Source: Candidatus Methanomethylophilaceae archaeon
GTDB taxonomy: Archaea > Thermoplasmatota > Thermoplasmata > Methanomassiliicoccales > Methanomethylophilaceae
DNA length: 64,000 nucleotides
Assembly (NCBI GenBank): GCA_944320495.1
Contig: CALUHR010000013.1
Location: forward strand, 354,687 to 418,686
Reading direction: 5' to 3'
Shown: in pieces, positions 1 to 64,000 of the stretch
Position numbering within the stretch: the stretch's first letter is position 1
Layout of the letters: each line of letters begins with the position of its first letter
Translations under genes and position numbers: made by a program
The notes under the pieces: model-generated
Seen by the model: the letters and a program-made list of their open reading frames with translations, nothing else
What the model was told of the DNA's origin: nothing
Databases searched by the model: none

Positions 1-370
1 CCATGTAGTAGGGGGTGTGGATGGAGAGCTTGACGTCCATCCTCTTGGCCATGTGCCCGATGCCCGCCAGGCTGCCGAAGGTGTCGGCGACGGGGGAGGG
101 CATGAACAGGAGGTCGTCGTCCTCCTCGATCGGCTCGTTGGGGTCGCTGATGGGCTCCTCGTCCCTCAGGATCTCCACGACGAAGTCCTCCTCGATGTCG
201 GAGATCGTCAGGCCGACCTCCTCGTCCTCAGGCGGGCGGGGGTAGACCCCTGCGCGTACCATCTGGATCTCCAGGGCGCTGAGGCTGAGGTTGTGAACGT
301 CCTCTATGCCGTCCTTCAGGGTGCGCCCCTTGCAGGAAAGGGGGATGCCGGCGGGGCCGAACCTTATCAT
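1..370 (-). CDS. nfo: Endonuclease IV-type AP endonuclease (partial, C-terminus off window)
   Basis: First 123 codons of a protein running off the left edge. The N-terminus (MIRFGPAGIPLSCKG, then ALEIQMVRAG) is typical of the archaeal endonuclease IV/xylose-isomerase-like TIM barrel family, which cleaves the DNA backbone at abasic sites in base excision repair using a metal centre. The metal-binding His and Glu residues expected further on are mostly outside the window, so catalytic competence cannot be judged. The start is the ATG at 370-368. It is transcribed divergently from the membrane protein at 526, sharing a 155-base gap with AT-rich promoter-like stretches on both sides. Confidence 0.8.
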   Translation of the reverse strand, partial: MIRFGPAGIPLSCKGRTLKDGIEDVHNLSLSALEIQMVRAGVYPRPPEDEEVGLTISDIEEDFVVEILRDEEPISDPNEPIEEDDDLLFMPSPVADTFGSLAGIGHMAKRMDVKLSIHTPYYM

Positions 371-525
371 GGTGGCGGGCAACCTTACTAAAGTAGATAA
401 GGGGTTCGTTGTGACTTGGGCGGGGCGAGGGACCCGCCGGGATGTGGACGGTCGTCGCGTGCTGTTCGGAGCTTCCGCGGGACTCATCCAATATTATTAA
501 AAACGGGATGGGGCTCGGGAAGCGT

Positions 526-1128
526 ATGAACACCGGCAGAGCAGTAGCCGTGGTAAGTGCCCTGCTGGCGATAGCCTCCCTGGCGGTGGCCTGGGTCCAT
601 TACGAGGGTATAATGGCCATCGTGTCCTTCTTCGTGCTGGTGTTCGGCGTACTGGCATCCAAGAACTGCACCCTGAACACGAACAAGTTCATCCTGCTGG
701 CATCCGTGGCATCGGTCGTTTGCACGGTCCTCTCCGTCACAGTGCTGGTGCAGGGGAACTTCTCCGACGCGGAGGGCACCCCAACCGTGACCTGGTTCGT
801 GCTCATCGGCCTGGTGCACAGCGTGCCCGTGGTTCCCCTGACCTTCTCGGTGTACCCCATCATCGCATCGCTGTCCGGGGCGTCCTTCAACTGGGCCATC
901 GTCCGCGGTCTGAGCCCCTTCATAGGGATGGGCATGGAGGTCCCCGGGTTCGTGCTGGAGTACATGTTCGAGGGGGCCGACAACTGGATGACCGACAACG
1001 GGTACATCCTGTACCACTTCCTGATGACCGCGCTGGTCATGATCGTCTTCGCGTTCATCGCATCCTCGATCATGAGGAGGCACGGACTGGTCGTGACCGA
1101 GAGGGGGCTGGGTGAGCTGAGATGCTGA
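526..1128 (+). CDS. Polytopic membrane protein of unknown function
   Basis: A 200-residue protein that is almost entirely hydrophobic, with about six predicted membrane segments and a short basic C-terminus. I do not recognise the family with confidence. Its C-terminal half (EVPGFVLEYMFEGADNW) loosely resembles the next gene, so the two may be related integral membrane proteins. An in-frame ATG exists at 508, but a TATA-like ATATTATTAAAA at about 491-502 places transcription start close to 526, favouring a leaderless or nearly leaderless start at 526. It overlaps the next gene by seven bases, indicating an operon that continues into the glycosyltransferase. Confidence 0.6.
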   Translation: MNTGRAVAVVSALLAIASLAVAWVHYEGIMAIVSFFVLVFGVLASKNCTLNTNKFILLASVASVVCTVLSVTVLVQGNFSDAEGTPTVTWFVLIGLVHSVPVVPLTFSVYPIIASLSGASFNWAIVRGLSPFIGMGMEVPGFVLEYMFEGADNWMTDNGYILYHFLMTALVMIVFAFIASSIMRRHGLVVTERGLGELRC

Positions 1129-1811
1129 CCGCCGAGCAGGATGCCAGGGAGAGGCGCGTCGCATGGGCGATGCTCATAGGATGTCCCCTGTCCTTCATGT
1201 TCATCTCCGTGTTCTCGTTCCTGGGCGTGGCGCCCGGGATCGAGGCAGGGCATCCTCCGATATACCTCATCGCGACTTGCATCGCATGGGCGATAGTGTC
1301 CGTGTTCCTGCCGGCCCTCAGGCTGCTGAGGCTGGTCTCCCTGCCCTCGGCGTTCCTGTTCGTGGTCTACGCGAACATGTACTTCTACGTGGTCTCGCTG
1401 AACGTCGGGCTGTACCTGAACGTCAGCTGGTGGGGGGACATGGGGCATGTCATCTCGTCCACCATCGTCACCATGATCGTCTTCCTGGCACTGTGCATCA
1501 TGGAGGTGTACTCGCCCGCCCACGTGACCTTCGGCAGGAGGGGAGGGATGGCGGCGATGCTGTTCTTCGTCGCCCTCAGCTTCGGCGGGATCTGGGAGAT
1601 GATGGAGGGCTTCGCCGACTTCGCTGGGGGCGGATCCTACATGGTCTACGGTGCCAGCGACACCATGGGGGACCTCACCGCCGACCTGATCGGCGTGATC
1701 ATCGTCACCGCCTGCGCCTACTGGTACCTCGGCAGGAGGGCCCCCGCCGACATCTGCTCTTCCATACGCTTCGGGAGGGGTGCTTTCGTTGTCAGGGAAG
1801 ACGTCGAGCGA
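1122..1811 (+). CDS. DUF2238-like membrane protein, ends at CGA
   Basis: About 229 residues with five or six membrane segments. The stretch GASDTMGDLTADLIG after a WEMMEGFADF helix resembles the DUF2238/YjdF-type family, whose function is unknown. Under the standard code the frame stays open to 2462, 680 bases into the next gene in another frame, which would give an Arg-rich nonsense tail. The first in-frame CGA of the gene is at 1809-1811 (context GAG CGA TCT), just after the next gene's start, where a short overlap would be normal. I therefore place the end there. The start ATG at 1122 overlaps the upstream gene. Confidence 0.6.
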
Positions 1812-3099
1812 TCTCCGCACGGTCCTCTGGGGCGACGGCGCGGCGCGCACCAGGACGGTCATCGCCGTCCTGTTCCTCGTGGCATGCATCGGATATCTCG
1901 TCGCGGTCCACGTGCTCGGGATAGAGACCGAGGTCATGCGGGACCGCTTCTGGAAGAACGCCGAGCCCCTGTTCGACGGTATCGTGCCGGCCACCGAGTA
2001 TCCCCCGCTGGCTCTCGTCTTCATCGCGATACCCAGGCTGTTCGGCTCCGACCCATGGTCTTACGAGGTCGCCTACGTGGCGATGATCTATGTTTTCATG
2101 GTCGCGGGCCTGTGTCTGGTGTCGAGGCTGGCCAGGGCCCTCGGCAGGGACGGGTCGGGCCCGATGGTCGCATATGGGCTTATGGTCCTCCTGATGCTGG
2201 AGTTCGTCCTGGACAGGTTCGACATAATCGCCATGGTCCTCGCGCTGGCCGCGATGGTCCTCCTGGCGGAGCGCCGCACCGTTCCCGCCTTCGTCGTGCT
2301 GGCACTCGGCGTGCTCACCAAGGTCTACCCCGCCGTCTTCTTCCCGGTCATGCTCCTCGCTCTCCTCTACGACCGCAGGGTGAGGGACGCGCTGCACGGG
2401 TTCGCCGCGTTCGTCCTGACGGGATTGGCGGCGGTTGCGGTATGCGTGCTCATCGATCCTGAGATCATCACGAACTTCATCAGCTACAACGGGTTCCGCC
2501 CCCTACAGATAGAGTCGGTCGCCGCTTCCGTTATCTATCCGTTCTCCATGGTTGGCCTCACGGACGTCTGGATTCAGGGGTCTTCGCCCGAGAGCTTCTG
2601 GTCGGACAACCTCCGGGGTCCGCTGCCGGACGCCCTGGCGGACTGGATGCTGCCCGTCGCCGTCGCCTGCGTGGTCGCCGTCTGGATCGCCTACATGGTC
2701 CTCCGGTCCCGCGTCGCCGGCGACCACACCATGCGCCTGGCCTCCCTGGCGATGCTGTCCACGTTGCTCGTGTTCCTGGTGATGAACAAGGTCTTCTCGG
2801 CGCAGTACCTCATCTGGGCGATAGCCCCGCTCATGTTCGTCCTGCTGACGTCGCCGGAGGGGTCGGAGCGCCGCATCCTCCAGGTGCTGGTGCTGGCCAC
2901 CCTGCTCACGCAGGTCGACTTCGTGTACAACGTCGGGTTCCTGGGCGGAGGCGCCAACATCGACGACCTCGGCATGCTCGTCATCCTGGCGAAGAACGCG
3001 GCGGTCGTCGCCGCGATGGTCCTGGCCCTGAGGTCCATGGTCTCGATGGGCCGTGGGACCGTCTCCGAGGACCGTCCCGGGCCGGTCGCCAACCCTTAA
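1780..3099 (+). CDS. Membrane glycosyltransferase, GT-C / DUF2029 (GT87-like)
   Basis: A 439-residue polytopic protein with about ten membrane helices. The first large loop carries ATEYPPLALV, followed later by LDRFDIIAMVLALAAM and LTKVYPAVFFPVMLL, the layout of DUF2029/GT87 enzymes that transfer mannose or related sugars from polyprenyl-phosphate donors outside the membrane. An acidic residue in the first loop is the expected catalytic base. Donor and acceptor are unknown. The start could be GTG 1780 or TTG 1789; GGGAGGGG at 1772-1779 is better spaced for the TTG. It ends with TAA and overlaps the upstream membrane protein, so the two are probably cotranscribed. I found no in-frame CGA. Confidence 0.75.
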   Translation: MLSLSGKTSSDLRTVLWGDGAARTRTVIAVLFLVACIGYLVAVHVLGIETEVMRDRFWKNAEPLFDGIVPATEYPPLALVFIAIPRLFGSDPWSYEVAYVAMIYVFMVAGLCLVSRLARALGRDGSGPMVAYGLMVLLMLEFVLDRFDIIAMVLALAAMVLLAERRTVPAFVVLALGVLTKVYPAVFFPVMLLALLYDRRVRDALHGFAAFVLTGLAAVAVCVLIDPEIITNFISYNGFRPLQIESVAASVIYPFSMVGLTDVWIQGSSPESFWSDNLRGPLPDALADWMLPVAVACVVAVWIAYMVLRSRVAGDHTMRLASLAMLSTLLVFLVMNKVFSAQYLIWAIAPLMFVLLTSPEGSERRILQVLVLATLLTQVDFVYNVGFLGGGANIDDLGMLVILAKNAAVVAAMVLALRSMVSMGRGTVSEDRPGPVANP

Positions 3100-3183
3100 A
3101 TAAGGGTACCAGATAGGACGGACCGCTCTTCAGAGCCGATGAATGATGAAGGCGCCTTTGAGCGCCGGAAAGAGGTAATTGCA

Positions 3184-3549
3184 ATGTCCGTATACGTGAA
3201 GTTCGAGACACCCAAGGAGATTTCCGACAAAGCCTACTCCCTCGCCGAGATGGCCAGGGACGGCGGCAAGATCAAGAAGGGAACCAACGAGGTCACCAAG
3301 GTCGTCGAGCGCGGCAACGCCGCCATCGTCATCATGGCCGCCGACGTCGAGCCCCCGGAGATCCTGGCCCACATGCCCGCCCTGTGCGACGAGAGGAACG
3401 TCCCCTACGTCTACGTCCCCAGCAAGACCGAGCTCGGCAGCGCCATCGGCCTCGACAAGCCCACCGCCTCCATCGCCATCGTCGATGTCGGAAAGGGCAA
3501 GGCCCTGTGCGACGAGATCGCTGCGGCTGTCAAGAACCTGAAAGCCTGA
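3184..3549 (+). CDS. rpl7ae: Ribosomal protein L7Ae
   Basis: A 121-residue L7Ae/L30e-fold protein. The sequence shows the kink-turn-binding segment KKGTNEVTKVVERG and the strand-turn AAIVIMAADVEPPEI, both diagnostic. In archaea L7Ae sits in the large ribosomal subunit and is also a core subunit of box C/D and H/ACA guide RNPs and of RNase P. It heads the conserved cluster L7Ae-S28e-L24e-NDK-aIF5B with gaps of 5-64 bases. A TTAAATAAGG promoter element at 3096-3105 gives a leader of about 60 bases. ATG 3184 is chosen over the in-frame 3139 start because family members begin at this point. Confidence 0.97.
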   Translation: MSVYVKFETPKEISDKAYSLAEMARDGGKIKKGTNEVTKVVERGNAAIVIMAADVEPPEILAHMPALCDERNVPYVYVPSKTELGSAIGLDKPTASIAIVDVGKGKALCDEIAAAVKNLKA

Positions 3550-3560
3550 AGGTGAACTGA

Positions 3561-3773
3561 ATGGTAGACACCGACAGCATACCCGCCGAGGTCGTCGAGG
3601 TCATCGGCAGGACCGGAATGACCGGGGAGGCTACCCAGGTCAAGGTCCGCGTTCTCGACGGACGCGACAAGGGCAGGATCATCACCAGGAACATCATGGG
3701 ACCCGTCAGGATGGGCGACATCCTCATGCTGAGGGAGACGTCCAGAGAGGCCCGCAAGCTCGGAATGAGGTGA
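3561..3773 (+). CDS. rps28e: Ribosomal protein S28e
   Basis: A 70-residue S28e protein with the complete S1/OB-like fold. The C-terminal signature [14 protein letters not shown] is nearly invariant in the family. It is a small-subunit component near the mRNA exit and E site. It lies 11 bases after L7Ae and immediately before L24e, the usual archaeal gene order, and ends with TGA. Length matches the family exactly. Confidence 0.97.
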
Positions 3774-3778
3774 TTCGC

Positions 3779-4021
3779 ATGGTAGACACTACTAGGAAGT
3801 GCTCCTTCTGCGGCGCCCCCATCGAGCCCGGCACCGGGAAGATGTTCGTCAAGAAGGACGGGACCATCCTGTTCTTCGACACCAACAAGTGCTACAAGAA
3901 CATGATCGAGCTCAAGAGGGTCGCCCGTACCACCCTCTGGACCGAGAAGGCCCACCAGGAGAAGGCGACCAAGCTCAAGGCCATGGAGAAGTCCGAGGCC
4001 GCCGCCGAGAAGACGGAGTGA
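3779..4021 (+). CDS. rpl24e: Ribosomal protein L24e
   Basis: An 80-residue L24e protein of the large subunit. The zinc-ribbon N-terminus shows CSFC, but the second half reads FFDTNKC where most homologues have a Cys four residues before the last Cys. One of four expected zinc ligands is therefore replaced by Asp, giving three Cys plus a possible Asp ligand. The GTG at 3770 is in frame, but ATG 3779 fits the family start. The C-terminus is a charged helix rich in Lys and Glu. It sits between S28e and NDK in the translation cluster. Confidence 0.95.
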
Positions 4022-4026
4022 TCCCC

Positions 4027-4482
4027 ATGGCGATGGAGCAGACCTACCTCATGGTCAAGCCCGACGGAGTCCAGCGCGGACTCTGCGGCGAGATCGTCTC
4101 CCGCTTCGAGAAGAAGGGACTGAAGATCGTCGGCATGAAGATGATGACCATCTCCAGGGAGACCGCCGAGAACCACTACGGCGAGCACAAGGGCAAGCCC
4201 TTCTTCCCGTCCCTCATCTCCTACATCACCTCCGGGCCCGTTCTCGCGATGGTCCTCGAGGGAGAGAACGCCGTCTCCGTTTGCAGGGGCATGATGGGCA
4301 AGACCAACCCGGCCGAGTCCGCCCCCGGAACCATCCGCGGCGACTACGCCATGGTCACCGGGATGAACATCATCCACGGCTCGGACTCCGTCGAGTCCGC
4401 CAAGAGGGAGATCTCCATCTTCTTCAAGCCGGAGGAGCTCGTCACCTACGACAGGACCTCCGACAAGTGGATCTACGAGTGA
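4027..4482 (+). CDS. ndk: Nucleoside diphosphate kinase
   Basis: A 151-residue NDK that equilibrates NTP and NDP pools by a phosphohistidine intermediate. Visible signatures are [14 protein letters not shown] at the N-terminus, [16 protein letters not shown], and the active-site histidine in [12 protein letters not shown]. Length is normal. It lies five bases after L24e in the translation cluster, a position conserved in many archaea, where it presumably supplies GTP for translation factors. ATG 4027 has GGAG upstream at suitable spacing; an ATG two codons later is also possible. Confidence 0.97.
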
Positions 4483-4546
4483 TTCCAAACCTCTTCCGAA
4501 AACCCCTTAACATCACGTTTCATATTCATCAGCAGAGGTGTCCATC

Positions 4547-6295
4547 ATGGCGATAAGACAGCCCGTCGTCAGTGTTCTGGGTCATGTAGACCACGGTAAG
4601 ACCAAGCTGCTCGACCGCATAAGGGGCACCTCCGTCCAGGCGAGGGAGGCCGGAGCGATCACGCAGCACATCGGCGCCACCGAGGTGCCGATCGACCACA
4701 TCTACAAGATGTGCGGCTCGCTAATCGGGAACAAGAAGTTCGACGTCCCCGGCCTGCTCTTCATCGACACGCCCGGACACCAGTCCTTCGTCACCCTCCG
4801 CGCCAGGGGAGGGTCCCTGGCCGACCTGGCCGTCCTCGTCATCGACATCCGCGAGGGCCTGATGCCCCAGACCATCGAGTCCATCCGCATCCTCAGGCAG
4901 TACAAGACCCCCTTCGTCATCGCCCTCAACAAGGTCGACACCATCGAGGGGTGGATCGCCGAGGAGGGGAGGCCGTTCGTGCTCTCCGAGAGGGTCCAGC
5001 AGGACCACACGAGGGCGGTCTTCGAGGAGAAGATGTACAACGTCATCGCCCAGCTGGCCCAGGAGGGCATATCCTCCGACAGGTACGACAGGATCGACGA
5101 CTTCACCAAGGCCGTCGCGCTCGTGCCCATCAGCGCCAAGGAGGGCGAGGGCATCCAGGACCTGCTCCTGGTGCTCATCGGTCTGGCGCAGCGCTTCCTC
5201 GAGACCCAGCTCGAGAAGGGCGAGGGCCCCGGAAGGGGCACGATTCTGGAGATCAAGGAGGAGCGCGGTCTCGGCAAGACGCTGGACATGATCCTCTACT
5301 CCGGGACGCTGAAGAAGGGCGACACCGTCGCCATGGGCACACGCGGGGCGCCGGTGGTCACGAAGATCAAGGCCATCCTCAAGCCCAAGCCCCTGGACGA
5401 GATCCGCGACCCGAGGGACCGCTTCGACTCCGTGAAGGAGCTCCACGCCGCCGCCGGGGTCAAGATCTCCACGCAGAACTGCGAGGGCGTCATCGCCGGA
5501 GCGCCCATCATCGTCGTCAAGGGTCCGAACGATCCCGCCATCAAGGCGCTCGCCGAGGAGACGAGCATCAAGATCGAGACCCAGGAGAACGGCATCACGA
5601 TCAAGGCCGACGCCATCGGCTCCCTGGAGGCGCTGGCGTACGAGGCCAAGGCCCACGACATCCCCATCAGGAAGTACGGCATCGGCGAGATCACCCGCAG
5701 GGACATCGTCGAGACTGCCTACGCGGACAAGAAGAACTGCGTCATCCTGGGATTCAACGTCGAGCTCTCCAAGGACGCAGAGGCAGAGCTGATGAACCAC
5801 GAGGGCCTCAAGGTCCTTACCAACCAGATCGTCTACCAGCTCATCGACGACTACGTCGAGTGGGTCGACGAGTGCAAGAGGCAGACAGACACCGACAAGC
5901 GCTCGGTGTTCTCGTTCCCCGCCAAGTTCATGGTGCTCCCCAACTGCATATTCCGCGCCAGCAAGCCCGCCATCGTCGGCGTCCGCGTCCTGGCCGGGAG
6001 GATCAGGCCCGGGGAGACCCTCATCGGACCCGACGGCAGGGACCTCGGCAGGATCAAGAGTATCCGCATCGGCGAGGACGTACAGAGGGAGGCCAAGCAG
6101 GGCGACGAGGTCGCGGTGGCCATCGACGGCGTCACCGTCGGCAGGCAGATCGACGAGGAGTCGATAGTGTACGTCGACCTCATCGAGTCCGGGTACAAGC
6201 AGCTCCAGACCCTGGACCTCACCGCCGACGAGAAGATCGCGATGGAGGAGACCGTCGCCATCAAGAGGAAGGAGGAGCCCTTCTGGGGCATGTGA
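4547..6295 (+). CDS. infB: Translation initiation factor aIF5B
   Basis: A 582-residue aIF5B/IF2-type GTPase that promotes ribosomal subunit joining. The G domain shows [12 protein letters not shown] at residues 12-23, the switch region GAITQHIGATE, DTPGHQSF and NKVD. It is followed by two beta-barrel domains with an intervening alpha/beta domain, as in archaeal aIF5B, without the long eukaryotic N-terminal extension. A GTG at 4538 is in frame, but GAGGTG just upstream of ATG 4547 works better as a ribosome-binding site. Reading every codon I found no in-frame CGA. It ends with TGA and is followed 12 bases later by a PLD-like gene. Confidence 0.96.
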   Translation: MAIRQPVVSVLGHVDHGKTKLLDRIRGTSVQAREAGAITQHIGATEVPIDHIYKMCGSLIGNKKFDVPGLLFIDTPGHQSFVTLRARGGSLADLAVLVIDIREGLMPQTIESIRILRQYKTPFVIALNKVDTIEGWIAEEGRPFVLSERVQQDHTRAVFEEKMYNVIAQLAQEGISSDRYDRIDDFTKAVALVPISAKEGEGIQDLLLVLIGLAQRFLETQLEKGEGPGRGTILEIKEERGLGKTLDMILYSGTLKKGDTVAMGTRGAPVVTKIKAILKPKPLDEIRDPRDRFDSVKELHAAAGVKISTQNCEGVIAGAPIIVVKGPNDPAIKALAEETSIKIETQENGITIKADAIGSLEALAYEAKAHDIPIRKYGIGEITRRDIVETAYADKKNCVILGFNVELSKDAEAELMNHEGLKVLTNQIVYQLIDDYVEWVDECKRQTDTDKRSVFSFPAKFMVLPNCIFRASKPAIVGVRVLAGRIRPGETLIGPDGRDLGRIKSIRIGEDVQREAKQGDEVAVAIDGVTVGRQIDEESIVYVDLIESGYKQLQTLDLTADEKIAMEETVAIKRKEEPFWGM

Positions 6296-6307
6296 CGGGG
6301 GTCTCCC

Positions 6308-7663
6308 GTGACATATCTCACGGTCCCGTTCTTCACCTACATATTCGCGGTGCTGCCGGTCTGGCTGCCCCTGCTGGCAACGGACCTGGTGGCGCTGTAC
6401 ATCCTCATATTCAGGGAGAGGCACGACCCGAGGACGCTGATATTCTGGGTGGCGGTGGTGTTCATACTGCCGTTCCTAGGCTTCCTCTTCTACCTGCTGT
6501 TCGGCTGCACGCTGTTCGTCAGACGGTGGGGCTCGCGGAAGGAGGCATCCGACAGGAGGTTCCTGTCGGGCGTCTCGGAGGAGCCCCCGGAGGACGGCCG
6601 CAGGCTGTCCAACGTGCTCTCCAGCGCCGGGGCCGACGTGTACACGTCCGGGAACGGCGTCAGGCTGTTCTGGGACGCTCCGGACTCCTGGGGGACCTGC
6701 ATGGACGCCATCCTCGCTGCCAGCCGCAGCGTGCACATCGAGACCAACAGGCTCCCGGACGACCCGTCCCTGAGGGACATGCTGGCCTCCAAGGCGCGGG
6801 AGGGAGTCGACGTCCGCATCGTCACCGGGACCCGCGGGTTCGGGAGGACCCCCGGTCTCCGCGAGCTCAGGCGCGCGGGGGTCAGGTACACAACCTTCCA
6901 CGGATGGTTCCTCTCTACGTTCTCGCTCAGGGTCGAGAGCCGCTGCCTCAGGGATCTCCTCGTGGTCGACGGCTCTGTGGCGTTCACCTGCCTCGGGTCG
7001 TCGATAGAGGTCGAGGGCAGGGCCGCATCCCGCCTGGACCGCAGGTTCCTCGCCGACTGGGCGTTCGCATCCGGGGAGGCCGTCGACGTCCACGAAGACG
7101 TCCAGTCCTCCGACGGCGGGTGCGGGGTGCAGGTGGTCCCGTCCGGTCCCGATTCGTCAGGGATGGCCATGCTCCACGGGTACTCCGAGATAATATCGGA
7201 GGCGAGGGACAGGCTGTACCTCACGTTCCCGTTCCTGATCCCCAACGACGAGATGTACAACGCCATCAAGCAGGCGGTCATCGCGGGCACCGACGTCAGG
7301 ATACTCATCCCGTCGGTCTGCAGGCACTGGTACCAGCCCTGGAACTCCCTTGCCGCCTCCAACCCGCTCATGCAGGCCGGCGCGAGGGTGTACTTCTCTG
7401 ACACGGCGTCGGTGAGATGCCTCGCCGTGGCGGACGGCAGGGTGCTGGCCATGGGGACCGGCGTCTTCAACTCCAGGTCCCTGTGGGCAGACTACGCGGT
7501 GAACGTGGTCGTCAGGTCGGAGGATGTGGCCAGGGACGCCGAGAGGGCGTTCATGGCCGAGCTCGACGGTGCGGCGGAGTGCCTCCCGGAGGAGTACAGC
7601 CGCAGGTCCTTCGCGGATCGCATCAAGATTGCGGTCGCCAGGATGCTGATGTTCCTGAACCGA
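6308..7663 (+). CDS. Cardiolipin-synthase-like PLD-fold membrane protein with both HKD motifs lost; ends at CGA
   Basis: A 451-residue protein with two N-terminal membrane helices (PWLPLLATDLVALYILIF-type hairpin) followed by two phospholipase-D repeats, the architecture of cardiolipin synthase. The position of the first HKD motif reads LRDLLVVDG and of the second VRCLAVADG: the Asp survives, but His and Lys are replaced in both. It should not have PLD chemistry. The only in-frame CGA lies at 7661-7663, after RIKIAVARMLMFLN, where cardiolipin synthases normally end. The standard code reads on to 7888, through the S6e promoter and into S6e. It may be a lipid-binding or regulatory pseudoenzyme. 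Confidence 0.7.
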
Positions 7664-7820
7664 TCGCCCTGGCCTTCTGAGCTGGACCTCCCCTACCTCC
7701 GTCACGGCGGCGTGGCCGGCATGCGGGGACGAAGGGCGGGGTGCAGCCCATCGGCACATCGTTCGAGGGAAGGCCACCTGCGTGCGCACCGGCCCCGTCG
7801 ATCCCGCCCTTTAAGGAATC

Positions 7821-7828
7821 TTTATAAA
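7821..7828 (+). promoter_or_regulatory. TATA box of the S6e-aIF2 gamma operon
   Basis: TTTATAAA lies 36 bases before the S6e ATG, at the spacing expected for an archaeal core promoter with a leader of roughly 10-15 bases. The standard-code reading frame of the upstream PLD-like gene would run through this promoter, which is one reason to end that gene earlier. Confidence 0.7.
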
Positions 7829-7863
7829 GGTCTCCCCTTTAGCCCGACGTCACAGGTGTTCAA

Positions 7864-8271
7864 ATGGCAGACTTCAAAGTCGTTGTGAACGATGTCAAGA
7901 CTGGAAAGTCCTACGCCGTCCCCGTGACCGGTCACCACGCGAACTCTCTGATTGGCGTTAGCGTCGGAGAGGTCGTTGATGGTGTTTTCGTGGGCCTTCC
8001 CGACTACAAGCTCCAGGTAACCGGAGGCTCCGACTCCAACGGAACCCCCATGAGGAAGGACCTCCCCGGCAACAAGAGGGTCAAGCTCCTCCTCTCCGAC
8101 GGACTCGGATTCCACGAGGTCTATCACGGAGAGAGGAAGAGGGTCGCCATCCGCGGCGCACAGATCTCCGATGCGATCGTCCAGATCAACATGAAGGTCG
8201 TCGAGTACGGACCCAAGACCATCGAGGAGATCCTCAACCCCGCTCCCGAGGGAGAGGCTCCCGCGGAGTAA
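7864..8271 (+). CDS. rps6e: Ribosomal protein S6e
   Basis: A 135-residue archaeal S6e. The core shows [26 protein letters not shown] and [10 protein letters not shown], the family signature. The acidic C-terminal tail ([10 protein letters not shown]) replaces the eukaryotic phosphorylated helix. It is a small-subunit protein. It begins an operon with aIF2 gamma (five-base gap) and a PIN-domain nuclease, an order conserved in euryarchaea. TAA stop. Confidence 0.96.
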
Positions 8272-8276
8272 TTCAG

Positions 8277-9512
8277 ATGAAGGTACCGAAGCAGCCCGAG
8301 ATCAACATCGGGATGATCGGTCACGTCGACCACGGAAAGACCACCCTCACCAAGGCCCTCTCGGGCGAGTGGACGGACCGTCACTCGGAGGAGCTGAAGA
8401 GGGGAATCTCCATCCGTCTCGGATACGCCGACGTGGCGTTCTACAAGTGCCCCGAGTGCCAGGGCGCCGCCGCATACGGCACCACCAAGAAGTGCAAGAA
8501 CTGCGGTGCCGACGCCGAGTTCCTGAGGGCCGTGTCCTTCGTGGACGCCCCCGGGCACGAGACGCTCATGGCGACGATGCTCTCCGGAGCCGCCCTCATG
8601 GACGGAGCCCTGCTGCTGGTGGCCGCCAACGAGAAGTGTCCCCAGCCCCAGACCAAGGAGCATCTGATGGCCCTGTCTATCATCGGCATAGACAAGATCA
8701 TCATCGTCCAGAACAAGATCGACATCGTGACCCGCGAGCAGGCCATCGAGAACTACAAGCAGATCAAGGAGTTCGTCAAGGGCACCATCGCGGAGAACGC
8801 GCCGATCATACCGATCTCGGCCAACCGCGGCGTGAACATCGACATGCTCATCGAGGCCATCGAGGAGCACATCGTCTCCAAGATCGAGAGGAACCCCGAC
8901 GCCACCCCGCTGATGCACGTGGCCCGTTCCTTCGACATCAACTCCCCCGGAGCCAAGCCCGAGGAGCTGAGGGGCGGAGTCCTCGGAGGGTCCCTCATGC
9001 AGGGCACCCTGAAGGTCGGCGACGAGATCGAGATCGCGCCCGGACGCAAGACCGAGGTCGCGGGCAAGGTGGTCTACGAGAACATCAGGGCCACCGTCAC
9101 ATCTCTCGAGGCCGGAGGCAAGAGCGTCAAGAAGGTCGTTCCCGGAGGGCTGATCGCCATCGGAACTGGTCTCGACGCGGCCATGACCAAGTCGGACGGA
9201 CTCACCGGGAGGGTCATCGGACGCCCCGGAGAGCTGCCCCCCGTGGTCCACGACTTCGAGATGAAGACCGTGCTGCTGGACCGTGTCGTTGGCTCGTCCG
9301 CCGAGCTCTCGGTGGACGACATCAAGAGCAACGAGCCCCTGATGCTGAGCGTCGGAACCGCGACGACCGTGGGCGTCGTCAAGAGCGCCAGGAGCGGCTC
9401 CGCCGAGGTCGCCCTCAAGATCCCCGTGTGCATCCTGCCCGGGCAGAGGGTCGCCATCTCCAGGCGCATCTCCAACAAGTGGAGACTCATCGGCTACGGT
9501 ATCGTCGAGTGA
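8277..9512 (+). CDS. eif2g: Translation initiation factor aIF2 subunit gamma
   Basis: A 411-residue GTPase, the core subunit of aIF2 that delivers initiator Met-tRNA. The G domain shows [13 protein letters not shown], a four-Cys zinc knuckle (CPEC then CKNC), DAPGHETLM and QNKID. EF-Tu-like domains II and III follow. Length is normal. It is cotranscribed with S6e. I read the whole frame and found no CGA codon. TGA stop, followed directly by the PIN gene. Confidence 0.96.
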
Positions 9513-9517
9513 GCGTC

Positions 9518-9883
9518 ATGCAGACGGTCGTGCTCGACACAAACGCCTTACTGATGCCCTTCGAGATCAGGATAAACCTGGACCTCGCCCTGCAGGAGCT
9601 GCTGGGCGACACCAGGATCCTGGTCCCGGGCCCCCTCATAGGGGAGCTGAAGCATCTGGACCACAAGTTCTCCGGTGCGGCGCTCGCGCTCGCCCGCAAA
9701 TACGAGATCATCCCCACCGTCGCCACCGGCGACAGCGCCGTCATCGAGTTGGCGAAGCGGGAGAACGCCTTCGTGCTCACCAACGACAGGGAGCTCCGCA
9801 GGCGTCTCAGGCGCGAGAAGGTCCCGATCATCTACCTCAGGTCCGGCACCCATCTCACGATGGAGAGGTATCTCGGGGACTGA
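9518..9883 (+). CDS. PIN-domain ribonuclease (Fcf1/Utp24-like)
   Basis: A 121-residue PIN domain. The conserved acidic metal ligands are visible in VVLDTNALLMPF, GELKHLD and VLTNDRELRRRL. The gene follows aIF2 gamma in many archaea, and this stand-alone type resembles the rRNA-processing Fcf1 family more than a toxin: there is no antitoxin beside it. The probable role is pre-rRNA processing, by context. The start is ATG 9518; GTG 9509, overlapping the aIF2 gamma stop, is an alternative. Confidence 0.8.
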   Translation: MQTVVLDTNALLMPFEIRINLDLALQELLGDTRILVPGPLIGELKHLDHKFSGAALALARKYEIIPTVATGDSAVIELAKRENAFVLTNDRELRRRLRREKVPIIYLRSGTHLTMERYLGD

Positions 9884-9924
9884 GACGGGCAGTCGTTATC
9901 TACCCTCCCCCCGATTCGGGGACC

Positions 9925-10419
9925 ATGGCATGGCCGTTCGGTAAGAAGGATGAGAAGCCGGTCGAGAACAAGCTGCCGGAGCAGTCCGAGAGGCAGTACA
10001 ACCTGTTCTGGATGATCCGCATGAGCCCGTTCGCCGACCGCTCGGACGAGGAGGTCCAGCAGGCCATCGACAGGAAGATCGCGGAGGTCGAGAGGACCCT
10101 GAGGACCCAGCCCGTCGAGATGGTCCGCGTCAAGAGCGAGAGGAAGGTCGAGAAGCTGAAGGCGCTCTCCGGTGACAGCGCAGCCATCGCCGCCGAGAGG
10201 GACGAGGCCATCCTCCACTTCAACAGGAACATGATCGAGGACAACGGAGGTTCCGTCCCCACCGATCCCGAGAAGATCTCGGCCACCGTGTCCAGGGAGG
10301 GGTGGGCCGACGGGACGGGGCTGGTGGACGTCGATGGGATGCCCCACTGCCCCAGATGCGGCTACATCAACAGGAAGACGAAGGTCTGCGTCAACTGCGG
10401 ATCGAAGCTGAGGCACCGA
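9925..10419 (+). CDS. Zinc-ribbon protein of unknown function, ends at CGA
   Basis: A 164-residue protein: a charged, partly helical N-terminal region, then a C-terminal zinc ribbon (CPRCGYINRKTKVCVNCGSK). I do not recognise the family. Under the standard code it ends at TAA 10449, but the first in-frame CGA is at 10417-10419, ten residues after the last zinc ligand, and a second CGA follows three codons later. No other CGA occurs in frame. The extra standard-code tail is ten residues. A GC-rich hairpin at 10460-10480 follows, between this gene and the convergent cyclophilin. Confidence 0.6.
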
Positions 10420-10459
10420 GTCCTGCGATGCCTCGAGAAAACGATTTAAGTCGTTTCAC

Positions 10460-10480
10460 GGGCCGGGTGTCGCCCGGCCC
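10460..10480. terminator. GC-rich hairpin between convergent genes
   Basis: GGGCCGGG at 10460-10467 pairs perfectly with CCCGGCCC at 10473-10480 around a five-base loop. A weaker inverted repeat AAACGA/TCGTTT lies just before it. The site separates two convergent genes, which suits a bidirectional transcription-end or mRNA-stabilising hairpin. Confidence 0.55.
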
Positions 10481-10485
10481 GACGA

Positions 10486-10965
10486 TCACTCGACGACCTC
10501 GGCCTTCAGGATCTTGACGTCCTCGAGGGGCCTGTCCCTGCGGTCGGTCTCGACCCTGCCGATCCTGTCGACGACGTCCATGCCGGAGACGACCTCGCCG
10601 AACACGGGGTGAGCGGACGGGGTGCGGGGGTCCTCCTTGTCGAGGTACTTGTTGTCCACGGTGTTGATGAAGAACTGGCTGCCTCCGGAGTGGGGCCTGC
10701 CGGTGTTGGCCATGGAGATGGTTCCCCTGACGTTGGAGTGGCCCTTGCCGAACTCGTCCTCGATGGTGTAGCCGGGTCCGCCCATTCCGGTGCCGGTGGG
10801 GTCCCCGCCCTGGATCATGAATCCGTCGATGACCCTGTGGAAGATGGTGCCGTCGTAGAAGCCCTCCTTCGCCAGCTTGACGAAGTTGCCGGTGGTGATG
10901 GGCATGTCCTCGTTCATCTTCAGGGTGATGTCTCCCATGGTAGTGTGGAGGATGACCTGAGTCAT
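10486..10965 (-). CDS. ppiB: Cyclophilin-type peptidyl-prolyl isomerase
   Basis: A 159-residue cytoplasmic cyclophilin (no signal peptide) that catalyses cis-trans isomerisation of prolyl bonds. Signatures include FYDGTIFHRVIDGFMIQGGD with the catalytic Arg, GGSQFFI and HPVFGEVVSGMDVV. Length is that of a minimal single-domain enzyme. Cyclophilins are present in only part of the archaea, more often mesophiles. It stands alone and is convergent with the zinc-ribbon gene. Confidence 0.95.
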   Translation of the reverse strand: MTQVILHTTMGDITLKMNEDMPITTGNFVKLAKEGFYDGTIFHRVIDGFMIQGGDPTGTGMGGPGYTIEDEFGKGHSNVRGTISMANTGRPHSGGSQFFINTVDNKYLDKEDPRTPSAHPVFGEVVSGMDVVDRIGRVETDRRDRPLEDVKILKAEVVE

Positions 10966-11044
10966 GCACGCTCCATCCGCCCCGTGTCCTTAAACCCTTC
11001 CGCCGACCGTCCCGTTATATCGTCGCATGCCGTGCATGTTCCCG

Positions 11045-12397
11045 ATGGATCCGTTCAGGCTGCAGGACCACGGCACGACGCCGGAGAGGGAGGCTGTCGC
11101 AGGTTTCACCACGTTCCTCTCGATGGCGTACATCCTGGTCACCGTGCCGGGGATACTCTCATCGCCGGACGGGATGCAGTGGGGCGCCGTGTTCCTGGCG
11201 TCGGCGATATCGTCGGCCGTCGGCACCCTCGTCATGGCGCTGTACGCCAACGTGCCGTACGCGCTGGCCCCAGGCCTCGGGATGGCCTCGTTCCTCACGG
11301 TGACCGTGTGCGGTGACATGGGATTCACCTGGCAGGAGGGTCTGTCGATCGTCTTCATATGTGGACTCGTGAACATCGCCATAACCCTGAGCAACGTCCG
11401 CCGCCTGATTATCGCGGCCATACCCCGCAGCCTCCAGCTGGCGATATCCGGGGGCATAGGGCTGTTCCTGGCCTACGTCGGACTGCTGGAGTCCGGCCTC
11501 CTGGACCTGTCGGGGAGCACCCCCGCCCTGGGCGATCTGGCCAGCCCCCAGGTACTGCTGTTCCTCGTCGCCCTCGTCGTGTCGATGCTCCTGTACATCC
11601 GCAACGTCCGTGGGGCGCCGATCATCGCCATCGCGGTCATCGCCCTCCTGGGCATCCCGATGGGCGTGACGCACATGGGTGACAACGTGGGCTTCGGAGA
11701 GGCAGTGTCCCAGCTATGCTCCTCCTTCGGGGCGATCTTCACATCCGAGGGCATACCGGCGCTCTTCTCCGACACCAGCAGGATACTGCTGGCGCTGGTC
11801 GCCATCGTATCATTCAGTCTGGTGGACACGTTCGACACCATCGGGTCGTTCGTGGGGACCGGGAGGAAGGCCGGCATATTCACGGAGGAGGAGATGACGA
11901 CCGCCGGCGATGGCGGGTTCAGGACGCGGATGGACCGCGCCCTGGTGGCCGATTCCGTCGCGACCTCCGTGGGGGCGGTGTTCGGCACCTCGAACACCAC
12001 GACGGTGCTCGAATCGGTGGTGGGGATCTCGCAGGGCGGCAGGACGGGTCTGGCATCCGTGGTGACGGCCGCGTGTATCCTGCTCATAATGCCGGCGGCG
12101 GCACTCATCAGCGTCATACCAGTGCCGGCCTATTCCGCGATCCTGGTGATGGTGGGCGTGATGATGCTCTCGTCGTTCAGGAGCATCGACTGGGAGGACC
12201 TGGGGGAGGCGGTCCCGGCGTTCTTCGCGGGGCTGTTCATCGCCCTCTGCTACAACATCAGCTACGGGATCGGATTCGCGTTCATCGCCTTCTGTCTGAC
12301 CAGGGTGTTCCTCGGCCGTGCCGGGGAGGTCAGCAGGCTGATGTGGGTCGTCTCAGCCCTTTTCGCGGTGATGTTCGCGCTGCAGGCGATCGTGCGA
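11045..12397 (+). CDS. AzgA-type purine (xanthine/uracil family) permease, ends at CGA
   Basis: About 450 residues, 12-14 membrane helices, NCS2/AzgA family. Marks include EREAVAGFTTFLSMAYILV at the N-terminus, PGLGMASFLTVTV, SLVDTFDTIGSFVG and GTSNTTTVLESVVG. It likely imports hypoxanthine, adenine or guanine with protons, and fits with Apt in the same window. A TATATC element at 11015-11020 makes a leaderless start at ATG 11045 most likely; ATGs at 11027 and 11036 are in frame. The only in-frame CGA is 12395-12397, right after the last helix. The standard code runs to 13537, antisense through all of RFC. The end abuts the RFC end. Confidence 0.75.
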
Positions 12398-13459
12398 TCG
12401 CGAGAAGCCTCGCCTGCGCTTCCTTCCGGACATCGCCACATAGGCGAGCAGATGTTCCAGCTGCACCCTCTCGAGGGGCATGCCCATGCCCCCGGACCCG
12501 CACTGGGCTATGCGGAAGTCCGTCTCCCCGACCTTGTCCAGGAGCCTCACGGCCTCCGCCCCCTCCAGCCCGAGCTCCAAGGCCTGCCTCTGGATCTCCG
12601 TGGCGATCTCGCGGCAGGTCATGCCCTCGCCGATGAGCAGCCCGTCCAGCGCGTCCCTGGCGGCCATGAAGTCGCCCGAGCGTGCCTTGGAGAGCATGTC
12701 CCTGACCCCGTTGGAGGAGCGGGTCTCGGACACGGCGAAGACCGCGTCGAGGTCCACGCGGCCTCTGGTCACGGCGGCCGCCTGGAGCATGGCCATCGCC
12801 CTCCTGATGTCCCCGTCGGCGGCCATGGCGATACCGTCCGCCGCCCCGCGGTCCAGTTCGACGCCCTCGGACTCTGCGACCTCGACGATGCGCTTCGAGA
12901 GGTCGGCGCGGGGTATGGGGACGAACCTGACGACCCCGCACCTGGACCTCACGGGGTCGATTATCATGGACTGGTGGTTGCAGGCGAGGATGAACATGCA
13001 GTTGCGGGAGTAGACCTCCATGGTGCGCCTGAGGGCCTCCTGCACCTCCTTGGACATCGTGTCGACCTCGTCGATGAAGACGACCCTGAACCTGACTCCG
13101 TCTATCGATGCCGTGGACACGAACTCCTTGATTCTCCAGAGGGGGCTGTCCATCGTCTTGGTGACGGTCCTGACGGTCGTCTCTCCCTCGTCATCGGTCT
13201 CCGTGACGGTGACCTCGCGTTTCTTGGTGAGGTCGGAGGCGTCGATCTCCAGGAAGTTGCCCTCGATGTTGCCCTCCAGGACCTCCCTCGCGACGATGAG
13301 CGCGCAGGTGGTCTTGCCGGTCCCCGGGGGGCCCGCCAGGAGGAGGTGCGGCACGCTCTGCTGGGACGTCAGCGGTCTGAGCCTCTCGACGGCCATCGGC
13401 TGGCCCACGATCCCGTCCAGGGATGTCGGCCTGTACTTCTCCATCCAGACGGACTCCAT
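12398..13459 (-). CDS. rfcS: Replication factor C small subunit, ends at CGA
   Basis: A 353-residue clamp-loader ATPase. It shows EKYRPTSLDGIVGQ, Walker A GPPGTGKT (residues 43-50), Walker B VVFIDEVD and the SRC arginine-finger motif. It loads PCNA (gene at 36441) on primed DNA together with a large subunit not seen here. Between Walker A and B there is an insertion of about 25 residues rich in Thr, Glu and Lys. The only in-frame CGA (12400-12398) follows the tail KRRRGFS; the standard code adds 15 residues to 12353. This CGA is the reverse strand of the same CGATCG that ends the permease. Confidence 0.88.
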
Positions 13460-13533
13460 CTTGATCGGGGGTCCATGCCCCTCGACCTATTAGGGTCCAT
13501 CGTCCGTCGCAATCTGCTTATATCGCAAACTGG

Positions 13534-13549
13534 TTAAGCGGTCACTTAA
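13534..13549. promoter_or_regulatory. Inverted repeat at the ArsR-NifX start, probable autoregulatory operator
   Basis: TTAAG at 13534-13538 and CTTAA at 13545-13549 form an inverted repeat six bases apart, directly around the expected transcription start of the ArsR-family gene and downstream of its TATA-like CTTATATC at 13517-13524. ArsR repressors commonly bind such dyads in their own promoters; here this is inference from position. Confidence 0.45.
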
Positions 13550-13553
13550 TGGG

Positions 13554-14354
13554 ATGAACGGCATGGACGACATCGCGGAGGATCTGAGGGTGGTGTCGGA
13601 CGGGACGAGGTTCTCGATCCTGGCCATCCTCCTCAGGCACGACATCTGCTCCGGGGCCCTGGCACGCAGGCTGGGGATATCCGAGGCGGCCGTGTCCCAG
13701 CACATGAGGGTGCTGAGGGAGGCCGGTTTCGTCACTCCCGTCCGCCGCGGGTACTTCACCCACTACGAGGTGGACCGCGACAGGATCCGCATGCTGGCAC
13801 ATGCTCTGGAGGCCATGTCCCTGAGCGACCGCGCCCCATGCGACCCGGTCCTCGAGGGATGTGACAGGAAGGGCCGCGGGAGCTGCCGGTCGGCGGTCCC
13901 CGGTGCCGGATGTCCCAGGATGGAGGGCGGTGAGCCCCCTTGCCCGGGGTGCCGCCGCTGCATGACAGAGAGAAGGTCGGGAATCATGAGGGTAGCAGCC
14001 ACATACGAGAACGGGGAGGTCTTCCAGCACTTCGGGAGGACGCAGCAGTTCAAGGTCTACGATATCGAGGACGGGAGGGTGGTCTCGTCCGCGGTCCATG
14101 GGACCGGCGGCAGGGGTCACGGCGAGCTCATCAATGTGCTGAGGGAGCTCGATGTCTCCGCGCTCATCTGCGGGGGCCTCGGGGGCGGTGCGATGCAGGG
14201 GCTCGAGGCTTCGGGCATACGTGTCGTGCCGGGATGCTCCGGGGATGCGGACGCCGCCGTGCAGGCGTTCGCCGAGGGGAGGCTGGAGGGACCCACGGGG
14301 CCCACCTGCGACCACCACGGCGAGGGTCACCAGTGCTCCTGCGGGAGGCACCGA
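13554..14354 (+). CDS. ArsR-family regulator fused to a NifX/NifB-type cofactor-binding domain, ends at CGA
   Basis: A 266-residue fusion. Residues 5-85 form an ArsR winged helix (GALARRLGISEAAVSQHMRV). Residues 95-140 are a Cys-rich linker with eight cysteines, including CPGCRRC. From residue 145 there is a dinitrogenase iron-molybdenum cofactor (NifX/NafY-like) domain (VAATYENGEVFQHFGRTQQF), ending in a His/Cys tail CDHHGEGHQCSCGRH. No start or stop separates the halves. It may sense a metal cluster and control transcription. The only in-frame CGA (14352-14354) comes right after the His/Cys tail; the standard code continues to 16562 antisense to Cdc48. Confidence 0.72.
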
Positions 14355-16553
14355 TCGCCCGTAGAACGGGACCGAGTCCCAGCCGGTGCGGCGCCTCCTT
14401 ATGCGCCGGCCGGCGTCCTCGTACCCGTCCATGACCTCCTTGGTCACGGACGGCATCACGAGCCCCAGCGCCGCATCGAAATGACGCTGGCACACCTTCG
14501 CGGCCCCGGGGTCCTCGCGGTAGGCGGCCAGTCCCGCCTCGCGGCACACCGAGGCGAGGTCCGCGCCGGTGTAGCCGTCGGTGGACCTCGCGACCGCATC
14601 CAGGTCCACGCCGTCCAGAGGCATCCTCTTTGTGTGCACCGCCAGTATGCTCCTGCGGGCCCTCTCGTCGGGCTTCCCCACGAGGACGAGCCTGTCGAAC
14701 CTGCCGGGCCTCAGCAGGGCCGGGTCTATCATGTCCGGGCGGTTGGTGGCGCCCATGACGGTCACGTTGCGCATGCCCTCGACCCCGTCCATCGAGGTGA
14801 GGAGCTGGGCGACGACCCTCTCCCATGCGGAGCCGTCCCCCGCTCCGCGGATGGGGGCGATCGAGTCCAGCTCGTCGAAGAATATGATGCAGGGGGCCAT
14901 CTGCTTGGCCCTCTTGAAGATCTGACGGATGGCGCGCTCGCTCTCGCCCATCCACTTGCTGGCCATCTCGGGACCGTTGACCGAGATGAAGTTGGTCCCG
15001 GACTCGTTGGCCATCGCCTTCGCTATCAGGGTCTTGCCGGTCCCGGGCGGTCCGTAGAGCAGGACCCCCTTCCCCGGCTCGATGCCGAGCCTCTCGCAGG
15101 GGTTGCCCTCCTCGGTGGACAGCACCTCGCGGATCTGCGCCCTCACATCGTCCAGGCCCCCGACGTCCTCCCAGGTGACCTTGGGGATCTCGACCAGCAC
15201 CTCGCGCATGCCACTGGGCTCCACGTCGGACAGCGCAGCCCTGAAGTCGTCCATGGACACGCGCATGCTCTCGAGGATCTCCGACGGGACCTTCCGGTCC
15301 AGGTCGAACTCCGACATGCGGGCGCTGAGGCAGTGCATGGCGGCCTCCCTGCAGAGGGCGGCCAGGTCGGCGCCCACGAAACCCTGGGTCATGGAGGCGA
15401 GCGCGTCCGGGGTGACGTCCTCGGTCAGTGGCATCTCCCTCAGGTGGACGGAGAGGATGTCCGCCCTCGCCTTCCTCCCGGGAATCCCGACCTCGATCTC
15501 CCTGTCGAACCTTCCAGGGCGTCTCAGCGCCGGGTCGATGGAGTCCTCCCTGTTGGTGGCGCCGATGACTATGACGTTCCCCCTGTCCCCGAGGCCGTCC
15601 ATCAGGGTGAGGAGCTGGGCCACCACCCTGCGCTCCACCTCGCCAGAGACCGCGTCCCTGCTGGGGGCGATGGAGTCTATCTCGTCCAGGAACACGATGC
15701 TGGGTGCGCTCTCCTCCGCCTTCTTGAATATCTCCCTCAGGCGCTCCTCGCTCTGGCCGTAGTACTGGCCCATGATCTCCGGTCCGCGGACCGAGAACAG
15801 GGTGGCGCCCGACTCGTTGGCGACCGCCTCGGCCATGAGGGTCTTCCCTGTGCCGGGCGGTCCGTAGAGGAGTACGCCCCTCGGGGCCCCTATGCCCAGG
15901 CGCTCGAAGAGCTCCGGATGCTTCAGGGGGAGCTCTATCATCTCACGGATGCGCTTCAGCTCGTCATCCAGGCCGCCCACGTCGTCATAGGTGATCTGAT
16001 GGCCGGTCTGGCTCTTCGCCGTCTCACGCTTGCGGGGACCGTCCCTGACGACAACCTTGGTGGATTCCGTGACGATGACCGGTCCCTTCGGGACGGTGGA
16101 TGCGACCGAGAACGTGGAGCGGTTGCCCATGAGGGCGATGTTCGGCACGATGATGTCCGTGTCCGCCACGAGGGGGCGGTTGAGGAGCCCCCGGAGGAAG
16201 ATCTCCTCGATCCCGTCCTCGAACCTGATGCGCTTGCCCTCGGGGATGTTCGGGGAGAGGACGACCTGCTCGGCGGGGGCGGGGTCGCATCTCCTCACGG
16301 TGACGCTCTCGTCCACGCTGACCCCCGCGTTGGTCCTGGTGAGGCCGTCTATCAGCAGCAGGCCGCGGCCCTCGTCCGTCTGGTCGCCCTTGAAGACCTT
16401 GGCGACGACGGTGCGCTTCCCGACGATCTCGATGGTGTCCCCCAGCTCCAGACCGAGGGCCCTGCGGGACTCGGAGTCCATCCTAGCCCTCCCATATCCC
16501 GCCTCGGACTGGGACCTGGCCATCGCGACTTTCAGGACGATCGAATCGGACAT
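14355..16553 (-). CDS. cdc48: Cdc48/VAT AAA+ unfoldase, ends at CGA
   Basis: A 732-residue AAA+ ATPase of the Cdc48/p97/VAT family, a hexameric unfoldase feeding the proteasome. An N-domain of about 190 residues (double-psi barrel) precedes two AAA modules, each with GPPGTGKT, Walker B ([10 protein letters not shown] and [10 protein letters not shown]) and arginine fingers. Full length for the family ends at about residue 730, exactly where the only in-frame CGA stands (14357-14355, after WDSVPFYG). I read all codons and found no other CGA. The standard code would add 270 residues antisense to the ArsR-NifX gene, to 13542. Confidence 0.9.
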
Positions 16554-16583
16554 CGCCCGTAATGAATGCGTCCGCTCGGATAA

Positions 16584-17390
16584 TCATCGCGGTCCCGATC
16601 GCTCCCGCAGGCTTTCCATGGCGTCCGCCGCGTGGGCCCTGAACAGGTCCCTGAACTCGGGGTACTCGCCCATGCCGCGAACGATGCAGCGGGGGTTGTA
16701 CCCGGCCGCGGCCATGACGCTCCTGAGGGAGTCCTCCTCGTCCCCGGCGAGGTCGTTGTTGGCGTGGTCCCCGGCGACGATCATGAGCGGGAACATCGCG
16801 ACATCCTTGCGATCACAGCCCTCCATGAGGCCGAGGGTGCTGTCGTAGTCGGGGAAACCCTCCACCGTCGTGACGTAGACGTCCCTGCGGCCGGAGGCGA
16901 TCAGCCTGAGCTGGAGCTCGCTGTACGCCGAGTTCGCGAAGTGGGTGGTGCCGTGGCCCATGAGCACCATGGCGTCGCCTTCCGCCTCGGGGCCGTATGC
17001 GGCCCCGATCGCCTCGATGAGGGCGTCGAAGTCCTCGGAGGTCGTCAGGAGAGGCCTCCCGACGGTGATGGCGTCGAACCTGTCTCTGCGCCTCTCCACC
17101 TCCTCCATCATGTAGTCGTACTCGACGCCGTTCATCACGAGCGTGGGCTGGACCACCACGGTCCCGTAGCCCTCGTCGGCCAGCCTGTCCAGGGCGGCAT
17201 CGACGAAGTCGACGTGGATGCCCCTCTTCTCGAGGATCCTTATCACCGGACGGCTGGTGAACGCCCTCCTGACATCCCATCCGGGGAAGGATTCTGCGAT
17301 GTGCCTCTCGATGGCGCCGATGGTCTTCTCGCGGGTATCATCGTAGCTCGTCCCGTAGCTGGCGACGAGGATGGCCTTCTTTTCCGACAT
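16584..17390 (-). CDS. cbiK: Anaerobic sirohydrochlorin cobaltochelatase
   Basis: A 268-residue CbiK-type class II chelatase inserting cobalt into sirohydrochlorin at the start of the anaerobic cobamide route. The N-terminus AILVASYGTSYDDTREKTI and the motif VLMGHGTTHFAN with the metal-binding His are diagnostic; a second His lies in the C-terminal half (VAGDHANND). No signal peptide. ATG 17390 is chosen over upstream in-frame starts because homologues begin at MSEKKAIL. It is 30 bases upstream of cdc48 on the same strand. TGA stop. Confidence 0.9.
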   Translation of the reverse strand: MSEKKAILVASYGTSYDDTREKTIGAIERHIAESFPGWDVRRAFTSRPVIRILEKRGIHVDFVDAALDRLADEGYGTVVVQPTLVMNGVEYDYMMEEVERRRDRFDAITVGRPLLTTSEDFDALIEAIGAAYGPEAEGDAMVLMGHGTTHFANSAYSELQLRLIASGRRDVYVTTVEGFPDYDSTLGLMEGCDRKDVAMFPLMIVAGDHANNDLAGDEEDSLRSVMAAAGYNPRCIVRGMGEYPEFRDLFRAHAADAMESLRERSGPR

Positions 17391-17505
17391 GTGAGTTGGA
17401 TATATGCTCCACCTTAAAAATCCACCCGAAGGCCCTCCGGCGCCCGGTTCCCGACTGAACACTTAATATCAGCAAGGGGATGCGAGGGCAGTCAGAGGAA
17501 GTCCA

Positions 17506-18660
17506 ATGGTGTCAAAGAGGCTTCAGGAGATCCCGGCATCGGGAACAATCGCCATCTCCAATCTGGTCAGCCAGATGAAGGCGGAGGGCGTGGACATCGT
17601 ATCGTTCTCCATGGGGGAACCCGATTTCACCACGCCGGAGAACGTCATCGACGCGTGCTGCGACTCGCTCCACCGCGGGTTCACCCATTACACCCCGTCC
17701 ACCGGCATCATGGAGCTCCGGCAGGCCGTGGCGGACATGGAGCGCGAGAAGGACGGAGTGCCCTGCAAGGCGTCCAACGTGCTCATCACGCCGACGAAGC
17801 AGGCCATCTTCATGATCGCCCTCGCCTACATCGATCCCGGCGACGAGGTCATCCTCTCCGACCCGTCCTGGGTCTCCTACGAGGCGTGCATCCGCCTCGC
17901 CGGTGGAGTGCCCGTGTACGTGCCCACCAGGTACGAGGACGAGTTCGTGCTGGACCCCGCCGCCGTAGAGGCCGCGGTGACCCCCAGGACGAAGATGATC
18001 ATCCTGAACACCCCGTCCAACCCGACCGGGACCGTGATCCCGGAGAGCGTCCTCAGGGAGATAGCCAGGATCGCCGAGGAGCACGACCTCCTCGTGATGT
18101 CCGACGAAATCTACGAGAGCATCATCTACGAGGGCAAGCACACCTCGTTCGCATCCCTGCCCGGCATGTTCGACCGCACCCTGCTGGTGTCCGGTCTGTC
18201 CAAGACCTACGCGATGACCGGGTGGAGGCTCGGATGGGCGATCGGCTCCGAGGAGAACATCAAGGCCATCAACAAGCTCCAGTCCCACTCCATCTCCTGC
18301 TGCGTGTCCTTCGTCCAGGAGGCCGCCGTGGAGGCCATCCGCGGACCGCAGGAGTCCAAGGACGCCATGGTCAGGGAGTTCAGGAAGAGGCGCGACCTCG
18401 CGCTGGACCTCATCGCCGAGATCCCGCAGCTCGAGTGCAACGTCCCCAAGGGGGCCTTCTACGTGTTCCCGAAGTACAGCGTCGACATGCCGTCCGCGAA
18501 GCTCGCGGAGGTCCTCCTGAAGGAGGGGCACGTCGCCGTCACCCCCGGGACCGCCTTCGGACCCGGCGGCGAGGGATTCTTCAGGGTCTCCTACGCCACC
18601 TCCGAGGACCAGATCCGCGAGGGATTCGACAGGATCAAGAGGACGCTGGCACAGCTCTGA
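17506..18660 (+). CDS. Class I/II PLP aminotransferase (aspartate/aromatic type)
   Basis: A 384-residue fold-type I aminotransferase, subgroup I-gamma. It shows SMGEPDFTTPENV at the N-terminus, NTPSNPTGTVIPE, SDEIYESIIYEGK and the PLP-binding lysine in SGLSKTYAMTGWRLGW. The Arg that binds the substrate carboxylate is in FFRVSYATS. It most likely makes aspartate or aromatic amino acids; the sequence alone does not fix specificity. It precedes the serine-pathway genes. A strong hairpin at 18674-18695 follows the TGA stop. Confidence 0.88.
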   Translation: MVSKRLQEIPASGTIAISNLVSQMKAEGVDIVSFSMGEPDFTTPENVIDACCDSLHRGFTHYTPSTGIMELRQAVADMEREKDGVPCKASNVLITPTKQAIFMIALAYIDPGDEVILSDPSWVSYEACIRLAGGVPVYVPTRYEDEFVLDPAAVEAAVTPRTKMIILNTPSNPTGTVIPESVLREIARIAEEHDLLVMSDEIYESIIYEGKHTSFASLPGMFDRTLLVSGLSKTYAMTGWRLGWAIGSEENIKAINKLQSHSISCCVSFVQEAAVEAIRGPQESKDAMVREFRKRRDLALDLIAEIPQLECNVPKGAFYVFPKYSVDMPSAKLAEVLLKEGHVAVTPGTAFGPGGEGFFRVSYATSEDQIREGFDRIKRTLAQL

Positions 18661-18673
18661 CAAACGCTTCCAT

Positions 18674-18695
18674 GCCCCGTCCTTTGGGACGGGGC
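18674..18695 (+). terminator. Perfect GC hairpin downstream of the aminotransferase gene
   Basis: GCCCCGTCC at 18674-18682 pairs with GGACGGGGC at 18687-18695 around a four-base loop. It begins 14 bases after the stop. There is no T-run, so it may stabilise the 3' end rather than end transcription by itself. Confidence 0.5.
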
Positions 18696-18879
18696 CTCCC
18701 GCACCGGGCCTCCCGGGAACACCCGCCAGGTCCGGTGCCACACCTTCTGCTGGCACATATTCCGCGGATGCCGGAGCGCTCCCCATCCATCGCAGGCTCT
18801 CGCCTGGTTGTCGCGCGCGCTACTTATTATAGGATGCCCCCGATGACGACCCATCTGCCCTAGGGCATGAGGGATCAAT

Positions 18880-19944
18880 TTGAGCAGGATGCTTTACACG
18901 GTCGGTCCGGTCAACGTCTCACCGGACACGCTTCAGTCGATGACCAAGCCCATGATCACGCACCGCTCCGCCGAGTACAAGGAGCTCCACGGCAACATCG
19001 TCGAGAAGATCAAGAAGGCCCTGGACACGGACATGGACGTGTTCCTTGTCGCCGGGTCCGCCACCGTCTTCAACGAGGGCGCCATCAGGAACGGCGTCTC
19101 CGAGAAGTGCCTCGGCATCACCAACGGTTCGTTCGGCAACAGGCTCATCGAGATCGCCGAGCTCAACGGCAAGCAGGTCGACAAGGTCGAGGTCCCCTGG
19201 GGCAAGGCCATGAGGCCGGAGCACATCGCCGGCAAGGTCGCAAAGGACACCGAGGCCGTGTGCTGGGCCGCCAACGAGTCCTCCACCGGTGTGTTCAGCG
19301 ACTCAGTCGCAATCTCCAAGGCGGTCTCCGAGCAGAACCCGGACGCCCTGAAGATCGTCGATGTGGTCACAGCGGCGTTCGCCATGGACCTCAGGGTCAG
19401 GGACATGGACGCCGACGCCATCGTGTTCGGCACCCAGAAGGACCTGGGGCTCCCGCCCGGACTCGCCATCATGCTCTGCTCCGAGAGGATGCTGGAGAAG
19501 GCGAAGACCGTGAAGAACCGCGGGTTCTACACCGACCTGCTCAAGATCAAGAAGCAGAACGACGTCAACTACGCGCTCACCACGCCCCCCGTGTCCCTCA
19601 TGTACGGCCTGGACTACCAGCTGGACAAGATCCTGGCCGAGGGCATGCCCGCCCGCTACAGGCGCCACGAGGAGATGGCCGGGCTCATCGAGCACTGGGC
19701 CGACGAGAGGCTCGCCGGCGTGTTCCCCGAGGAGGGGTACAGGTCCAAGTCGCTCTCCGTGCTCAACCGCGGGGACCTGGACTTCGACGCGTTCCACAAG
19801 AAGCTCAAGGCCAAGGGATACGAGATCTCCAACGGCTACGGCGATGTCAAGGAGAAGACTTTCAGGATTGGCCACATGGGGGACGTGACGCCGGACGGCA
19901 TCAGGGAGCTCCTTGGGGTCATGGATTCAATCATGGAGGAGTGA
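18880..19944 (+). CDS. serC: Class V aminotransferase, likely phosphoserine aminotransferase
   Basis: A 354-residue class V PLP enzyme of the alanine-glyoxylate/serine-pyruvate/phosphoserine group. It opens with MLYTVGPVNVSPDTLQSM; the PLP lysine is in VFGTQKDLGLPPG. It is two bases upstream of serA, so it most likely converts 3-phosphohydroxypyruvate to phosphoserine. TTG 18880 has GAGGGAT just upstream; ATG 18889 is the alternative. A TTATTATA element at 18822-18829 fits as promoter. Confidence 0.85.
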   Translation: MSRMLYTVGPVNVSPDTLQSMTKPMITHRSAEYKELHGNIVEKIKKALDTDMDVFLVAGSATVFNEGAIRNGVSEKCLGITNGSFGNRLIEIAELNGKQVDKVEVPWGKAMRPEHIAGKVAKDTEAVCWAANESSTGVFSDSVAISKAVSEQNPDALKIVDVVTAAFAMDLRVRDMDADAIVFGTQKDLGLPPGLAIMLCSERMLEKAKTVKNRGFYTDLLKIKKQNDVNYALTTPPVSLMYGLDYQLDKILAEGMPARYRRHEEMAGLIEHWADERLAGVFPEEGYRSKSLSVLNRGDLDFDAFHKKLKAKGYEISNGYGDVKEKTFRIGHMGDVTPDGIRELLGVMDSIMEE

Positions 19945-19946
19945 AG

Positions 19947-21527
19947 ATGGTTGTCAAGGTGCTGATTTCCGACCCCCTGTCCGAGGACGGGGTCAAGATA
20001 CTGAAGGATGCGGGTTTCCAGGTCGACGAGAAATCCGGGCTCTCCGAGGACGAGCTCTGCGGGATCATCGGCGAGTACGACGCGCTGATCATAAGGTCCG
20101 GGACCAAGGCCACCGCCAAGGTCATCGAGGCCGGGAAGAACCTGAAGGTCATCGGACGCGCCGGAGTCGGAGTGGACAACATCGACGTCCCCGCCGCCAC
20201 CGAGCACGGCGTCCTCGTCATGAACACCCCCTCCGCCAACATCCTGTCCGCGGCCGAGCACTCCTGTGCCATGCTCCTCGCCCTGGCCAGGAACATCCCC
20301 TTCGCCCACGACTCCATGCACAGGGGCGAGTGGAAGAGGTCCAAGTACACCGGGGTCGAGATGAACGGCAAGGTGCTGGGCATCATCGGCGTCGGACGCG
20401 TCGGCGGAGAGGTCGCCAAGCGCATGAAGGCCTTCAACATGACCCTCATCGGATACGACCCGTTCCTCCCCAAGGACGTCGCGGACTCCATCGGCGTCAG
20501 GCTGACCACCCTGGACGAGGTCCTGTCGACCTCCGACTTCATGACCATCCACACCCCGCTGCTGCCCGAGACCAGGAACATGATCTCGATGCCGCAGTTC
20601 AAGATGATGAAGCCCAACGCGCGCCTCGCCAACGTGGCCCGCGGAGGCATCGTCAACGAGGACGACCTGTACACCGCCCTCAAGGAGAAGGTCATCGCCG
20701 GTGCCGCCTTCGACGTCTGGTGCAACGAGCCCCTCAGCGACGACGAGAAGAAGCTCCTCGAGCTGGACAACCTCGTCGTGACCCCCCATCTCGGAGCCTC
20801 CACCGTCGAGGCCCAGGAGAGGGTGGCCATCGAGATCGCCGAGCACGCCGCCATGTACCTCAGGGACGGCATCGTCTCCAACGCCATCAACGCGCCCCGC
20901 GGCAAGCTGGACGCTGAGACGGAGCCCTACATGCCCCTCGCCGAGAGGATGGGCTCCCTGGTGCAGCAGATGGTCGGCAACCATCCCCTGGACAAGATCG
21001 AGATCGCCTACTGCGGAGGGCTCGCCGGTAAGCAGACCAAGATGCTCACCGTCGAGACGATCATCGGATACCTCAGGAACGTCGTCGGCACCGCGAACAT
21101 CATCAACGCGCTGCCCATCGCCAAGCAGAAGGGCATAGAGATCGCCGAGACCAGCAACGACACCGCCAAGGACTACGCCAGCGTCGTGGAGGTCAGGTTC
21201 ACCTCCGAGGGCAGGACCCGCTACATCCGCGGCACCGTCATCGGCGGGGTCCCCAGACTCGTCGGCGTGGACGGCTTCTCGTTCGACATCCCCATGAGCG
21301 GGGACATGATGTACCTCAGCTACGAGGACGCCCCCGGCGTCATCGGCGTCGTCGGCAACGCCCTCGGGTCCGCGGGCATCAACGTCGCCCAGATGACCGT
21401 CGCCAGGAGCGGCACCCGTGCCATGATGTTCCTCACCGTCGACAGCAACATCGACGAGGACATCGTCGCGAAGGTCGCCAAGGACGTCGGCACCGACGAC
21501 GTCAGGTTCCTCGACCTCGTGGAGTGA
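19947..21527 (+). CDS. serA: D-3-phosphoglycerate dehydrogenase
   Basis: A 526-residue long-form PGDH, first enzyme of serine synthesis. It has the NAD-binding GIIGVGRVGGEVAKR, the catalytic RARG-type region NVARGGIVNEDDL, and the His-containing TPHLGASTVEAQ. The intervening ASB domain and a C-terminal ACT domain (EDAPGVIGVVGNALG) suggest serine feedback. Length matches other archaeal and bacterial long forms. It sits two bases after the aminotransferase and overlaps or touches the next gene, so serC-serA and the DUF6015 gene form an operon. Confidence 0.95.
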   Translation: MVVKVLISDPLSEDGVKILKDAGFQVDEKSGLSEDELCGIIGEYDALIIRSGTKATAKVIEAGKNLKVIGRAGVGVDNIDVPAATEHGVLVMNTPSANILSAAEHSCAMLLALARNIPFAHDSMHRGEWKRSKYTGVEMNGKVLGIIGVGRVGGEVAKRMKAFNMTLIGYDPFLPKDVADSIGVRLTTLDEVLSTSDFMTIHTPLLPETRNMISMPQFKMMKPNARLANVARGGIVNEDDLYTALKEKVIAGAAFDVWCNEPLSDDEKKLLELDNLVVTPHLGASTVEAQERVAIEIAEHAAMYLRDGIVSNAINAPRGKLDAETEPYMPLAERMGSLVQQMVGNHPLDKIEIAYCGGLAGKQTKMLTVETIIGYLRNVVGTANIINALPIAKQKGIEIAETSNDTAKDYASVVEVRFTSEGRTRYIRGTVIGGVPRLVGVDGFSFDIPMSGDMMYLSYEDAPGVIGVVGNALGSAGINVAQMTVARSGTRAMMFLTVDSNIDEDIVAKVAKDVGTDDVRFLDLVE

Positions 21528-21532
21528 TGGGC

Positions 21533-21925
21533 TTGGCAGTCATCACGATCAGCGAGCTGACCTCCGCCATCAGGAACAGCATCGACAGCAGCTCCAGGGA
21601 GATGGAGGAGGAGGAGGCGTACGACCTCGCCCACAGGGTCCTGAACTTCTTCGGGTACTCGGACAGGATCATCGACAACATCCTGGAGCCGGAGGACCGC
21701 GACGCCTTCTACATGCTGGAGGACGCCGGCATCCTGACCACCGAGAGGGAGGAGACCACCCTCTACGACGGCAGGGAGTGGAGGATCCACTACTGGCTCT
21801 TCCGCAGGGAGAGGATCGACCAGCTGATCAACCAGGGCCCCCGCAGGACGGAGGCCCGGGTGGAGGCCGAGTTCGACTACGACGAGCTGCCGGACGACAT
21901 CTGGCAGCGCGGCTCCCAGGAATGA
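21533..21925 (+). CDS. DUF6015-like small acidic protein, conserved archaeal
   Basis: A 130-residue acidic, mostly helical protein with no membrane segment. The pattern of an N-terminal helical part (EEEAYDLAHRVLNFFGYSDR) followed by WRIHYWLF near the middle resembles uncharacterised archaeal proteins annotated as DUF6015; that match is from memory. No catalytic motif is evident. TTG 21533 has GGAG at good spacing, while ATG 21527 overlaps the serA stop. Its 3' end overlaps the XPD helicase start by four bases, suggesting a link to that helicase. Confidence 0.6.
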   Translation: MAVITISELTSAIRNSIDSSSREMEEEEAYDLAHRVLNFFGYSDRIIDNILEPEDRDAFYMLEDAGILTTEREETTLYDGREWRIHYWLFRRERIDQLINQGPRRTEARVEAEFDYDELPDDIWQRGSQE

Positions 21926-23796
21926 GGATGGCCGTCTTCCCGTACCCCTACCGTCCCGGCCAGAGGGAGCTGGTCTCCTTCATAGACCGCTCCGCCCGGG
22001 ACGGCATGTGTCCCGTCGTCGAGGCGGGGACGGGCACCGGGAAGACCGTCTCCTCCCTGGCCGGCATGCTCCCGCTGGCCGGGGAGCGGGACCTCAAGAT
22101 AATCTATCTGACGCGCACGAAGTCCCAGCAGGCGCAGGTCCTGCGGGAGTGCTCCGCCATCGGCGGGGTCGTGTGCATCGGCCTCCAGGGCCGCTCCGCC
22201 TCCTCCTGTCCGATGATGAGGGACGACCCGGACCTCAGGTCAGGCACCCCGGAGGAGATCTCGAAGCTGTGCTCCGAGCTGAAGCGCAGGACCGAATCCG
22301 GATGCGCCTGCCCGTACTTCGCCAACCTCGAGGGTGCGGACGAGGAGCACTGGCTCTCCGTCCTGTCGCAGGAGGGCATGACGCCGGAATCGTCCTCCGA
22401 GGTGTGCGAGGAGGCGGGACTGTGCCCGTACGAGCTCCTCAAGCACCTCCTGCCGAGGGCGGACGTCATCGCCGCCTCGTACCCGTTCATGTTCGTGCCG
22501 CCCATACTCGCGAGGTTCGAGGAGTGGGTGGGCGTGCCGGTGGAGAGGATGCTCGTCATCGCCGACGAGGCCCACAACCTCCCCGACTACCTGCGCGAGG
22601 TGCAGACCTACGAGTACAGCAGATGGTCCATGGACATGGCCGAGAAGGAGTCCAGGGAGTTCGGGGACCGGGAGATCCACCAGGGGATCACCGTCTCGGA
22701 CGTGGCCGCCGTGCTGAGGGAGATACTGGAGGCCACGGCCAAGGAGTACCTGATCGACGAGGACGGCATCATCCCCCCGCACTTCGTGGAGGACGAGCTG
22801 ATGGCCCGCCTCGGGGTGACGTCGGTCGGCCTCGGGAGGATCTCGAGGGGCCTGACGGACCTGGGGGACGTCATCGAGGAGCAGAGGAAGCAAAGGCGCA
22901 AGCTGCCCCGCTCCTACATCGGGATGATGGGGAGGTTCCTCGACGCGTGGATGTCGGAGGAGGACCCCAGCTGCGTCCGCCTGGTTATCGGAGGCACGAA
23001 CCCCTGCTTCCAGTCCTACTGCATGGATCCAGCCCCGGCGGCGGAGCCGCTGAACGCGTGCCACTCGGCGCTGCTGATGTCGGGGACGCTGGAGCCTCTG
23101 GAGGACTATGTACGGGAGATGGGCATCGAGAGGCCGGCGATCCGCCGCCAGCCCAGCGCGTTCGACCCTGGCCATCTCCTCACGCTGTACACCGACAGGG
23201 TGTCGATGAAGTACGAGGAGAGGTTCCTCGAATCCAACTATGCGGCGCTGAGGTCGCTCCTCCTCGACACCGTGAACTCCGTCCGCGTGAACACGGCGGT
23301 GTTCTTCCCGTCCTACGACCTGATGGACAGGATGGTGTCCGAGGGCATCGTCGACGCCCTGGGCAGGGACGTGTACTTCGAGCGGAGGGGCATGCCGCAG
23401 GGGGAGCTGATGGAGACCTTCGACCAGTTCAGGACCTCCGAGGGGAGCGTCCTCTTCTGCGTGACCGGCGGCAGGATGAGCGAGGGCCTCGACTTCCCGG
23501 ACAAGGCCCTGGAGCTCGCGGTGCTGATCGGGATACCGTATCCGAAGCCCACGGCCAAGTCCAGGGCCATGGTGCGCTACTACGACCGCCGCTTCGGGGA
23601 CGGGACGAAGTACGTGACGAGGATCCCGGCGGAGCGCAAGATGCGCCAGTCCATCGGCCGTCTGATAAGGTCGGAGACGGACCGCGGGGTGGCGGTCATA
23701 CTGGACCGGAGGGTCGTCTCCATGGATCTCGGGGCGATGCTCTGCTCCGACATACCCTCGGCGGTGGCCGCGTTCCTCTCCGAAGGCCGGTCGCGA
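21922..23796 (+). CDS. xpd: XPD/Rad3-type Fe-S DNA helicase, ends at tandem CGA
   Basis: A 624-residue superfamily 2 helicase unwinding DNA 5' to 3' in repair. It shows Walker A VEAGTGTGKT, four cysteines of the Fe-S domain (SSCPMM, SGCACPYF, AGLCPYEL region), the DEAH box VIADEAHN, and C-terminal motifs V and VI (RMSEGLDF; QSIGRLIRSETDRG). The frame ends CGA CGA TAG (23794-23802): the first CGA follows LSEGRS and no other CGA is in frame. It is the only gene, with Taw2, whose standard end would be TAG. The start ATG overlaps the upstream stop (ATGA). Confidence 0.88.
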
Positions 23797-23834
23797 CGAT
23801 AGTTTTAGAAACAGGTGTCCGCAATCAGCCGTCC

Positions 23835-24104
23835 ATGGAATTCCAGGTCGACGAGGACGTCAAGAAGATGATAGCGGAGCATGACTGCGACTTCCGCATC
23901 TGCACCGCATGCTACGGTCCGGCCCTGGTCACCACGGCCGTCAAACCCCCGAAGGAATCGGACATCAAGGTCCCGGTCGGGAACCACACGATCTTCGTCT
24001 CGCGCTACCAGGCGCCGTACGTCTCCCGCATAACGATGGACATGGTCTACAGCGAGGACGAGATCGACTCCTGTCCCGCCTTCTACACCAGGCGCCGCTA
24101 CTGA
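23835..24104 (+). CDS. Small conserved archaeal protein with CxxC motif, unknown function
   Basis: An 89-residue soluble protein. The N-terminus has CDFRICTACYGP, giving a Cys-x4-Cys-x2-Cys cluster, and another Cys lies near the end (DSCPAFYTRRRY). Such spacing could hold a metal or Fe-S cluster. The family is not recognised. It lies 32 bases after xpd and is convergent with the relic at 24118. TGA stop. Confidence 0.55.
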   Translation: MEFQVDEDVKKMIAEHDCDFRICTACYGPALVTTAVKPPKESDIKVPVGNHTIFVSRYQAPYVSRITMDMVYSEDEIDSCPAFYTRRRY

Positions 24105-24117
24105 CCCCGGTCGGCTC

Positions 24118-24459
24118 TCATGGGTCCGGCGGGGTCTCACCGTTCTTCGACAGGACCCCGTCGAACGCGTGTCTCAGGTTGTCCATGTCGTCCAGCGGGA
24201 TCGGCGGGACGTCCTTCGACCTCTTGAAGAAGCAGGGTCCGAACAGCGGGCAGTGTTCCACCCCGTTGACATCCGTGAACACGTTCCCCTCCGCGATCTT
24301 GATTGCTCTCCTCTCAGTGCGTGTCCTGGTGAAGAGCGTGGTCAGTGATTTGGCCTTCTCGTTACGACCGGATTTCACCTCTATCGTCGTGACCTCGCTG
24401 TCCATGTAGGTCAGGATCCTTCTCTCCATGGAATCGATCTGGGTAAGATCATATTGCAA
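24118..24459 (-). pseudogene. C-terminal relic of an AAA ATPase with DUF4143 domain
   Basis: About 113 residues matching only the last part of the large ATPases with a DUF4143 nuclease-like domain: IEVKSGRNEKAKSLTTLF is the conserved PD-(D/E)xK-like core and CPLFGPCFFKRSKD the usual end. The AAA module (about 300 residues) is missing and the possible start is TTG 24459 or ATG 24429. These genes are abundant and mobile in gut archaea and bacteria, so this is probably decayed. Two copies of an 18-base direct repeat abut its 5' end. Confidence 0.65.
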
Positions 24460-24503
24460 CTTTCATGAGGGAATATGCCATTGAAATTGCAACTTTCATG
24501 AGG
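24453..24503. repeat. 18-bp perfect direct repeat, 33-bp period
   Basis: ATTGCAACTTTCATGAGG occurs at 24453-24470 and again at 24486-24503. The period of 33 is exactly eleven codons; read on the minus strand each copy encodes MKVAI, giving a 16-codon open frame MKVAISMAYSLMKVAI that ends in TGA. It borders the 5' end of the DUF4143 relic, in the only AT-rich spot of the area. It may be a duplication footprint or a tandem operator. Confidence 0.7.
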
Positions 24504-24557
24504 AAATGAAAGGTCGGACCGATGCCTCCCCGGCGCATCGACGCCGGTGAAGCGGGT

Positions 24558-25187
24558 TCAGGCGCCGTCCAATCTGGCCGCATCGACCGAGGCCCTGGCG
24601 AGCGCATCGATGTCGACGGCAGCGCTCATCTCCGCCACCTTGGCGGGGTCCGCCTCCGTGACGGGGTGGATGGGAACGATGGAGCATCCGTGACCCGGTC
24701 TGATGGATATGTCATAGGTCCCGATGTCCTTGGCTATGGCCTCGATCTCGAGCTTGTCCATGCCGATGAGCGGTCTGACGACGGGGAAGTCGAGACCCTG
24801 GTTCTCCGCGCGTATGTTGCGGAGCGTCTGCGAAGCGACCTGTCCGAGCGAGTCGCCCATGACGATCCCGGAGCATCCGAGCCTTCTCCCCAGCTCCCTC
24901 GCCGTCCTCTGCATGACGCGCTTGCACATGACGCACTGATAGGGATGGGGGCAACCATCGTGTATCGCGTCCTGTGACGGCGCGTGGGGGGCGATCCAGA
25001 GCGGGAGCTCCTGTCCGGTGGATTCCCTGAGCGCGTCTGCGATGTCCCTGACGTCGTCCAGCTGGACCGGTCCGGAATAGGGGGTGTTGTCCATGTGGAG
25101 GAGGACGACCTCGGCTCCCACGGAGCACATTCTGTGGACGGCGACCGGCGAGTCGATCCCGCCGGACATCAATGCGATGAGCCTCAT
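24558..25187 (-). CDS. ThiI-like PP-loop sulfurtransferase lacking THUMP and rhodanese domains
   Basis: A 209-residue AANH/PP-loop protein. MSGGIDSPVAVHRM is the ATP pyrophosphatase loop; the CVMCKRVM motif and GDSLGQVASQTLRNI match the catalytic domain of ThiI, which adds sulfur to uridine 8 of tRNA. The N-terminal THUMP domain and C-terminal rhodanese are absent, as in some archaeal forms that rely on partner proteins. The ATG at 25187 overlaps the csl4 stop by four bases, so it is cotranscribed with csl4 and the methyltransferase: an RNA-modification and decay operon. Confidence 0.8.
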   Translation of the reverse strand: MRLIALMSGGIDSPVAVHRMCSVGAEVVLLHMDNTPYSGPVQLDDVRDIADALRESTGQELPLWIAPHAPSQDAIHDGCPHPYQCVMCKRVMQRTARELGRRLGCSGIVMGDSLGQVASQTLRNIRAENQGLDFPVVRPLIGMDKLEIEAIAKDIGTYDISIRPGHGCSIVPIHPVTEADPAKVAEMSAAVDIDALARASVDAARLDGA

Positions 25188-25750
25188 CGGAGGACCACGT
25201 CGCCGTAGTCGTCCGCCAGCTTCCTGGGAATGGCGTACCTGCACTCGGGGCAGTACAGGCCCTCGCCCTTCTTGTCGCGGACCATCTCGGTCTTGCACTT
25301 GGAGCAGAGCGCCCTGATGCATCCGAGGTGCTTGTCCTTGGTGGCGAGCTGGAGGGAGGGCTTGGTCTCGGTGACGACCGCCCTGATGTAGTCGCCCTTG
25401 CGGAGCTCCTTGGACACGTCGTCGGTGTACTTGGGGGAGATCTTGGACACGTGGAGGGTCGCGTAGGTCTCCCCTCCCACGTTCTTGCTGGTGCCCTCCT
25501 TGGCCACGACGTCCGCGGTGGCCATGGTGCTCCTGATGTCGGCCACGACCGCGTAGACGACGTCCCCCTTCTTCAGGATGTTAGGGGGGTTGGGGCAGAC
25601 GACGGATGCGGTGCACTCGTCGTCGTCCAGAACGAGGGTGCCGACCTGGGACGCGTAGACGGTACCGTTGTCCGCGAAGGTCCCCTCTCCCGCGGCGTAC
25701 TCCTCTTCCACGGCGACCTCGTCGCCGGGCATGACGAACCTGGAATCCAT
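25184..25750 (-). CDS. csl4: Exosome RNA-binding subunit Csl4
   Basis: A 188-residue Csl4: N-terminal domain (FVMPGDEVAVEEEYAAGEGT), an S1 domain in the middle (GDVVYAVVADIRSTMATADV), and a C-terminal zinc ribbon (CSKC, then YCPEC). It caps the archaeal exosome together with Rrp4 and recruits substrates and DnaG. ATG 25750 follows an AGGTGATT ribosome-binding site; the GTG at 25759 is less likely. It is flanked by METTL5-like and ThiI-like genes in the usual archaeal arrangement. Confidence 0.94.
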   Translation of the reverse strand: MDSRFVMPGDEVAVEEEYAAGEGTFADNGTVYASQVGTLVLDDDECTASVVCPNPPNILKKGDVVYAVVADIRSTMATADVVAKEGTSKNVGGETYATLHVSKISPKYTDDVSKELRKGDYIRAVVTETKPSLQLATKDKHLGCIRALCSKCKTEMVRDKKGEGLYCPECRYAIPRKLADDYGDVVLR

Positions 25751-25755
25751 GTGAA

Positions 25756-26349
25756 TCACCTTATGCCGACCGCCGCGACCTCGACGGTCTGTCTCTCCTT
25801 TGAATGGAATGAAAACTGATGCGGGATATCGTACTTATAGGTTCTACGCCAGAACACGGACCTCCCGCGGCGCCCGCAGAAGTCCTCCACGAATCCCAGG
25901 GTGGACGCCATGTGGATGGAGTAGACGCAGTCCGACAGTGCCAGCGCCCTCTCGAGGAACGGGCGGTCCGCGTGCGGGGTCTGGCACCCGAACGGGGGGT
26001 TCATCACCACGGTGTCCGCTCCCTCGGAGACGTCCCCGATCAGCGACTCGCGGAAGTCGACGTCCGCGCCGAGCGCGGAGGCGTTGGACCTCGCTATGGC
26101 GAGCGCCTCGGGGTCCACGTCGAAACCGACCACCATGCCGGCGCCGAGCAGCGCCGATCCGATGGAGAGCATCCCGGTCCCGCATCCCAGGTCCATGACC
26201 TTCAGCCCCCGGATGTCCCCGCGGGAGTACGCCTCGAAGAGCATGTCCGCCGCTATCGTGGCGGGCGTCATGTACTGCTCGAGCGCGGAGCTCGGGTCCT
26301 CGAAGTTGCGGACCGACTGCAGGCGGATTTCCAGCTCCCTCTTCCTCAT
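25756..26349 (-). CDS. METTL5-like N6-adenine methyltransferase
   Basis: A 197-residue class I SAM-dependent methyltransferase. SAM motif I is VMDLGCGTGMLSIG and the catalytic motif IV is NPPFGCQ, as in the METTL5 family that methylates an adenosine of small-subunit rRNA; the N-terminal EQYMTPATIAADML is typical. It starts the csl4 operon and is divergent from purH. ATG 26349 is preferred over the more distal in-frame starts because the protein family begins here. Confidence 0.88.
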   Translation of the reverse strand: MRKRELEIRLQSVRNFEDPSSALEQYMTPATIAADMLFEAYSRGDIRGLKVMDLGCGTGMLSIGSALLGAGMVVGFDVDPEALAIARSNASALGADVDFRESLIGDVSEGADTVVMNPPFGCQTPHADRPFLERALALSDCVYSIHMASTLGFVEDFCGRRGRSVFWRRTYKYDIPHQFSFHSKERQTVEVAAVGIR

Positions 26350-26526
26350 CGCATGGCTAATGAGCGGTCCGGATATATCGTCTGTCTTCCCCGGCCGGTC
26401 TCTGCAATGTTGAGGATTCCATCTATCAAACAACGAATTTCGTAGTCGTTCTGGCATAGTTTAACTATAAGCAGGGGATTGATAGCACGCATACGTGAGT
26501 ATGCACCTCGAAAGAGGGGGTATACT

Positions 26527-28083
26527 TTGGCCAAGATCAGAAGAGCTATCATAAGCGTCTCCGACAAGACCGGAATCGTCGACTTCGCGAAGGCGCTCTC
26601 CTCCATGGGCGTGGAGATCATCTCCACCGGCGGCACGTTCAAGGTTCTGAAAGAGGCGGGCGTCCCCGTCACCGAGGTCTCCGACGTCACCGGGTTCCCC
26701 GAGATGCTGGACGGCCGCGTCAAGACCCTCCATCCCAAGATACACGCCGGCATCCTGGCGCGCAGGGACATAAGGGAGCACATGGACTCCATCGAGAAGA
26801 TGGGCATCGCTCCCATCGACATGGTCGTCATCAACCTCTATCCGTTCAAGCAGACTGTGCTGAAGGACGGCGTGACCTTCGACGAGATAGTCGAGAACAT
26901 CGACATCGGCGGGCCCAGCATGATCCGTGCCGCTGCCAAGAACTACAAGGACGTGGCGGTCGTCACGGAGCCCTCCCAGTACGACGCCATCGTGTCCGCG
27001 CTCAAGGAGAACGGCGAGCTCCCCCTCGAGATGCACGAGAGGCTCATGGCCGAGGCCTTCGTCACCACCGCCAACTACGACGCCATGATCGCGTCCCAGA
27101 CGTCCAAGAGGTTCATCGAGGGATTCCCCGAGTCGTTCCCCATACCGTCCGAGAAGGTCGAGGACCTCAGGTACGGGGAGAACCCCAACCAGAAGGCCGC
27201 CTTCTACAAGGACCCCTTCACCCCCGGCGTCACCGTCGCCAGGGCGGAGCACCTCCAGCACGGCAAGCAGCTGTCCTACAACAACATCCTGGACCTGGAC
27301 AAGGCCCTGGACATCTGCATGGACTTCGAGAGGCCGACCGCGACGGTCATGAAGCACACCAACCCGTGCGGCCTCGCGTCCGCGGACACTATCGAAGAGG
27401 CTTTCATCACCGCCTACAACGTCGATCCCCTCTCCGCCTTCGGATGCGTCATCTGCCTCAACAGGCCATGTTCGGTCGAGATCGCCAAGGAGATCTCCCA
27501 GCACTTCGTCGAGGCCGTAATCTGCCCCGACTACGAGCCCGGAGCGGTGGAGATCATGGAGGTCAAGAAAAACATCCGCCTCCTGAGGACCAACTCCCCC
27601 ATCGGACCCGATTACCGTGTCAGGGAGATGAAGGTCAAGAAGGTCCAGGGCGGGATGCTCGTCCAGACCGACGAGGACGTCCTCATCGACCCGAAGAACC
27701 TGAAGGTCGTCACCGAGCGCGCCCCCACCGAGGAGGAGGTCCACTCCCTGCTCTTCGCCTGGAAGCTCGCCAAGCACGTCACCTCCAACGCGGTCGTCTA
27801 CGTCAGGGGCGAGCGCGCTGTCGGCATCGGTGCTGGCCAGATGAGCCGCGTCGACTCCGCGAAGATTGCATCCATGAAGGCCAACGAGCCCACGCAGGGC
27901 TGCGTCATGGCGTCGGACGCGTTCTTCCCGTTCAGGGACGGCGTGGACGAGGCCGCAGCGGCCGGCGTGACGGCCATCATACAGCCCGGGGGCAGCATCA
28001 GGGACCAGGAGGTCATCGACGCCGCCAACGAGCACGGTATGGCGATGGTCTTCACCGGATGCCGCGTCTTCAGGCACGGATGA
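26527..28083 (+). CDS. purH: Bifunctional AICAR transformylase / IMP cyclohydrolase
   Basis: A 518-residue PurH catalysing the last two steps of IMP synthesis. The N-terminal cyclohydrolase half shows AIISVSDKTGIVDFAKAL and STGGTFKVLKEAG; the transformylase half contains KHTNPCGLASADT and the C-terminal MASDAFFPFRDGVD with QPGGSIRDQEVI. Many archaea use PurP/PurO instead, so the bacterial-type fused enzyme is notable. TTG 26527 is chosen: GAGGGGG lies six bases upstream, after a TTAACTATAA promoter at 26461-26470. Confidence 0.95.
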   Translation: MAKIRRAIISVSDKTGIVDFAKALSSMGVEIISTGGTFKVLKEAGVPVTEVSDVTGFPEMLDGRVKTLHPKIHAGILARRDIREHMDSIEKMGIAPIDMVVINLYPFKQTVLKDGVTFDEIVENIDIGGPSMIRAAAKNYKDVAVVTEPSQYDAIVSALKENGELPLEMHERLMAEAFVTTANYDAMIASQTSKRFIEGFPESFPIPSEKVEDLRYGENPNQKAAFYKDPFTPGVTVARAEHLQHGKQLSYNNILDLDKALDICMDFERPTATVMKHTNPCGLASADTIEEAFITAYNVDPLSAFGCVICLNRPCSVEIAKEISQHFVEAVICPDYEPGAVEIMEVKKNIRLLRTNSPIGPDYRVREMKVKKVQGGMLVQTDEDVLIDPKNLKVVTERAPTEEEVHSLLFAWKLAKHVTSNAVVYVRGERAVGIGAGQMSRVDSAKIASMKANEPTQGCVMASDAFFPFRDGVDEAAAAGVTAIIQPGGSIRDQEVIDAANEHGMAMVFTGCRVFRHG

Positions 28084-28429
28084 TCAGCACGGGGTGCCTC
28101 CGGGCATCCCGCAAACCCCAAACGCCGGGTCCGGACGGACCCGGTCCTCGTTCGGAATCCCATCAGGCTTGACATAGAGGGCATCGTCGATCCTCAGAGG
28201 AGGGTCGCAAGACGTCTTCGGGATGTCTGCCCGATCGGTTCGACCGGAGTTCTGATGAACCGAAGGGTCAGGGGGACCGCTTGCAACAGAACTCCCCGAT
28301 TCTTGACCCATGGGATCATGACAGTCGTCCTCGCTCGATCCGAAATCATGTCCTTTGTGCGCAGGCTCCTGCACGGATGTTCCGAGATGACCGGAAGGAT
28401 GTCTCAACTCTACGATTAAAATTAAATTA
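28084..28429. other. Gene-free interval after purH
   Basis: About 350 bases without a convincing gene. One open frame on the minus strand (28084-28407) has low-complexity, Pro/Ser-rich content and no ribosome-binding site, so I do not call it. Composition becomes AT-rich after 28410, merging into the promoter of the BASS transporter. I see no tRNA, hairpin or repeat of note before 28430. Confidence 0.4.
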
Positions 28430-28448
28430 TTATCGATTATCGATAATT
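28430..28448. promoter_or_regulatory. 19-bp palindrome overlapping the BASS transporter promoter
   Basis: ATTATCGATTATCGATAAT is a perfect dyad around its central base. It runs directly into a TATA-like AATTATAAAT (28444-28453), 30 bases before the ATG at 28478. A repressor bound here would block TBP. The inner 12-mer GATTATCGATAA recurs before the DUF2975 gene at 31525-31536. Confidence 0.65.
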
Positions 28449-28477
28449 ATAAATCCGCATCGCATCTCACACGCCGC

Positions 28478-29440
28478 ATGAAAGCAAAGGAACTGCTGTC
28501 GAGCAGCGCATTCATGATGTCGCTGGCTCTGATCGTCGCGCTCCTGACGAACCTGGGCGGGGTGTTCCCCGGCGAGGTCCTGGACGCCGATCTCAGGTCG
28601 AACCTGACGGTCCTCTTCCTAGCCATCATGATGACCCTCGCCCTGTCGAGGTACACCTTCAGCAACCTCAGTCCCGTCGCCCATTGGAAATCCGTCCTCA
28701 GGGCGATCGTGATGGGCCTCATCGTCGCCTCCCTCATCCCGCTCGCCGGATACTACCTGCTGAAGGACACCGAGTTCGGGAAGGAGGCCGCCGGTCTGAT
28801 CTTCATCGCCGCCACGCCCTTCGCCGCCTCCGTCGCTCCCCTGTCGTACATTCTCAGGGGCGACATGGAGCATGCCGCGAGGGGGACCATCTACGTCTAC
28901 GTCCTCTCGCTCGTGTGGATTCCGTTCATCGTGTGGGTCACCCTCGGCGAGACGGTCGACATAATGACCGTCATCGAGGCCGTCATCGAGATCATCGGCA
29001 TCCCGCTGGTCGTCTCCAGGCTGCTGACCAGGTTCAAGATGAGCAGGGAGTTCCTCGCGATCTTCATGAACTGCTGCATCTTCCTCCTGGTGTGGCTGTC
29101 CGTCGGTTCCACCAACTTCTCCACTTCCACCGTCGGCATCCTCGTCGTGTTCGCCGTCATCGCGGCGCTCAGGTCCTTCGGTCTCGGCAACCTCATCGAG
29201 GTGGCGGAGAAGAGGGCGGGCCTGCCGTGGGGTCAGAGGGTCGCGGACATCCTGATGTCCTCCTACAAGAACAAGGGGATCGCCATCGCGATGTGCGCGG
29301 CCACCCTCGGACCGGACGCTGCCTTCGCCATGGTGGCTATAGCGACCTCCATCGTCGTGGAGATCAGCTGGGTCATCTTCATGGACTCGGTGCTCTTCAA
29401 CCGCCGCAGGATGGAGAAGGAGCTCGCCGCGGAGGCCTGA
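28478..29440 (+). CDS. BASS/ACR3-superfamily transporter
   Basis: A 320-residue membrane protein with nine or ten helices, of the bile acid:sodium symporter superfamily (BASS, including ACR3 and plant pyruvate carriers). ATPFAASVAPLSYIL corresponds to the crossover helix region and YKNKGIAIAMCAATLGPDAA to the second broken helix. Substrate is not deducible; an organic anion with sodium is likely. The start codon follows a palindromic operator and TATA box. TGA stop. A hairpin at 29513-29534 separates it from the MarR gene. Confidence 0.8.
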   Translation: MKAKELLSSSAFMMSLALIVALLTNLGGVFPGEVLDADLRSNLTVLFLAIMMTLALSRYTFSNLSPVAHWKSVLRAIVMGLIVASLIPLAGYYLLKDTEFGKEAAGLIFIAATPFAASVAPLSYILRGDMEHAARGTIYVYVLSLVWIPFIVWVTLGETVDIMTVIEAVIEIIGIPLVVSRLLTRFKMSREFLAIFMNCCIFLLVWLSVGSTNFSTSTVGILVVFAVIAALRSFGLGNLIEVAEKRAGLPWGQRVADILMSSYKNKGIAIAMCAATLGPDAAFAMVAIATSIVVEISWVIFMDSVLFNRRRMEKELAAEA

Positions 29441-29486
29441 GAAGCCTATACAAACCCCTGCCCCGGAGTGGAGGTCACGAGATCCT

Positions 29487-29534
29487 CCCCCCCCCCTCCG
29501 GGAAGGGGCCTTATGATGGCGGTTCCGCCATCAT
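29487..29534. terminator. C10 tract and perfect 10-bp inverted repeat between BASS and MarR genes
   Basis: A run of ten C residues at 29487-29496 is followed by ATGATGGCGG (29513-29522) and CCGCCATCAT (29525-29534), a perfect inverted repeat with a two-base loop. The dyad is 60 bases before the MarR start and immediately upstream of TATATCT, so it could end the BASS transcript or serve as a MarR operator. Confidence 0.55.
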
Positions 29535-29593
29535 TCAGCAGTATATCTAGATTAATCCAAATACGACGAAGTAGTGGCGGCGTCAGAGAGACC

Positions 29594-30208
29594 ATGCCGA
29601 ACTTCGACGATGTTTACTGGAACTCTTTCCTGCCTGCCTTCTTCGACAGGATGAGCGTCCTGATGAGGAAGAACATGACGCACATCGTCGAGGACTACGG
29701 TCTCACGAGCGCTCACGCGATCTACCTCATAGCGCTGAAGCTGCAGGACGGCCAGACCCTCGTCAGCCTGTCCCGCTTCCTCGACCTCGACACGGCGAAC
29801 ACCAACCGCGTGATCAAGGTCCTCAGGTCCAAGGGCCTCGTCTACGACGACAGGAGGTCGGAGAACAGCAAGAAGTACTCCATCTTCCTGACCGAATCAG
29901 GGAGGGATCTCGCCACCAGGCTCATGGACGGCATAACGGAGCTCAACAACCAGTACTTCGCCGACATCCCCCGCGAGGACATCCTCCACATGCGCAAGAC
30001 GCTGATCCATGTCTGCAACAACATGAACATGGACATCGACGGATACATGGGCTCGAAGCACGAGAACCCGTTCTTCACGCTCCTGCACATAACCCCTCTG
30101 GACGGCGACTACGCCACCGAGTCCAGGCGTCTCGTGGAGCCCGCCATGGCGGCTCGCGAGAAGGCCTGTGCGGCCGACACCGGAGTCTCGGGGGTAAGGT
30201 CCGCATGA
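29594..30208 (+). CDS. MarR-family transcriptional regulator
   Basis: A 204-residue winged-helix protein of the MarR family. The recognition helix region is LVSLSRFLDLDTANTNRVIK and the wing DDRRSENSKKYSIFLTESG. A C-terminal extension of about 50 residues past the dimerisation helix is unusual for MarR. It overlaps the flavoprotein gene by four bases, so it likely controls that gene and itself. ATG 29594 is preferred over an in-frame start at 29468 that would translate the hairpin. TATATCT upstream at about 29541 fits a short leader. Confidence 0.85.
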   Translation: MPNFDDVYWNSFLPAFFDRMSVLMRKNMTHIVEDYGLTSAHAIYLIALKLQDGQTLVSLSRFLDLDTANTNRVIKVLRSKGLVYDDRRSENSKKYSIFLTESGRDLATRLMDGITELNNQYFADIPREDILHMRKTLIHVCNNMNMDIDGYMGSKHENPFFTLLHITPLDGDYATESRRLVEPAMAAREKACAADTGVSGVRSA

Positions 30209-30771
30209 GCAGGATAGTCGCCGTGGTGGCCAGCCCGCGCGAGGAGGGGAACTCCAACGCGATCGTGGACGCCATCCTCGAAGGGGCCATGGGCCTCTCC
30301 ACCAACATCATCGACCTCTACGCCCTCGACGGCCTCCGGCTCGTCCACGGCTGCAGGGGATGCAGGGCCTGCAAGACGTCGGGGAGATGCGCCCAGGACG
30401 ACGAGATCTCCGACGTGCTGGAGGCCATCCGCGAGGCGGACTGCGCGGTGTTCTCCACGCCGGTGTACTTCGCGGCCGAGTCCGCCCAGTTCAAGGTCCT
30501 GGAGGATCGCATGTTCTCGTTCATCGGAGCCGACGGCAAGCCGAACCTGGAGCCCGGCAAGAGGGCGATCCTGGTGGTCACCTGCAGCGGCCCGGAGGAT
30601 GCGGCGGCGGCCGCGACGGTCGAGCGCCTCTCGGCGATAATCCCTCGGCTGGGTTTCGACCTCACGGATACGATCGTGTTCTCGGATGCCGGAGGCACCC
30701 GTCGCGCGGCCGACGACGCTGACCTCATGGCGAGAGCGAAGGCCGTCGGTCTCTCGATGAGGAACACCTGA
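30205..30771 (+). CDS. NADPH-dependent FMN reductase-like iron-sulfur flavoprotein
   Basis: A 188-residue flavodoxin-fold protein. VVASPREEGNSNAIVD is the FMN phosphate loop, and the cluster CRGCRACKTSGRC with CxxC-x2-C-x5-C spacing matches the compact Fe-S site of archaeal iron-sulfur flavoproteins that carry electrons and reduce oxygen or peroxide. STPVYFAAESAQFK contacts the flavin. It is translationally coupled to the MarR gene. Its TGA stop forms TGATCG, directly abutting the CGA that ends the convergent XRE gene. Confidence 0.82.
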   Translation: MSRIVAVVASPREEGNSNAIVDAILEGAMGLSTNIIDLYALDGLRLVHGCRGCRACKTSGRCAQDDEISDVLEAIREADCAVFSTPVYFAAESAQFKVLEDRMFSFIGADGKPNLEPGKRAILVVTCSGPEDAAAAATVERLSAIIPRLGFDLTDTIVFSDAGGTRRAADDADLMARAKAVGLSMRNT

Positions 30772-30987
30772 TCGCTCCTCGTCGTCCTCGACGTACTCCA
30801 GGATGTCCCCCGGCTGGCAGTCGAGGGCCTTGCATATCCCGTTCAGCGTCGAGAATCTTATCGCCGCGATCTTCCCGGTCTTGATGTTGGACAGGTTGAC
30901 GTTCGATATCCCGACCTTCTCGGCCAGCTGGTTGAGCTGGATCTTGCGGTCGGCCATGACCCTGTCCAGGCGGAGTATTATCGTCAT
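30772..30987 (-). CDS. XRE-family (Cro/CI) regulator, ends at CGA
   Basis: A 71-residue single-HTH protein of the YozG type: MADRKIQLNQLAEKVGIS and LSNIKTGKIAAIRFSTL are the HTH, and CKALDCQPGDILEYV the last helix. Family members end a few residues later. The only in-frame CGA, 30774-30772, follows EDDEE at that point and abuts the convergent flavoprotein stop. Under the standard code the frame continues antisense to 30109, into the MarR gene. It lies five bases after the DUF2975 gene, the common pair of small regulator and membrane partner. Confidence 0.8.
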
Positions 30988-30991
30988 GGGA

Positions 30992-31495
30992 TCACAGCGT
31001 GTGGTCCGACTCGTCCTGGAGGACGGCCCCGTAGCGGAAGACGATCGACAGGCAGTACATCACGACGCATACGAGCAGCGTTCCGAGGAAGATGAACAGC
31101 GCCTCGGTCACGGTGCTCCCTGCCCCGATCTCCAGTGACAGCAGCACGAACGATGACACCAGGTAGACGATTGAGACGGCCTTCATCGAGGATGCGATGC
31201 CCTCGGTGAAGGGGGTGTGCGAATCACGGAGGGCGATCATCATCCTGCGGATGGAGTCCACCGTGACGGAGCCCAGCAGGAGTATGAAGACGGTCTCGGC
31301 GAAGCGGAATCCCTCCAGGTCGCCGAACACGGCGTAGAACGGCTCCAGGGCCTCATGGAAGCTGTCCGAGGCCATCGACGCGATGCCGAGTATAACTGTG
31401 ATCGCGATGCATGCCGCGAGGACGATCTCCCCGGCCGCCATCACGGTGGCGGCGTAGCGGCATATCTTCCTCAGGGTCCCGAGGTCACCCTTCAT
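30992..31495 (-). CDS. DUF2975 membrane protein
   Basis: A 167-residue protein with four membrane helices. DUF2975 proteins are typically encoded beside a small YozG-like HTH gene, as here, and the pair is thought to regulate its own promoter; the actual function is unknown. The segment AVFGDLEGFRFAETVFILLLG spans the second and third helices. The start ATG is 30 bases after a TTATCGATAA palindrome that also occurs in the BASS transporter promoter. TGA stop. Confidence 0.78.
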   Translation of the reverse strand: MKGDLGTLRKICRYAATVMAAGEIVLAACIAITVILGIASMASDSFHEALEPFYAVFGDLEGFRFAETVFILLLGSVTVDSIRRMMIALRDSHTPFTEGIASSMKAVSIVYLVSSFVLLSLEIGAGSTVTEALFIFLGTLLVCVVMYCLSIVFRYGAVLQDESDHTL

Positions 31496-31524
31496 GGGCG
31501 GTACGAATGATGGTGAGGATTAAT

Positions 31525-31536
31525 GATTATCGATAA
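31525..31536. promoter_or_regulatory. GATTATCGATAA operator-like site before DUF2975-XRE
   Basis: This 12-mer is identical to the core of the palindrome at 28430-28448 and contains the perfect dyad TTATCGATAA. It lies 30-41 bases upstream of the DUF2975 start, that is, in the core promoter on the minus strand. A common regulator, plausibly the XRE protein, could bind both sites. Confidence 0.55.
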
Positions 31537-31571
31537 GGATCGCGGCCGGGGAGGTCCCCGGCGCAGAGGTT

Positions 31572-31790
31572 TCAGTCCCTGCCGTTGATCTCGTCGGCGA
31601 CCTTCTCCAGGTCCTCGGGGATGATCGGCTTGCCGGCTGCCTTCCTGGCCATGTGGCCTCCGGGTCCGCCGCGAGCGACGCGGGCCTTCTCGAGGCATTC
31701 TGGGCTGTCGCAGACGAACGACGCATAGGCGATGTTCTTGCAGGGTCCCCCGCAGAACTCGCACTTGTAGTCTTCGAGATTCAATGCCAT
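31572..31790 (-). CDS. Small Cys-rich (zinc-finger-like) protein of unknown function
   Basis: A 72-residue protein with CEFCGGPC and CDSPEC, a likely treble-clef or zinc-ribbon knuckle using four of five cysteines, followed by a Gly-rich hinge (ARGGPGGHMARK) and a short helix. The family is not recognised. It stands alone between an operator region and nadC. TGA stop, with no CGA in frame. Confidence 0.6.
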   Translation of the reverse strand: MALNLEDYKCEFCGGPCKNIAYASFVCDSPECLEKARVARGGPGGHMARKAAGKPIIPEDLEKVADEINGRD

Positions 31791-31823
31791 TGTCCCACCG
31801 GATGCTTTCGTAGGATATACGGG

Positions 31824-32633
31824 TCACCCGCATCGGTTTAGGTCCATGCCGAACACGACGGACGGTGCCGCGTATGTGATCGATCCCAGGGAGACGATGT
31901 CCGCCCTGCCGATGTACGCCGGGATGTCGTCCGGGGAGATCCCTCCGGAAGCTTCGACGAGGATGCGGTCGCTGACCGCCTTGACGGCGTCGCGGATCTG
32001 TCCGGTCAGCTCGGGACCGCAGTTGTCGGCCATGACGATGTCCGCTCCCATCTGGGCGGCGGTGACGGCGTCGTCGACGTTCTCCACCTCGACCTCCACC
32101 TTCACGGCGAAGGACCTCTTGGAGAGTCTCTCCATGCAGGCGCGGACGCCCCCGCACGCCTTGATGTGGTTGTCCTTGACCATGATCATGGAGTCGAGGC
32201 CCATCCTATGGGGGTCGCCACCAGCGATCCTCACTGCCTCCTTCTCGAAGTCGCCGAACCCGGGGGTGGTCTTCCTGGTGGCCGCGACGACGATTCTCCC
32301 GTCGGCCTTCGCGACGGCCGCGGAGGTCGCGGTGGCGACCCCCGACATCCTCATCAGGATGTTCAGGGCCGTGCGCTCGATGGTTATCATGGACCTCATG
32401 GGTCCGGAGAGGGAGAGGACCCTCGTGCCGGCCGCGACCCTGTCCCCGTCCCTCACGAGGGGCGTCACGGACACCCCGGCGGACTCGAACAGGTCCTCCA
32501 CGATCGAGATCCCGGCGACGGTGCAATCGCCCTCGCAGACGATGCGGGCGGTGCCGTCCGTGTCCGGGACCGTCAGCTCGGTGGTGATGTCGCCGCGGCC
32601 CACATCGGCCCTGAGGAACCTCTCCGCGTCCAT
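31824..32633 (-). CDS. nadC: Quinolinate phosphoribosyltransferase
   Basis: A 269-residue NadC forming nicotinate mononucleotide from quinolinate and PRPP in de novo NAD synthesis. Signatures: DVGRGDITTEL near the N-terminus, ALNILMRMSGVATAT, ATRKTTPGF and VEVEVENVDDA, ending with EASGGISPDDIPAY. Length fits. It lies 3 bases after the beta-CASP RNase gene on the same strand. ATG 32633 is used; GTG 32639 overlaps the upstream stop. NadA and NadB are not in the window. Confidence 0.95.
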   Translation of the reverse strand: MDAERFLRADVGRGDITTELTVPDTDGTARIVCEGDCTVAGISIVEDLFESAGVSVTPLVRDGDRVAAGTRVLSLSGPMRSMITIERTALNILMRMSGVATATSAAVAKADGRIVVAATRKTTPGFGDFEKEAVRIAGGDPHRMGLDSMIMVKDNHIKACGGVRACMERLSKRSFAVKVEVEVENVDDAVTAAQMGADIVMADNCGPELTGQIRDAVKAVSDRILVEASGGISPDDIPAYIGRADIVSLGSITYAAPSVVFGMDLNRCG

Positions 32634-32635
32634 GG

Positions 32636-33871
32636 TCACACGTCCAGCTCGAACTCCTCGCCAGTCTTCGGCAGGAGCACGTTGTAGTCGGTGAGGTCGG
32701 GAAGGAACTTCTCGCGCGCTTCGGAGTGCATGAAGATGACGTTGTCCGGGTCGCAGGCCTTGATGAACTCGATGATCTGGTCGTGGTCCGCGTGGGCCGA
32801 GAAGTCGTACTTCTGCAGCTCACACTCGACCTTGCAGATCTCGCCGTCGATGTTGACGCAGCGCTGCTCCATGAGCATCCTTCCGTTGGTGTCCTCGGCC
32901 TGGTATCCGACGAGGAGGATGGCGCTCTTCGGGTCGTTCTTGATCTTGTTGAGGTAGCGGATGACGGGGCCCCCGTCCAGCATGCCGCCGGTGGTGACGA
33001 TGATCTGGCCCTTCATGGCGATGTCCCTGCTGCCGGGCCTTCTGACCTCGTTGAACCTCTTCTTGGCCTGCTTGAGCTGCCTCTCGTCCCTGAGGTACTC
33101 GGGGTAGTCGAGGAACAGGCGGGTGACGGAGCGTCCCATGCCGTCTACCCACATCTCGTAGTCCAGGTCCTTCAGGAGCATCATGATCTCCTGGGTCCTG
33201 CCCACGGCGAAGCAGGGGATGAGGACGGTTCCGCCGCGGTCGATGACCTCCTCCACCTTGGCGAGGAACTCCCTCTCCGTCTGCTTCCTCGGAGGGTGGT
33301 TGCGGTCCGCGTAGGTCCCCTCGATGAACAGGTTGTGGCAGTCCTTCGGCTTGGCGCCCTTGACCAGCCTCTGGGCCTCGGTGTGGATGTCGCCCGAGTA
33401 GATCGTGGTGGTGTCGCGGGCGAACTCGAACATGGCCGCCCCGGGGACGTGTCCCGCATCGAGCATCGCCACGTCGACGTGGCCGACGGTGATCTCGTCG
33501 CCGTAGGTCATGGGCACGACGCACTGCATGGTCCTCTCGATGTCGTCGGCGGTGTAGGGCTGGACGTAGTTCTCCGCCTTGGCGATCTTGAGGGTGTCCT
33601 TCATCATCAGCTCCGCGACCTCGGCGGTCAGGGGGGTGGTGAAAACCTCGCACCTGTCCCTTCCGACGACCTGGGGGACCATCCCGCAGTGGTCCAGGTG
33701 GCAGTGGGTGAGGAACATGTGGTCGATCTTTGGCGCCTCCAGAGGGAACTCCGGGGGCTTGGTGGGGCTGAGGCCGTACTCCACGAGGAGCCTCATCCCG
33801 TCCCCTTCCATCGTCATTCCCATGCGGCCGACCATGTCAGCGCCGCCCAGAAACTTGAATTTCATTTTCAT
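32636..33871 (-). CDS. Beta-CASP metallo-beta-lactamase RNase (aRNase J / CPSF-like)
   Basis: A 411-residue metallo-beta-lactamase nuclease. The zinc site HCHLDHCG (motif 2), LDAGHVPGAA (motif 3) and YSGDIHTE (motif 4) are present, then a beta-CASP domain with PCFAVGRTQEI and the C-terminal SAHADHDQI. There is no KH domain as in aCPSF1, so it belongs to the shorter aCPSF2 or exonuclease group involved in RNA decay or 3' processing. ATG 33871 has overlapping alternative ATG 33865; the longer in-frame ORF to 33952 lacks a good start. Confidence 0.9.
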   Translation of the reverse strand: MKMKFKFLGGADMVGRMGMTMEGDGMRLLVEYGLSPTKPPEFPLEAPKIDHMFLTHCHLDHCGMVPQVVGRDRCEVFTTPLTAEVAELMMKDTLKIAKAENYVQPYTADDIERTMQCVVPMTYGDEITVGHVDVAMLDAGHVPGAAMFEFARDTTTIYSGDIHTEAQRLVKGAKPKDCHNLFIEGTYADRNHPPRKQTEREFLAKVEEVIDRGGTVLIPCFAVGRTQEIMMLLKDLDYEMWVDGMGRSVTRLFLDYPEYLRDERQLKQAKKRFNEVRRPGSRDIAMKGQIIVTTGGMLDGGPVIRYLNKIKNDPKSAILLVGYQAEDTNGRMLMEQRCVNIDGEICKVECELQKYDFSAHADHDQIIEFIKACDPDNVIFMHSEAREKFLPDLTDYNVLLPKTGEEFELDV

Positions 33872-34042
33872 TGTCCGAACTCCTTTTCGTATTCCGGTCC
33901 GGGGGACCGTATGTGAAAGGGGGCGTACCCCCCATCGACTGTGATGTGACACAGGGCTGTGAACCCCGTATTATAAGGATAGAGGGACCCTATTCTGCGC
34001 TATTATTTTAATCTAAGTAAGAGAGGGAAGGTCGGCACCGAA

Positions 34043-34072
34043 GCGTTTCAGACAATCGAATGTCTGAAACGC
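34043..34072. repeat. Perfect 12-bp inverted repeat in the promoter gap
   Basis: GCGTTTCAGACA (34043-34054) and TGTCTGAAACGC (34061-34072) pair perfectly around ATCGAA. It lies in the 280-base gap between the divergent RNase gene and the membrane-nuclease-like gene, about 80 bases before the latter. It could be an operator or form a stem in an RNA from this region; there is no T-tract. Confidence 0.6.
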
Positions 34073-34153
34073 ATCAGAACAACAGGATGTGCTGGCTCTT
34101 TTCGGCGGGACAATGTGCCAACACTCTTAAATCAGTCATTCCTATTCCGCGGC

Positions 34154-36022
34154 ATGGGAGCGCTCGACAAGAGAATATTCAGCGGAGTCGCGTTCGTCGC
34201 GGCTCTGTTGGCCATCGTGTCAGCCGCCTTGCTCTACTCGAGCGGGGCGGAGCCCTCGGCAGATGGCAACTCCACCGCATTGTACATACTGCTGGTCGCA
34301 GGAATACTCGCGATCGTATACTCCATCTCCATGTTCCTCGACGGATCCAGTTTCGTCAGGAAGGTCTCAGGCATCCTCGTCCTGGTGTCTGGCATAATGT
34401 TCATCGCCACCCCCGTCGCCGGCGAGAGCGCCGCGACCGTTCTCGCCGCCGCGGGCCTCGTCGCAGGTCTCGCGATGGTCGCGGACATGCTCGCCCTGTG
34501 GGTCTCCCGCATCTACGGCGCGATGTACGTCTCGGCGGTCCTCGCCGCGATTGGCATCGTCACCGGGGCGATGTGCCTCATCAACGGATACAGCGACATC
34601 TACGCTCTCATCATGCTCCTGGCGTTCGCCGTCTGGCTCGTCATCGGTGCATGGGTGTACGGATTCGTTCGCGAGGAGACCGTCACCAAGACCCGTGAGG
34701 TTGTCGAGGACACCGTCGCTCAGAGGAAGGAGAAGCCCCAGGCCAAGAACAAGAAGGCCACCCCCAAGGCGAAGAAGGCCGAGCCGACGAAGCCCGCCGA
34801 GGAACCGAAGGCCGAGGAACCGAAGGCCGAGGAGCCCAAGAAGGTCAGGACCGTCGAGCTCCCGAAGACCGCCGCCGCGCAGGCAGCCATCCACAAGAGC
34901 CAGGATTCCGCGAAGACCGAGGCCCCCAAGGAGGAGCCCAAGCAGGAGCAGAAGCCTCCCGCGAAGGCCATGGGCGACTTCATGCAGAAGCTCATGAGTT
35001 CCGAGGCCGCCAGCAAGGCGGTCAGGAAAGAGGTCCGCGAGGAGAAGCCCGCGGTGCAGCCCGAGGCCCCCAAGGAGGAGCCCAAGCAGGAGGCCGCCTC
35101 GGAGATCCCCGAGGCGCCCGTCGAGGAGCCCAAGGCCGAGGAGGCCCCCGCAGAGGAGGTCACCGAGGAGAAGCCCGTCGTGGACGTCGCTCCCGAGATG
35201 CCCGAGGAGTCCGTGATCGAGACCCCCGTCGAACCCGTCGAGAAGAACGACCTCTTCAAGACCGAGGAGCCCAACTGGGGAGTCGTCGCCAGGGATTCCG
35301 TCACCGAGGAGCCCGTCATGCGCCTCAAGTCCTCCCAGGAGAGCGAGTCCGCTCCCGAGACGCCCGTCGAGCAGCCTGTGACCGAGGAGCCCAAGGCCGA
35401 GGAGGCCCCCGCACCCGAGAACGTTCCCGAAACCGGAGAGGCACCTGTGGAGGAGGCGCCCGTCGAGGAACCCGTCGAGGAACCTGCAGGGGAGCCCGTT
35501 CCCGAGGTCCCGTCCGAGCCCGTCCCGTCCGAGGACACCCCCGCCGTGGACGTTGCCCCCGAGGTCACCGAGTCCGTGATCTCCGCACCCGTCGAGACTC
35601 CCGCGGAACCCGCAGAGGAGCCTACCGCCGAGCCCAACTGGGACGTCGTCGCCCGCGACACGTCCGAGCCCGAGCCCGCTCCCGAGGCGCCCGCCGCAGA
35701 GGAGCCCGTGGAGGACATCTACACCGACAACTCCCCCGAGGCGCTCGTCAGGAGGGCCGCCTGGAACAAGGGCCTGAGGTGCAGGCGCGGATACGGTGAG
35801 AGGAACATCCCCGTCGCCTTCGTCAAGGGCAAGGTCGCCGTCTACGTCGATGACGGAGAGCCCGACACCTCCGGCGACGACGAGCTCCGCGCCGAGGGAT
35901 GGACCGTCCTCAGGTACAGGGCGGAGGACATCACCGACGGCAAGGCGCAGGGTGACGAGATCGCCGCCGCCGTGCGTGAGAACACCAAGTCCACGGCCAA
36001 GAAGAAGAAGGCCAAGAAGTGA
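34154..36022 (+). CDS. Membrane protein with long acidic Pro/Glu-rich linker and DUF559/Vsr-like C-terminal domain
   Basis: A 622-residue three-part protein. Residues 1-185 hold about six membrane helices. Residues 190-530 are low-complexity Ala/Pro/Glu/Lys sequence with repeats of EEPKAEE and two copies of EPNWxVVARD. Residues 535-615 are a folded domain: EALVRRAAWNKGLRCRRGY, then VAFVKGKVAVYVDDGE and AEGWTVLRYRAED, which resembles the PD-(D/E)xK fold of DUF559 and very-short-patch repair nucleases. The tail is Lys-rich. The leaderless ATG 34154 follows CTTAAAT at 34125-34131. Function unknown; the nuclease resemblance is by eye. Confidence 0.65.
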   Translation: MGALDKRIFSGVAFVAALLAIVSAALLYSSGAEPSADGNSTALYILLVAGILAIVYSISMFLDGSSFVRKVSGILVLVSGIMFIATPVAGESAATVLAAAGLVAGLAMVADMLALWVSRIYGAMYVSAVLAAIGIVTGAMCLINGYSDIYALIMLLAFAVWLVIGAWVYGFVREETVTKTREVVEDTVAQRKEKPQAKNKKATPKAKKAEPTKPAEEPKAEEPKAEEPKKVRTVELPKTAAAQAAIHKSQDSAKTEAPKEEPKQEQKPPAKAMGDFMQKLMSSEAASKAVRKEVREEKPAVQPEAPKEEPKQEAASEIPEAPVEEPKAEEAPAEEVTEEKPVVDVAPEMPEESVIETPVEPVEKNDLFKTEEPNWGVVARDSVTEEPVMRLKSSQESESAPETPVEQPVTEEPKAEEAPAPENVPETGEAPVEEAPVEEPVEEPAGEPVPEVPSEPVPSEDTPAVDVAPEVTESVISAPVETPAEPAEEPTAEPNWDVVARDTSEPEPAPEAPAAEEPVEDIYTDNSPEALVRRAAWNKGLRCRRGYGERNIPVAFVKGKVAVYVDDGEPDTSGDDELRAEGWTVLRYRAEDITDGKAQGDEIAAAVRENTKSTAKKKKAKK

Positions 36023-36138
36023 GAGGGCGGACCCCCTCCAAACCCCTTACTCAAACCCCTTCCTTTCTATCGCGCGCCTGCGGACGGGAGCCATAATATA
36101 TCGCGACTGACTGCCCCATCCAACCAGAGGCTGAAAGA

Positions 36139-36438
36139 ATGTTTTGCCCATCATGCGGTTCGATGATGTTCCCCCGCGAGGGGAGATACGTCTGCAGCAA
36201 GTGCGGTGCCGAGAAGGATCTGGGCTCCAAGCCGGAGATCATCGTCACCGATTCCAAGAACAGGATGACCACGGTCATCGAGAGCGACACGGCCACCCTC
36301 CCGAAGACCCGCATCGCCTGTCCCGAGTGCGGCCACACCGAGGCCTTCTTCGTGATCAGGCAGACCAGGGCCGCGGATGAGCCTGAGACCAGGATCTACC
36401 GCTGCTGCAAGTGCAACCACACCTGGAGGGAGTACTGA
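36139..36438 (+). CDS. tfs: Transcription factor S (RNA polymerase cleavage factor)
   Basis: A 99-residue TFS, the archaeal TFIIS homologue that rescues backtracked polymerase by stimulating transcript cleavage. Two zinc ribbons: CPSCGSMM-x-CSKC and CPECGHTE-x-CCKCNHTW. The catalytic acidic tip is unusual to judge: the loop reads RQTRAADEPETRIYR, with the Asp-Glu pair in ADEPE as expected. It is two bases from the PCNA gene, an arrangement common in euryarchaea. ATG 36139. Confidence 0.95.
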   Translation: MFCPSCGSMMFPREGRYVCSKCGAEKDLGSKPEIIVTDSKNRMTTVIESDTATLPKTRIACPECGHTEAFFVIRQTRAADEPETRIYRCCKCNHTWREY

Positions 36439-36440
36439 GG

Positions 36441-37178
36441 ATGTTCAAGGCCGATCTCAAGTCGGACACCCTGAAAGGGCTCGTCAACATCATCTCCACC
36501 CTGATCGATGAGGTCAAGTTCACCATCGGTCCGGATGGCATGACCCTGAAGGCCGTGGACGCGGCCCACGTCGCCATGATTGAGATGGAGGTCGGCAAGG
36601 ACGCCTTCGAATCCTATGAGGCGGACTCCTGCGAGATCGGGCTCGATCTCGACAAGGTGAAGGGGGTCCTGAAGTTGGCCTCGTCCGGCGACATCGTCAG
36701 CATGGAGCAGGACGACACCCACGGGAGGCTCGTGTTCAAGGTCGGAAACATCACCAGGCGCATGAACCTGGTGGACACCGCCACGATGAACGACCCGAAG
36801 GTCCCCCAGCTCTCGCTCGCCACCAGCATCAGCCTCATGGTGGACGAGCTGCAGAAAGGTATCCGCGCGGCCGACACCATCTCCGACCACATCACCCTCA
36901 GGGCGGGGCCGGACTTCTTCGAGCTGTCCTGCGAGGGCGACACCGACTCCGTGAGCCTCAGGCTCGAGGGCAGCTCCCTCCTGGGCATCGAGGCCGCCGA
37001 GGAGGTCAGGAGCATGTTCCCCCTGGACTACTTCCAGAACATCACCAAGGCCATACCGGCGGGGACCGCGGTCACCGTCGAGCTGGACAGCGACTACCCC
37101 GTCAAGCTCGTGTTCGCGCTCGCCGACGGGGCGGCGAAGGTGAGGTACCTCCTCGCGCCTAGGATCGAGAGCGATTGA
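36441..37178 (+). CDS. pcn: DNA polymerase sliding clamp PCNA
   Basis: A 245-residue PCNA with two clamp domains. Signatures: IDEVKFTIGPDGMTLKAVDA in domain 1, GIGLDLDK-type loop, and DYPVKLVFALADGAAKVRYLLAPRIE at the C-terminus. It is loaded by RFC (12398-13459) and tethers polymerases and repair enzymes. Single copy here, hence a homotrimer. It overlaps nothing but is two bases from tfs and from the transketolase gene: a six-gene operon by spacing. TGA stop. Confidence 0.97.
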   Translation: MFKADLKSDTLKGLVNIISTLIDEVKFTIGPDGMTLKAVDAAHVAMIEMEVGKDAFESYEADSCEIGLDLDKVKGVLKLASSGDIVSMEQDDTHGRLVFKVGNITRRMNLVDTATMNDPKVPQLSLATSISLMVDELQKGIRAADTISDHITLRAGPDFFELSCEGDTDSVSLRLEGSSLLGIEAAEEVRSMFPLDYFQNITKAIPAGTAVTVELDSDYPVKLVFALADGAAKVRYLLAPRIESD

Positions 37179-37180
37179 AT

Positions 37181-38011
37181 ATGTCAGCAGACGTCGAGCA
37201 TCTGAAGAAGATCGCGGACAGGCTCAGGGTGGACGTCATCGAGATGACGTCCGAGGCCGGATCCGGCCACCCCGGAGGGTCCCTGTCGTCGGCGGACCTC
37301 ATGGCCGTCCTCTACTTCGGGGGATGCATGAGGCACGACCCGGAGAACCCCCAGTGGGAGGACAGGGACCGCTTCGTCCTGTCCAAGGGCCACGTCGCCC
37401 CCGTCCTCTACGCCGCCCTCGCCGAGTCCGGATACTTCCCCACCGAGGAGCTGCTCACGCTCCGCAAGCTGGGCTCCAGGCTGCAGGGCCACCCGGTCCG
37501 CGGCAAGGTGCCCGGCGTCGAGATGTCCACCGGATCGCTGGGGCAGGGCCTCAGCATGGCCTGCGGCATCGCTCTGGCCGGGAAGATGGACGGGAAGGAC
37601 TACAGGACCTTCTGCCTCCTCGGGGACGGGGAGCTTCAGGAGGGCCAGAACTGGGAGGCGGCGATGTTCGCCCGCCAGTACGGGCTGTCCAGGCTCATCG
37701 CCATCGTCGACCGCAACCACCTCCAGATCACCGGGGACACCGAGGAGGCCGTCGGCCTCAACCCGCTGCCCGAGAAGTGGAAGGCGTTCGGATGGAACGT
37801 CATCGTCATCGACGGCCACGACATCCAGATGATCATCGATGCGATCGAGAGGGCGTCCGAACCCTCCGACAGGCCCACTGCCATCATAATGGAGACCGTC
37901 AAGGGAAAGGGGGTGTCCTTCATGGAGAACAACGTCGCGTTCCACGGCAAGGCCGCCAATGAGGAGGAGCGCGAGATTGCAATCATGGAGCTCACGGGGG
38001 GATCCGAATGA
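37181..38011 (+). CDS. Transketolase, N-terminal subunit
   Basis: A 276-residue thiamine diphosphate-binding subunit. [19 protein letters not shown] and the TPP/Mg motif [15 protein letters not shown] are characteristic; [10 protein letters not shown] and [12 protein letters not shown] contact the cofactor. Archaea and some bacteria split transketolase in two. It starts two bases after pcn and overlaps the C-terminal subunit by four bases (ATGA), ensuring equal synthesis. Role: interconversion of pentose and hexose phosphates, supplying erythrose 4-phosphate and ribose 5-phosphate. Confidence 0.95.
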
Positions 38012-38937
38012 AGATCGCACAGCGCAACTACTACGGCAAGGCCCTCGCGGCCCTCGCCGCCGACCCCAGGGTCGTCGTCATGGACGCAGACCTGGCCGGA
38101 TCCACCAAGACCTCCGAGTTCCAGAAGGTCTGCCCCGAGAGGTTCGTCGAGGTGGGCATCGCCGAGCAGAACATGATCGGCATCGCCTCCGGGCTCGCCG
38201 CCTCGGGCAAGGTGGTCTACGCCTCCACCTTCGGGATATTCGCCACGGGCAGGTGCTGGGAGCAGATCAGGCTCGCCGTCGCCTATCCCAGGCTGAATGT
38301 CAGGATCTGCGCCACCCACTGCGGTATCACCGTGGGCGAGGACGGCGCGTCCCACCAGGCGCTGGAGGACATGGCGATAATGCGCACCCTCCCCAACATG
38401 ACCGTCATCTGCCCCGCGGATGCATACGAGGCGTACGCGGCCACCATCGCCCTCGCGGACTTCGAGGGCCCCGCATACATGCGCATGGGCCGCGCCGACT
38501 TCCCGGTCGTGACATCCGAGGACGACGTCTTCGAGGTAGGCAAGGCCAGGGTCATGCGCGAGGGCTCCGATGTGACGCTGTTCGGATGCGGCCAGATGAC
38601 TGCGATGTGCCTGGAGGCCGCCGAGACGCTGGCATCCGAGGGCATCTCCGCGGAGGTCGTCAACGTATCCACGATCAAACCCATCGACGCCGAGGCCATC
38701 GTCGCATCGGTGTCCAAGACCGGATGCTGCGTCACCGCCGAGGAGCACAGCATCATAGGCGGACTGGGCTCCGCCGTCGCCGAGGTCCTGGCGGACTCCC
38801 GCCCCGCCCCACTGGAGAGGGTCGGAACCAGGGACACCTTCGGCGAGTCCGGGAAGCCGGACGAACTCATGATCAAATACGGGCTCACCGCCGGCGCCAT
38901 CGCAGACGCGGCCCGCAAAGTCATCTCAAGGAAGTGA
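38008..38937 (+). CDS. Transketolase, C-terminal subunit
   Basis: A 309-residue subunit with the pyrimidine-binding half and the C-terminal domain. [21 protein letters not shown] carries the Glu that activates the thiamine ring; [16 protein letters not shown] follows. It pairs with the gene before it and precedes transaldolase by five bases. Together these give a non-oxidative pentose phosphate route. TGA stop. Confidence 0.95.
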
Positions 38938-38942
38938 ATCCG

Positions 38943-39590
38943 ATGAAGATTTTCATAGACACCGCCAACCTGGACATGATCAGGGAGATCAACAGCTGGG
39001 GGATCCTCGACGGGGTCACCACCAACCCCAGCCTCATCGCCAAGGAGGGCGTGGACGTCCGCACCAGGGTCAGGGAGATCGCCGAGATCGTCGACGGCCC
39101 CATCTCCGCCGAGGCCATGTCCACCACCGCCGAGGAGATGGTGAAGGAGGGGAGGGAGCTCGCCGCCATCCACCCCAACATCAACGTCAAGCTGCCCATG
39201 TGCGTCGAGACCCTCAAGGCCACCAAGATCCTCGCCTCCGAGGGCATCAGGGTCAACGTCACCCTGATCTTCTCCCCGCTGCAGGCCCTCCTGGCCGCCA
39301 AGGCCGGAGCAGCCTTCGTCTCCCCGTTCATCGGACGCCTGGACGACATCGGCCAGTACGGATCCGACCTCGTCGAGCAGATCATGGCGATCTTCAACAA
39401 CTACGGCATCGGGACCGAGGTCATCGCGGCCTCCATCCGCGGACCCAACCACGTCCTCGACGCTGCGCTGTGCGGATGCGACATCGCGACCATCCCCTAC
39501 GACACGCTGAAGAAGATGATCTCGCACCCCAAGACGGACGAGGGCATCGCCAAGTTCGTCGCGGACTACGAGAAGTCCAAGAAGGCATGA
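38943..39590 (+). CDS. tal: Transaldolase (short, TalC/fructose-6-phosphate aldolase family)
   Basis: A 215-residue TIM-barrel transaldolase of the small type. [16 protein letters not shown] at the start, [14 protein letters not shown], and the Schiff-base lysine in INVKLPM are the family marks; [11 protein letters not shown] is also conserved. It cannot be told from fructose-6-phosphate aldolase with certainty, but adjacency to both transketolase halves supports transaldolase. Its stop (TGATCG) overlaps the ATG of the next gene. Confidence 0.92.
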
Positions 39591-40726
39591 TCGACGTCGC
39601 GGTGGCGGGAGGCGGACCCGCGGGAAGCGCGGTCGCCGCCCTCCTGGCCCGCGACCACGGCGTGATGGTGTTCGAGGACCATCCGCGCATAGGGCTCCCG
39701 GAGCAGTGCGCAGGGCTCCTCACCGATCGCGCCATAGAGGCGTCCGGGGTCTCCCCGGACGTCCTCTCCACCTTGTACGGGGCCGAGGTCCTCCTCCCGG
39801 GTGGGGGCAGGGTCGAGGTCCGCTCCGAGCGTCCGAAGGCGAGGGCCGTGGACCGTTCGGACCTTGATTCGAAGATGGCCGACAGGGCCATGGCCGCCGG
39901 TGCCGAGTACAGGCTCTCGGAGAAGGTCAGGTCGTTCTCCGTCGGGTCGTCCGTGGGGATCTCCACGTCCGCCGGGGACCACAGTGCCAGACTGCTCATA
40001 GGGGCCGACGGTCACGGGTCCGTGGTCGCTCCCGCCGTGGGCTGCGTCCCCGGCGAGCGCATACGCGGGGTGCAGGCCGATGTCGCCGTGAGGATGGAGG
40101 ACCAAGGGATGTTCCGCATGCGCATGGGCTCGAGGTACGCCCCCGGATTCTTCACGTGGGAGATCCCCTGCGGGGACTTCACCCGCGTCGGGCTGTGCAC
40201 GTCATGGTCCGCCGGTCCGCCGTATCAGTATCTGAAGAGGCTGCTCTCGGACCTGGGGTACGGGGACCGCGTCATACGGATGCACAGCGGCAGGATACCG
40301 ATGCACCCGTCCGGGCCGATATCCTCGGACAGGGTGATGCTCATCGGCGACGCCGCCTCGCAGGTCAAGCCGGTCTCCGGAGGGGGGATACTGCCTTCGA
40401 TGGTTGCCGCCCCCATACTCGCGGATGTGGCGCATTCCGCCCTCGCATCCGACGACCTCTCGGCGAGGAGGCTCTCCGAGTACGACAGGCGCTGGGATGA
40501 CGCCATGGGGAGGGATCTGTCGAAGGCGTACCGCCTCCGGAGGGCGCTCCTGAGGATGGACGACCGCGACCTGGACCGTGCCGGTCGCTACGCCTCGAGG
40601 GACGATGTCCGCGCGGTGCTGGACGGCATAGACCTGGACACGCCCGCCGATGTGATGAAGGCGCTCCTGAGGCATCCGGGCATGGCGGCTTCGGGCGCCT
40701 GGACGCTCCTGAGGTGCTTGATATGA
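39587..40726 (+). CDS. Geranylgeranyl reductase family FAD-dependent oxidoreductase
   Basis: A 379-residue flavoprotein of the GGR family, which in archaea saturates the isoprenoid chains of membrane lipids. [18 protein letters not shown] is the dinucleotide-binding loop, [10 protein letters not shown] the Cys-containing motif near the active site, and [18 protein letters not shown] the second FAD motif. I read the codons and found no in-frame CGA. It overlaps the transaldolase stop and the next start by four bases each, so it is fully coupled within the operon. Confidence 0.88.
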
Positions 40727-41754
40727 GGCGCGTGCCGATGGCCGAGGTGCCCTCGCGGATCGCGGGGGAGACGATAAACAGGCTGATGTCCCTCGGATAC
40801 GTGGACATCCACGCCAGGATAGCGAAGGGCGACGGCTGCCGTCTGGTGCCGATACTGCCGGAGCACGTGGACGACGTCTCCGCGATGGGGTTCGCCATCA
40901 CGGAGGGAGACGCCCATTCGCTGGACCGCAGGACGCCCCAGGAGAGGATCTCGGAGATCCTCGGGGGCATACCTGAACTGAGGGGTCATCTGCCCGACCG
41001 CTGGGAGTTCGTCGGTGACATCGTCATCCTGAAGCTGGACCCGTCCTGCGAACCGTATCTCGACGGCATCGGTGACGCCTATGCGAAGGTGCTCGGCGCC
41101 AAGACCGTGTGCGCGGACGTCCACGGCGTGTCCGGGGAGTTCCGTCAGCCCAGCATGAGGGTGATCCACGGCACCGAGACCGAGTCGGTGCGTCTCGAGA
41201 ACGGCATCCGTTACCGCTTCGACGTCACCAAGGTCATGTTCGCCTCCGGCAACACGGACGAGCGCATGCGCATGAGGAGCCTGGACTGCACCGGCGAGAC
41301 CGTCGTGGACATGTTCGCTGGCATAGGGTACTTCACCCTCCCGCTGGCCAGGTTCTCTGGGGCCCGCAGGGTCTTCGCCTGCGAGAAGAATCCCGAATCC
41401 TACCATTATCTGGTGGAGAACGTCCGTCTCAACGAGGTGGGCGATGTGGTGCTGCCCATGCTCGGTGACAACCGCTCCATCCCGGGCAGGGACTTCGCGG
41501 ACCGCATCCTGATGGGGTACGTGCAGACGACATCGGAGTTCCTGCCGGCGGCCCTGAGGATGATACGCATCGGCGGGATCATCCACTACCATGACACCTT
41601 CCCGGTGGGCGACCAGGCCCGCAGGGTCGACGAGATCTTCTCGCCGCTCTGCGGATACGAGGTCCTGGGGATCCGCGAGGTGAAGTCCTTCGCCCCGTCG
41701 GTGTCCCATTACGTCGCCGACGTCAGGATAACTTCTCGTTCGCCCCGCAGGCGA
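40723..41754 (+). CDS. taw2: tRNA wybutosine-type transferase Taw2 (Trm5/Tyw2 family), ends at CGA
   Basis: A 343-residue Rossmann-fold enzyme. The SAM motif DMFAGIGYFTLPLA and the N-terminal domain place it with TYW2/Taw2, which transfers the aminocarboxypropyl group of SAM to guanosine 37 derivatives of tRNA-Phe; Trm5 usually has DMFAGVGPF. The FPVGDQARRV region is near the end. The standard-code stop would be TAG at 41770-41772; the first in-frame CGA, 41752-41754, precedes it by five codons. The 3' end overlaps the convergent gene at 41723 by about 30 bases. ATG 40723 overlaps the GGR stop. Confidence 0.82.
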
Positions 41755-43228
41755 CCAGGAGCGTCCTCATAGCGTCGAGGTACTTGTCCCCGCCCGCCTT
41801 GACGACGTTGCCGGCGAACTGTGCCAGATAGTCGGCCAGCTCCCTCTCCGCCGGGGAGAGCTTCATGGAGGGCTCCCCTCCGCAGGCGAGGATGAACGCG
41901 GCAGCGACTGAACGGGACTTGCTGTCCTTGAGGGACGTCTTCTCGACGGTCTCGGCGACCATGTTGGCGCCTCCGACCTTGGCGGCCTTGGCCAGTCTGT
42001 CTATGACCTGGGTCATCGGTCCGGGGCGCCTGATCTCCGGCAGGGATGCCACCACGTCGGCCGAGAGGAACACGCTGTACGCGTTGTCCAGCGCCTGCAT
42101 GGGCTGGGAGCGGGACACGTCTCCGACCGCATCGGCGGTCCTGGCGTCGGTGTGGGTCCTGATGATGTCCTTCCAGTCGGACTCCCACAGCACCGACAGG
42201 GCCTCGCTGACCCTGGGGGTCTTCAGGACCACGGCGCGGCTGTTCTCGGAGAGGAACCTCCTGAGGGTGTCCCTCTCCCTCTCGCCGCCTTCCAGCGCGG
42301 AGATGAACGCGTCCAGGTCCGAGCCGTAGTTGGCGGTGCCCACGATGTAGGTGGCCGCGGCTCCGTCCTTCAGGCTGCCGAGCTTGGACCTCTTGACCGA
42401 TGAGATGAGGGCCGCGTCGCCGACCTTGCCGATCATGTAGTCCTTGAGACGGTCGCCGGTGATGGGCTCGATGTCGCTCTCCCCGGATGAGTGGTACTTG
42501 TGCCTCACGCGGACCTCCATGTCGTCCATGGGGTCGACGGCCGCCAGCCTGGACACGATGTACATCAGGGTCGAGACGTCACGGGCGCAGTTCTCGCATA
42601 TCGAGATCGTCTCGTCCAGGGACTTCACGTGGATCTCCAGCACCGCGGAGGTGGTGTGTCCGCAGGAGAGCCCATCGTCCGGGAACTCGTAGGGTGTCTC
42701 CCAGAATGTGTCGTAGAGGTACCCCTCCGGCATGTTGGGCGAGTCGGAGCACACCAGGTCCTCCCCGAACGAGTACAGGTGGAGCTTGTTCTTCTTGATG
42801 ATGTCGGAGTACAGGAGCAGCCTCTTCTTCGGGTCGTCGTAGTACTGGCACCCGATCAGCTTCGCGGCGTTGACCGTCCCGCGCACCGCGTAGGACACGG
42901 TCTCCCCTCCGAGCTTCCCGGATGCGAGCATGGGCACCGAGCCGGACGCCGCCAGGGATATCGTCCCGGCGTAGGCGCGGACGATGTCGTCGCCACCCAG
43001 CCTGGACGCCTCCTTTATGAGGGCCTCGGGGTCGTTCCTGATCTTCTGGAGGCCGTCTATGTGCTTGAAGGGCTTGTCGAAGACGCACTTCCTGCAGTTC
43101 CCGGCGCACTGGGGCCTCAGGATCCCGGGGTCGTCGGCGAGCGTCCTGGAGCGTTCCAGCAGCTCGTCCTCAAGTCTCTTGGAGGTGTGCTTGACGCCCC
43201 TCATCCTAAGCCTCTTCTTCCCGGGCAT
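41723..43228 (-). CDS. Large conserved archaeal protein with Cys clusters, unknown function
   Basis: A 501-residue soluble protein that I do not recognise. Residues 40-50 have CAGNCRKCVF, an Fe-S- or zinc-like cluster; a second set (SCGHTTSAV and ICENCARD) lies near residues 190-230. The middle is mixed alpha/beta; the C-terminal 170 residues are helical, with a conserved-looking CGGEPSMKLSPAERELADYL. The basic start (MPGKKRLRMRG) suggests RNA contact. It is convergent with taw2 and divergent from the RNase III gene. TGA stop. Confidence 0.6.
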   Translation of the reverse strand: MPGKKRLRMRGVKHTSKRLEDELLERSRTLADDPGILRPQCAGNCRKCVFDKPFKHIDGLQKIRNDPEALIKEASRLGGDDIVRAYAGTISLAASGSVPMLASGKLGGETVSYAVRGTVNAAKLIGCQYYDDPKKRLLLYSDIIKKNKLHLYSFGEDLVCSDSPNMPEGYLYDTFWETPYEFPDDGLSCGHTTSAVLEIHVKSLDETISICENCARDVSTLMYIVSRLAAVDPMDDMEVRVRHKYHSSGESDIEPITGDRLKDYMIGKVGDAALISSVKRSKLGSLKDGAAATYIVGTANYGSDLDAFISALEGGERERDTLRRFLSENSRAVVLKTPRVSEALSVLWESDWKDIIRTHTDARTADAVGDVSRSQPMQALDNAYSVFLSADVVASLPEIRRPGPMTQVIDRLAKAAKVGGANMVAETVEKTSLKDSKSRSVAAAFILACGGEPSMKLSPAERELADYLAQFAGNVVKAGGDKYLDAMRTLLVACGANEKLS

Positions 43229-43321
43229 GCGGACGGGGATATCTTAGCCATAGATAAGGTTCGGCTCGGGATGTTCGCGCGATGTGTTTATCGCTCCGAT
43301 CGCGTTCGTACGGGCGATACC

Positions 43322-43804
43322 ATGGAGTCGCGTTTCGAGATGGAGGTCCGCGGGATGCTGGCCCGTCCGCCCCTCGGATACAGGAACGTGCCGGCCGAAG
43401 GGCTGGAGCTGTTCTGCAGGGCCCTGACCCATGACAGCTACACCAACGAGCACGGGGACGAGTCCTACGAGAGGCTGGAGTTCCTGGGGGACGCGATCCT
43501 GGAGTTCGTGGTGTGCGAGGCCGTGTACAGGGACACCGACCTGAGGGAGGGTGCCATGACCGACTTCAAGCAGGACAAGGTGGCCAACCGCATGATCTCG
43601 GAGCGCGTGCTGGCCTCCTGGCCGGAGATCGATTCGATGATGAGGGTCGGGGGAGGGCATGTAGACCGCTCCACCGGAGCGAAGCTCATCGAGGAGAACA
43701 TGCGCGCGGATTTGTTCGAGGCGTTGCTCGCCGCGGTGTACCTCACGTACGGGATGGACGAGGTCAGGCGCCTGGTCGGGGAGGTTATCCTGGGCAAGGG
43801 ATAA
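43322..43804 (+). CDS. rnc: RNase III-domain protein without dsRNA-binding domain
   Basis: A 160-residue single RNase III domain. YERLEFLGDAILEFVVCEAVY is the signature with the catalytic acidic residues, and ENMRADLFEALLAAVYL holds the second metal-binding Asp and Glu. The RNase III double-stranded RNA-binding domain is absent, as in Mini-III. RNase III is uncommon in archaea, so this is notable. ATG 43322 with a GTTTATCG element upstream; TAA stop. It stands alone between divergent and AlbA-type genes. Confidence 0.82.
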   Translation: MESRFEMEVRGMLARPPLGYRNVPAEGLELFCRALTHDSYTNEHGDESYERLEFLGDAILEFVVCEAVYRDTDLREGAMTDFKQDKVANRMISERVLASWPEIDSMMRVGGGHVDRSTGAKLIEENMRADLFEALLAAVYLTYGMDEVRRLVGEVILGKG

Positions 43805-43867
43805 AGGTTGTGAATCAACTATCGTTGCGTTATTCTATTAAACGCTGAAACGATACACGTTGCCACC

Positions 43868-45313
43868 ATGTCCGACCTCCTCTCTTAGGTGAAAGGTGGG
43901 GAATCCACCATTCTCGAATTCAAGGAGTCTCTGCAAGAGGACAGCATCGGCTGGTTGAAGACGGTCGTGGCGTTTGCCAATGGCAGGGGCGGAAGGCTCG
44001 TCGTGGGCGTAGATGACAGGGGTGAGGTGTTCGGAGTCACCAAGGAGGAGCTGGAACAACTCTGTCAGAGTATCGACGATTCCATATCGGATTCCATAGT
44101 CCCGCAGATATCGAGAGATGTCTATGTCCAATCTCTTGAGGGCGAGTCGGTGGTGGTCGTAGAGGTATATCCAGGGCCTGGCAGGCCATATTACATCAAG
44201 AGGCTCGGTGTGAAGGAAGGGACTTTCGTTCGCAGGGGAGCATCCACTCGCCTGGTGGACGATGCCACCTTGGATGAGCTCAGGCTTCAGGGGAAGCGCT
44301 CGACATTCGATTCTCTAGAGAATCTCGATATTGCTGTTACCAGAGAGAGGACAGATTGTATAATCAGAAAGGTTGGGGAGTTATACGGTGCCGAGATCGA
44401 TGAGACCGATCTCCGCAACTGCGGTATCATCAGGGTGAAAGATGGCCAGGATATTCCAACCAATGCATATGCCCTTCTTTGTAGCGACTCTCCGTTCCTT
44501 TTCACAGAAGTCAGGTGTGCTCTCTTCAAGGGTCGTAACGGGACCGAATTTCTAGATCAGGCGGATTTCTCATGTCCTATATTCGAACAGATTGAGAATG
44601 CCTATCGTTTTGTTCTCCGCAATATCAGGAAGAGCGGACGTGTAAGTGGTCTTGTTCGCGAGGACAGATACGAGATACCGCCCGATGCGATTCGCGAGGT
44701 AATCGTGAACGCCGTTCAGCACAGAAGCTACATCAATAGCAATCGTCCGATACATCTGGCCATATTCGACGACAGATTGGAGATAACGTCCCCCGGAATC
44801 CTTCTGATAAGTCGTGATGAGATGAAGCAAGGTCGCACGGAGCATCGCAACCCCGTGATATCCAAATTCTTCAGACTCGTCGGCATTTGCGAAGGTTGGG
44901 GGAATGGGATGTCAACGATCATCCACAACTGCGTGGAATATGGGCTGCCGGAACCATCCATAGAGGAAGGGCCCGCGGATGTCATAGTCACAATCTGGCG
45001 TCCTGTGGATTATGATCAGTCTCATGACACTGATGATGACACTGATGACACTGATAATCAGTCTCATGACACTGATGACACTGATAATCAGTCTCATGAC
45101 ACTGATCAGATAAGAACTGTCCCCAGAAATCGCAGAGAACAGATAATCCAGATGATGGAATCGGATCCATCCATCTCAATAGAGGGCCTGTCCAAGAAGT
45201 TGGGTATGTCCAGAAGCACGATCAACCGTGATATACAGAGGCTCAAGGCAGAAGGTGTTCTCTCGAGGGATGGAAGCAGCAAGAAGGGCCTTTGGACGAT
45301 TCACCGGAATCGA
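43868..45313 (+). CDS. AlbA_2 (Schlafen-like) putative transcriptional regulator with in-frame TAG and terminal CGA
   Basis: About 474 residues from GTG 43889, or 481 from ATG 43868 if the TAG at 43886-43888 is read (MSDLLS then TAG). Order: AlbA_2 domain (GGESTILEFKESL, GVDDRGEVFGV), an ATPase-like HATPase C region (REVIVNAVQHRSYIN; GNGMSTIIHNC), a Asp/His/Ser repeat linker (45017-45109), and a C-terminal winged helix (EGLSKKLGMSRSTINRDI). GC content is lower than its neighbours, suggesting transfer. The only in-frame CGA, 45311-45313, follows GLWTIHRN; the standard code runs to 45550 inside the next gene. Confidence 0.75.
45017..45109 (+). repeat. In-frame tandem repeat in the linker of the AlbA-type gene
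   Basis: Units beginning CAGTCTCATGACACTGAT occur at 45017, 45059 and 45089, with a basic 30-base unit and a 12-base addition in the first copy. They encode Ser-His-Asp-Thr-Asp-Asp-Thr-Asp-Asn-Gln motifs, a flexible acidic hinge between the ATPase part and the HTH. Multiples of three keep the frame, so the copy number can vary without disrupting the gene. Confidence 0.75.
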
Positions 45314-45323
45314 GGTCTGATGC

Positions 45324-46835
45324 ATGAGACTGACCGCCGAGAACTACGACATCGGCATCGCCGAGCCGACGGCGTTGCTGCACGAGGACGACTGCAGGAT
45401 CATCGGGATCCGCGAGGGCGACCACGTCCGCATCGAGGGGCGCGGATGCGTCACCGCGATAGCCAGCATGTCGGACACCCTGGTGAGGCGGGGCACGGTC
45501 ATGATAGCCTGCGGGGTGCTCGGCGCCAGTTGCATCCACCCCGGCGATGAGGTGGAGGTCACCGCCGCGCCGATCCCGGAGTCCGTGAGGGCCATCCGCG
45601 GCAAGATGGACGGGGAGGAGCTGTCCCCGGAGGAGATCTCGCAGATCGTCGACGACGCGGTCCATGACAGGCTGTCGAGGATCGAGACCTCCGCATGGCT
45701 CACCGCCCTACACATACGCGGCATGTCCATGTGCGAGACGGCGTCCTACACCAGTGCCATGGCGTCCACCGGCTCGGTCCTGGACTTCGGGGACCGCCGC
45801 GTGTTCGACTTCCATAGCTTCGGAGGGGTCCCGGGCAACAAGATCACACCGATCGTGGTGTCGATCGTCGCGTCCGAGGGCCTGCTGATCCCGAAGCTCT
45901 CGTCGAGGGCCATAAGCAGTGCCTGCGGGACGGCCGATTTCGTGGAGGTGTTCTGTCCGGTGACCCACGGCTCGGACGATGTCCGCAGGATCGCGGAGTC
46001 CGAGGGCGGGGTGTTCTCCTGGACAGGTGCCACCGACCTGGCCCCCGCCGGGGACCGCTTCATCAGGGTCCAGCGTCCGCTCGGTATCGATCCGAAGCCG
46101 CAGATGCTCGCGTCGATCATGGCGAAGAAGGTCGCTGCCGGTGCCACCGATGTGCTCATGGACATCCCGATGGGGTCCGAGACCAAGGTCAGGTCCCCGG
46201 AGGAGGCCAAGGCCTACGCCCGCGACCTGATGGAGCTCGGGGACCTGCTGGGCATGAGGGTGGAGTGCGCGGTCACGTACGCGGACCAGCCCCTGGGCGT
46301 CGCCGTCGGGCCCGCGCCGGAGGCGAGGGAGTGCATCCAGGTGCTCGAGAACAGGCCGGGCCACGAGGAGGTGGCCGAGAAGGCATGCATCTGCGCCGGG
46401 ATGATCCTGGAGATGGCCGGGATGTGCGACGGCACCGTCCGCGCGAGGGAGTGCCTGACGTCCGGCCGCGCCCTGGAGAGGTTCAGGGCGATCGTCCGCG
46501 CCCAGGGCGGTATGGACGGGATAACTTCCGAGGACGTACGGCTGGGGCGCTTCTCCGCCGATGTCGTCTCGCCGAGGGACGGTTTCGTCAACCGCATATC
46601 GAACAGGGCCGTGGTCTCCGTGGCGAAGGCCGCCGGTGCCCCGGCGGACAAGGGCGCCGGGCTCGTGCTCTCGAGGAAGCGCGGGAGGAAGGTCGCGAAG
46701 GGCGACGTGCTCATGACGGTGTACTCGGACAGCGAGGACAAGCTGGAGGACGCGCTGGAGGCGGCCGCGGAGCTGGAGCCGTTCGACATCGACGGGATGC
46801 TGCTGGACAGGATCAGGCCCGGCTCCCTCCGATGA
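45324..46835 (+). CDS. deoA: AMP phosphorylase
   Basis: A 503-residue thymidine phosphorylase-family enzyme with an archaeal N-terminal extension of about 80 residues, typical of AMP phosphorylase, which converts AMP to adenine and ribose 1,5-bisphosphate in the pathway to RubisCO type III. Signatures: GNKITPIVVSIVASEGLLIPK, SSRAISSACGTADF, and PAGDRFIRVQRPLGID. Apt at 59211 would recycle the adenine. The ATG is 10 bases after the CGA that ends the upstream gene, with GAGGT as ribosome-binding site. Confidence 0.92.
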   Translation: MRLTAENYDIGIAEPTALLHEDDCRIIGIREGDHVRIEGRGCVTAIASMSDTLVRRGTVMIACGVLGASCIHPGDEVEVTAAPIPESVRAIRGKMDGEELSPEEISQIVDDAVHDRLSRIETSAWLTALHIRGMSMCETASYTSAMASTGSVLDFGDRRVFDFHSFGGVPGNKITPIVVSIVASEGLLIPKLSSRAISSACGTADFVEVFCPVTHGSDDVRRIAESEGGVFSWTGATDLAPAGDRFIRVQRPLGIDPKPQMLASIMAKKVAAGATDVLMDIPMGSETKVRSPEEAKAYARDLMELGDLLGMRVECAVTYADQPLGVAVGPAPEARECIQVLENRPGHEEVAEKACICAGMILEMAGMCDGTVRARECLTSGRALERFRAIVRAQGGMDGITSEDVRLGRFSADVVSPRDGFVNRISNRAVVSVAKAAGAPADKGAGLVLSRKRGRKVAKGDVLMTVYSDSEDKLEDALEAAAELEPFDIDGMLLDRIRPGSLR

Positions 46836-46914
46836 GATCGACCCCTTCGGAGGGGCATAGAACTCTTTAAATACAGCATCCACTTAGCGCGGTTCATTCA
46901 ACTCGGTGAATGAT

Positions 46915-47106
46915 ATGGGAAGAATAAGACCCACCTACATCAAGAGAGTCTCCATCGAACTCATCAACAAGTATCCTCAGGCGTTCAGCAAGGACTTCGA
47001 CGCCAACAAGGAGATGGTCAGCACCCTGACCGATGTCACCTCCGTCAAGATGAGGAACAGGATCGCCGGATACATCACCCGCTACCTGTCCCACCCTGAG
47101 GCGTGA
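46915..47106 (+). CDS. rps17e: Ribosomal protein S17e
   Basis: A 63-residue archaeal S17e (MGRIRPTYIKRVSIELI; TDVTSVKMRNRIAGYITRYL), complete and typical of the small form in archaea. It binds at the small-subunit head/body junction. CTTTAAATAC at 46864-46873 is the TATA box; the leader is about 20-40 bases. GTG 46906 is in frame but ATG 46915 fits the family. A tRNA gene follows 30 bases downstream. Confidence 0.95.
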   Translation: MGRIRPTYIKRVSIELINKYPQAFSKDFDANKEMVSTLTDVTSVKMRNRIAGYITRYLSHPEA

Positions 47107-47136
47107 AAACCCCTTAACCAAACACTTGGCAATTCT

Positions 47137-47213
47137 GCCCGCGTGGGGTAGCTTGGATATCCTGTGAGATTGCGGATCTCTTGACCCGGGTTCGAATCCC
47201 GGCGCGGGCACCA
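47137..47213 (+). tRNA. tRNA-Arg (GCG)
   Basis: Acceptor GCCCGCG pairs with CGCGGGC, discriminator A, and CCA is encoded at 47211-47213. The T arm is CCGGG-TTCGAAT-CCCGG. The anticodon stem TGAGA/TCTCT (one U-U mismatch at 27-43) encloses loop TTGCGGA, giving anticodon GCG at 47172-47174, reading CGC and CGT. No intron. CTTAACCAAA upstream serves as promoter element. Confidence 0.85.
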
Positions 47214-47290
47214 TCATTCTTCATTACGGTGCTCCCAGCGGGAGCTTCATAGAAAAGAAAAGGTGGCGGTCCGTGGACCGCCGTTTAGGT

Positions 47291-47809
47291 TCAGTTGTCG
47301 CCGTTGGTGACGTACTTCTTCGCGATGTCGACGATGGCGCCGATGGCCAGGAGCACACCGCCCGCAACGCACACCCACACTCCGGTTCCGGCGCTGACGG
47401 ATGCTCTGGCCAGGCCCTCGAAGTCGACGGCGTCCATCTGTCCGTTGAACATGATGGCGAGTACGAGTGCGACGATGGCGAGGATCAGGGAGACGGCTCC
47501 AAGGATCCTGTTGATCGTGGGGATCTTGTTGTAGACGATCGGGATGATCGTGGTGATGAGCGAGAGGACTCCTGCGACGAGGCAGACGATCGGCGCGTAG
47601 GCGTAGTCGAACTCCACATCGCTGAATTCATGTCCCTCTATAGTCACAGTCCCGTTGAACACGTCCATTCCGGACATGGTGACGCTGGAACCGAACCCCA
47701 TGATGGTGACGTTCATCTCGGCCCATGCAAGGAACACTCCAGCTATCATCAGCACGGAGCCGATGAGTCCGATGATTCCCATCCAATTGACATTACCTGA
47801 AGATGCCAT
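47291..47809 (-). CDS. Four-helix membrane protein, unknown function
   Basis: A 172-residue integral membrane protein with four membrane segments and one extracellular loop after the first helix carrying TMSGMDVFNGTVTIEGHEF. The helix patterns and the Gly-rich WMGIIGLIGSVLMIAGVFLA start resemble small archaeal membrane proteins of the DUF-type; not identified. It is convergent with the tRNA-Arg gene. ATG 47809, TGA stop. The upstream gap to 47810 is AT-rich with ACCGGTCTTTGACC. Confidence 0.55.
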   Translation of the reverse strand: MASSGNVNWMGIIGLIGSVLMIAGVFLAWAEMNVTIMGFGSSVTMSGMDVFNGTVTIEGHEFSDVEFDYAYAPIVCLVAGVLSLITTIIPIVYNKIPTINRILGAVSLILAIVALVLAIMFNGQMDAVDFEGLARASVSAGTGVWVCVAGGVLLAIGAIVDIAKKYVTNGDN

Positions 47810-48037
47810 GTTATCACCGGTCTTTGACCGTGCTCAATAATACTCCAGCATCCGTATTTAATACTGATACGAAGAGCTCCGACGGATGACGAATGGACGG
47901 GGAATGTCATGTGAAATGCGCGTCATCCAACTCCGGGGCGCCCTCCCATGGACGGATCCCGACAGTCTCGGGAGCGACATCTATTATCTGGGAGGTCGCT
48001 ACCGTGCCCAGCGCGTCCCATGAGACGGGGGCGAACG

Positions 48038-48250
48038 ATGGAAGGGGAGGGGTTCAGAACGGCCAGGATATGCTTTTCGGACGGGTCCGTGGACGCGGTC
48101 CAGGATCAGACGATCGAGGACGCGGTCCGGTCGTCGGGCCGCATCCCCGATTCCTATGTTTATCTCATCGCCGGACGCCCGGTGCCGATGGACGCCGTCC
48201 CTCCAGAGGATTCTGAGGTCCGGGCGATGAGGGTCGCCTCGGGCGGATGA
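48038..48250 (+). CDS. SAMP/ubiquitin-like sulfur carrier protein with C-terminal Gly-Gly
   Basis: A 70-residue beta-grasp protein ending RVASGG. The core ARICFSDGSVDAVQDQTIEDA and SYVYLIAGRPVPMD match small archaeal modifiers and sulfur carriers (MoaD/ThiS/SAMP2-like), which are adenylated by an E1-like enzyme and attached to Lys residues or used for tRNA thiolation. ATG 48038 is taken; a longer in-frame start at 47948 lacks conserved sequence. Its TGA is the first half of TGATCA, whose second half ends the convergent RqcH gene. Confidence 0.75.
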   Translation: MEGEGFRTARICFSDGSVDAVQDQTIEDAVRSSGRIPDSYVYLIAGRPVPMDAVPPEDSEVRAMRVASGG

Positions 48251-50182
48251 TCACTCGTCCTCATCCGGCTTCGGCCAGACCTCGCGGACGACCTCGATGT
48301 CGCCAGGGGGGACGATCCTGGAGATCTCCTCCTCGGGGACCTCGAACCTCTTGGCGATCTCGTTGGCCTTCCTGCCCGACTTTGGCTTCCCCGGGCGGAT
48401 GACCATGTACTTGTCGCAGCCCTCGAAGCACTCGGCGGGACCGCACATGACCTTCCTGGCGCCCTCGTGGAAGATCTCCCCGATGACCAGCTCCATCGGG
48501 AGGTGGTACTCGTAGTTCCTCTTGCCGCGGACGATGAACGCACCCCTGGGCACGAACTCGCCGGGATTGGGGGTCTTGCTGACCTGGTCCGGGAACACCC
48601 AGAACGCCCCTCCCTCCGAGAGGGCGGCGATCCAGGCCTTGGACTGGGTGATGGCGAACAGGCATGCCTGGCGGAGTTCCTCGGGGGACGCCTTGGCGCC
48701 GTCCTTGATGACGACCGACGGCGCCCCGTGGACGTCCGCGTGGGCGTAGAGGTCGCCCTCCTTCAGATGCTTCTTGACGATGTTGTCGTTGCTGTGGGCG
48801 TCCCTGCCGGCCATGACGAGCCTTCCGCCGGTGGTGATGAACCACTTGTACCTCTCGAACCAGAACTGCTTGGTCGGCTGTGCGCGCTCCGCGGCGAGGG
48901 CCCTCTCGCGGTCGATGCCCTTCTGGATCCTGGCCAGCTCCTCGCGGCTCTGGTCCAGGGCCTCCTTGGCGCGCTTCGCCTTCTCGCCCACCTCCTTGCC
49001 CCTCTGATACAGGTCGGACGCGTTGGCGTCCACGCCCTTCTCCCAGTCGAGGGTCATCCATCTGCCGCCCAGCTGGGCGCGGACCGTGTGCTTCGCCGGG
49101 TCGATGGACTCGACGAAGGGGATCCTGGCGGCCCCCTCGGACAGCTTCTCCCACGTCAGCTTCGAGGACTGGTCCTTCAGGACCGCCAGGAGCTCCGTGG
49201 CCTTCTGGTAGTCGGTGTACAGCGCCTCGGCGTCCGCGCGGTGCTCCTGCTCCTGGACCGAGTACTCGTCGAGGGTCTCCTCCTGCTTGGAGATCCTCTT
49301 CATCATCTTCTCGACGGCCGGGTCGACGTACGCCTCCTCGGCGGCCTCGCCGGTCTCCTTCAGATAGGTCTCGATGACCTCGGACATGGTGCCGAACGTT
49401 TTCGCCTCGAGGTCCGAGCGCGAGACCAGCGAGACGGGAGCGAAATCCTCTATCGCGCCGTCCCTGAGGTAGGCGGTGGGCCTGGGGTCGCTGAGGACGG
49501 TCTCCACGATGCCCCTCATTTCCGCGTACATCCTGCGGACGTCGTCCTCGGAGAGGCCCGCGGCCGGGACGGACTTGTCCACGCCCGCGCGCCTGCAGAC
49601 CTCCTCGGCGTACTGTCCGCCGAGGTTCACGGCGGTGGCCAGCGTTCTGACGGCATCCGCGTCGGAGCCCCTGACGGATGCGGCGAACTCCTCCTCGGTG
49701 GATTCGGTGGGGTCGAACCTGGACTTGGGGGCGACGTAGGGCTCCCCGGGACGGGTCTTCCTGTCCCTCCAGGTCTTCTGGACCAGGCAGTTCTGGATGA
49801 TGCCGTCCTTCACCAGGAGCACGTTCCCTCCGCCGAACATCTCGAACACGAGGATGTAGTCGCCGTCGGACTTGGACATGGAGATCTCCATGACCCTGTC
49901 GAACCCGACCTGCCTAACGCCGTTGACGCGGGCGTTGTCGATGTACTTCCTGAGGAACGAGGCGAACGCCGTGGGCATGGTGGGGGTGTCGGGCTTGGAC
50001 GAGGGGCAGAACAGCCATTTCCTGTCCGCGAAAAGTAGCTCCCTCTTGCCCTGGCCCTGGACGTTGAATCTGAAAAGGACGTTCCCGCCCCAGTGATGGA
50101 TCTTGTCCATGTGGGCGCCCTCGAGGTTCGAGAGCTCGGTGACGACCGAGCGCAGGTCGAAGGCGCTCATCTCCTTCTTCAT
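48251..50182 (-). CDS. rqcH: RqcH/NEMF (NFACT) ribosome quality control protein
   Basis: A 643-residue NFACT protein that binds stalled 50S subunits and helps tag nascent chains. The NFACT-N domain starts MSAFDLRSVVTELSNLEGAH; a coiled coil covers about residues 285-435; the NFACT-R domain shows YKWFITTGGRLVMAGRDAHS and the DLYAHADVHGAPSVVIK signature. It is convergent with the SAMP-like gene and its stop forms the second half of TGATCA. Length is close to that of archaeal homologues. ATG 50182. Confidence 0.95.
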   Translation of the reverse strand: MKKEMSAFDLRSVVTELSNLEGAHMDKIHHWGGNVLFRFNVQGQGKRELLFADRKWLFCPSSKPDTPTMPTAFASFLRKYIDNARVNGVRQVGFDRVMEISMSKSDGDYILVFEMFGGGNVLLVKDGIIQNCLVQKTWRDRKTRPGEPYVAPKSRFDPTESTEEEFAASVRGSDADAVRTLATAVNLGGQYAEEVCRRAGVDKSVPAAGLSEDDVRRMYAEMRGIVETVLSDPRPTAYLRDGAIEDFAPVSLVSRSDLEAKTFGTMSEVIETYLKETGEAAEEAYVDPAVEKMMKRISKQEETLDEYSVQEQEHRADAEALYTDYQKATELLAVLKDQSSKLTWEKLSEGAARIPFVESIDPAKHTVRAQLGGRWMTLDWEKGVDANASDLYQRGKEVGEKAKRAKEALDQSREELARIQKGIDRERALAAERAQPTKQFWFERYKWFITTGGRLVMAGRDAHSNDNIVKKHLKEGDLYAHADVHGAPSVVIKDGAKASPEELRQACLFAITQSKAWIAALSEGGAFWVFPDQVSKTPNPGEFVPRGAFIVRGKRNYEYHLPMELVIGEIFHEGARKVMCGPAECFEGCDKYMVIRPGKPKSGRKANEIAKRFEVPEEEISRIVPPGDIEVVREVWPKPDEDE

Positions 50183-50207
50183 GGGCGCGCGTATGCCGAT
50201 TCAGTAA

Positions 50208-50876
50208 TTAGATGATGGGGATGCCGCAGATGGAGACGCTCTGCTCGGACATGTGCCTCTCCATCCTGTCGACCACCGCGGAGATGTCGCGCCTCTCATG
50301 CTCCAGGAGGGAGTCCACGAGCCTCACGACTATCTCCATCGCCTTCCTCACGTCGACCTTGTCGGGGTCGGACACCATCCTGTGGATGAACGCGGAGGTG
50401 ACGCCGGTGAGGGCGTCCAGGACCATCAGGGGATGCTCGGTGTCCCTGAACTCGCCGGTCTCGTGCCAGGTCATGACGGTGTCGCTTATCCTGTCGCGGA
50501 TGGCGCGCTTCTGGCTTATCAGAGACAGAAGCTCGGCGACACGGGGGGAGCGCTCGGAGAGGTAGAGCTCCATGCAGAGGACGTAGGACAGCCTGTCCGA
50601 CCATTCGTAGTCGGGGTCGGTCTCCGGGGCCTGGTGGGCGACCTCGGCGAGGGCGATCATTATGATGTCCGAGAAGATCTCCTCCTTGCTCCTGTAGATG
50701 TTGTACAGGCTGCCATTGAGGATGCCCACCCTCTGAAGGATCTGGCGGGTGGTGGTCTTCTCGTATCCCTGCTCGAGGAACAGCTTGACGGACTCCTCGA
50801 GGATGCGTTTCCGTATCCCCTCCGTCTTCTCGCTGCGCTTCCTGCGAATCTCCAGGTGTGATTGGGTTCCGCTCAT
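50208..50876 (-). CDS. TetR-family repressor of the adjacent MMPL exporter
   Basis: A 222-residue TetR regulator. Residues 20-65 form the HTH (ILEESVKLFLEQGYEKTTTR, then GILNGSLYNIYRSKEEI). The rest is the ligand-binding, dimerising helical domain. It is divergent from the MMPL transporter, and two palindromes flank the TATA box of that gene in the shared region, the standard repressor layout. Ligand unknown, likely a lipophilic compound exported by the MMPL protein. ATG 50876, TAA stop; no in-frame CGA. Confidence 0.88.
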   Translation of the reverse strand: MSGTQSHLEIRRKRSEKTEGIRKRILEESVKLFLEQGYEKTTTRQILQRVGILNGSLYNIYRSKEEIFSDIIMIALAEVAHQAPETDPDYEWSDRLSYVLCMELYLSERSPRVAELLSLISQKRAIRDRISDTVMTWHETGEFRDTEHPLMVLDALTGVTSAFIHRMVSDPDKVDVRKAMEIVVRLVDSLLEHERRDISAVVDRMERHMSEQSVSICGIPII

Positions 50877-50985
50877 GCTCGTTCCGTTCTTCCCTTCGGG
50901 ATCATGACTCCACTGCTCACACATCTCTTAAACTTTGACAGTCGGCCCTTCGTCCCGGGGAGAAGCTTCGTCTCCGCTCGAAATA

Positions 50986-50997
50986 TGAGCATGCTCA
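50986..50997. promoter_or_regulatory. TetR operator 1
   Basis: TGAGCATGCTCA is a perfect 12-bp palindrome. It lies just upstream of the TATA box TTTATAAA (51000-51007) of the MMPL gene. Center-to-center distance to operator 2 is 32 bp, three helical turns, so two dimers would sit on one face of the DNA around the TATA box. Confidence 0.75.
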
Positions 50998-51015
50998 AAT
51001 TTATAAAGGATGGAT

Positions 51016-51031
51016 TTTGAGCATGTTCAAA
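51016..51031. promoter_or_regulatory. TetR operator 2 at the MMPL transcription start
   Basis: TTTGAGCATGTTCAAA is a 16-bp near-perfect palindrome (one mismatch pair) sharing the GAGCATG core with operator 1. It covers the expected start of transcription; the GTG start of the MMPL gene follows within two bases, so binding would block initiation. Confidence 0.75.
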
Positions 51032-51032
51032 G

Positions 51033-53717
51033 GTGAATCTCGTGTTCGAGAGATACGCTCAACAGGTCCAGAGGCATCCAAAGGCGATCATCGCCGTATG
51101 GGTTGTCGCTCTGATCGTGGCGCTGCCCTTCGCGGCGCAGATCGGGGATGTCCTGGCCTACGACATGACGTCCATGGGCGGACTGGACTCCGAGTCCTCG
51201 GAGGGCCAGGAGATCGTGGACAGCTGCTTCGAAGGTTCGATAGGCACCGACACGGTGCTCGTGATCCCGTACGATGACCAGGACGCGCTGGTCCGCATAC
51301 AGGCGGGTCTGCTGGAATCCGGCATCCTGTCGGATTCCCTCTACGACAGGTTCGGCGACGACGTGTCGTACGGCACGATGGGGGCGTTCGGCCGCGAGGG
51401 CTCCGAGGGAGGGGTCCTCATCCTCAGCTTCGCGTTCGATGACGGTATGTCCGCCATAGACGAGATCGGGAACCTGAGGTCGGCGGTGGCCGACGCGGTG
51501 TCCGAGGCCGGACTGGACGTCAGGACATACGTGACCGGGTCGATACCGATCGCGTACGACACGCTGGAGAGCGCCGATGCGGATATCGCGAAGATCGACC
51601 CCCTGTCGATCCTGATAATCCTGGTGCTCCTGGGCCTGTTCTTCTGGACCCTGGTCACGGCTCTCGTGCCCCCGATAGTGGTGGGCACCGCGTACGGCAC
51701 GGTCCTCGCGCTAGTCTTCGCGCTCGGACAGTTCCTGGACATATTCTACATAACGAAGACCATAGTGCTCGTCTCGATGCTCGGGGCGGGCGTCGACTAC
51801 TCCATCTTCATCATAGCCAGATACAGGGAGGAGCGCAACTACCATTCCAGGAGCAAGGAGGAGGCGCTCACAGAGGCCATCAAGTGGGCCGGGGAGTCGG
51901 TGCTCACGTCGGGACTCGCCGTGATCATAGGATTCGCGATCATGTCCCTGTGCTCCTTCAGCCTGGTCTCGACCATGGCCATATCGCTCGCGCTGGGCAT
52001 CGTGGTCGCGATGCTCGCGGCGCTCACGCTCATACCCGCCATACTGGCGCTCTGCGGGGACAGGATCTTCTGGCCCAGGAGGATCGAGGATTACACCGGT
52101 CAGAGCAGGATGCGCCACGGGGTCTACGGGAGGATGGTCTCGGCATCCAGGAGGTACTTCTCCTGGGCCGGCAGGTTCTCCACCAAGCACGCCTGGTCCA
52201 TCGTGGCCGTGGCCATACTCATCACCGCCCCCCTCGGATATGTGGCGATCACATCCGAGGACTCCTTCGACATGATCAGCGTCATGCCCGACTCCGAGGC
52301 GAAGGAGGGCGTGGACGCGCTGACCTCCGCGACCGACGGCGGGTACCTCATGCCCACGTACGTCCTGATCGAGACGGACCAGCCCGTGGCCGTCATCGGT
52401 GACCTGGGCAACGGCGTCCGTACGCTGACATGGACCGATGCCGGTCTGGAGTACGTCTCGGCCCTCCAGTCCGGGCTGATAGGATCGTCGCTGACCGGCG
52501 GCAGCCTCGGCGCCCTGCAGGCTTCGGACGACAACATCTCGCTGGCCATGGGGCCGACCCCCTGGGCCTATCTGTACTCGACGGTGGAATCGGTCGTGTC
52601 CGGCCAGGTGTACCAGCAGGCCTACGCCCAGGCGTACGAGGCCGCGTTCCAGCAGGCCGTCGGGGCCGGGATGGACGAGGATTCCGCCGCGACGGCCGCG
52701 GACGCGGCGGCGAAGGAGGTAGCCGAGGGATACGTGACCGGATACGTCACGCCCGAGGTCGTGAACCATGCGATCATCGAACAGGCGGGTCTCCCGGACA
52801 TGGTGACCGCTCCTCTGGCACGGTTCTTCGACGCCTACGGCGCCTGGGGTCTCGCCCCGTCGGATGTGTTGTCCCCGGCCGTGCCGGTGACCGTCGCCAG
52901 CCTCATCGACTACCAGCTGAACGTCTCCACCGGCCTGGTGTCATACGATTCGGCGGATCCGTCCGCGGGCACCGGCGGCATGTACATGCGCATCATGGTC
53001 ATCGTGAGCGACGAGCCCATGTCGCAGAGGTCGATGGACTCCATCGCCAGCGCGAGGGAGGTCATGGCCCAGTTCGCCGAGGATAACGGCTGGGTCGCGG
53101 GCACATGGGTGCTCGGTACCGGCGCGGTGCTCTACGACATCTCCGACGTCGTCGACTCGGAGTTCCACTGGATCGAGCTGGGCGTCGTGATACTGATCTA
53201 CATCCTGCTGCTGTTCGTCCTCGGTGTGTACTTCACGCCGATAAGGTCGCTCATGACCATCCTGATGAGCGTCGTCTGGACTCTGGGGGCGCTGCATCTG
53301 GTTTTCGCGGAGATGCTAGGCGTGGACGTGATATGGGTCGTGCCAATCGTGCTCTTCGTAATCTGTCTCGGGCTCGGGATGGACTACGACATCCTGCTGA
53401 CCACCCGCATAAGGGAGGGCAAGCTCAAGGGCATGTCCAACGACGAGGCGATCCAGAACGCCGTCTCCTGGGCCGGATCCGTCATAACGCTCTGCGGCCT
53501 GGTCATGGGCGGCACGTTCCTGACGCTGCTGACATCTGGATCCAGCATGCTGCAGGAGGTCGGATTCGCGCTGGGCTTCGCGATCCTGGTGGATGCGCTG
53601 TTCGTCGTCCCGTACGTGGTGCCGGCGCTGATGCACCTGATGGGCGACTGGAGCTGGAAGGGACCGAGGTTCCTGGCCGGACGCAGGGACCCTGTCGCGA
53701 AGGACGAGGAGTCCTGA
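51033..53717 (+). CDS. MMPL/RND-family exporter
   Basis: An 894-residue membrane protein with twelve helices in two similar halves. Each half has an extracytoplasmic loop, then GAGVDYSIFIIARYREE in the first and GLGMDYDILLTTRIRE in the second, the proton-coupling Asp-Tyr motif of MMPL/HpnN transporters. It likely exports lipids or hydrophobic toxins. The GTG at 51033 is leaderless: the TATA box 51000-51007 puts transcription start at about 51030. The TetR gene on the other strand controls it. TGA stop. Confidence 0.9.
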   Translation: MNLVFERYAQQVQRHPKAIIAVWVVALIVALPFAAQIGDVLAYDMTSMGGLDSESSEGQEIVDSCFEGSIGTDTVLVIPYDDQDALVRIQAGLLESGILSDSLYDRFGDDVSYGTMGAFGREGSEGGVLILSFAFDDGMSAIDEIGNLRSAVADAVSEAGLDVRTYVTGSIPIAYDTLESADADIAKIDPLSILIILVLLGLFFWTLVTALVPPIVVGTAYGTVLALVFALGQFLDIFYITKTIVLVSMLGAGVDYSIFIIARYREERNYHSRSKEEALTEAIKWAGESVLTSGLAVIIGFAIMSLCSFSLVSTMAISLALGIVVAMLAALTLIPAILALCGDRIFWPRRIEDYTGQSRMRHGVYGRMVSASRRYFSWAGRFSTKHAWSIVAVAILITAPLGYVAITSEDSFDMISVMPDSEAKEGVDALTSATDGGYLMPTYVLIETDQPVAVIGDLGNGVRTLTWTDAGLEYVSALQSGLIGSSLTGGSLGALQASDDNISLAMGPTPWAYLYSTVESVVSGQVYQQAYAQAYEAAFQQAVGAGMDEDSAATAADAAAKEVAEGYVTGYVTPEVVNHAIIEQAGLPDMVTAPLARFFDAYGAWGLAPSDVLSPAVPVTVASLIDYQLNVSTGLVSYDSADPSAGTGGMYMRIMVIVSDEPMSQRSMDSIASAREVMAQFAEDNGWVAGTWVLGTGAVLYDISDVVDSEFHWIELGVVILIYILLLFVLGVYFTPIRSLMTILMSVVWTLGALHLVFAEMLGVDVIWVVPIVLFVICLGLGMDYDILLTTRIREGKLKGMSNDEAIQNAVSWAGSVITLCGLVMGGTFLTLLTSGSSMLQEVGFALGFAILVDALFVVPYVVPALMHLMGDWSWKGPRFLAGRRDPVAKDEES

Positions 53718-53842
53718 AGAAACGGGCATCGCCAGATGCCATTCAGGAGGGTGTGCTCCCAGGCCGGTCGCCGGGCGGCGCGCCCTCCATCTTTCCGATG
53801 AAAATGTTTATAAGTAAGTCCTCATTACGCCGACTTACAACT

Positions 53843-53917
53843 GCCGCCGTGGCTAAGGGGTATAGCGACGCCTTGGTAAGGCGTAGGTCGTGGGTTCGAT
53901 TCCCATCGGCGGCTCCA
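53843..53917 (+). tRNA. tRNA-Thr (GGT)
   Basis: Acceptor GCCGCCG/CGGCGGC, discriminator T, encoded CCA at 53915-53917. D stem GCTA/TAGC; anticodon stem ACGCC/GGCGT is perfect with loop TTGGTAA, anticodon GGT. T arm GTGGG-TTCGATT-CCCAT. The TATA box TTTATAAG at 53807-53814 is 29 bases upstream. No intron. Confidence 0.9.
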
Positions 53918-54135
53918 TCCATTCTCATACCCTGTCATTCGTGGCCGAGAGGTTTCGTTTCTGTTCACATCGCTCAGGGCATCGGACGGATGCGGCAGCG
54001 ACATCGGATTCCGGGGCGGACACGGGCCCGTTCCCAGAGTTCGTGCCGAGGACAATCGGGGGCGCTGTCCGCGATAGGCCCGGGTCAGAAAGATGGAAGG
54101 TGCCGGGCGTATGCCCAGACGCCCCATACGGTGTT

Positions 54136-55338
54136 TCAGTCCATCTGGTAGATTACGAACCCGGACCAGATCTTCGGGAAGAAGAACGTGGTCTTCTTGG
54201 GCATGCGCTTGCCCTTCATCGAGAGTTCCCAGATGGTGTCGAGGCTCGGGGGGTTGAGCAGGACGGCTGCATCGAACTCGCCGGCATCCATGCGCCTCAT
54301 CACGTCGTCGGCCTCCGCGTCGTAGGAGACGTCCGCCTTGCCCTCGTCGCTCTTGTAGACCCCGTACAGGATCCTCTGCTGGACGGCGTAGGTGTCGAGG
54401 CTCATCATCTCGTTCCCGCCGTCATCGTCGAGGTCGGCGAGCAGGCACTTGCCGGACCTGAAGCGGATGCCCATCATGTGGCCGGGGAGGCGGTCCAGGA
54501 GCTCCTCGACGGGCACCTCCTCGGTCCTGAACGCGGCCGAGACGCCCTTGATGGCGTTCTTCTCGGAGATGTTCCCCGACTTGATCAGGCGGTGGGTCGG
54601 CCAGATCACCAGACCCTTGTCGTCCGCCGGGACGAGGGTGGCCAGAACGTACTGGCGCTTCTCGTCGTCCGGGTTCTCGCGGGCGTAGTTGAGGGCGGTC
54701 TCGTAGCGGTGGTGGCCGTCCGCGATGAGCATCCTCTGATCCTTGAGCTCGGATGTGATGGCGGCGGTTATCTCTGGGTCCGAGAGCCTGTAGTACCTGT
54801 GCTCCACACCGTCGGAGTCGACGTAGCGGTAGACGAGGCGCTCGTTGTCCCTGATCCTCCTGGAGAGCTCCGGGGTCAGCCCGTTGAATATGCCGAAGAT
54901 GGACTCCAGGTGGCAGCCCATGTCCCTGAGGAGGTTGAGGCGGTCGGCCTTGACCTTGGAGAAGGTCTCCTCGTGGGGGATTATGTTGCCCTCCCCGTAG
55001 TCCTCGGTCCTGAGGATCCCGACGATCCCTCTGCGGACGCGCTGCTCGCCGTGGTCGTCGAAGGTCTGCTCGTAGATGTAGAAGGACGGCTCGTCCCTCT
55101 TGAGCTCGTTGTCGGCGATCCACTGATCGAGCTCGGCCTTGGAACCGTGGTACCTCTTGTCGGCGTCGGGGTTGAGCGTCAGCCTGGTGATGTTGTGCGG
55201 TTTGGACTGAAGTTCCTTGAGGTAATCGGGTCCGATCACGTCATAGGGCGGCGAGATGCGGTCACCGATGTGCTCTCCTGCTTTCAGGTTGGGTCTGAGA
55301 CCCTCGAACGGGAGGAAATCCACCATCTTGATCCTCAT
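54136..55338 (-). CDS. DUF1015 family protein
   Basis: A 400-residue soluble protein of the DUF1015 family (often called HTH-less kinase-like, of unknown function). The family marks are DRISPPYDVIGPDYL near the N-terminus, HEETFSKVKADRLNLLRDMG, and MLIADGHHRYETALNY with the conserved His pair. It occurs widely in archaea and bacteria, sometimes near serine biosynthesis genes, though not adjacent here. ATG 55338 is chosen; M5 at 55326 is another option. TGA stop. Confidence 0.85.
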   Translation of the reverse strand: MRIKMVDFLPFEGLRPNLKAGEHIGDRISPPYDVIGPDYLKELQSKPHNITRLTLNPDADKRYHGSKAELDQWIADNELKRDEPSFYIYEQTFDDHGEQRVRRGIVGILRTEDYGEGNIIPHEETFSKVKADRLNLLRDMGCHLESIFGIFNGLTPELSRRIRDNERLVYRYVDSDGVEHRYYRLSDPEITAAITSELKDQRMLIADGHHRYETALNYARENPDDEKRQYVLATLVPADDKGLVIWPTHRLIKSGNISEKNAIKGVSAAFRTEEVPVEELLDRLPGHMMGIRFRSGKCLLADLDDDGGNEMMSLDTYAVQQRILYGVYKSDEGKADVSYDAEADDVMRRMDAGEFDAAVLLNPPSLDTIWELSMKGKRMPKKTTFFFPKIWSGFVIYQMD

Positions 55339-55417
55339 GGTTCCGCATGTCCACGGAATATAAGAGGGGTTCGAGAAGGGGAAGGGGGACCCGCTGGGGA
55401 GAGGATCCGTTTTCCGA

Positions 55418-55768
55418 TTATTCGGATTCGAGGTTCGGATCCCCAATCATGATTAGAGGTCTGATCTCCAGACTGTAGTACAGTATGTGCCAGATTGCCA
55501 CCCCGAAGAGGAATCCCGCCACGGTGCCCGCGACGACGAAGGTCGGATTGTAGGTCTCCATGATCCACCAGTATGCCGCAGTTATGATGACCGCCGGTAT
55601 CGCATAGGCGATGCAGCGGATCAGCCTCTTCTGGTCGGACCATATCTCTGATCCGTCAATCCCGATAATGCCCAGTTTCCTGTTGCATCTGCTGACCAGG
55701 ATGAATGCTATCACCAAGGTGATGAGTGGTGGAATTAGACACAGGGTGGTGGGATGCATTTTCACCAT
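55418..55768 (-). CDS. Small membrane protein, unknown function
   Basis: About 116 residues with three or four membrane helices (TTLCLIPPLITLVIAFILV and FVVAGTVAGFLFGVAIWHILYY are two of them) and a short charged loop. Family unknown. ATG 55768 (or 55759); the longer in-frame start at 55840 adds a hydrophilic stretch. TAA stop. It lies in AT-rich sequence next to a transposase-like gene, which hints at recent insertion or relaxed selection. Confidence 0.45.
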   Translation of the reverse strand: MVKMHPTTLCLIPPLITLVIAFILVSRCNRKLGIIGIDGSEIWSDQKRLIRCIAYAIPAVIITAAYWWIMETYNPTFVVAGTVAGFLFGVAIWHILYYSLEIRPLIMIGDPNLESE

Positions 55769-55988
55769 TCTTCTACTTCGTAACCGTTGGGTACGGTATG
55801 CCAAACAACCCACGTTTCGTAGACCGCATAGTTCTTGCAATCAGCAATCAGTTTTCCGTACATTCAACCCTCCCGACCGTTAGGTCGAAAAATGAATCGT
55901 TCGAAGCTCAATATTTAAAGATTATATTCGAAAATTATGAAAAATTAAAATGTAGTCACACAGCCATCATATGATTCAAAGTGCTACA

Positions 55989-57458
55989 TCGCTCGGCGGA
56001 ACCGAACAGATCCATGACCCTCTTGGTATCCGGGGAAACATCGGAATGGAATCTGAATCCGTTGCTCACGATGGTCACATATCTCGAGGCCAGCGAGAAC
56101 GCGTCATCAACTGTGAGTCTGGAGTCGCCGTCTTCGAGAATCTGGGCTATGGCGGTGCGTATGCCTGTTGACAGGAACATCAGGAACCTTTCCCATCCAT
56201 GACTTCCTGATGAATCGGCCGAGAAGATGCTGTCGATGAGTGCATGGGATTGCTTCAGAGTCATGCTCCTCAGATTAATGAGATCCATGGCATACTCCCA
56301 TTGCTCTTCCGTGGTCAGTATCACCGATGATCCGATGCATCCGTCAATCTCTGATATCAGATGCGATGTCGCGGAGTCATTGTGCGGCAGATTGTTGTAC
56401 CTCAGCATCCTAGATACGCTGGATTCCGTGTATCCGATGCTCTTTGTCATGTTCCTGATGTGGCGGACCGGTTTTGTCAGGAACACATTAAAGGTGAACA
56501 TGCAATCATCATTTCCTCTGCCACGGTCGACATATGTCCAAGCTCCGTTGTTCAGTCTTATCCCGAGACATCCTTGGTACACATCATGCTCTATTCCATG
56601 ATGCTCAGCTTTGTGATATTCTGTGGCCATCATGCCCAGGGCTGAGCGCAGAGTGTCAGAGCATGTCCCGATTCTCATAGTCATCCTGTCTCCGTCCATG
56701 AGCATCCTGGCGATCTCCGGGGGATTGTCCGAAATCTCGTCCAGGACCCTGACGAGTCTGACGTTCGTACCTGTCGCGATGGCCATGCGTCTCCACGCAC
56801 CCGCGTTCATGCTCCTGCCGATGGTAGCGCCTGCGGCTATGGGGCGGCCCATGTCATCGGAGCAGAAAATCAGCGACACGTCGTCCGCATCGTGGTCCAT
56901 CGGGCTCTTCATGGATGCGTGTCTGAGTCCCCCGTTCCTGCCCGAGAGTCCGAAGACGATGACAGGGCCGTCGGATCCCTCGCGGATCGTCCATGCATAC
57001 CTCTTGATCGATTCGTAGTCTATCTTCGATATTGCCCTTCTGATCAATCCAGCGGTGGATGCTGCATCGCCGAGGACCGGTTCGAGGTCCAAACCTCTGA
57101 GGAGACGGATACGGTCGGCACTAGGCAGGGGATTGATCGCATAGCAGATAGCCAATGCGAGCATCATGTCTCCGTCATCGCCGAAGACGCATCTGAGTGC
57201 ATCCCTCATCCCGCATCTCTCTGCTGCGTTGGAGGCAATCAGCACGCTTCCGCGATCGAGGGTGGAGAACCTTCCATCGGACAGCATGGAGCATGCCGCA
57301 TCGATCGGCAGCGGTTTCACATCGACCATCCCGGTCTTCGGATCGAGGATGCCGATGTACTCCTTCATGCTCACAGGGTTCTTCCTACCAGGGACGCGTC
57401 TCGACTCCGTCCGGTAGACGTACGTCCTGCCGTTCCTTTCCACGTACACTATGGGCAT
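55989..57458 (-). CDS. Transposase-like protein (IS1634/IS4-type?), ends at CGA
   Basis: A 489-residue protein. The N-terminus (MPIVYVERNGRTYVYRTESR) resembles IS1634-type transposases, and the middle (VSLIFCSDDMGRPIAAG) has the same placement as their catalytic region, but I cannot see a clear DDE triad. It may be a degraded or domesticated transposase. GC and codon usage differ from neighbours. The first in-frame CGA, 55991-55989, follows DLFGSAE, ten codons before the standard TGA at 55956-55958, and no other CGA is in frame. No terminal inverted repeats found. Confidence 0.45.
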
Positions 57459-57493
57459 GATGCGGGAGAGCGGTCGGGGATCGGGCCCCCGGA

Positions 57494-58540
57494 TCAGCAG
57501 ATTCTGGGCACGGGGTCGCCCGCGGGCGGCTCCAGGATGCGCCTGCCACCGACCTCGGTCCTGAGGACGACCCTCTCCGGTCCGTCCACGGCATGGCCGA
57601 TGATGGCCGCATCCTTGCCCTCGGGGGTGGACCTGATGGCCTTGAGCACCTCGTCCGCCATCTCCGGCACGACGCCAATCACGCATTTCCCTTCGTTGCC
57701 AATCGCCAGCGGGTCTATTCCCAGCAGTTCGCATGCGTTGACGACACCGTCCCTCAGAGGGATGGATGGGTAGTCGATCTCCATGCCGACGTGGGACTTG
57801 GAGCACCACTCGTTGAGGGTGTTCGCCAGACCTCCCCTGGTCGGGTCCTTCATGGCCACTATGCCCCCCGCGGTCAGTCCCTTGGCGATCATCTTGTTCA
57901 GCGGTGCAACGTCGCTCTGGACCTCGCTGTCGAAGCCGTAGCCCTCGCGGAAGGAGAGCAGCGCGATGCCGTGGTCGCCGACGTATCCGGACACGATGAT
58001 GGCGTCGCCGGGCCTGACGTTGGAGTCGGTGCACCAGCGGTGGTCCACCTTCCTGTACTCCGCGGCCTTGGCCAGGTCGCTGTCCAGAAGGTCGGATCTC
58101 TTTCCGACGGCGGCGGTGGACATGACCATCTGCTCCACTGCGCCTGCCTCCACGACCTTGGTGTCGCCGGTCGCTATGGGCACTCCCGCGCCCTCGGCGG
58201 TCCTGCCCATGGAGTCCATGACCCTGTCGACGATGTCGACGTCCAGCCCCTCCTCCATTATGACGGAGCAGGCCAGAGCGAGGGGGGTGGCCCCCATGAC
58301 GGATATGTCGTTCACGGTGCCAGCCACGGAGATCTTGCCGATGTCCCCTCCGGGGAAGAACAGCGGCTTCACGGTGTGCCCGTCGATGGTGAAGACGATG
58401 TCGTCCACGACGGCGGAGTCGTCCATGGAGTCGAGGGGGACCTCGGCGTCCATCTTCGGGAAGTGCTTCGTGATGTGGTCGGAGAGGAACTGCTGCATGA
58501 GCTCCCCGCCGGCTCCGTGGTTGAGAATCACCTTGGGCAT
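57494..58540 (-). CDS. hypE: Hydrogenase maturation protein HypE
   Basis: A 348-residue PurM-fold enzyme that dehydrates its C-terminal thiocarbamate to thiocyanate, making cyanide ligands for NiFe hydrogenase. Signatures: LNHGAGGELMQQFLSDHI, DSMDDSAVVDDIVFTIDGH, and the C-terminal PRIC carrying the reactive Cys. Length is normal. Its presence implies a NiFe hydrogenase elsewhere. It is immediately upstream of the transposase-like gene on the same strand and divergent from tRNA-Arg(UCG). TGA stop. Confidence 0.96.
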   Translation of the reverse strand: MPKVILNHGAGGELMQQFLSDHITKHFPKMDAEVPLDSMDDSAVVDDIVFTIDGHTVKPLFFPGGDIGKISVAGTVNDISVMGATPLALACSVIMEEGLDVDIVDRVMDSMGRTAEGAGVPIATGDTKVVEAGAVEQMVMSTAAVGKRSDLLDSDLAKAAEYRKVDHRWCTDSNVRPGDAIIVSGYVGDHGIALLSFREGYGFDSEVQSDVAPLNKMIAKGLTAGGIVAMKDPTRGGLANTLNEWCSKSHVGMEIDYPSIPLRDGVVNACELLGIDPLAIGNEGKCVIGVVPEMADEVLKAIRSTPEGKDAAIIGHAVDGPERVVLRTEVGGRRILEPPAGDPVPRIC

Positions 58541-58630
58541 GGGACGGTGGATTCGGGAGACGGCATATACTGGTTTCCCAGGGGACCTTGAGGCAATCCG
58601 TTAATTATGTGGTAGATAATCGAGACGGCG

Positions 58631-58702
58631 GGCCCTGTGGGGTAGCGGATATCCCGTCAGATTTCGGCACTGACAATCCGGGTTCGATTCCCGGCAGGGC
58701 CG
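58631..58702 (+). tRNA. tRNA-Arg (TCG), unusual anticodon stem and no encoded CCA
   Basis: Acceptor GGCCCTG/CAGGGCC pairs perfectly; discriminator G; T arm CCGGG-TTCGATT-CCCGG is intact. The anticodon stem TCAGA/ACTGA has four pairs and an A-A clash at 31-39. Loop TTTCGGC gives anticodon TCG (58664-58666), the cognate of CGA and, by wobble, CGG. The 3' end reads GCCT, so CCA is not encoded, unlike the two other tRNA genes here. The AT-rich TTAATTATG at 58601-58609 may be its promoter. Confidence 0.75.
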
Positions 58703-58711
58703 CCTGTTTCT

Positions 58712-59209
58712 TCATTCGCCGGTGTACTTGCCGACGGTCTTGCAGTGGGCGAGCACGTGCCCGTCCATGGCGAAGTACAGGTCGTTGAGCCTGAAGCCGC
58801 TGGGCAGTCCGAGCTCGGTGTCGAGTGCGTAGACCTTCAGGGTGTACCTATGCATCCCGTTGGGCGGGGCCATGCCGCCGTATCCGGTGGCCTGCTCCCT
58901 CGTCAGTCCTCCGAGCGCGCTGAACCAGCTGTTGGAGCCCTCGGTGAATCCGGCGCCGGTGCGGGTGGCCCCCTCGGCGACCTCCGTCTCCTTGAGATCG
59001 CAGATGAGCCAGTGGACCCAGAGGAACCCGGCTGCGGAGACGGCGTCGTAGTCGTCGAGGATGACGGCGAAGCTCTTCGTGCCCTCGGGGGCGTCCTCGA
59101 TCCTGAACCCGGGGGAGATCCCGGGCATGCCGTTGTGGTCGGCGGAGCCCTTGCATCCGTACTCGTTGCCGAACCATCCGTCCCTGATGGCGCTGCAGAC
59201 GACCCTCAT
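58712..59209 (-). CDS. YbhB/YbcL-type PEBP family protein
   Basis: A 165-residue phosphatidylethanolamine-binding-protein fold. KSFAVILDDYDAVSAAGFLWVHWLICDL is the anion-site region, and YGGMAPPNGMHRYTLKVYAL the second signature of the bacterial/archaeal subfamily. Cytoplasmic, no signal peptide. Ligand and role unknown. It is one base away from apt on the same strand. ATG 59209, TGA stop. Confidence 0.9.
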   Translation of the reverse strand: MRVVCSAIRDGWFGNEYGCKGSADHNGMPGISPGFRIEDAPEGTKSFAVILDDYDAVSAAGFLWVHWLICDLKETEVAEGATRTGAGFTEGSNSWFSALGGLTREQATGYGGMAPPNGMHRYTLKVYALDTELGLPSGFRLNDLYFAMDGHVLAHCKTVGKYTGE

Positions 59210-59210
59210 C

Positions 59211-59735
59211 TCAGGCGCCCTCGTAGATGATCAGGGAGTCGACGTCGTATCCTTTGAGCTTGTCCCTTCCCTTGAGACCGGCGAGCTCCATGACGAACCC
59301 GATCTTGACGACCTTGCCGCCCTCGCGCTCGACCATCTTGATGATGGCCTCGGTGGTCCCGCCGGTGGCGATGAGGTCGTCGATGATGACGACGCGCTGA
59401 CCAGGCTTGATGGCGTCCTTATGCATCTCCAGGGTGGCGGTGCCGTACTCGAGGTCGTAGTCCTCCGAGATGGTCTCCCTCGGGAGCTTCCCCTTCTTCC
59501 TCACGAGGATGAACCCCTTGCCCATGGTGTATGCGACCGGGGTACCGAAGATGAATCCCCTGGACTCGGACCCCACCACGAGGTCGAAGTCGAGCCCCTT
59601 CATCATGTCGACGAGGCCGTCGATGGCCAGTTTGAGGCCTTCGGCGTCGCTCATTATCGTCGTGATGTCTCTGAATATGATTCCCGGTTTGGGGAAGTCC
59701 GGAATGCTGGTGACGTAGTCCCTGAGCTCCTTCAT
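59211..59735 (-). CDS. apt: Adenine phosphoribosyltransferase
   Basis: A 174-residue type I PRTase that salvages adenine to [22 protein letters not shown] is the family start, [11 protein letters not shown] the purine site, and [17 protein letters not shown] the PRPP-binding loop. Length is normal. It complements AMP phosphorylase and the AzgA permease of this window in purine cycling. ATG 59735. Confidence 0.95.
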
Positions 59736-60180
59736 GAATATGTGAAGAATGATGCGGAATTAAGCTTTCGTAGAATCCAAGAAGACCCCTGAGAGGGTAA
59801 GGTGTTTGTCGCGGTCATCAGTCGAGTCTTGCGAATCGTCGTCGCGACAGGCACTGGAGATAAGTGTCGAACGACCGGGCTTTCTCAGTGCAGTCACTGT
59901 GACAATCCTCGCCGCAGATCCGGGTTACTTGACGTTTACCGATGCTTGCTTACCTCCTGAAAGTGATATGGTCGTTCGTGATATTTAAATCTATTCTTTA
60001 ATGGATGCTGGATTCGAAGGATTATGCGGATAATGCGCTGAAATCGTATGATTATCAATGTAATCCGTAGTTGTTCTACGATTTTCGAAAAAGATGGATG
60101 CATGCTGGATGTTTACGGGCCGCCGGCGCATCCGCTGGTCGGGAGAGGATGGGAAGCCCGGCCGGGGCCGGGTAAGGGGT
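59736..60180. other. AT-rich gene-free interval between apt and SPFH operon
   Basis: About 445 bases with no gene I can support. A 60-codon frame at 59806-59988 has no coding signature. TATTTAAATC at 59989-59998 is a strong TATA-like element on the plus strand, but no start codon follows with a sizeable frame, so a non-coding RNA beginning near 60020 is conceivable. I see no tRNA, repeat array or clear hairpin. Confidence 0.35.
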
Positions 60181-61278
60181 TCAATAGAGCTGCTCGGAAC
60201 AGTACGGGCAGAACTTAGGCGTCTTGGGGAGGCCGGAGATGTTCTGTCCGCAGTAGGGGCAGCTGTTGAACTTCGGGGGCTCGCCGAGTGCGGCGGGCTG
60301 AGCGGGCTGCTGCGTCTGGACGGGAGCGCCCTGGGGCTGCATCTGTGGGGAAGGCTTGCCGCAGTTGCTGCAGAACTTGTACGGGAAGTCGTTGGGGGAT
60401 CCGCAGTAGGGGCAGAGCACCTTGGGCGCCTGCTGGGCCGCCTGGGGCTGGCCCTGGACCCCGTAGAGCGGCTGCTGCTGGAGCTGCTGGTACATCTGCG
60501 GGAACAGGAGCATGCCGGTGCCCATCGCGGCCCCTCCGTCGGAGGCGCCTATGGCGTCGGCCATTCTGTCCATGACCTCGTATCTCTTGAACGCCTCTCC
60601 GTTGGCGCTGCTGAACTGGAGGTACTCGAAGATCTTCTTCTGGTCCTCGTCGGTGGTGCGCACCTCGTTGATCTTCAGAGAGAGGAGCTCGATCCCCCTC
60701 TGCTGGAAGTACTGCTCCACCATGACCTTCGTGGTGGTGGAGGCCTTCTCGAGGTTGTTGTAGACGTCCATGTAGTACTGCTTCGTCAGCTGCTGGGTGA
60801 TCTGCTCGTTGATGAAGCCCTTCATGAACGCGTTGACGTCGCCGGTGGAGTAGGACGCCAGTCCTCCGAGGACCTGGGTGTAGAACACCGGCACGTCGCT
60901 GATGCGGAACTGGAAGTCCCCGTTGGACATCAGGGTGATCGGGACCTCGTATCCCGGTGCGGCCTTTATCATCCCGCGGATGCCCCACTTCCCGTTGAAC
61001 ATCTTCAGCGAGACGAAGATGATCTGCACCTTGAACGGGGTCTCCTTGTAGCCCAGGGCGAGGTTGTACAGCTTCGTCAGCCAGGGGATGTTGGCGGACG
61101 TCACCATGTGCCTTCCGGGCTCGAGTACGCCCGAGAGCTGTCCGTCCCTGGCGAAGATCGCCACGGCGTGCTCCGGCACGGTGACGGACGTGAGCGTCCT
61201 GAGGTCGTCGTGCTCGTACGCGTAGATGATGTCGTCCGGGCCCTGGTTCTCCCAGAACACTACGTTGCTCTTGCCCAT
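60181..61278 (-). CDS. SPFH-domain protein with two C-terminal zinc ribbons
   Basis: A 365-residue protein: an SPFH/band 7-like domain (residues 10-200; SVTVPEHAVAIFARDGQLS, PFKVQIIFVSLKMFNGKWG), a coiled region with DEDQKKIFEYLQFSS, a Gln/Pro-rich linker and two ribbons (CPYCGSP-x-CSNC; CPYCGQN-x-FCPYC). Such proteins (DUF-type virion core-like) occur beside zinc-ribbon partners and bind membranes or protein assemblies. ATG overlaps the upstream stop by four bases (ATGA), so it is the last gene of the operon. TGA stop. Confidence 0.75.
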   Translation of the reverse strand: MGKSNVVFWENQGPDDIIYAYEHDDLRTLTSVTVPEHAVAIFARDGQLSGVLEPGRHMVTSANIPWLTKLYNLALGYKETPFKVQIIFVSLKMFNGKWGIRGMIKAAPGYEVPITLMSNGDFQFRISDVPVFYTQVLGGLASYSTGDVNAFMKGFINEQITQQLTKQYYMDVYNNLEKASTTTKVMVEQYFQQRGIELLSLKINEVRTTDEDQKKIFEYLQFSSANGEAFKRYEVMDRMADAIGASDGGAAMGTGMLLFPQMYQQLQQQPLYGVQGQPQAAQQAPKVLCPYCGSPNDFPYKFCSNCGKPSPQMQPQGAPVQTQQPAQPAALGEPPKFNSCPYCGQNISGLPKTPKFCPYCSEQLY

Positions 61279-61820
61279 CAGGCATCAGCCTCCTGCGAAT
61301 CGAATCCCTTCATTATGGTGTCCCTCTGGTTGTAGTCCTCGATCATGGAGTCCACGCCCCTCTCGAGGTTGCGGATCTCCGCCTTCGCGTCCGCCCCGAG
61401 GTCGACGGTCTTGAGCAGGTCGGCGGCACCCTGCCTGAGGAGCTCGATGTCCTCCACGAGCTTCGCATCCCATCTCACGAGGGCCTCGAGGTCGTCCTCG
61501 GTGATCTTCACGGTGGAATGGAATCCGGAGTACCCGTTCACCGCCTTCCTGACGGCGACGTCGTACCTGTCGACCTTGGTCCTGATGCGCTCCATGTCGA
61601 GCATCAGGTCCGGCTGGGAGACGAGCTCCCTCTGGATGGTCGCCAGGTCCGCCTTGGTGCCCTTGATCGTCTTGGCGACCTCCGCCCTCACGGCGCGGTC
61701 CTCGTCCCTGCGGAGGTTCTTCTCCCTGTATCCCCTGTACCCGGGGATGTACAACGCTATCCTCTCGATGAGCGACAGCTCGCTCTTCATCTCCGATCTG
61801 ACGGTCTCTTCGACTCCCAT
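61278..61820 (-). CDS. Coiled-coil protein of the SPFH operon
   Basis: A 180-residue soluble, highly charged, mainly helical protein with long coiled coils and no metal motif; family unknown. The start (MGVEETVRSEMKSELSLIER) follows a GTGATC context where the membrane gene ends. It overlaps the SPFH gene at its 3' end and lies two bases after the membrane protein, so it is translationally linked to both. Possibly a scaffold for the SPFH assembly. Confidence 0.6.
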   Translation of the reverse strand: MGVEETVRSEMKSELSLIERIALYIPGYRGYREKNLRRDEDRAVRAEVAKTIKGTKADLATIQRELVSQPDLMLDMERIRTKVDRYDVAVRKAVNGYSGFHSTVKITEDDLEALVRWDAKLVEDIELLRQGAADLLKTVDLGADAKAEIRNLERGVDSMIEDYNQRDTIMKGFDSQEADA

Positions 61821-61822
61821 GA

Positions 61823-62185
61823 TCACACGCTCCTGTTCTTGACCGCCAGGGCGATGCCCACGACGGCGACGATGACGATCAGGACGGCCACGGTGATCGT
61901 GACCTCCCCGGTGAAGCTCCAAACGAAGCCGGTTATTCCGACGCCGGCCACGATGAGCCCTCCGGCCATGGCGGCGTCCGCGTCGGAGGGGCCGAAGCTG
62001 TCCGCCCTGCCCTTCCTGGCGAAGCTGGTGGCGGCCATGTAGGCCCCGAACACCAGCAGAATCATCGAGAACGCGTTGATGGCATCCCCGGTGTACCACC
62101 AGAGGATGATGCCCAGCGCAACCGCTATAAGCAGCGCCCCGGCGGCTATCGCGTTCCACGTCCTGTTGCTTCCGTTGTCTGACAT
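61823..62185 (-). CDS. Small membrane protein of the SPFH operon
   Basis: A 120-residue protein with four hydrophobic helices and short basic loops. It ends with TGATCATGG, overlapping the start of the next gene region. The family is not recognised. Its ATG is 8 bases after the CGA ending the upstream gene, with GAGGT as ribosome-binding site, so translation is coupled. Likely membrane partner of the SPFH protein. Confidence 0.6.
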   Translation of the reverse strand: MSDNGSNRTWNAIAAGALLIAVALGIILWWYTGDAINAFSMILLVFGAYMAATSFARKGRADSFGPSDADAAMAGGLIVAGVGITGFVWSFTGEVTITVAVLIVIVAVVGIALAVKNRSV

Positions 62186-62193
62186 GTGTTACC

Positions 62194-63741
62194 TCGCAGT
62201 TTGAGCAGTTTATCCGGGTTCGCGGCCCGGAGTATGAGGGGTTCCAGCCCTCCGAATGCGTCCGGGAGTGCGAAGCTCCCTCCGGCGGTGTCGCACGGCA
62301 CGTACACCAGCCCCTTGACGCTGGGCTTGCTCAGCTTCAGCTTGGAGTGCGTCTGCGAGCACTGGGTCAGGTACATCTCCACCAGCCTGGACGCCTCGGT
62401 CCTGGTGCAGAGCGGGATGAACACGGTGCGGGATCCAGGGGACCCCTCGGATGCGGAGTCGGCGAGGCGGCCGATCCCCGCGCTCCCGCTGATGCTGTGC
62501 TCCTCGCCTTTGAGGCGGTTCAATATGGAGCTTTCGGGAGCCGCTGCGAAGATGTCGGTCAATCCCGAGCGGGGGTCGGACAGCGCCCTCTCGAACACCG
62601 TGAACACGGCGGGGACCATCAGGTCCTCCTTCACGACCACGGACTTCTTGGAGAGGAACGAGCCGGTGGTGAAGCTGTACTGCAGGTCCACGTCCCAGAA
62701 GGGCATCAGCGAGTCGCCTCCGCCCTGGCATATCGGTATCGTGCCGCCGTTCTTGGCCGCCACGACGTCGTTGACGTAGCCGTAGAGCTCGAAGTCGCGG
62801 GCCTCCGACGTCAGCAGCCTGTTCCATTGCGGGTTGTCCGGGTATTCCGCGGAGGCGACCCCGTTGATCAGCGTGAGCGTCTTGAGCGGGTCCTTGGACG
62901 TGCCGTTGTTGACCATGTCGACCACGTTCTTCAGCGTCCTGGTCTGGGAGATCTCCATGTCCACAGCCCTGAGGGTCACGGCGAGCCTGGGGTTGGAGAG
63001 CAGCTCCCTCTTCGCCGCCTCCAGCTCGGAGAGCCCCTCCTCCGCCTTGGCGGAGCATCCGAGGGCGTCCCCGTTGAGCACCATGTCGGATGCAGCGCAG
63101 ACGTCGGACAGCGCCCTGAGCCTGGATGCGAGCGGCTCGTACCCTTCGCACTTCGCCATTGCGTCCGCCGATTCGAGGAAGTTCTTCGACATGATGGCGA
63201 AGCGCCCGGGGGACCCGGTCTCGGTCAGCAGCTTGGAGTTGTTCAGTATCATCGCATAGGCGTTGGCGATGCCCTCGCCGGTGACGATGGATTTCCTGCT
63301 CTCGTCGTCCACGGCCATGGGCTCGACGCTCTTCAGCCTGGCCTGGAACTCGAAGGCCTGCGTGGAGGTGTGGTCGGACCTGACCGGCTCCCCCTTGCTG
63401 AACGGGAGCACGATGAGCGGCGAGGCGATCACGGAGTTCAGCGCGAAGCGGTACTCGTTGATCTCCACGTCCACCCTGGGCTTGACGCTGTTGACGTATA
63501 TGCTGTGCCTGGCGACGGGGTCCACGTTGTCGACCGACCCCATGGCGAAGCCGCCGGGGATGGTCTTGGCGATCCAGCTCTGGATCTGCCCCATCATCTG
63601 CTCCATGTACTTCCTGGCGTCCAGCCTCTGCTGGGTGGTGCCGCAGCTGGGGCAGGTTATGTAGGGGGAGTCGGACTCTATGTCCTTCCTGTCGAGGGGC
63701 GCGCCGCAGTACTTGCAGCGCAGCTCAACCATGTCGTCCAT
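62194..63741 (-). CDS. Large zinc-ribbon protein of the SPFH operon, ends at CGA
   Basis: A 515-residue protein with an N-terminal zinc ribbon (CKYCGAPL-x-CPSCG) and a large globular alpha/beta region with no recognised catalytic motif. Under the standard code it ends at 62146, overlapping the next gene by 40 bases. The only in-frame CGA found, 62196-62194, follows NPDKLLKL and is directly part of the GAGGT ribosome-binding site of the next gene, as stops often are in this genome. It follows the partial gene at 63743 by one base. Function unknown. Confidence 0.65.
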
Positions 63742-63742
63742 C

Positions 63743-64000
63743 TTATCTTCCCATCCTCGCGAAGGCGATCTGGCTCTGCAGCGCGGCGATCTCCGCCTGC
63801 AACCTGGCCTCCATCGCCATCATCTCCCTCATGGACTGCTGGTAGTACTCGTTGGCGATCTCGTCGGAGCGGTTGGAGATCGCGGTGTAGCATGCCTTGC
63901 AGACGTAGATGTGGTCGTACCCCTCCCTGGACGCCGCGGCCGCAGAGGCCTTGTCCTCCAGGGACTTGGGCGCCTCCGCGGGGGCCGCGTAGAAGTTGAT
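63743..64000 (-). CDS. Partial zinc-knuckle/coiled-coil protein, N-terminus off window
   Basis: The last 85 codons of a protein entering from the right edge. It has CKAC in HIYVCKACYTAIS, then a coiled coil (MREMMAMEARLQAEIAALQ) and a basic end (FARMGR), stopping at TAA 63743-63745. It overlaps the next gene by one base (TAAGATG), so it belongs to the same operon. Identity cannot be determined. Confidence 0.6.
   Translation of the reverse strand: MNFYAAPAEAPKSLEDKASAAAASREGYDHIYVCKACYTAISNRSDEIANEYYQQSMREMMAMEARLQAEIAALQSQIAFARMGR

What the first reader, a model, noticed from the sequence alone, without database searches (positions are those of the whole stretch)
12395..12400. Two convergent gene pairs end on one shared CGATCG palindrome, parallel to the TGATCA that ends a third pair
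Seen directly: AzgA/RFC (12395-12400) and ArsR-NifX/Cdc48 (14352-14357) both have CGA-TCG so that each strand reads CGA as its terminal codon and the ends abut with no overlap. At 48248-48253 SAMP-like/RqcH end on TGATCA with the same geometry. At 30769-30774 flavoprotein/XRE end on TGATCG, one strand TGA and the other CGA. The series TGATCA, TGATCG, CGATCG differs only at the outer bases, as expected if T and C are interchangeable there. This independently supports CGA being equivalent to TGA at these ends.
Basis: seen in the sequence. Interest (0 to 1): 0.85.

Follow-up and report, generated by a model that had tools for sequence, protein, structure and literature searches.

The report
CGA stop codon in gut archaea
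In this gut methanogen about a quarter of all genes end on CGA, which elsewhere codes for arginine, and CGA has vanished from inside genes except for one site in the gene for the protein that recognises stop codons, so a sense codon of a free-living organism seems to have become a stop signal.

Summary
The finding is real and larger than stated. Two of the four cited sites abut as described on CGA and one on TGA/TGA; at AzgA/RFC the RFC frame meets a CGA 12 bases earlier (12410-12412). Across the 0.73 Mb of the genome I read, CGA ends 180 of 710 predicted genes (25%). In-frame CGA is followed by non-coding sequence as often as TGA (91.5% vs 91.2%). Relatives' own TGA/TAA stops fall within 3 codons of the CGA end in 82% of alignments (TGA ends 87%, internal-codon control 2%). 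In 44,336 conserved interior codons there is one CGA, and it lies in the release-factor gene aRF1. Its position (Arg78) is CGA in 24 of 25 readable species of the genus; in Methanomethylophilus and allies the lone aRF1 CGA is at Arg25. A tRNA(UCG) is kept (window 58631-58704). The exception, G028, lost the aRF1 CGA, shows no tRNA(UCG), and ends 43-48% of genes on CGA. Best explanation: aRF1 terminates at CGA, and its single in-frame CGA is an autoregulatory sensor read through by tRNA(UCG), like bacterial prfB. Sense-to-stop reassignment was known only from organelles. Mechanism is inferred; no protein or ribosome data were available.

The parts
12395..12397 (+). CGA ending the AzgA-like permease (gene 11027-12397)
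   Evidence: Pfam PF00860 on 11027-12394; 379 codons to the next TAA/TAG/TGA
12410..12412 (-). First in-frame CGA of the RFC small-subunit-like gene (13459-12410): the likely end
   Evidence: Pfam AAA and Rep_fac_C
12398..12400 (-). Second in-frame CGA of the RFC frame, 4 codons after the first; the one named in the finding
14352..14354 (+). CGA ending the ArsR-NifX fusion gene (13554-14354); its only in-frame CGA
14355..14357 (-). CGA ending Cdc48 (16553-14355), abutting the ArsR-NifX end
   Evidence: 270 codons of readthrough otherwise
30769..30771 (+). TGA ending the FMN-reductase-like flavoprotein (30205-30771)
30772..30774 (-). CGA ending the XRE/HTH_26 protein (30987-30772), abutting
   Evidence: 220 codons of readthrough otherwise
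48248..48250 (+).
48251..48253 (-). TGA ending RqcH/NFACT (50182-48251), abutting
   Evidence: ARAGORN, Rfam RF00005 55.7 bits; relatives
47137..47213 (+). tRNA-Arg(GCG), reads CGC/CGU
1809..1811 (+). CGA ending gene 1122-1811
   Evidence: 216 codons of readthrough otherwise
7661..7663 (+). CGA ending gene 6308-7663
   Evidence: 74 codons of readthrough otherwise
10417..10419 (+). CGA ending gene 9925-10419
16599..16601 (-). CGA ending gene 17390-16599
23794..23796 (+). CGA ending gene 21922-23796, followed directly by another CGA and TAG
25187..25189 (-). CGA ending gene 25750-25187, followed directly by TGA
31833..31835 (-). CGA ending gene 32633-31833
41752..41754 (+). CGA ending predicted gene 40723-41754
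   Evidence: codon-usage call only
46830..46832 (+). CGA ending gene 45324-46832, followed directly by TGA
62194..62196 (-). CGA ending gene 63741-62194

Best explanation
In this genus of Methanomethylophilaceae, and more sparingly in Methanomethylophilus and its allies, CGA has changed from an arginine codon to a stop codon used beside TGA and TAA. Shown from sequence: CGA ends genes, is missing inside them in frame 0 only, and exchanges with TGA at orthologous ends. Inferred: the archaeal release factor aRF1 recognises CGA, as a near-cognate of UGA with C for U at position 1, and out-competes a kept but odd tRNA(UCG). Also inferred: the single CGA kept near the start of the aRF1 gene is an autoregulatory sensor. 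When aRF1 is plentiful it terminates its own synthesis at CGA; when scarce, tRNA(UCG) inserts Arg and full-length aRF1 is made. This would explain why the tRNA survives when CGA is otherwise gone from genes.
For: CGA behaves as TGA at the edge of coding potential (CGA n=117, 91.5% followed by non-coding; TGA n=296, 91.2%; CGT 11%, CGC 9.5%, CGG 34%). Adding CGA as a stop raises gene number, coverage and coding score and lowers overlap, whereas CGT, CGG or AGA as stop does not improve coverage. Relatives' own standard stops coincide with CGA ends (82% within 3 codons; TGA 87%; control 2%). Interior CGA: 1 of 44,336, in aRF1; five relatives other than the sister species have none or only the aRF1 one in about 125,000 codons. 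Depletion is frame-0 only (G014: 0 observed vs 145 expected; frames 1 and 2 near expectation). aRF1 codon 78 is CGA in 24 of 25 readable genus members and is the only CGA of the gene; the context is always (G/T)CT-CGA-CTN, so base +4 is C, as nearly always in bacterial prfB. The Methanomethylophilus clade keeps one aRF1 CGA at another place: codon 25 in 11 species, codon 11 in the basal one; elsewhere there are 0 interior CGA in 29,297 codons and all 9 other in-frame CGA lie at gene ends. G028, which lost the aRF1 CGA (CGC), shows no tRNA(UCG) and has the highest CGA-stop share, 69 of 160 homology-defined ends. Precedent: eRF1 terminates at slowly decoded sense codons, and CGA stalls ribosomes, in Neurospora extracts (PMC6755126).
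Against: No experiment: termination at CGA, readthrough of the aRF1 CGA and the amino acid inserted are inferred. The cognate tRNA is not lost in most species, unlike in the organellar cases read here. No aRF1 substitution is shared by all CGA-stop species and absent elsewhere: G28S occurs only in G000 and G008, T63 also in CGA-sense Methanoplasma relatives. In the Methanomethylophilus clade the sensor is followed by G, not C. The absence of tRNA(UCG) in G028 rests on an 87%-complete genome.
Confidence: 0.85

Rival explanations
1. C-to-U editing of mRNA turns terminal CGA into UGA; the codon CGA itself is still arginine.
For: The change CGA to UGA is a single C-to-U, and such editing makes stop codons in plant organelles (own knowledge). 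It would explain why all non-standard ends are CGA and not other codons.
Against: Editing at chosen sites would not require removal of CGA from the inside of genes, yet frame-0 CGA is gone while frames 1 and 2 are near expectation. About 180 sites in 0.73 Mb would need recognition with no shared motif beyond a mild T preference at +4. The lone CGA in aRF1 and the fate of the tRNA in G028 are not explained.
Confidence: 0.05
2. CGA is a stalling codon, not a stop: ribosomes halt for lack of efficient tRNA(UCG) and are released by rescue factors (Pelota, RqcH pathway).
For: tRNA(UCG) has a weakened anticodon stem in the genus, and C33 in one clade. CGA stalls ribosomes in yeast, E. coli and Neurospora (PMC6755126). 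RqcH and Pelota are present.
Against: A quarter of genes, including conserved ones such as Cdc48, would depend on rescue and might receive tails. The single CGA inside aRF1 fits sensing of release-factor level better than sensing of stalling.
Confidence: 0.08
3. Gene-calling or assembly artefact: CGA is merely a rare Arg codon near C-termini and the frames run on.
For: At 63% GC, open frames run far in all phases, so frame ends alone prove little; some CGA ends have a TGA a few codons later.
Against: Relatives stop at the same place; the same pattern is found independently in G028, G026, G008 and the Methanomethylophilus clade; outgroups use CGA as ordinary sense codon with the same methods (G033 11 interior, 0 ends; Methanoplasma clade 0 of 23 at ends).
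Confidence: 0.01

Closest known systems
Sense-to-stop reassignments of organelles (AGA/AGG in vertebrate mitochondria; UUA/UUG in pedinophyte mitochondria; UUA/UCA in peDinoflagellate plastids, PMC12574857)
   Same: A former sense codon now occurs only at gene ends and is absent inside genes; a release factor is the presumed reader.
   Different: Here it is the chromosome of a free-living archaeon with an eRF1-type factor and about 1.8 Mb, not an organelle with few genes; the codon is CGA; the cognate tRNA is kept in most species. PMC12574857 calls the plastid case the first outside mitochondria.
CGA/CGG reassignments found by Codetta in Absconditabacteria, Peptacetobacter, Anaerococcus and RFN20 Bacilli (PMC8629427)
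   Same: Arginine CGN codons, made rare, change meaning.
   Different: Those become Trp or Gln in low-GC bacteria; here CGA becomes a stop in 50-63% GC archaea. The Codetta paper reports no sense-to-stop change in the passages read, and a method that asks which residue a codon aligns to would see only too few CGA.
Autoregulation of bacterial release factor 2 (prfB in-frame UGA-C, PMC5009743)
   Same: Release-factor gene interrupted early by an in-frame codon that its own product reads as stop; base +4 is C in this genus.
   Different: prfB needs a +1 frameshift; here the frame is unchanged and a tRNA(UCG) would insert Arg; the protein family is unrelated (aRF1, not RF2).
Mimivirus/Megavirus class-I release factor with readthrough and frameshift stops (PMC3521657)
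   Same: An eRF1/aRF1-family gene carrying an internal stop in weak context, proposed to be autoregulatory by readthrough.
   Different: Viral gene with standard stops (UGA-C readthrough plus a UAG or UAA frameshift stop); here a cellular gene and a reassigned codon.
eRF1-mediated premature termination at rare codons in Neurospora (PMC6755126)
   Same: An eRF1-type factor terminates at slowly decoded sense codons, in competition with tRNA.
   Different: There a low-level side reaction that lowers yield; here CGA is a normal gene terminator.

Membership tests
Sense-to-stop codon reassignment | The codon occurs at gene ends where homologs have standard stops | tested here: met
   (82% within 3 codons, control 2%); in relatives
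Sense-to-stop codon reassignment | The codon is absent from the interior of conserved genes | tested here: met
   single exception in aRF1. A few further CGA in one poorly conserved gene of some relatives
Sense-to-stop codon reassignment | Cognate tRNA lost | tested here: not met
   tRNA(UCG) present in G000 and at least 26 of the other genus members by sequence or pattern match; not found in G028, G013, G016 and G017, all incomplete genomes
Sense-to-stop codon reassignment | Release factor changed in its codon-recognition region | tested here: inconclusive
   G28S next to the GTx motif in G000 and G008 only; NIRS for NIKS in G001; T63 and I111 not exclusive
Sense-to-stop codon reassignment | Release of peptide at the codon shown biochemically | not testable with these tools
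   Needs in vitro termination assay or ribosome profiling
Release-factor autoregulation by in-frame stop (prfB type) | In-frame stop early in the release-factor gene, conserved across species | tested here: met
   CGA at codon 78 in 24 of 25 genus members; codon 25 in 11 of 12 of the Methanomethylophilus clade
Release-factor autoregulation by in-frame stop (prfB type) | Weak context, C after the stop | tested here: inconclusive
   C in all 24 genus members with the CGA; G in the codon-25 species
Release-factor autoregulation by in-frame stop (prfB type) | +1 frameshift needed for the full product | tested here: not met
   aRF1 continues in the same frame after CGA
Release-factor autoregulation by in-frame stop (prfB type) | Expression falls when release factor is plentiful | not testable with these tools
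   Needs reporter assay
CGN sense-to-sense reassignment (Codetta type) | CGA aligns to another amino acid inside conserved proteins | tested here: not met
   Only 1 interior CGA in 44,336 codons, at a conserved Arg

The most novel reading that the evidence does not exclude
First sense-to-stop change in the genome of a free-living organism, caught at several stages in one family. Standard Arg CGA in Methanoplasma relatives; CGA purged and rarely used as stop, often with a nearby back-up stop, in Methanomethylophilus, G014 and G007; heavy use in G000 and G026; and completion in G028, where the aRF1 CGA and apparently tRNA(UCG) are gone. In the intermediate stages a tRNA is maintained essentially to read one codon in one gene, that of the release factor it competes with.
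Probability: 0.7. Interest if true: 0.97.

Novelty: new variant of a known kind. Interest (0 to 1): 0.94.

Why it matters
A sense codon that became a stop has been reported only for organelles with tens of genes. Here it affects a quarter to a half of the genes of whole archaeal chromosomes, in animal-gut methanogens with named relatives (Methanomethylophilus). It makes a long-standing question, how a codon can change meaning without killing the cell, directly testable because relatives show the steps, including a natural sensor of CGA termination inside the release-factor gene. Practically, standard gene calling fuses antisense tails onto many of these proteins or misses the neighbouring genes, so public annotations and metaproteomics of these gut archaea are likely wrong for many genes. 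It also suggests that an aRF1/eRF1-type factor may accept C at the first stop position, which bears on termination engineering.

Tried and rejected
TAG looked like a sense codon in the first codon-usage test, but homology showed no interior TAG: those TAG probably sit mostly in antisense shadow frames (antisense of CTA); TAG is probably Pyl since PylS is present, but I did not test this further. The idea that aRF1 G28S causes the change was dropped as a general cause, since G028 and G026 use CGA stops without it. A first tRNA pattern search used a wrong gap and found only other tRNAs and noise; corrected. Extending proteins through the stop to see where homology ends did not discriminate, because extensions align past TGA ends as well; replaced. 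GATC methylation and read-level variation were not pursued because the assemblies of several species agree.

Full report
WHAT WAS CHECKED. The window is part of contig C13 of a 1.77-Mb, 14-contig archaeal genome. aRF1 comparisons place it in Methanomassiliicoccales, family Methanomethylophilaceae, in a genus that includes MAG UBA71; its nearest relative G008 corresponds to contig CASFYI010000033. Pfam supports seven of the eight genes when they are cut there; the 100-aa frame before RqcH has no Pfam match. Under the standard code AzgA, Cdc48, ArsR-NifX and XRE run on by 200 to more than 700 codons antisense through their neighbours. One correction: RFC meets an in-frame CGA at 12410-12412 before the CGATCG, so that pair is separated by 12 bases.

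CGA ENDS GENES GENOME-WIDE. I trained a codon-usage score on segments bounded by any of TAA, TAG, TGA and CGA, giving those codons no weight, and asked what follows each codon when the 40 codons before it are strongly coding. CGA (117 cases) is followed by non-coding sequence in 91.5%, TGA (296) in 91.2%, TAA (17) in 82%; CGC 9.5%, CGT 11%, CGG 34%. Gene calling with CGA as an extra stop gives more genes, higher coverage (0.872 vs 0.829 for the standard code), a higher total score and less overlap; CGT, CGG or AGA as stop lowers coverage. CGA ends 142 of 533 genes on C13, 18 of 105 on C2 and 20 of 72 on C1. The strongest single test is homology: for G000 genes with relatives in G014, G007, G027 or G033, the relative's own TAA/TAG/TGA lies within 3 codons of the G000 end in 82% of 67 alignments for CGA ends, 87% of 247 for TGA ends, and 2% of 129 controls cut at internal CGG/CGT.

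CGA IS GONE FROM INSIDE GENES. In 44,336 well-aligned interior codons of G000 there is one CGA, against 37 CGG, 120 CGT, 932 CGC, 118 AGA and 1547 AGG. In relatives: G028 0 of 38,346; G014 0 of 48,088; G008 0 of 16,462; G027 0 of 5,149; G026 1 of 14,083; G007 1 of 19,938, both in aRF1. The other genus G033 has 11 of 14,477 and no CGA ends among 56. The 0 for G014 and G008 does not count their aRF1 CGA, which one search shows is there; a truncated aRF1 query took that stretch. The depletion is a property of the reading frame: G014 shows 0 CGA in frame 0 against 145 expected from dinucleotides, but 935 against 1077 and 3270 against 3422 in the other frames. That argues for a change at the level of decoding and against RNA editing at chosen sites.

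THE ONE EXCEPTION IS THE RELEASE FACTOR. The lone interior CGA is codon 78 of the aRF1 gene (conserved Arg; human eRF1 Arg81 by my own count). Codon 78 is CGA in 24 of 25 readable genus members, and is the only CGA of the gene in each; the context is (G/T)CT-CGA-CTN throughout. In Methanomethylophilus and allies the gene again holds exactly one CGA, but at codon 25 (11 species) or codon 11 (the basal L172); in 29,297 interior codons of this clade all 11 CGA are in aRF1, and the 9 other in-frame CGA all stand at gene ends. In the neighbouring Methanoplasma/UBA72 clade CGA is an ordinary sense codon (0 of 23 at ends). One CGA kept in the same gene at different positions points to selection for a CGA in the release-factor message rather than for a residue. 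The obvious parallel is prfB, where an in-frame UGA followed nearly always by C makes RF2 synthesis sense RF2 level (PMC5009743). Here no frameshift is needed: a tRNA(UCG) would carry the ribosome through.

THE tRNA. A tRNA(UCG) lies in the window (58631-58704). It is found in most genus members. By my reading of the cloverleaf its anticodon stem has only four pairs: a 31/39 mismatch in most, a 27/43 mismatch plus C33 instead of U33 in the G007 clade; the related genus G032 has five pairs. Four-pair stems alter decoding in other systems (PMC13092985). That it is charged with Arg is inferred from the conserved Arg at codon 78.

STAGES. Share of CGA among homology-defined ends: G014 4%, G007 7%, G027 11%, G008 15%, G026 30%, G028 43%; G000 25% by gene calling, and G028 176 of 370 by gene calling. 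In G014 and G007 almost all CGA ends have a standard stop within 11 codons, whereas in G026 and G028 about half or more run further than 30 codons. G028, the deepest branch of the genus in the aRF1 tree, has CGC at codon 78, no CGA in aRF1, and no tRNA(UCG) found, as expected if the change is complete there; its genome is 87% complete, so loss of the tRNA is likely but not proven. G000 and G008 alone carry Gly-to-Ser just before the Thr of the GTx stop-recognition motif of aRF1; this may strengthen CGA reading in that lineage but cannot be the general cause.

THE HEXAMERS. Exact abutment is the commonest geometry of convergent pairs in G000 (18 of 113) and G028 (10 of 66, of which 9 CGATCG). 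CGA is over-represented at abutting ends in G000 (23 of 36 stops against 25% overall; binomial P about 1e-6). I do not know why. CGATCG is a palindrome that stops both strands at once.

MECHANISM AND ITS STANDING. Shown: CGA is a gene end, and is absent as a sense codon outside aRF1 to the depth sampled. Precedent for the first is that eRF1 terminates at slowly decoded sense codons in Neurospora extracts (PMC6755126). Rivals (editing, stalling with rescue, artefact) are listed with tests.

NOVELTY. [quoted passage not shown] Codetta (PMC8629427) reports sense-to-sense changes of CGA/CGG; a review of archaeal code variants (PMC9499178) does not mention CGA. Nine literature searches found no report of CGA as stop in a cell. 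The library lacks bioRxiv and most subscription papers, so prior publication cannot be excluded.

Noticed in passing
L069 (G000:C2:85942-87135) and L096 (G008): aRF1 reads GRSTELIS where every other aRF1 with this motif readable has Gly before TEL; a G28S change beside the stop-recognition motif unique to these two genomes.
   Followed up: partly
L100 (G001 aRF1): NIKS motif is NIRS in this one species, a change at the lysine of the motif thought to read the first stop base.
   Followed up: no
L331-L337, L252: In the G007 clade tRNA(UCG) has C33 in place of the near-universal U33, plus a 27/43 mismatch.
   Followed up: partly
L103, L105, L101, L171 (homologs of G000 gene C2_91, an HTH-like protein close to aRF1): This poorly conserved gene carries an in-frame CGA at two different places in several species where CGA is otherwise absent; possibly a second CGA-sensing gene.
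   Followed up: no
G000 and G028, convergent gene borders: CGA is over-represented at exactly abutting ends (23 of 36 in G000; 19 of 20 in G028), for which I have no explanation.
   Followed up: partly
G000 and G028, gene ends: CGA stops are followed by T more often than TGA stops are (60% vs 29% in G000; 44% vs 27% when the next gene is over 30 bases away).
   Followed up: partly
window 1-64000: YGATCR sites are depleted (115 vs 166 +/- 11 in shuffles).
   Followed up: no
L342 (G000:C9:67854-68522): Pyrrolysyl-tRNA synthetase present, so TAG is probably pyrrolysine and this genome would combine a stop-to-sense with a sense-to-stop change.
   Followed up: partly
L188, L192 (another genus), L191: aRF1 again holds a single CGA (codon 78 or 50) while no other interior CGA was seen; these lineages may share the system.
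   Followed up: partly

What the first reader, a model, noticed from the sequence alone, without database searches (positions are those of the whole stretch)
23794..23802. XPD ends CGA CGA TAG, and Taw2 has CGA shortly before TAG; no gene relies on TAG
Seen directly: of 67 genes, 48 end in TGA, 6 in TAA and 13 in CGA. The only two standard-code TAG ends (XPD at 23800, Taw2 at 41770) are both preceded by in-frame CGA, and in XPD two tandem CGA codons come directly before. If TAG were not a terminator here, as in archaea that decode it as pyrrolysine, then CGA would be the real end in both. The combination fits a genome that avoids TAG as a stop.
Basis: partly seen in the sequence, partly recalled or inferred. 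Interest (0 to 1): 0.7.

Follow-up and report, generated by a model that had tools for sequence, protein, structure and literature searches.

The report
Arginine codon CGA means stop
In a group of gut methane-producing archaea the ordinary arginine codon CGA appears to have become a stop codon, and the protein that reads stop codons seems to regulate its own production through a single leftover CGA in its gene, which would be a first for a cellular genome as far as I could find.

Summary
In detail: XPD ends CGA(23794) CGA(23797) TAG(23800), and Taw2 ends CGA(41752), then TAG(41770). In 25 same-genus XPD orthologs the reading ends within a few codons of the same place (TGA 15, CGA 6, TAA 4). 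In 30 Taw2 orthologs it is TGA 21, CGA 9. The 98%-identical G008 Taw2 has no TAG there at all, so CGA is the end and TAG is incidental. TAG is pyrrolysine here (PylS; MtmB with one in-frame TAG), and 0 of about 96 sampled genes end in TAG.

The larger finding is that CGA is a stop codon. It ends about 19% of homology-checked genes in this genome, flush with homologs ending TGA/TAA. Inside genes it is essentially absent (1 clear case in 33,498 codons, against 883 other CGN). That one case is in the release factor gene aRF1. Codon 67 is CGA in 21 of 22 distinct genus sequences; a sister genus keeps its single CGA at codon 14. This looks like release-factor autoregulation by readthrough. aRF1 has Met where eRF1 has Arg68, the residue whose loss was predicted to relax discrimination against a first-position C. 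CAA is depleted too, and the tRNA-Arg(UCG) anticodon arm is damaged in this genus. Translation itself was not tested.

The parts
21922..23796 (+). XPD/Rad3-type helicase gene, ends at CGA 23794-23796; a second CGA and a TAG follow
   Evidence: TIGR00604 E 8e-73; 24 further genus orthologs end within -4..+11 codons of this CGA with TGA/TAA/CGA
23794..23802 (+). CGA CGA TAG: stop, tandem backup stop, incidental TAG
   Evidence: sequence; G004 and G021 keep a CGA near this point with TAG 9-11 codons further on
40714..41754 (+). Taw2/TYW2 gene, ends at CGA 41752-41754; TAG at 41770 lies outside the gene
   Evidence: PF02475/PF25133; genus orthologs TGA 21, CGA 9; G008 has no TAG
14355..16553 (-). 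CDC48 AAA ATPase gene ending in CGA; the standard code would add 271 codons
   Evidence: TIGR01243; ends flush with its outgroup homolog, tails 0/0
25187..25759 (-). Csl4 exosome subunit gene ending CGA TGA
   Evidence: NF034126; tails 0/0
31833..32639 (-). NadC gene ending in CGA
   Evidence: TIGR00078; tails 1/1
12410..13459 (-). Replication factor C small subunit gene ending in CGA
   Evidence: NF001679, profile matched to near its end
11027..12397 (+). Xanthine/uracil permease gene ending in CGA; the standard reading would run 380 codons on, over the antisense RFC gene
   Evidence: PF00860; layout
16599..17462 (-). Sirohydrochlorin cobaltochelatase (CbiK) gene ending in CGA
   Evidence: NF047852 to profile position 258/261
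6308..7663 (+). Cardiolipin synthase-like gene ending in CGA; standard reading adds 75 codons
   Evidence: TIGR04265 to position 479/483
45324..46832 (+). Thymidine/AMP phosphorylase-like gene ending CGA TGA
   Evidence: PF00591, PF07831; sequence
58631..58704 (+). tRNA-Arg(UCG), cognate of CGA, with an A31.A39 mismatch in the anticodon stem
   Evidence: ARAGORN; genus comparison

Best explanation
CGA is a translation stop codon in this archaeon, which belongs to the UBA71-type genus of Methanomethylophilaceae (Methanomassiliicoccales). The steps, marked by how they are known: (1) Shown by comparison: CGA ends genes and is missing from sense positions. (2) Inferred from sequence plus published simulation: the single class-I release factor aRF1 has lost the Arg that equals eRF1 Arg68 (Met or Leu instead), which should relax the demand for U at codon position 1, so it releases at CGA as at UGA. 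(3) Shown: one CGA persists, at codon 67 of the aRF1 gene; inferred: when aRF1 is scarce the weak tRNA-Arg(UCG) reads it as Arg and makes more aRF1, and when aRF1 is plentiful it terminates there, a negative feedback. (4) Shown: tRNA-Arg(UCG) carries anticodon-arm lesions in this genus; inferred: these lower competition at CGA stops. TAG means pyrrolysine. XPD and Taw2 end at their CGA.
For: Terminal CGA aligned with homolog C-ends: 24 of 111 genes by one method (one of the 24 a shadow ORF), 18 of 96 by another, 5 of 39 in G008; XPD 6/25 and Taw2 9/30 across the genus. Internal CGA: one clear case in 33,498 codons of G000, 1 in 11,486 of G008, both aRF1 codon 67. In the aRF1 neighbourhoods compared, Arg codons outside aRF1 include 0 CGA of 1,944 in the genus, whereas aRF1 has 19 of 396 (p 1.5e-15). 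CGA67 in 21 of 22 distinct genus aRF1 sequences, always [GT]CT CGA CTN AAR; its core CTCGACTNAAR occurs nowhere else in the 222 loci held at that point. Single CGA at codon 14 in all 13 Methanomethylophilus-like aRF1. Residue equal to eRF1 Arg68 is M/L in genomes that avoid CGA (0.32 and 0 per 1000 codons outside aRF1) and R/K/N elsewhere (4.2, 5.9 and 1.8 per 1000). Arg68Ala is predicted to cut the penalty for first-position C from about 6 to 1-2 kcal/mol (Nat Commun 2017 8:1425, PMC5681627). CAA is depleted too: relative use 0.31 against 0.98, p 4e-7; CAG is not. tRNA-Arg(UCG): 31.39 mismatch or C33 in genus members, canonical in other genera.
Against: No protein, RNA or biochemical data. 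The cognate tRNA-Arg(UCG) is still encoded and looks intact in the sister genus, so CGA could be ambiguous rather than a pure stop. A regulator gene near aRF1 has an internal CGA in L110, L117 and G048. The G092 aRF1 has CGC at codon 67, so the feedback site is not universal. The Arg68 and CAA correlations rest on very few evolutionary changes, because genomes are not independent. In one search CGA hits were assigned to aRF1 by a motif filter, which can undercount other genes; the genus figures were checked against the listing. Codetta found no archaeal sense-codon change, though it only assigns amino acids (PMC8629427).
Confidence: 0.87

Rival explanations
1. CGA is still arginine. Proteins in this lineage simply carry C-terminal extensions, and XPD and Taw2 end at TAG.
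For: Standard code; an intact-looking tRNA-Arg(UCG) gene is predicted.
Against: Ends are flush with homologs at CGA (tails 0/0 in several genes). Standard readings would run over antisense genes (11027-13537) or add up to hundreds of codons. Conserved coding stretches lack CGA. Near-identical G008 Taw2 has no TAG.
Confidence: 0.02
2. C-to-U RNA editing turns CGA into UGA in mRNA, so the genetic code is unchanged.
For: CGA to UGA is one C-to-U change and would give the same gene ends as seen; DNA data cannot see it.
Against: CGA is common out of frame, so the avoidance of in-frame CGA in all genes would need a frame-aware editor. It does not explain the Arg68 change, CAA depletion, the damaged tRNA-Arg(UCG) or the lone conserved CGA in aRF1.
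Confidence: 0.05
3. CGA is an unassigned or starved codon: ribosomes stall there and are rescued (for example by Pelota) instead of being released by aRF1.
For: tRNA-Arg(UCG) is weakened in this genus.
Against: The tRNA looks canonical in Methanomethylophilus-like genomes, where CGA is equally avoided. About a fifth of genes, many of them core genes, end at CGA here. Conserved retention of CGA only in the release factor gene is expected of feedback by aRF1 itself.
Confidence: 0.06
4. CGA is a stop, but the conserved CGA in aRF1 is only a slow codon that helps folding, not a regulatory site.
For: Position 67 lies inside domain 1; G092 does without it.
Against: The site sits at codon 0, 14, 39, 67 or 112 in different clades while staying in the same gene, which fits regulation better than a folding pause at one place. 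The U before the codon is kept with CGA and lost with it in G092.
Confidence: 0.12

Closest known systems
Sense-to-stop reassignment in green-algal mitochondria (UCA, UCG; PMC6821328)
   Same: A sense codon ends genes and disappears from sense positions; release-factor residues change alongside
   Different: Here a cellular (archaeal) genome, an Arg codon, an eRF1-type factor, and the cognate tRNA is kept; no feedback site in the factor's gene was reported in the passages I read
Bacterial prfB (RF2) autoregulation by an in-frame UGA (own knowledge, not looked up here)
   Same: The release factor's gene contains, early on, a codon that the factor itself terminates at, giving negative feedback
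   Different: prfB escapes by +1 frameshift; here the frame continues and the escape would be readthrough by tRNA-Arg(UCG); the stop is CGA
Arg-codon reassignments CGA/CGG to Trp and CGG to Gln or Trp in bacteria (Codetta, PMC8629427)
   Same: Rare CGN codons given a new meaning
   Different: Those are sense-to-sense in low-GC genomes; this is sense-to-stop in a 63% GC genome
Pyrrolysine code of Methanomassiliicoccales
   Same: PylS, MtmB with in-frame TAG, TAG avoided as stop
   Different: The CGA stop is an additional change of the code

Membership tests
Sense-to-stop codon reassignment | Codon terminates genes flush with homologs that use standard stops | tested here: met
Sense-to-stop codon reassignment | Codon absent from sense positions of conserved genes | tested here: met
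   3 in 33,498 codons of G000, 1 in 11,486 of G008; the clear one in each is aRF1 codon 67
Sense-to-stop codon reassignment | Cognate tRNA lost or weakened | tested here: inconclusive
   Present but with stem mismatch or C33 in this genus; canonical in the sister genus
Sense-to-stop codon reassignment | Release factor catalyses release at the codon | not testable with these tools
   Only sequence evidence: Met/Leu at the eRF1 Arg68 position
Pyrrolysine-decoding archaea (TAG = Pyl) | Pyrrolysyl-tRNA synthetase | tested here: met
   TIGR02367 over cut-off
Pyrrolysine-decoding archaea (TAG = Pyl) | Methylamine methyltransferase with in-frame TAG | tested here: met
   Two MtmB genes, one TAG each
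Pyrrolysine-decoding archaea (TAG = Pyl) | pylT and pylBCD | not tested
   Not searched
prfB-type release-factor autoregulation | Conserved in-frame stop, read by the factor itself, within its gene | tested here: inconclusive
   Conserved CGA at aRF1 codon 67 or 14 is shown; that aRF1 itself terminates there is inferred
prfB-type release-factor autoregulation | Escape by +1 frameshift | tested here: not met
   The same frame continues with conserved protein after CGA; it works like prfB but is not a member

The most novel reading that the evidence does not exclude
Loss of the Arg68-equivalent in aRF1 in the core of Methanomethylophilaceae relaxed first-base reading of stop codons. CGA became a stop (CAA is still partly avoided), gene ends drift between TGA and CGA in some lineages, and aRF1 regulates itself by readthrough of a CGA whose position turns over between clades. 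It would be the first sense-to-stop change in a cellular genome.
Probability: 0.75. Interest if true: 0.97.

Novelty: new variant of a known kind. Interest (0 to 1): 0.95.

Why it matters
The one source I read that states it describes sense-to-stop changes as a rare mitochondrial phenomenon and nuclear changes as virtually all stop-to-sense (PMC6821328). Here the change is visible in many genomes, probably including complete genomes of cultured gut methanogens, with a candidate residue, a lingering tRNA, a feedback site and intermediate states (CGA one codon before the old TGA), so models of code change and the Arg68 prediction become directly testable. Practically, standard annotation adds false C-terminal tails to roughly a fifth of the proteins of genomes such as this one.

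Tried and rejected
ORF-based codon counts were contaminated by antisense or shifted-frame 'shadow' ORFs in these GC-rich genomes; I replaced them with greedy best-scoring genes and with tblastn of proteins from lower-GC relatives. A recurring CGA near the start of a 170-aa gene ('SRGDVS') I take to be upstream Shine-Dalgarno sequence, not coding (inference from the sequence pattern). A search for aRF1 residues specific to the genus gave no obvious decoding residue; the telling change (Arg68 to Met) is shared with most of the family. Literature searches for CGA as a stop, for codon papers on Methanomethylophilus and for archaeal release-factor autoregulation found nothing on point; only open-access PMC text was searched.

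Full report
What was checked. The nine bases 23794-23802 read CGA CGA TAG in the frame of an XPD/Rad3-type helicase. The Taw2 frame meets CGA at 41752 and TAG at 41770. The window lies in a 1.77-Mb, 14-contig assembly, G000. Named relatives found through aRF1 are MAGs of Methanomethylophilaceae, many from gut or rumen; one of the closest is the record UBA71, so I call the genus UBA71-type. That name, and the identification of some unnamed complete genomes by their length (G051 as BRNA1, G054 as ISO4-H5, G089 as Methanoplasma termitum), is my inference.

Ends of XPD and Taw2. In 25 readable genus orthologs of XPD the first stop-or-CGA falls within -4 to +11 codons of the G000 position: TGA 15, CGA 6, TAA 4, TAG 0. 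G004 and G021 keep CGA there with TAG 9-11 codons later. In 30 Taw2 orthologs the counts are TGA 21, CGA 9. The nearest relative, G008 (98% identical), keeps the CGA but has a sense codon where G000 has TAG. So CGA is the end and TAG is incidental. In one group of species Taw2 reads CGA TGA, the CGA lying one codon before the stop that relatives use, which looks like an intermediate.

CGA across the genome. Proteins from two other genera (G048, 44% GC; G089, 49% GC) were used to define coding stretches in 364 kb of G000: 33,498 codons hold CGA 3, CGC 689, CGG 76, CGT 118. Of the three CGA, one is aRF1 codon 67 and two sit in weak or wrong-frame alignments. Of 96 ends that match the homolog's end, 74 are TGA, 18 CGA, 4 TAA, 0 TAG. 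A second pass by another method gave 111 genes with TGA 86, CGA 24 (one a shadow ORF), TAA 1. G008 shows 1 CGA in 11,486 codons (aRF1) and 5 CGA ends of 39. In the window CDC48, NadC, Csl4, RFC small subunit, CbiK, a permease and others end in CGA. Among CGA ends pooled from the genus the next base is mostly T or G (T 16, G 10, C 4, A 4).

The exception is the release factor. The aRF1 genes of the genus contain one CGA within the matched coding region, at codon 67, encoding an Arg that was invariant in the 13-sequence alignment. Context is [GT]CT CGA CTN AAR in every such case; its core occurs nowhere else in the 222 loci then held. The one exception, G092, has CGC there and its own aRF1 ends in CGA. 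Methanomethylophilus-like genomes keep their only CGA at aRF1 codon 14; g16 genomes at codon 0; others at 39, 112, or 88 and 94. In the neighbourhoods compared, Arg codons outside aRF1 include 0 CGA of 1,944 (UBA71-type) and 0 of 1,458 (Methanomethylophilus-like), against 19 of 396 and 13 of 248 inside aRF1. That is what a feedback loop would look like: aRF1 terminates its own synthesis at CGA unless it is scarce. This step is inferred.

Why CGA could be read as a stop. The aRF1 residue four after NIKS, aligned with human eRF1 Arg68, is Met in 62 and Leu in 5 compared genomes, in which CGA outside aRF1 runs at 0.32 and 0 per 1000 codons. It is Arg, Lys or Asn in the rest, with 4.2, 5.9 and 1.8 per 1000. 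A published free-energy study of eRF1 found about 6 kcal/mol discrimination against CAA, CAG and CGA, falling to 1-2 kcal/mol in Arg68Ala because the NIKS loop is no longer held (PMC5681627). That predicts avoidance of CAA as well. CAA use relative to GAA+AAA is 0.31 in the M/L genomes and 0.98 in the others (p 4e-7), while CAG is unchanged, in keeping with UAG not being a stop here. These comparisons rest on few evolutionary changes and are correlations.

The cognate tRNA. tRNA-Arg(UCG) is still encoded (window 58631-58704). In one part of the genus the 31-39 pair of its anticodon stem is A.A or C.A; in another part (L221, L253-L259) the universal U33 is C. Other genera have C31-G39 or U31-A39 and U33. 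Two different lesions in one tRNA suggest selection to weaken it, yet it is kept, as readthrough in aRF1 would require.

TAG. PylS and two MtmB genes with one in-frame TAG each indicate that TAG is pyrrolysine. pylT and pylBCD were not searched.

Limits. No experiment; the sample is about a fifth of the genome; many genomes are MAGs, although the pattern recurs in independent assemblies and in single-contig genomes. C-to-U editing is not excluded by DNA but would need to be frame-aware. The motif filter can undercount CGA in other genes outside the two main genera; for those two the numbers were checked against the listing. Only open-access papers were searched, so a prior report elsewhere cannot be excluded; the Codetta survey assigns only amino acids and would not call a sense-to-stop change.

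Noticed in passing
L110, L117 and L318 (about 13017), gene upstream of aRF1: A poorly conserved helix-turn-helix/TPR-like regulator gene next to aRF1 carries an internal CGA in three genomes; possibly a second CGA-controlled gene or decaying copies.
   Followed up: partly
L208 (G092): This genome of the genus has CGC at aRF1 codon 67 and ends its own aRF1 with CGA, so it seems to have lost or never had the feedback site.
   Followed up: partly
G000:C2:85942-87135 (L048) and L046: aRF1 of G000 and G008 has Ser for Gly in the GTx loop (RSTELIS where relatives have RGTELIS), a loop implicated in reading positions 2 and 3 of the stop codon.
   Followed up: no
window 24454-24503: The 17-base motif TTGCAACTTTCATGAGG occurs twice, 33 bases apart, upstream of the minus-strand ORF 24118-24459.
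   Followed up: no
Methanomethylophilaceae loci with Met/Leu at the eRF1 Arg68 position: CAA (Gln) is strongly depleted relative to other A-ending codons while CAG is not; it may be a partial stop.
   Followed up: partly

Follow-up and report, generated by a model that had tools for sequence, protein, structure and literature searches.

To our knowledge, changes of a sense codon to a stop codon have been described only from organelles. Examples come from the mitochondria of green algae (PMC6821328) and of pedinophytes (PMC12574857). The CGA and CGG reassignments reported from a large survey with Codetta are sense-to-sense changes in low-GC bacteria, and in three cases the change involves loss of tRNA-Arg(UCG); because its choice is limited to 20 amino acids, Codetta would not report a change to stop (PMC8629427). 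Release factor genes with a stop codon inside them form the second set of related systems. In the programmed frameshift of bacterial RF2 (prfB), an early in-frame stop is read by the gene's own product, an arrangement that is strongly conserved and has been lost in some lineages (PMC12421855). In Mimivirus and Megavirus, an eRF1-like gene carries an internal UGA-C that is read through, for which autoregulation has been proposed; a second stop is passed by frameshift, a near-cognate Trp tRNA is thought to do the reading, and such mechanisms were stated to be absent from archaeal homologs (PMC3521657).

Here, we describe a tRNA-Arg(UCG) gene located in a stretch of archaeal DNA of 64,000 nucleotides (hereafter the window), together with the use of its codon, CGA, in the Methanomethylophilaceae genus that includes UBA71; proteins encoded beside it matched metagenome-assembled Methanomassiliicoccales of this genus. 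We compared 31 genomes of this genus, among them that of the window (G000; 1.77 Mb in 14 contigs), with outgroups from within the family (G031-G035) and within the order (G036-G057); most of these genomes are metagenome assemblies. CGA as a fourth stop codon in the genus is very strongly supported by where the codon occurs and where it is avoided, and the gene for the archaeal release factor aRF1 carries one CGA inside it. On balance, we lean towards an archaeal cellular code in which CGA is a stop and a tuned-down cognate tRNA acts as dedicated suppressor for a single release factor codon, in the manner of a thermostat. Among open-licence papers, we found none on a CGA stop in archaea or in Methanomassiliicoccales. 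The closest likeness is to Mimivirus, where a release factor of the eukaryotic and archaeal type likewise has an internal stop in a weak context that has to be passed; unlike in the virus, aRF1 is cellular, the codon is CGA and not UGA, the frame is kept and the tRNA is cognate. As in prfB, the aRF1 gene would possess an early internal stop that is read by its own product, followed by C at position +4 and strongly conserved, whereas it differs from prfB in being of archaeal/eukaryotic type, in using the former sense codon CGA, and in readthrough by a cognate tRNA with no shift of frame. A sense codon would have become a stop as in the mitochondrial cases, which concern organelle genomes with few genes, whereas here whole archaeal genomes are involved and most of the genus has kept the cognate tRNA. 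The cases found with Codetta also concern a rare Arg codon changing its meaning; the present change would instead be sense-to-stop and in archaea of 52-63% GC.

Apart from its anticodon stem, tRNA-Arg(UCG) folded into a cloverleaf with intact acceptor, D and T arms and the anticodon UCG (ARAGORN, Rfam; Table 1), which agrees with an earlier note on this DNA that had called the acceptor and T arm perfect. In the anticodon stem, T27-A43, C28-G42, A29-T41 and G30-C40 are paired and A31.A39 is not, and the loop is U32 U33 U34 C35 G36 G37 C38, so that it is the A-A at 31-39 that keeps this tRNA from having a fully paired anticodon stem with U33. The same note had pointed to this A-A clash, which was seen by direct reading and proved to be the sole 31-39 mismatch among the 43 scored tRNA genes of G000; among 42 scored tRNA genes of G028, the genome at the base of the genus, there was none. 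A second oddity to which it had drawn attention, a 3' end without CCA, is real as an observation (the gene ends in G73-CCT, and both other tRNA genes in the window encode CCA) and carries no weight, because 18 of the 45 tRNA genes of the genome, those for Arg(UCU) and Arg(CCG) among them, likewise end without CCA, and the genome has a gene for a CCA-adding enzyme of the archaeal type (TIGR03671, 412.7 bits). The absent CCA was ruled out as a sign of decay on the same grounds. AT-rich, TATA-like elements were situated at a similar distance upstream of tRNA-Arg(UCG) in other genomes of the genus. The HypE-like upstream neighbour was used for the synteny test of tRNA loss. The HypE region has tRNA-Thr(GGU) and tRNA-Arg(UCG) on its two sides in many of the family's genera (53843-58704 in the window, and relatives).

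Table 1. Features of the window around tRNA-Arg(UCG), and genes of the window with a CGA codon at the end of their conserved part.
Feature	Position	Strand	Basis and remarks
tRNA-Arg(UCG) gene, CCA not encoded	58631..58704	+	ARAGORN; Rfam RF00005 over 58631-58702, 55.7 bits
A31, 7-base anticodon loop TTTCGGC, A39	58661..58669	+	Direct reading; A31 (58661) and A39 (58669) unpaired; anticodon UCG at 58664-58666
TTAATTAT, TATA-like element about 25-30 bases upstream of the tRNA	58600..58610	+	Direct reading; putative promoter role
HypE-like AIR synthase-related protein, upstream neighbour	57494..58540	-	Pfam PF00586, PF02769
PEBP-family protein, other neighbour	58712..59209	-	Pfam PF01161
CDC48, CGA end at codon 733	14355..14357	-	Canonical stop 270 codons further
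Cardiolipin synthase-like (Cls), CGA end at codon 452/526	7661..7663	+	Profile match to residue 447
Replication factor C small subunit (RfcS), CGA end at codon 350/368	12410..12412	-	Profile match to residue 347
Sirohydrochlorin cobaltochelatase-like (CbiK), CGA end at codon 288/292	16599..16601	-	Profile match to residue 284
NadC, CGA end at codon 269/271	31833..31835	-	Profile match to residue 266
Taw2/Trm5-like, CGA end at codon 347/352	41752..41754	+	Profile match to residue 339

A covariance model built from homologs of tRNA-Arg(UCG) identified the gene in 27 of the 31 genus genomes. A BLAST search with the tRNA had suggested absence from 13 genomes, a result that was discarded when the covariance model found a diverged copy in most of them. 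Anticodon arms were read for 26 of the 27 (that of G008 is identical to G000), and all 26 depart from the form of the outgroups, which within the family have a paired 31-39 and U33 (C-G at 31-39 in the outgroup DTU008, read by eye). The departures fall into two groups: one keeps U33 and has a 31-39 mismatch in 18 of 18 genomes (A.A in 11, C.A in 7), and the other has C33 in 8 of 8, with a 27-43 mismatch in 7 of these. U33 is near-universal in tRNAs, and changes at U33 or in the lower anticodon stem weaken decoding; we infer that the changes in this genus do the same. Since pairs 28-42 and 29-41 vary in a compensated fashion within the genus while 31-39 remains broken, the arm appears to be maintained but altered, and the compensated stem changes, together with the upstream TATA-like element, are as expected of an expressed gene.

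The aRF1 gene of G000 is single (C2:85936-87165) and contains one CGA only, at codon 77 of about 410. This codon falls within an N-domain helix, at a position that is Arg in other archaea (Lys in one of them). Of the 27 genus genomes with the position covered, 26 have CGA there; the 19 outgroups have AGA, AGG, CGC, CGG, CGT or AAG and never CGA. We did not accept a fixed rare codon as sufficient proof, as CGT at codon 185 is fixed too (28 of 28 genus genomes), yet 11 of the 19 outgroups share it, unlike the CGA. Because the protein downstream of codon 77 stays in the same frame, production of aRF1 requires an amino acid, presumably Arg, to be inserted at the CGA, and for the same reason the arrangement is not a frameshift of the prfB type, though it would work like the control of RF2. 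Under standard wobble rules, CGA can be read here by tRNA-Arg(UCG) alone. With a single aRF1 gene whose CGA has to be translated, it is almost certain that the tRNA works. The immediate neighbours of the codon are also constrained: codon 76 was covered in 25 genus cases and is GCT or TCT in each, although Ala and Ser codons with a final T have a share of about 5% in the rest of aRF1; Leu78 is written CTC, CTA or CTT, with CTG absent; and AAA encodes Lys79 in 19 of 27 cases versus 11% elsewhere. All 25 sequences with both flanks thus have the context T-CGA-C, and C at +4 is rare at stops in general, following 25 of 278 canonical stops (9%) and 4 of 32 CGA stops. The +4 base of the internal stop of E. 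coli prfB is C as well. Around codon 77, an extended conserved RNA element was sought and none was found, constraint being limited to the adjoining positions.

Elsewhere in aRF1, the NIKS and YxCxxxF motifs are kept, and T63 and A76, close to codon 77, are specific to the genus. Codons 26-30, in the GTx loop, which participates in stop codon reading in eRF1, encode RSTEL in G000 and in G008, a nearly identical sister genome, and a glycine precedes TEL in all other genomes compared. Synonymous sites around the GGQ motif (codons 177-191) are unusually fixed, with GGA at codon 179 in 28 of 28 genus genomes. The arginyl-tRNA synthetase gene argS follows aRF1 in the same direction in G000 and in the relatives looked at. 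Near aRF1 there is also a fast-evolving gene (C1:295584-296774 in G007, and homologs) with weak MarR-like and TPR similarity and no family above cut-off. It contains a single internal CGA in G003, G007 and G009 (at the same site), in G019 and G030 (at another) and in G005 (at a third), one in-frame TAG in G012 and G013, and no internal CGA or TAG in 20 others. It may be a second termination-sensing gene.

In G028, placed at the base of the genus by the aRF1 tree, codon 77 of aRF1 is CGC, and no tRNA-Arg(UCG) was found between HypE and PEBP, in a locus that is otherwise intact. The genome gave 43 tRNA hits. Roughly 42 of these were read, and compared with the isoacceptors of G000 the set lacks just two: Arg(UCG) and the Trp tRNA with an intron, for which ARAGORN made no call. 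Both the aRF1 CGA and tRNA-Arg(UCG) are therefore missing from G028, a joint absence that concerns this one genome. Its basal position makes two histories possible, namely that G028 lost both or that the aRF1 CGA arose in the sister branch; under either, by this comparison of genomes, the aRF1 CGA and tRNA-Arg(UCG) go together. The aRF1 gene of G028 itself apparently ends in CGA, the next canonical stop lying well past the end of its homologs. In G016 and G013, which have the aRF1 CGA, no tRNA-Arg(UCG) was found in the incomplete assemblies available (35 and 41 tRNA hits, versus 44 in G000), and none was present in the HypE region of G016 (E27__bin288), which is rearranged; the incomplete assembly of G017 likewise yielded none. 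We do not claim loss of the tRNA in G016 or G013, as their assemblies are short of other tRNAs or have the region missing or rearranged.

We propose that tRNA-Arg(UCG) is kept because the aRF1 gene itself has CGA at codon 77, and consider it likely that a detuned tRNA competes with aRF1 at CGA and has been retained for self-regulation of the release factor. The tRNA would still read CGA, but poorly and deliberately so, owing to the broken 31-39 pair in some members of the genus and to C33 in others, and CGA would be recognised by aRF1. In the resulting contest, the tRNA would normally lose and CGA would end genes. Where aRF1 is plentiful, translation of its own message would stop at codon 77 and leave a fragment of 76 residues without the catalytic GGQ domain; where it is scarce, the tRNA would insert Arg and full-length aRF1 would be made. 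The CGA of codon 77 would then be a feedback sensor of the amount of release factor, a role suggested by its position, conservation and context. The possibility raised earlier that a functional tRNA would argue against reassignment presents a false choice, since function and reassignment can coexist, with the CGA of aRF1 read and CGA elsewhere a stop.

The best surviving alternative is that the tRNA is on its way out, its arm changes being decay and the aRF1 CGA an inefficiently read leftover with no regulatory role. The gene has already gone from one genome and the arm changes vary between subclades, as decay would have it. A leftover CGA could, however, have given way to one of the five alternative Arg codons and was kept in 26 of 27 genomes; third bases around codon 77 vary, yet the preceding base and the following codons are confined to rare choices; and the acceptor, the T arm and the upstream element are all intact. 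We therefore regard decay as unlikely. The earlier note had itself raised the idea of a tRNA losing its ability to read CGA, which is partly right, in that the anticodon arm is disturbed throughout the genus and the gene is gone in G028.

The proposed contest presupposes that CGA is a stop. We counted internal CGA codons in conserved gene cores with overlap masking, covering about 120,900 codons in 20 genus genomes; earlier counts on stop-to-stop ORFs were dropped because wrong frames and sequence preceding the start codon produced many spurious internal CGAs. The cores contained 33 internal CGAs, of which 19 were codon 77 of aRF1 and four lay in one fast-evolving regulator, the remaining 10 being in low-identity ORFs that mostly had the appearance of wrong frames. 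In 36,931 codons from five further genera of the family there were 29 CGAs, from which about 95 would be expected in the genus, and with aRF1 and the doubtful ORFs excluded CGA is some 25 times rarer inside genes than in these sister genera. Where CGA does occur is at gene ends. The premise that the codon behaves like a stop was borne out in the window by six genes (Cls, RfcS, CbiK, CDC48, NadC and Taw2) that complete their family profile shortly before the first CGA. For CDC48, the profile match extends to residue 716 (727 of 733 model positions), and VCP-like PDB chains cease to match it at residues 684-730. Beyond the conserved part, the first CGA usually lies 1 to 4 codons past the end of the homologs, and canonical stops follow up to 347 codons later. 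A CGA at the C-terminal end of the homologs and with no stop nearby was found in G000 for CDC48, Cls and pelota, whose frame stays open beyond the CGA into a homocitrate synthase-like gene, and also in G028, G025, G026 and G014; CGA placed where the homologs end recurs in many genomes of the genus. At many CGA ends a canonical stop follows after several codons, and a small number of these ends may therefore be short sense extensions; the nearby backup stops to be expected if CGA stops are leaky were not clearly in evidence (p = 0.04 and 0.14), the signal being weak and not significant with a wider cut-off. Because CGA is nearly absent within conserved genes and is placed where homologous proteins end, it appears to act as a stop, and we infer from these patterns that it terminates translation in the cell.

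Another reading is editing of the mRNA: C-to-U changes would turn CGA into UGA and the tRNA would read unedited CGA only. A single such change separates the two codons, and editing would account for stopping with no new specificity of aRF1. No local motif common to the CGA stops was evident, however, and under editing one would expect the absence of the tRNA from G028 to be of no consequence, which makes this reading very unlikely. Still less probable is that CGA is merely a very rare sense codon, the tRNA its ordinary reader and the A-A mismatch neutral. Conservation of the tRNA-Arg(UCG) gene and the need to decode the aRF1 CGA as an amino acid would fit; against it stand the clustering of CGA exactly at the ends of homologs, its rarity inside genes relative to the sister genera, and the in-frame fusion of adjoining genes that would follow from reading CGA as Arg (pelota, CDC48). 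CGA moreover terminates 8 of 13 genes sampled in G028, of which it is the main stop in that sample.

The Arg tRNA set of G000 is full (GCG, UCG, CCG, UCU and CCU). A genome search for tRNA-Arg(CCG), suggested in the earlier note, located that gene at C5:127661-127734, so tRNA-Arg(UCG) is dispensable for CGG and was ruled out as being required for it. U34 tRNAs commonly read both A and G in the third position, but that this one mainly serves CGG, with CGA secondary, or is restricted to CGG as had also been considered, is scarcely plausible when tRNA-Arg(CCG) is present in both G000 and G028 and G028 still uses CGG with its UCG tRNA missing.

If true, a CGA stop in whole archaeal genomes would extend the change from sense to stop to free-living cells, and aRF1 would be the first archaeal release factor with an internal stop. 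The tRNA would explain the dual meaning of CGA, a stop almost everywhere and Arg at the one site where competition of the tRNA with the release factor serves a purpose. Across the genus there would be intermediate states, in which the tRNA is kept and weakened, and an end state, in which it is lost and CGA is the main stop in the genes sampled, and together these would make models of codon reassignment directly testable. Gene callers that read through CGA would mis-annotate these genomes.
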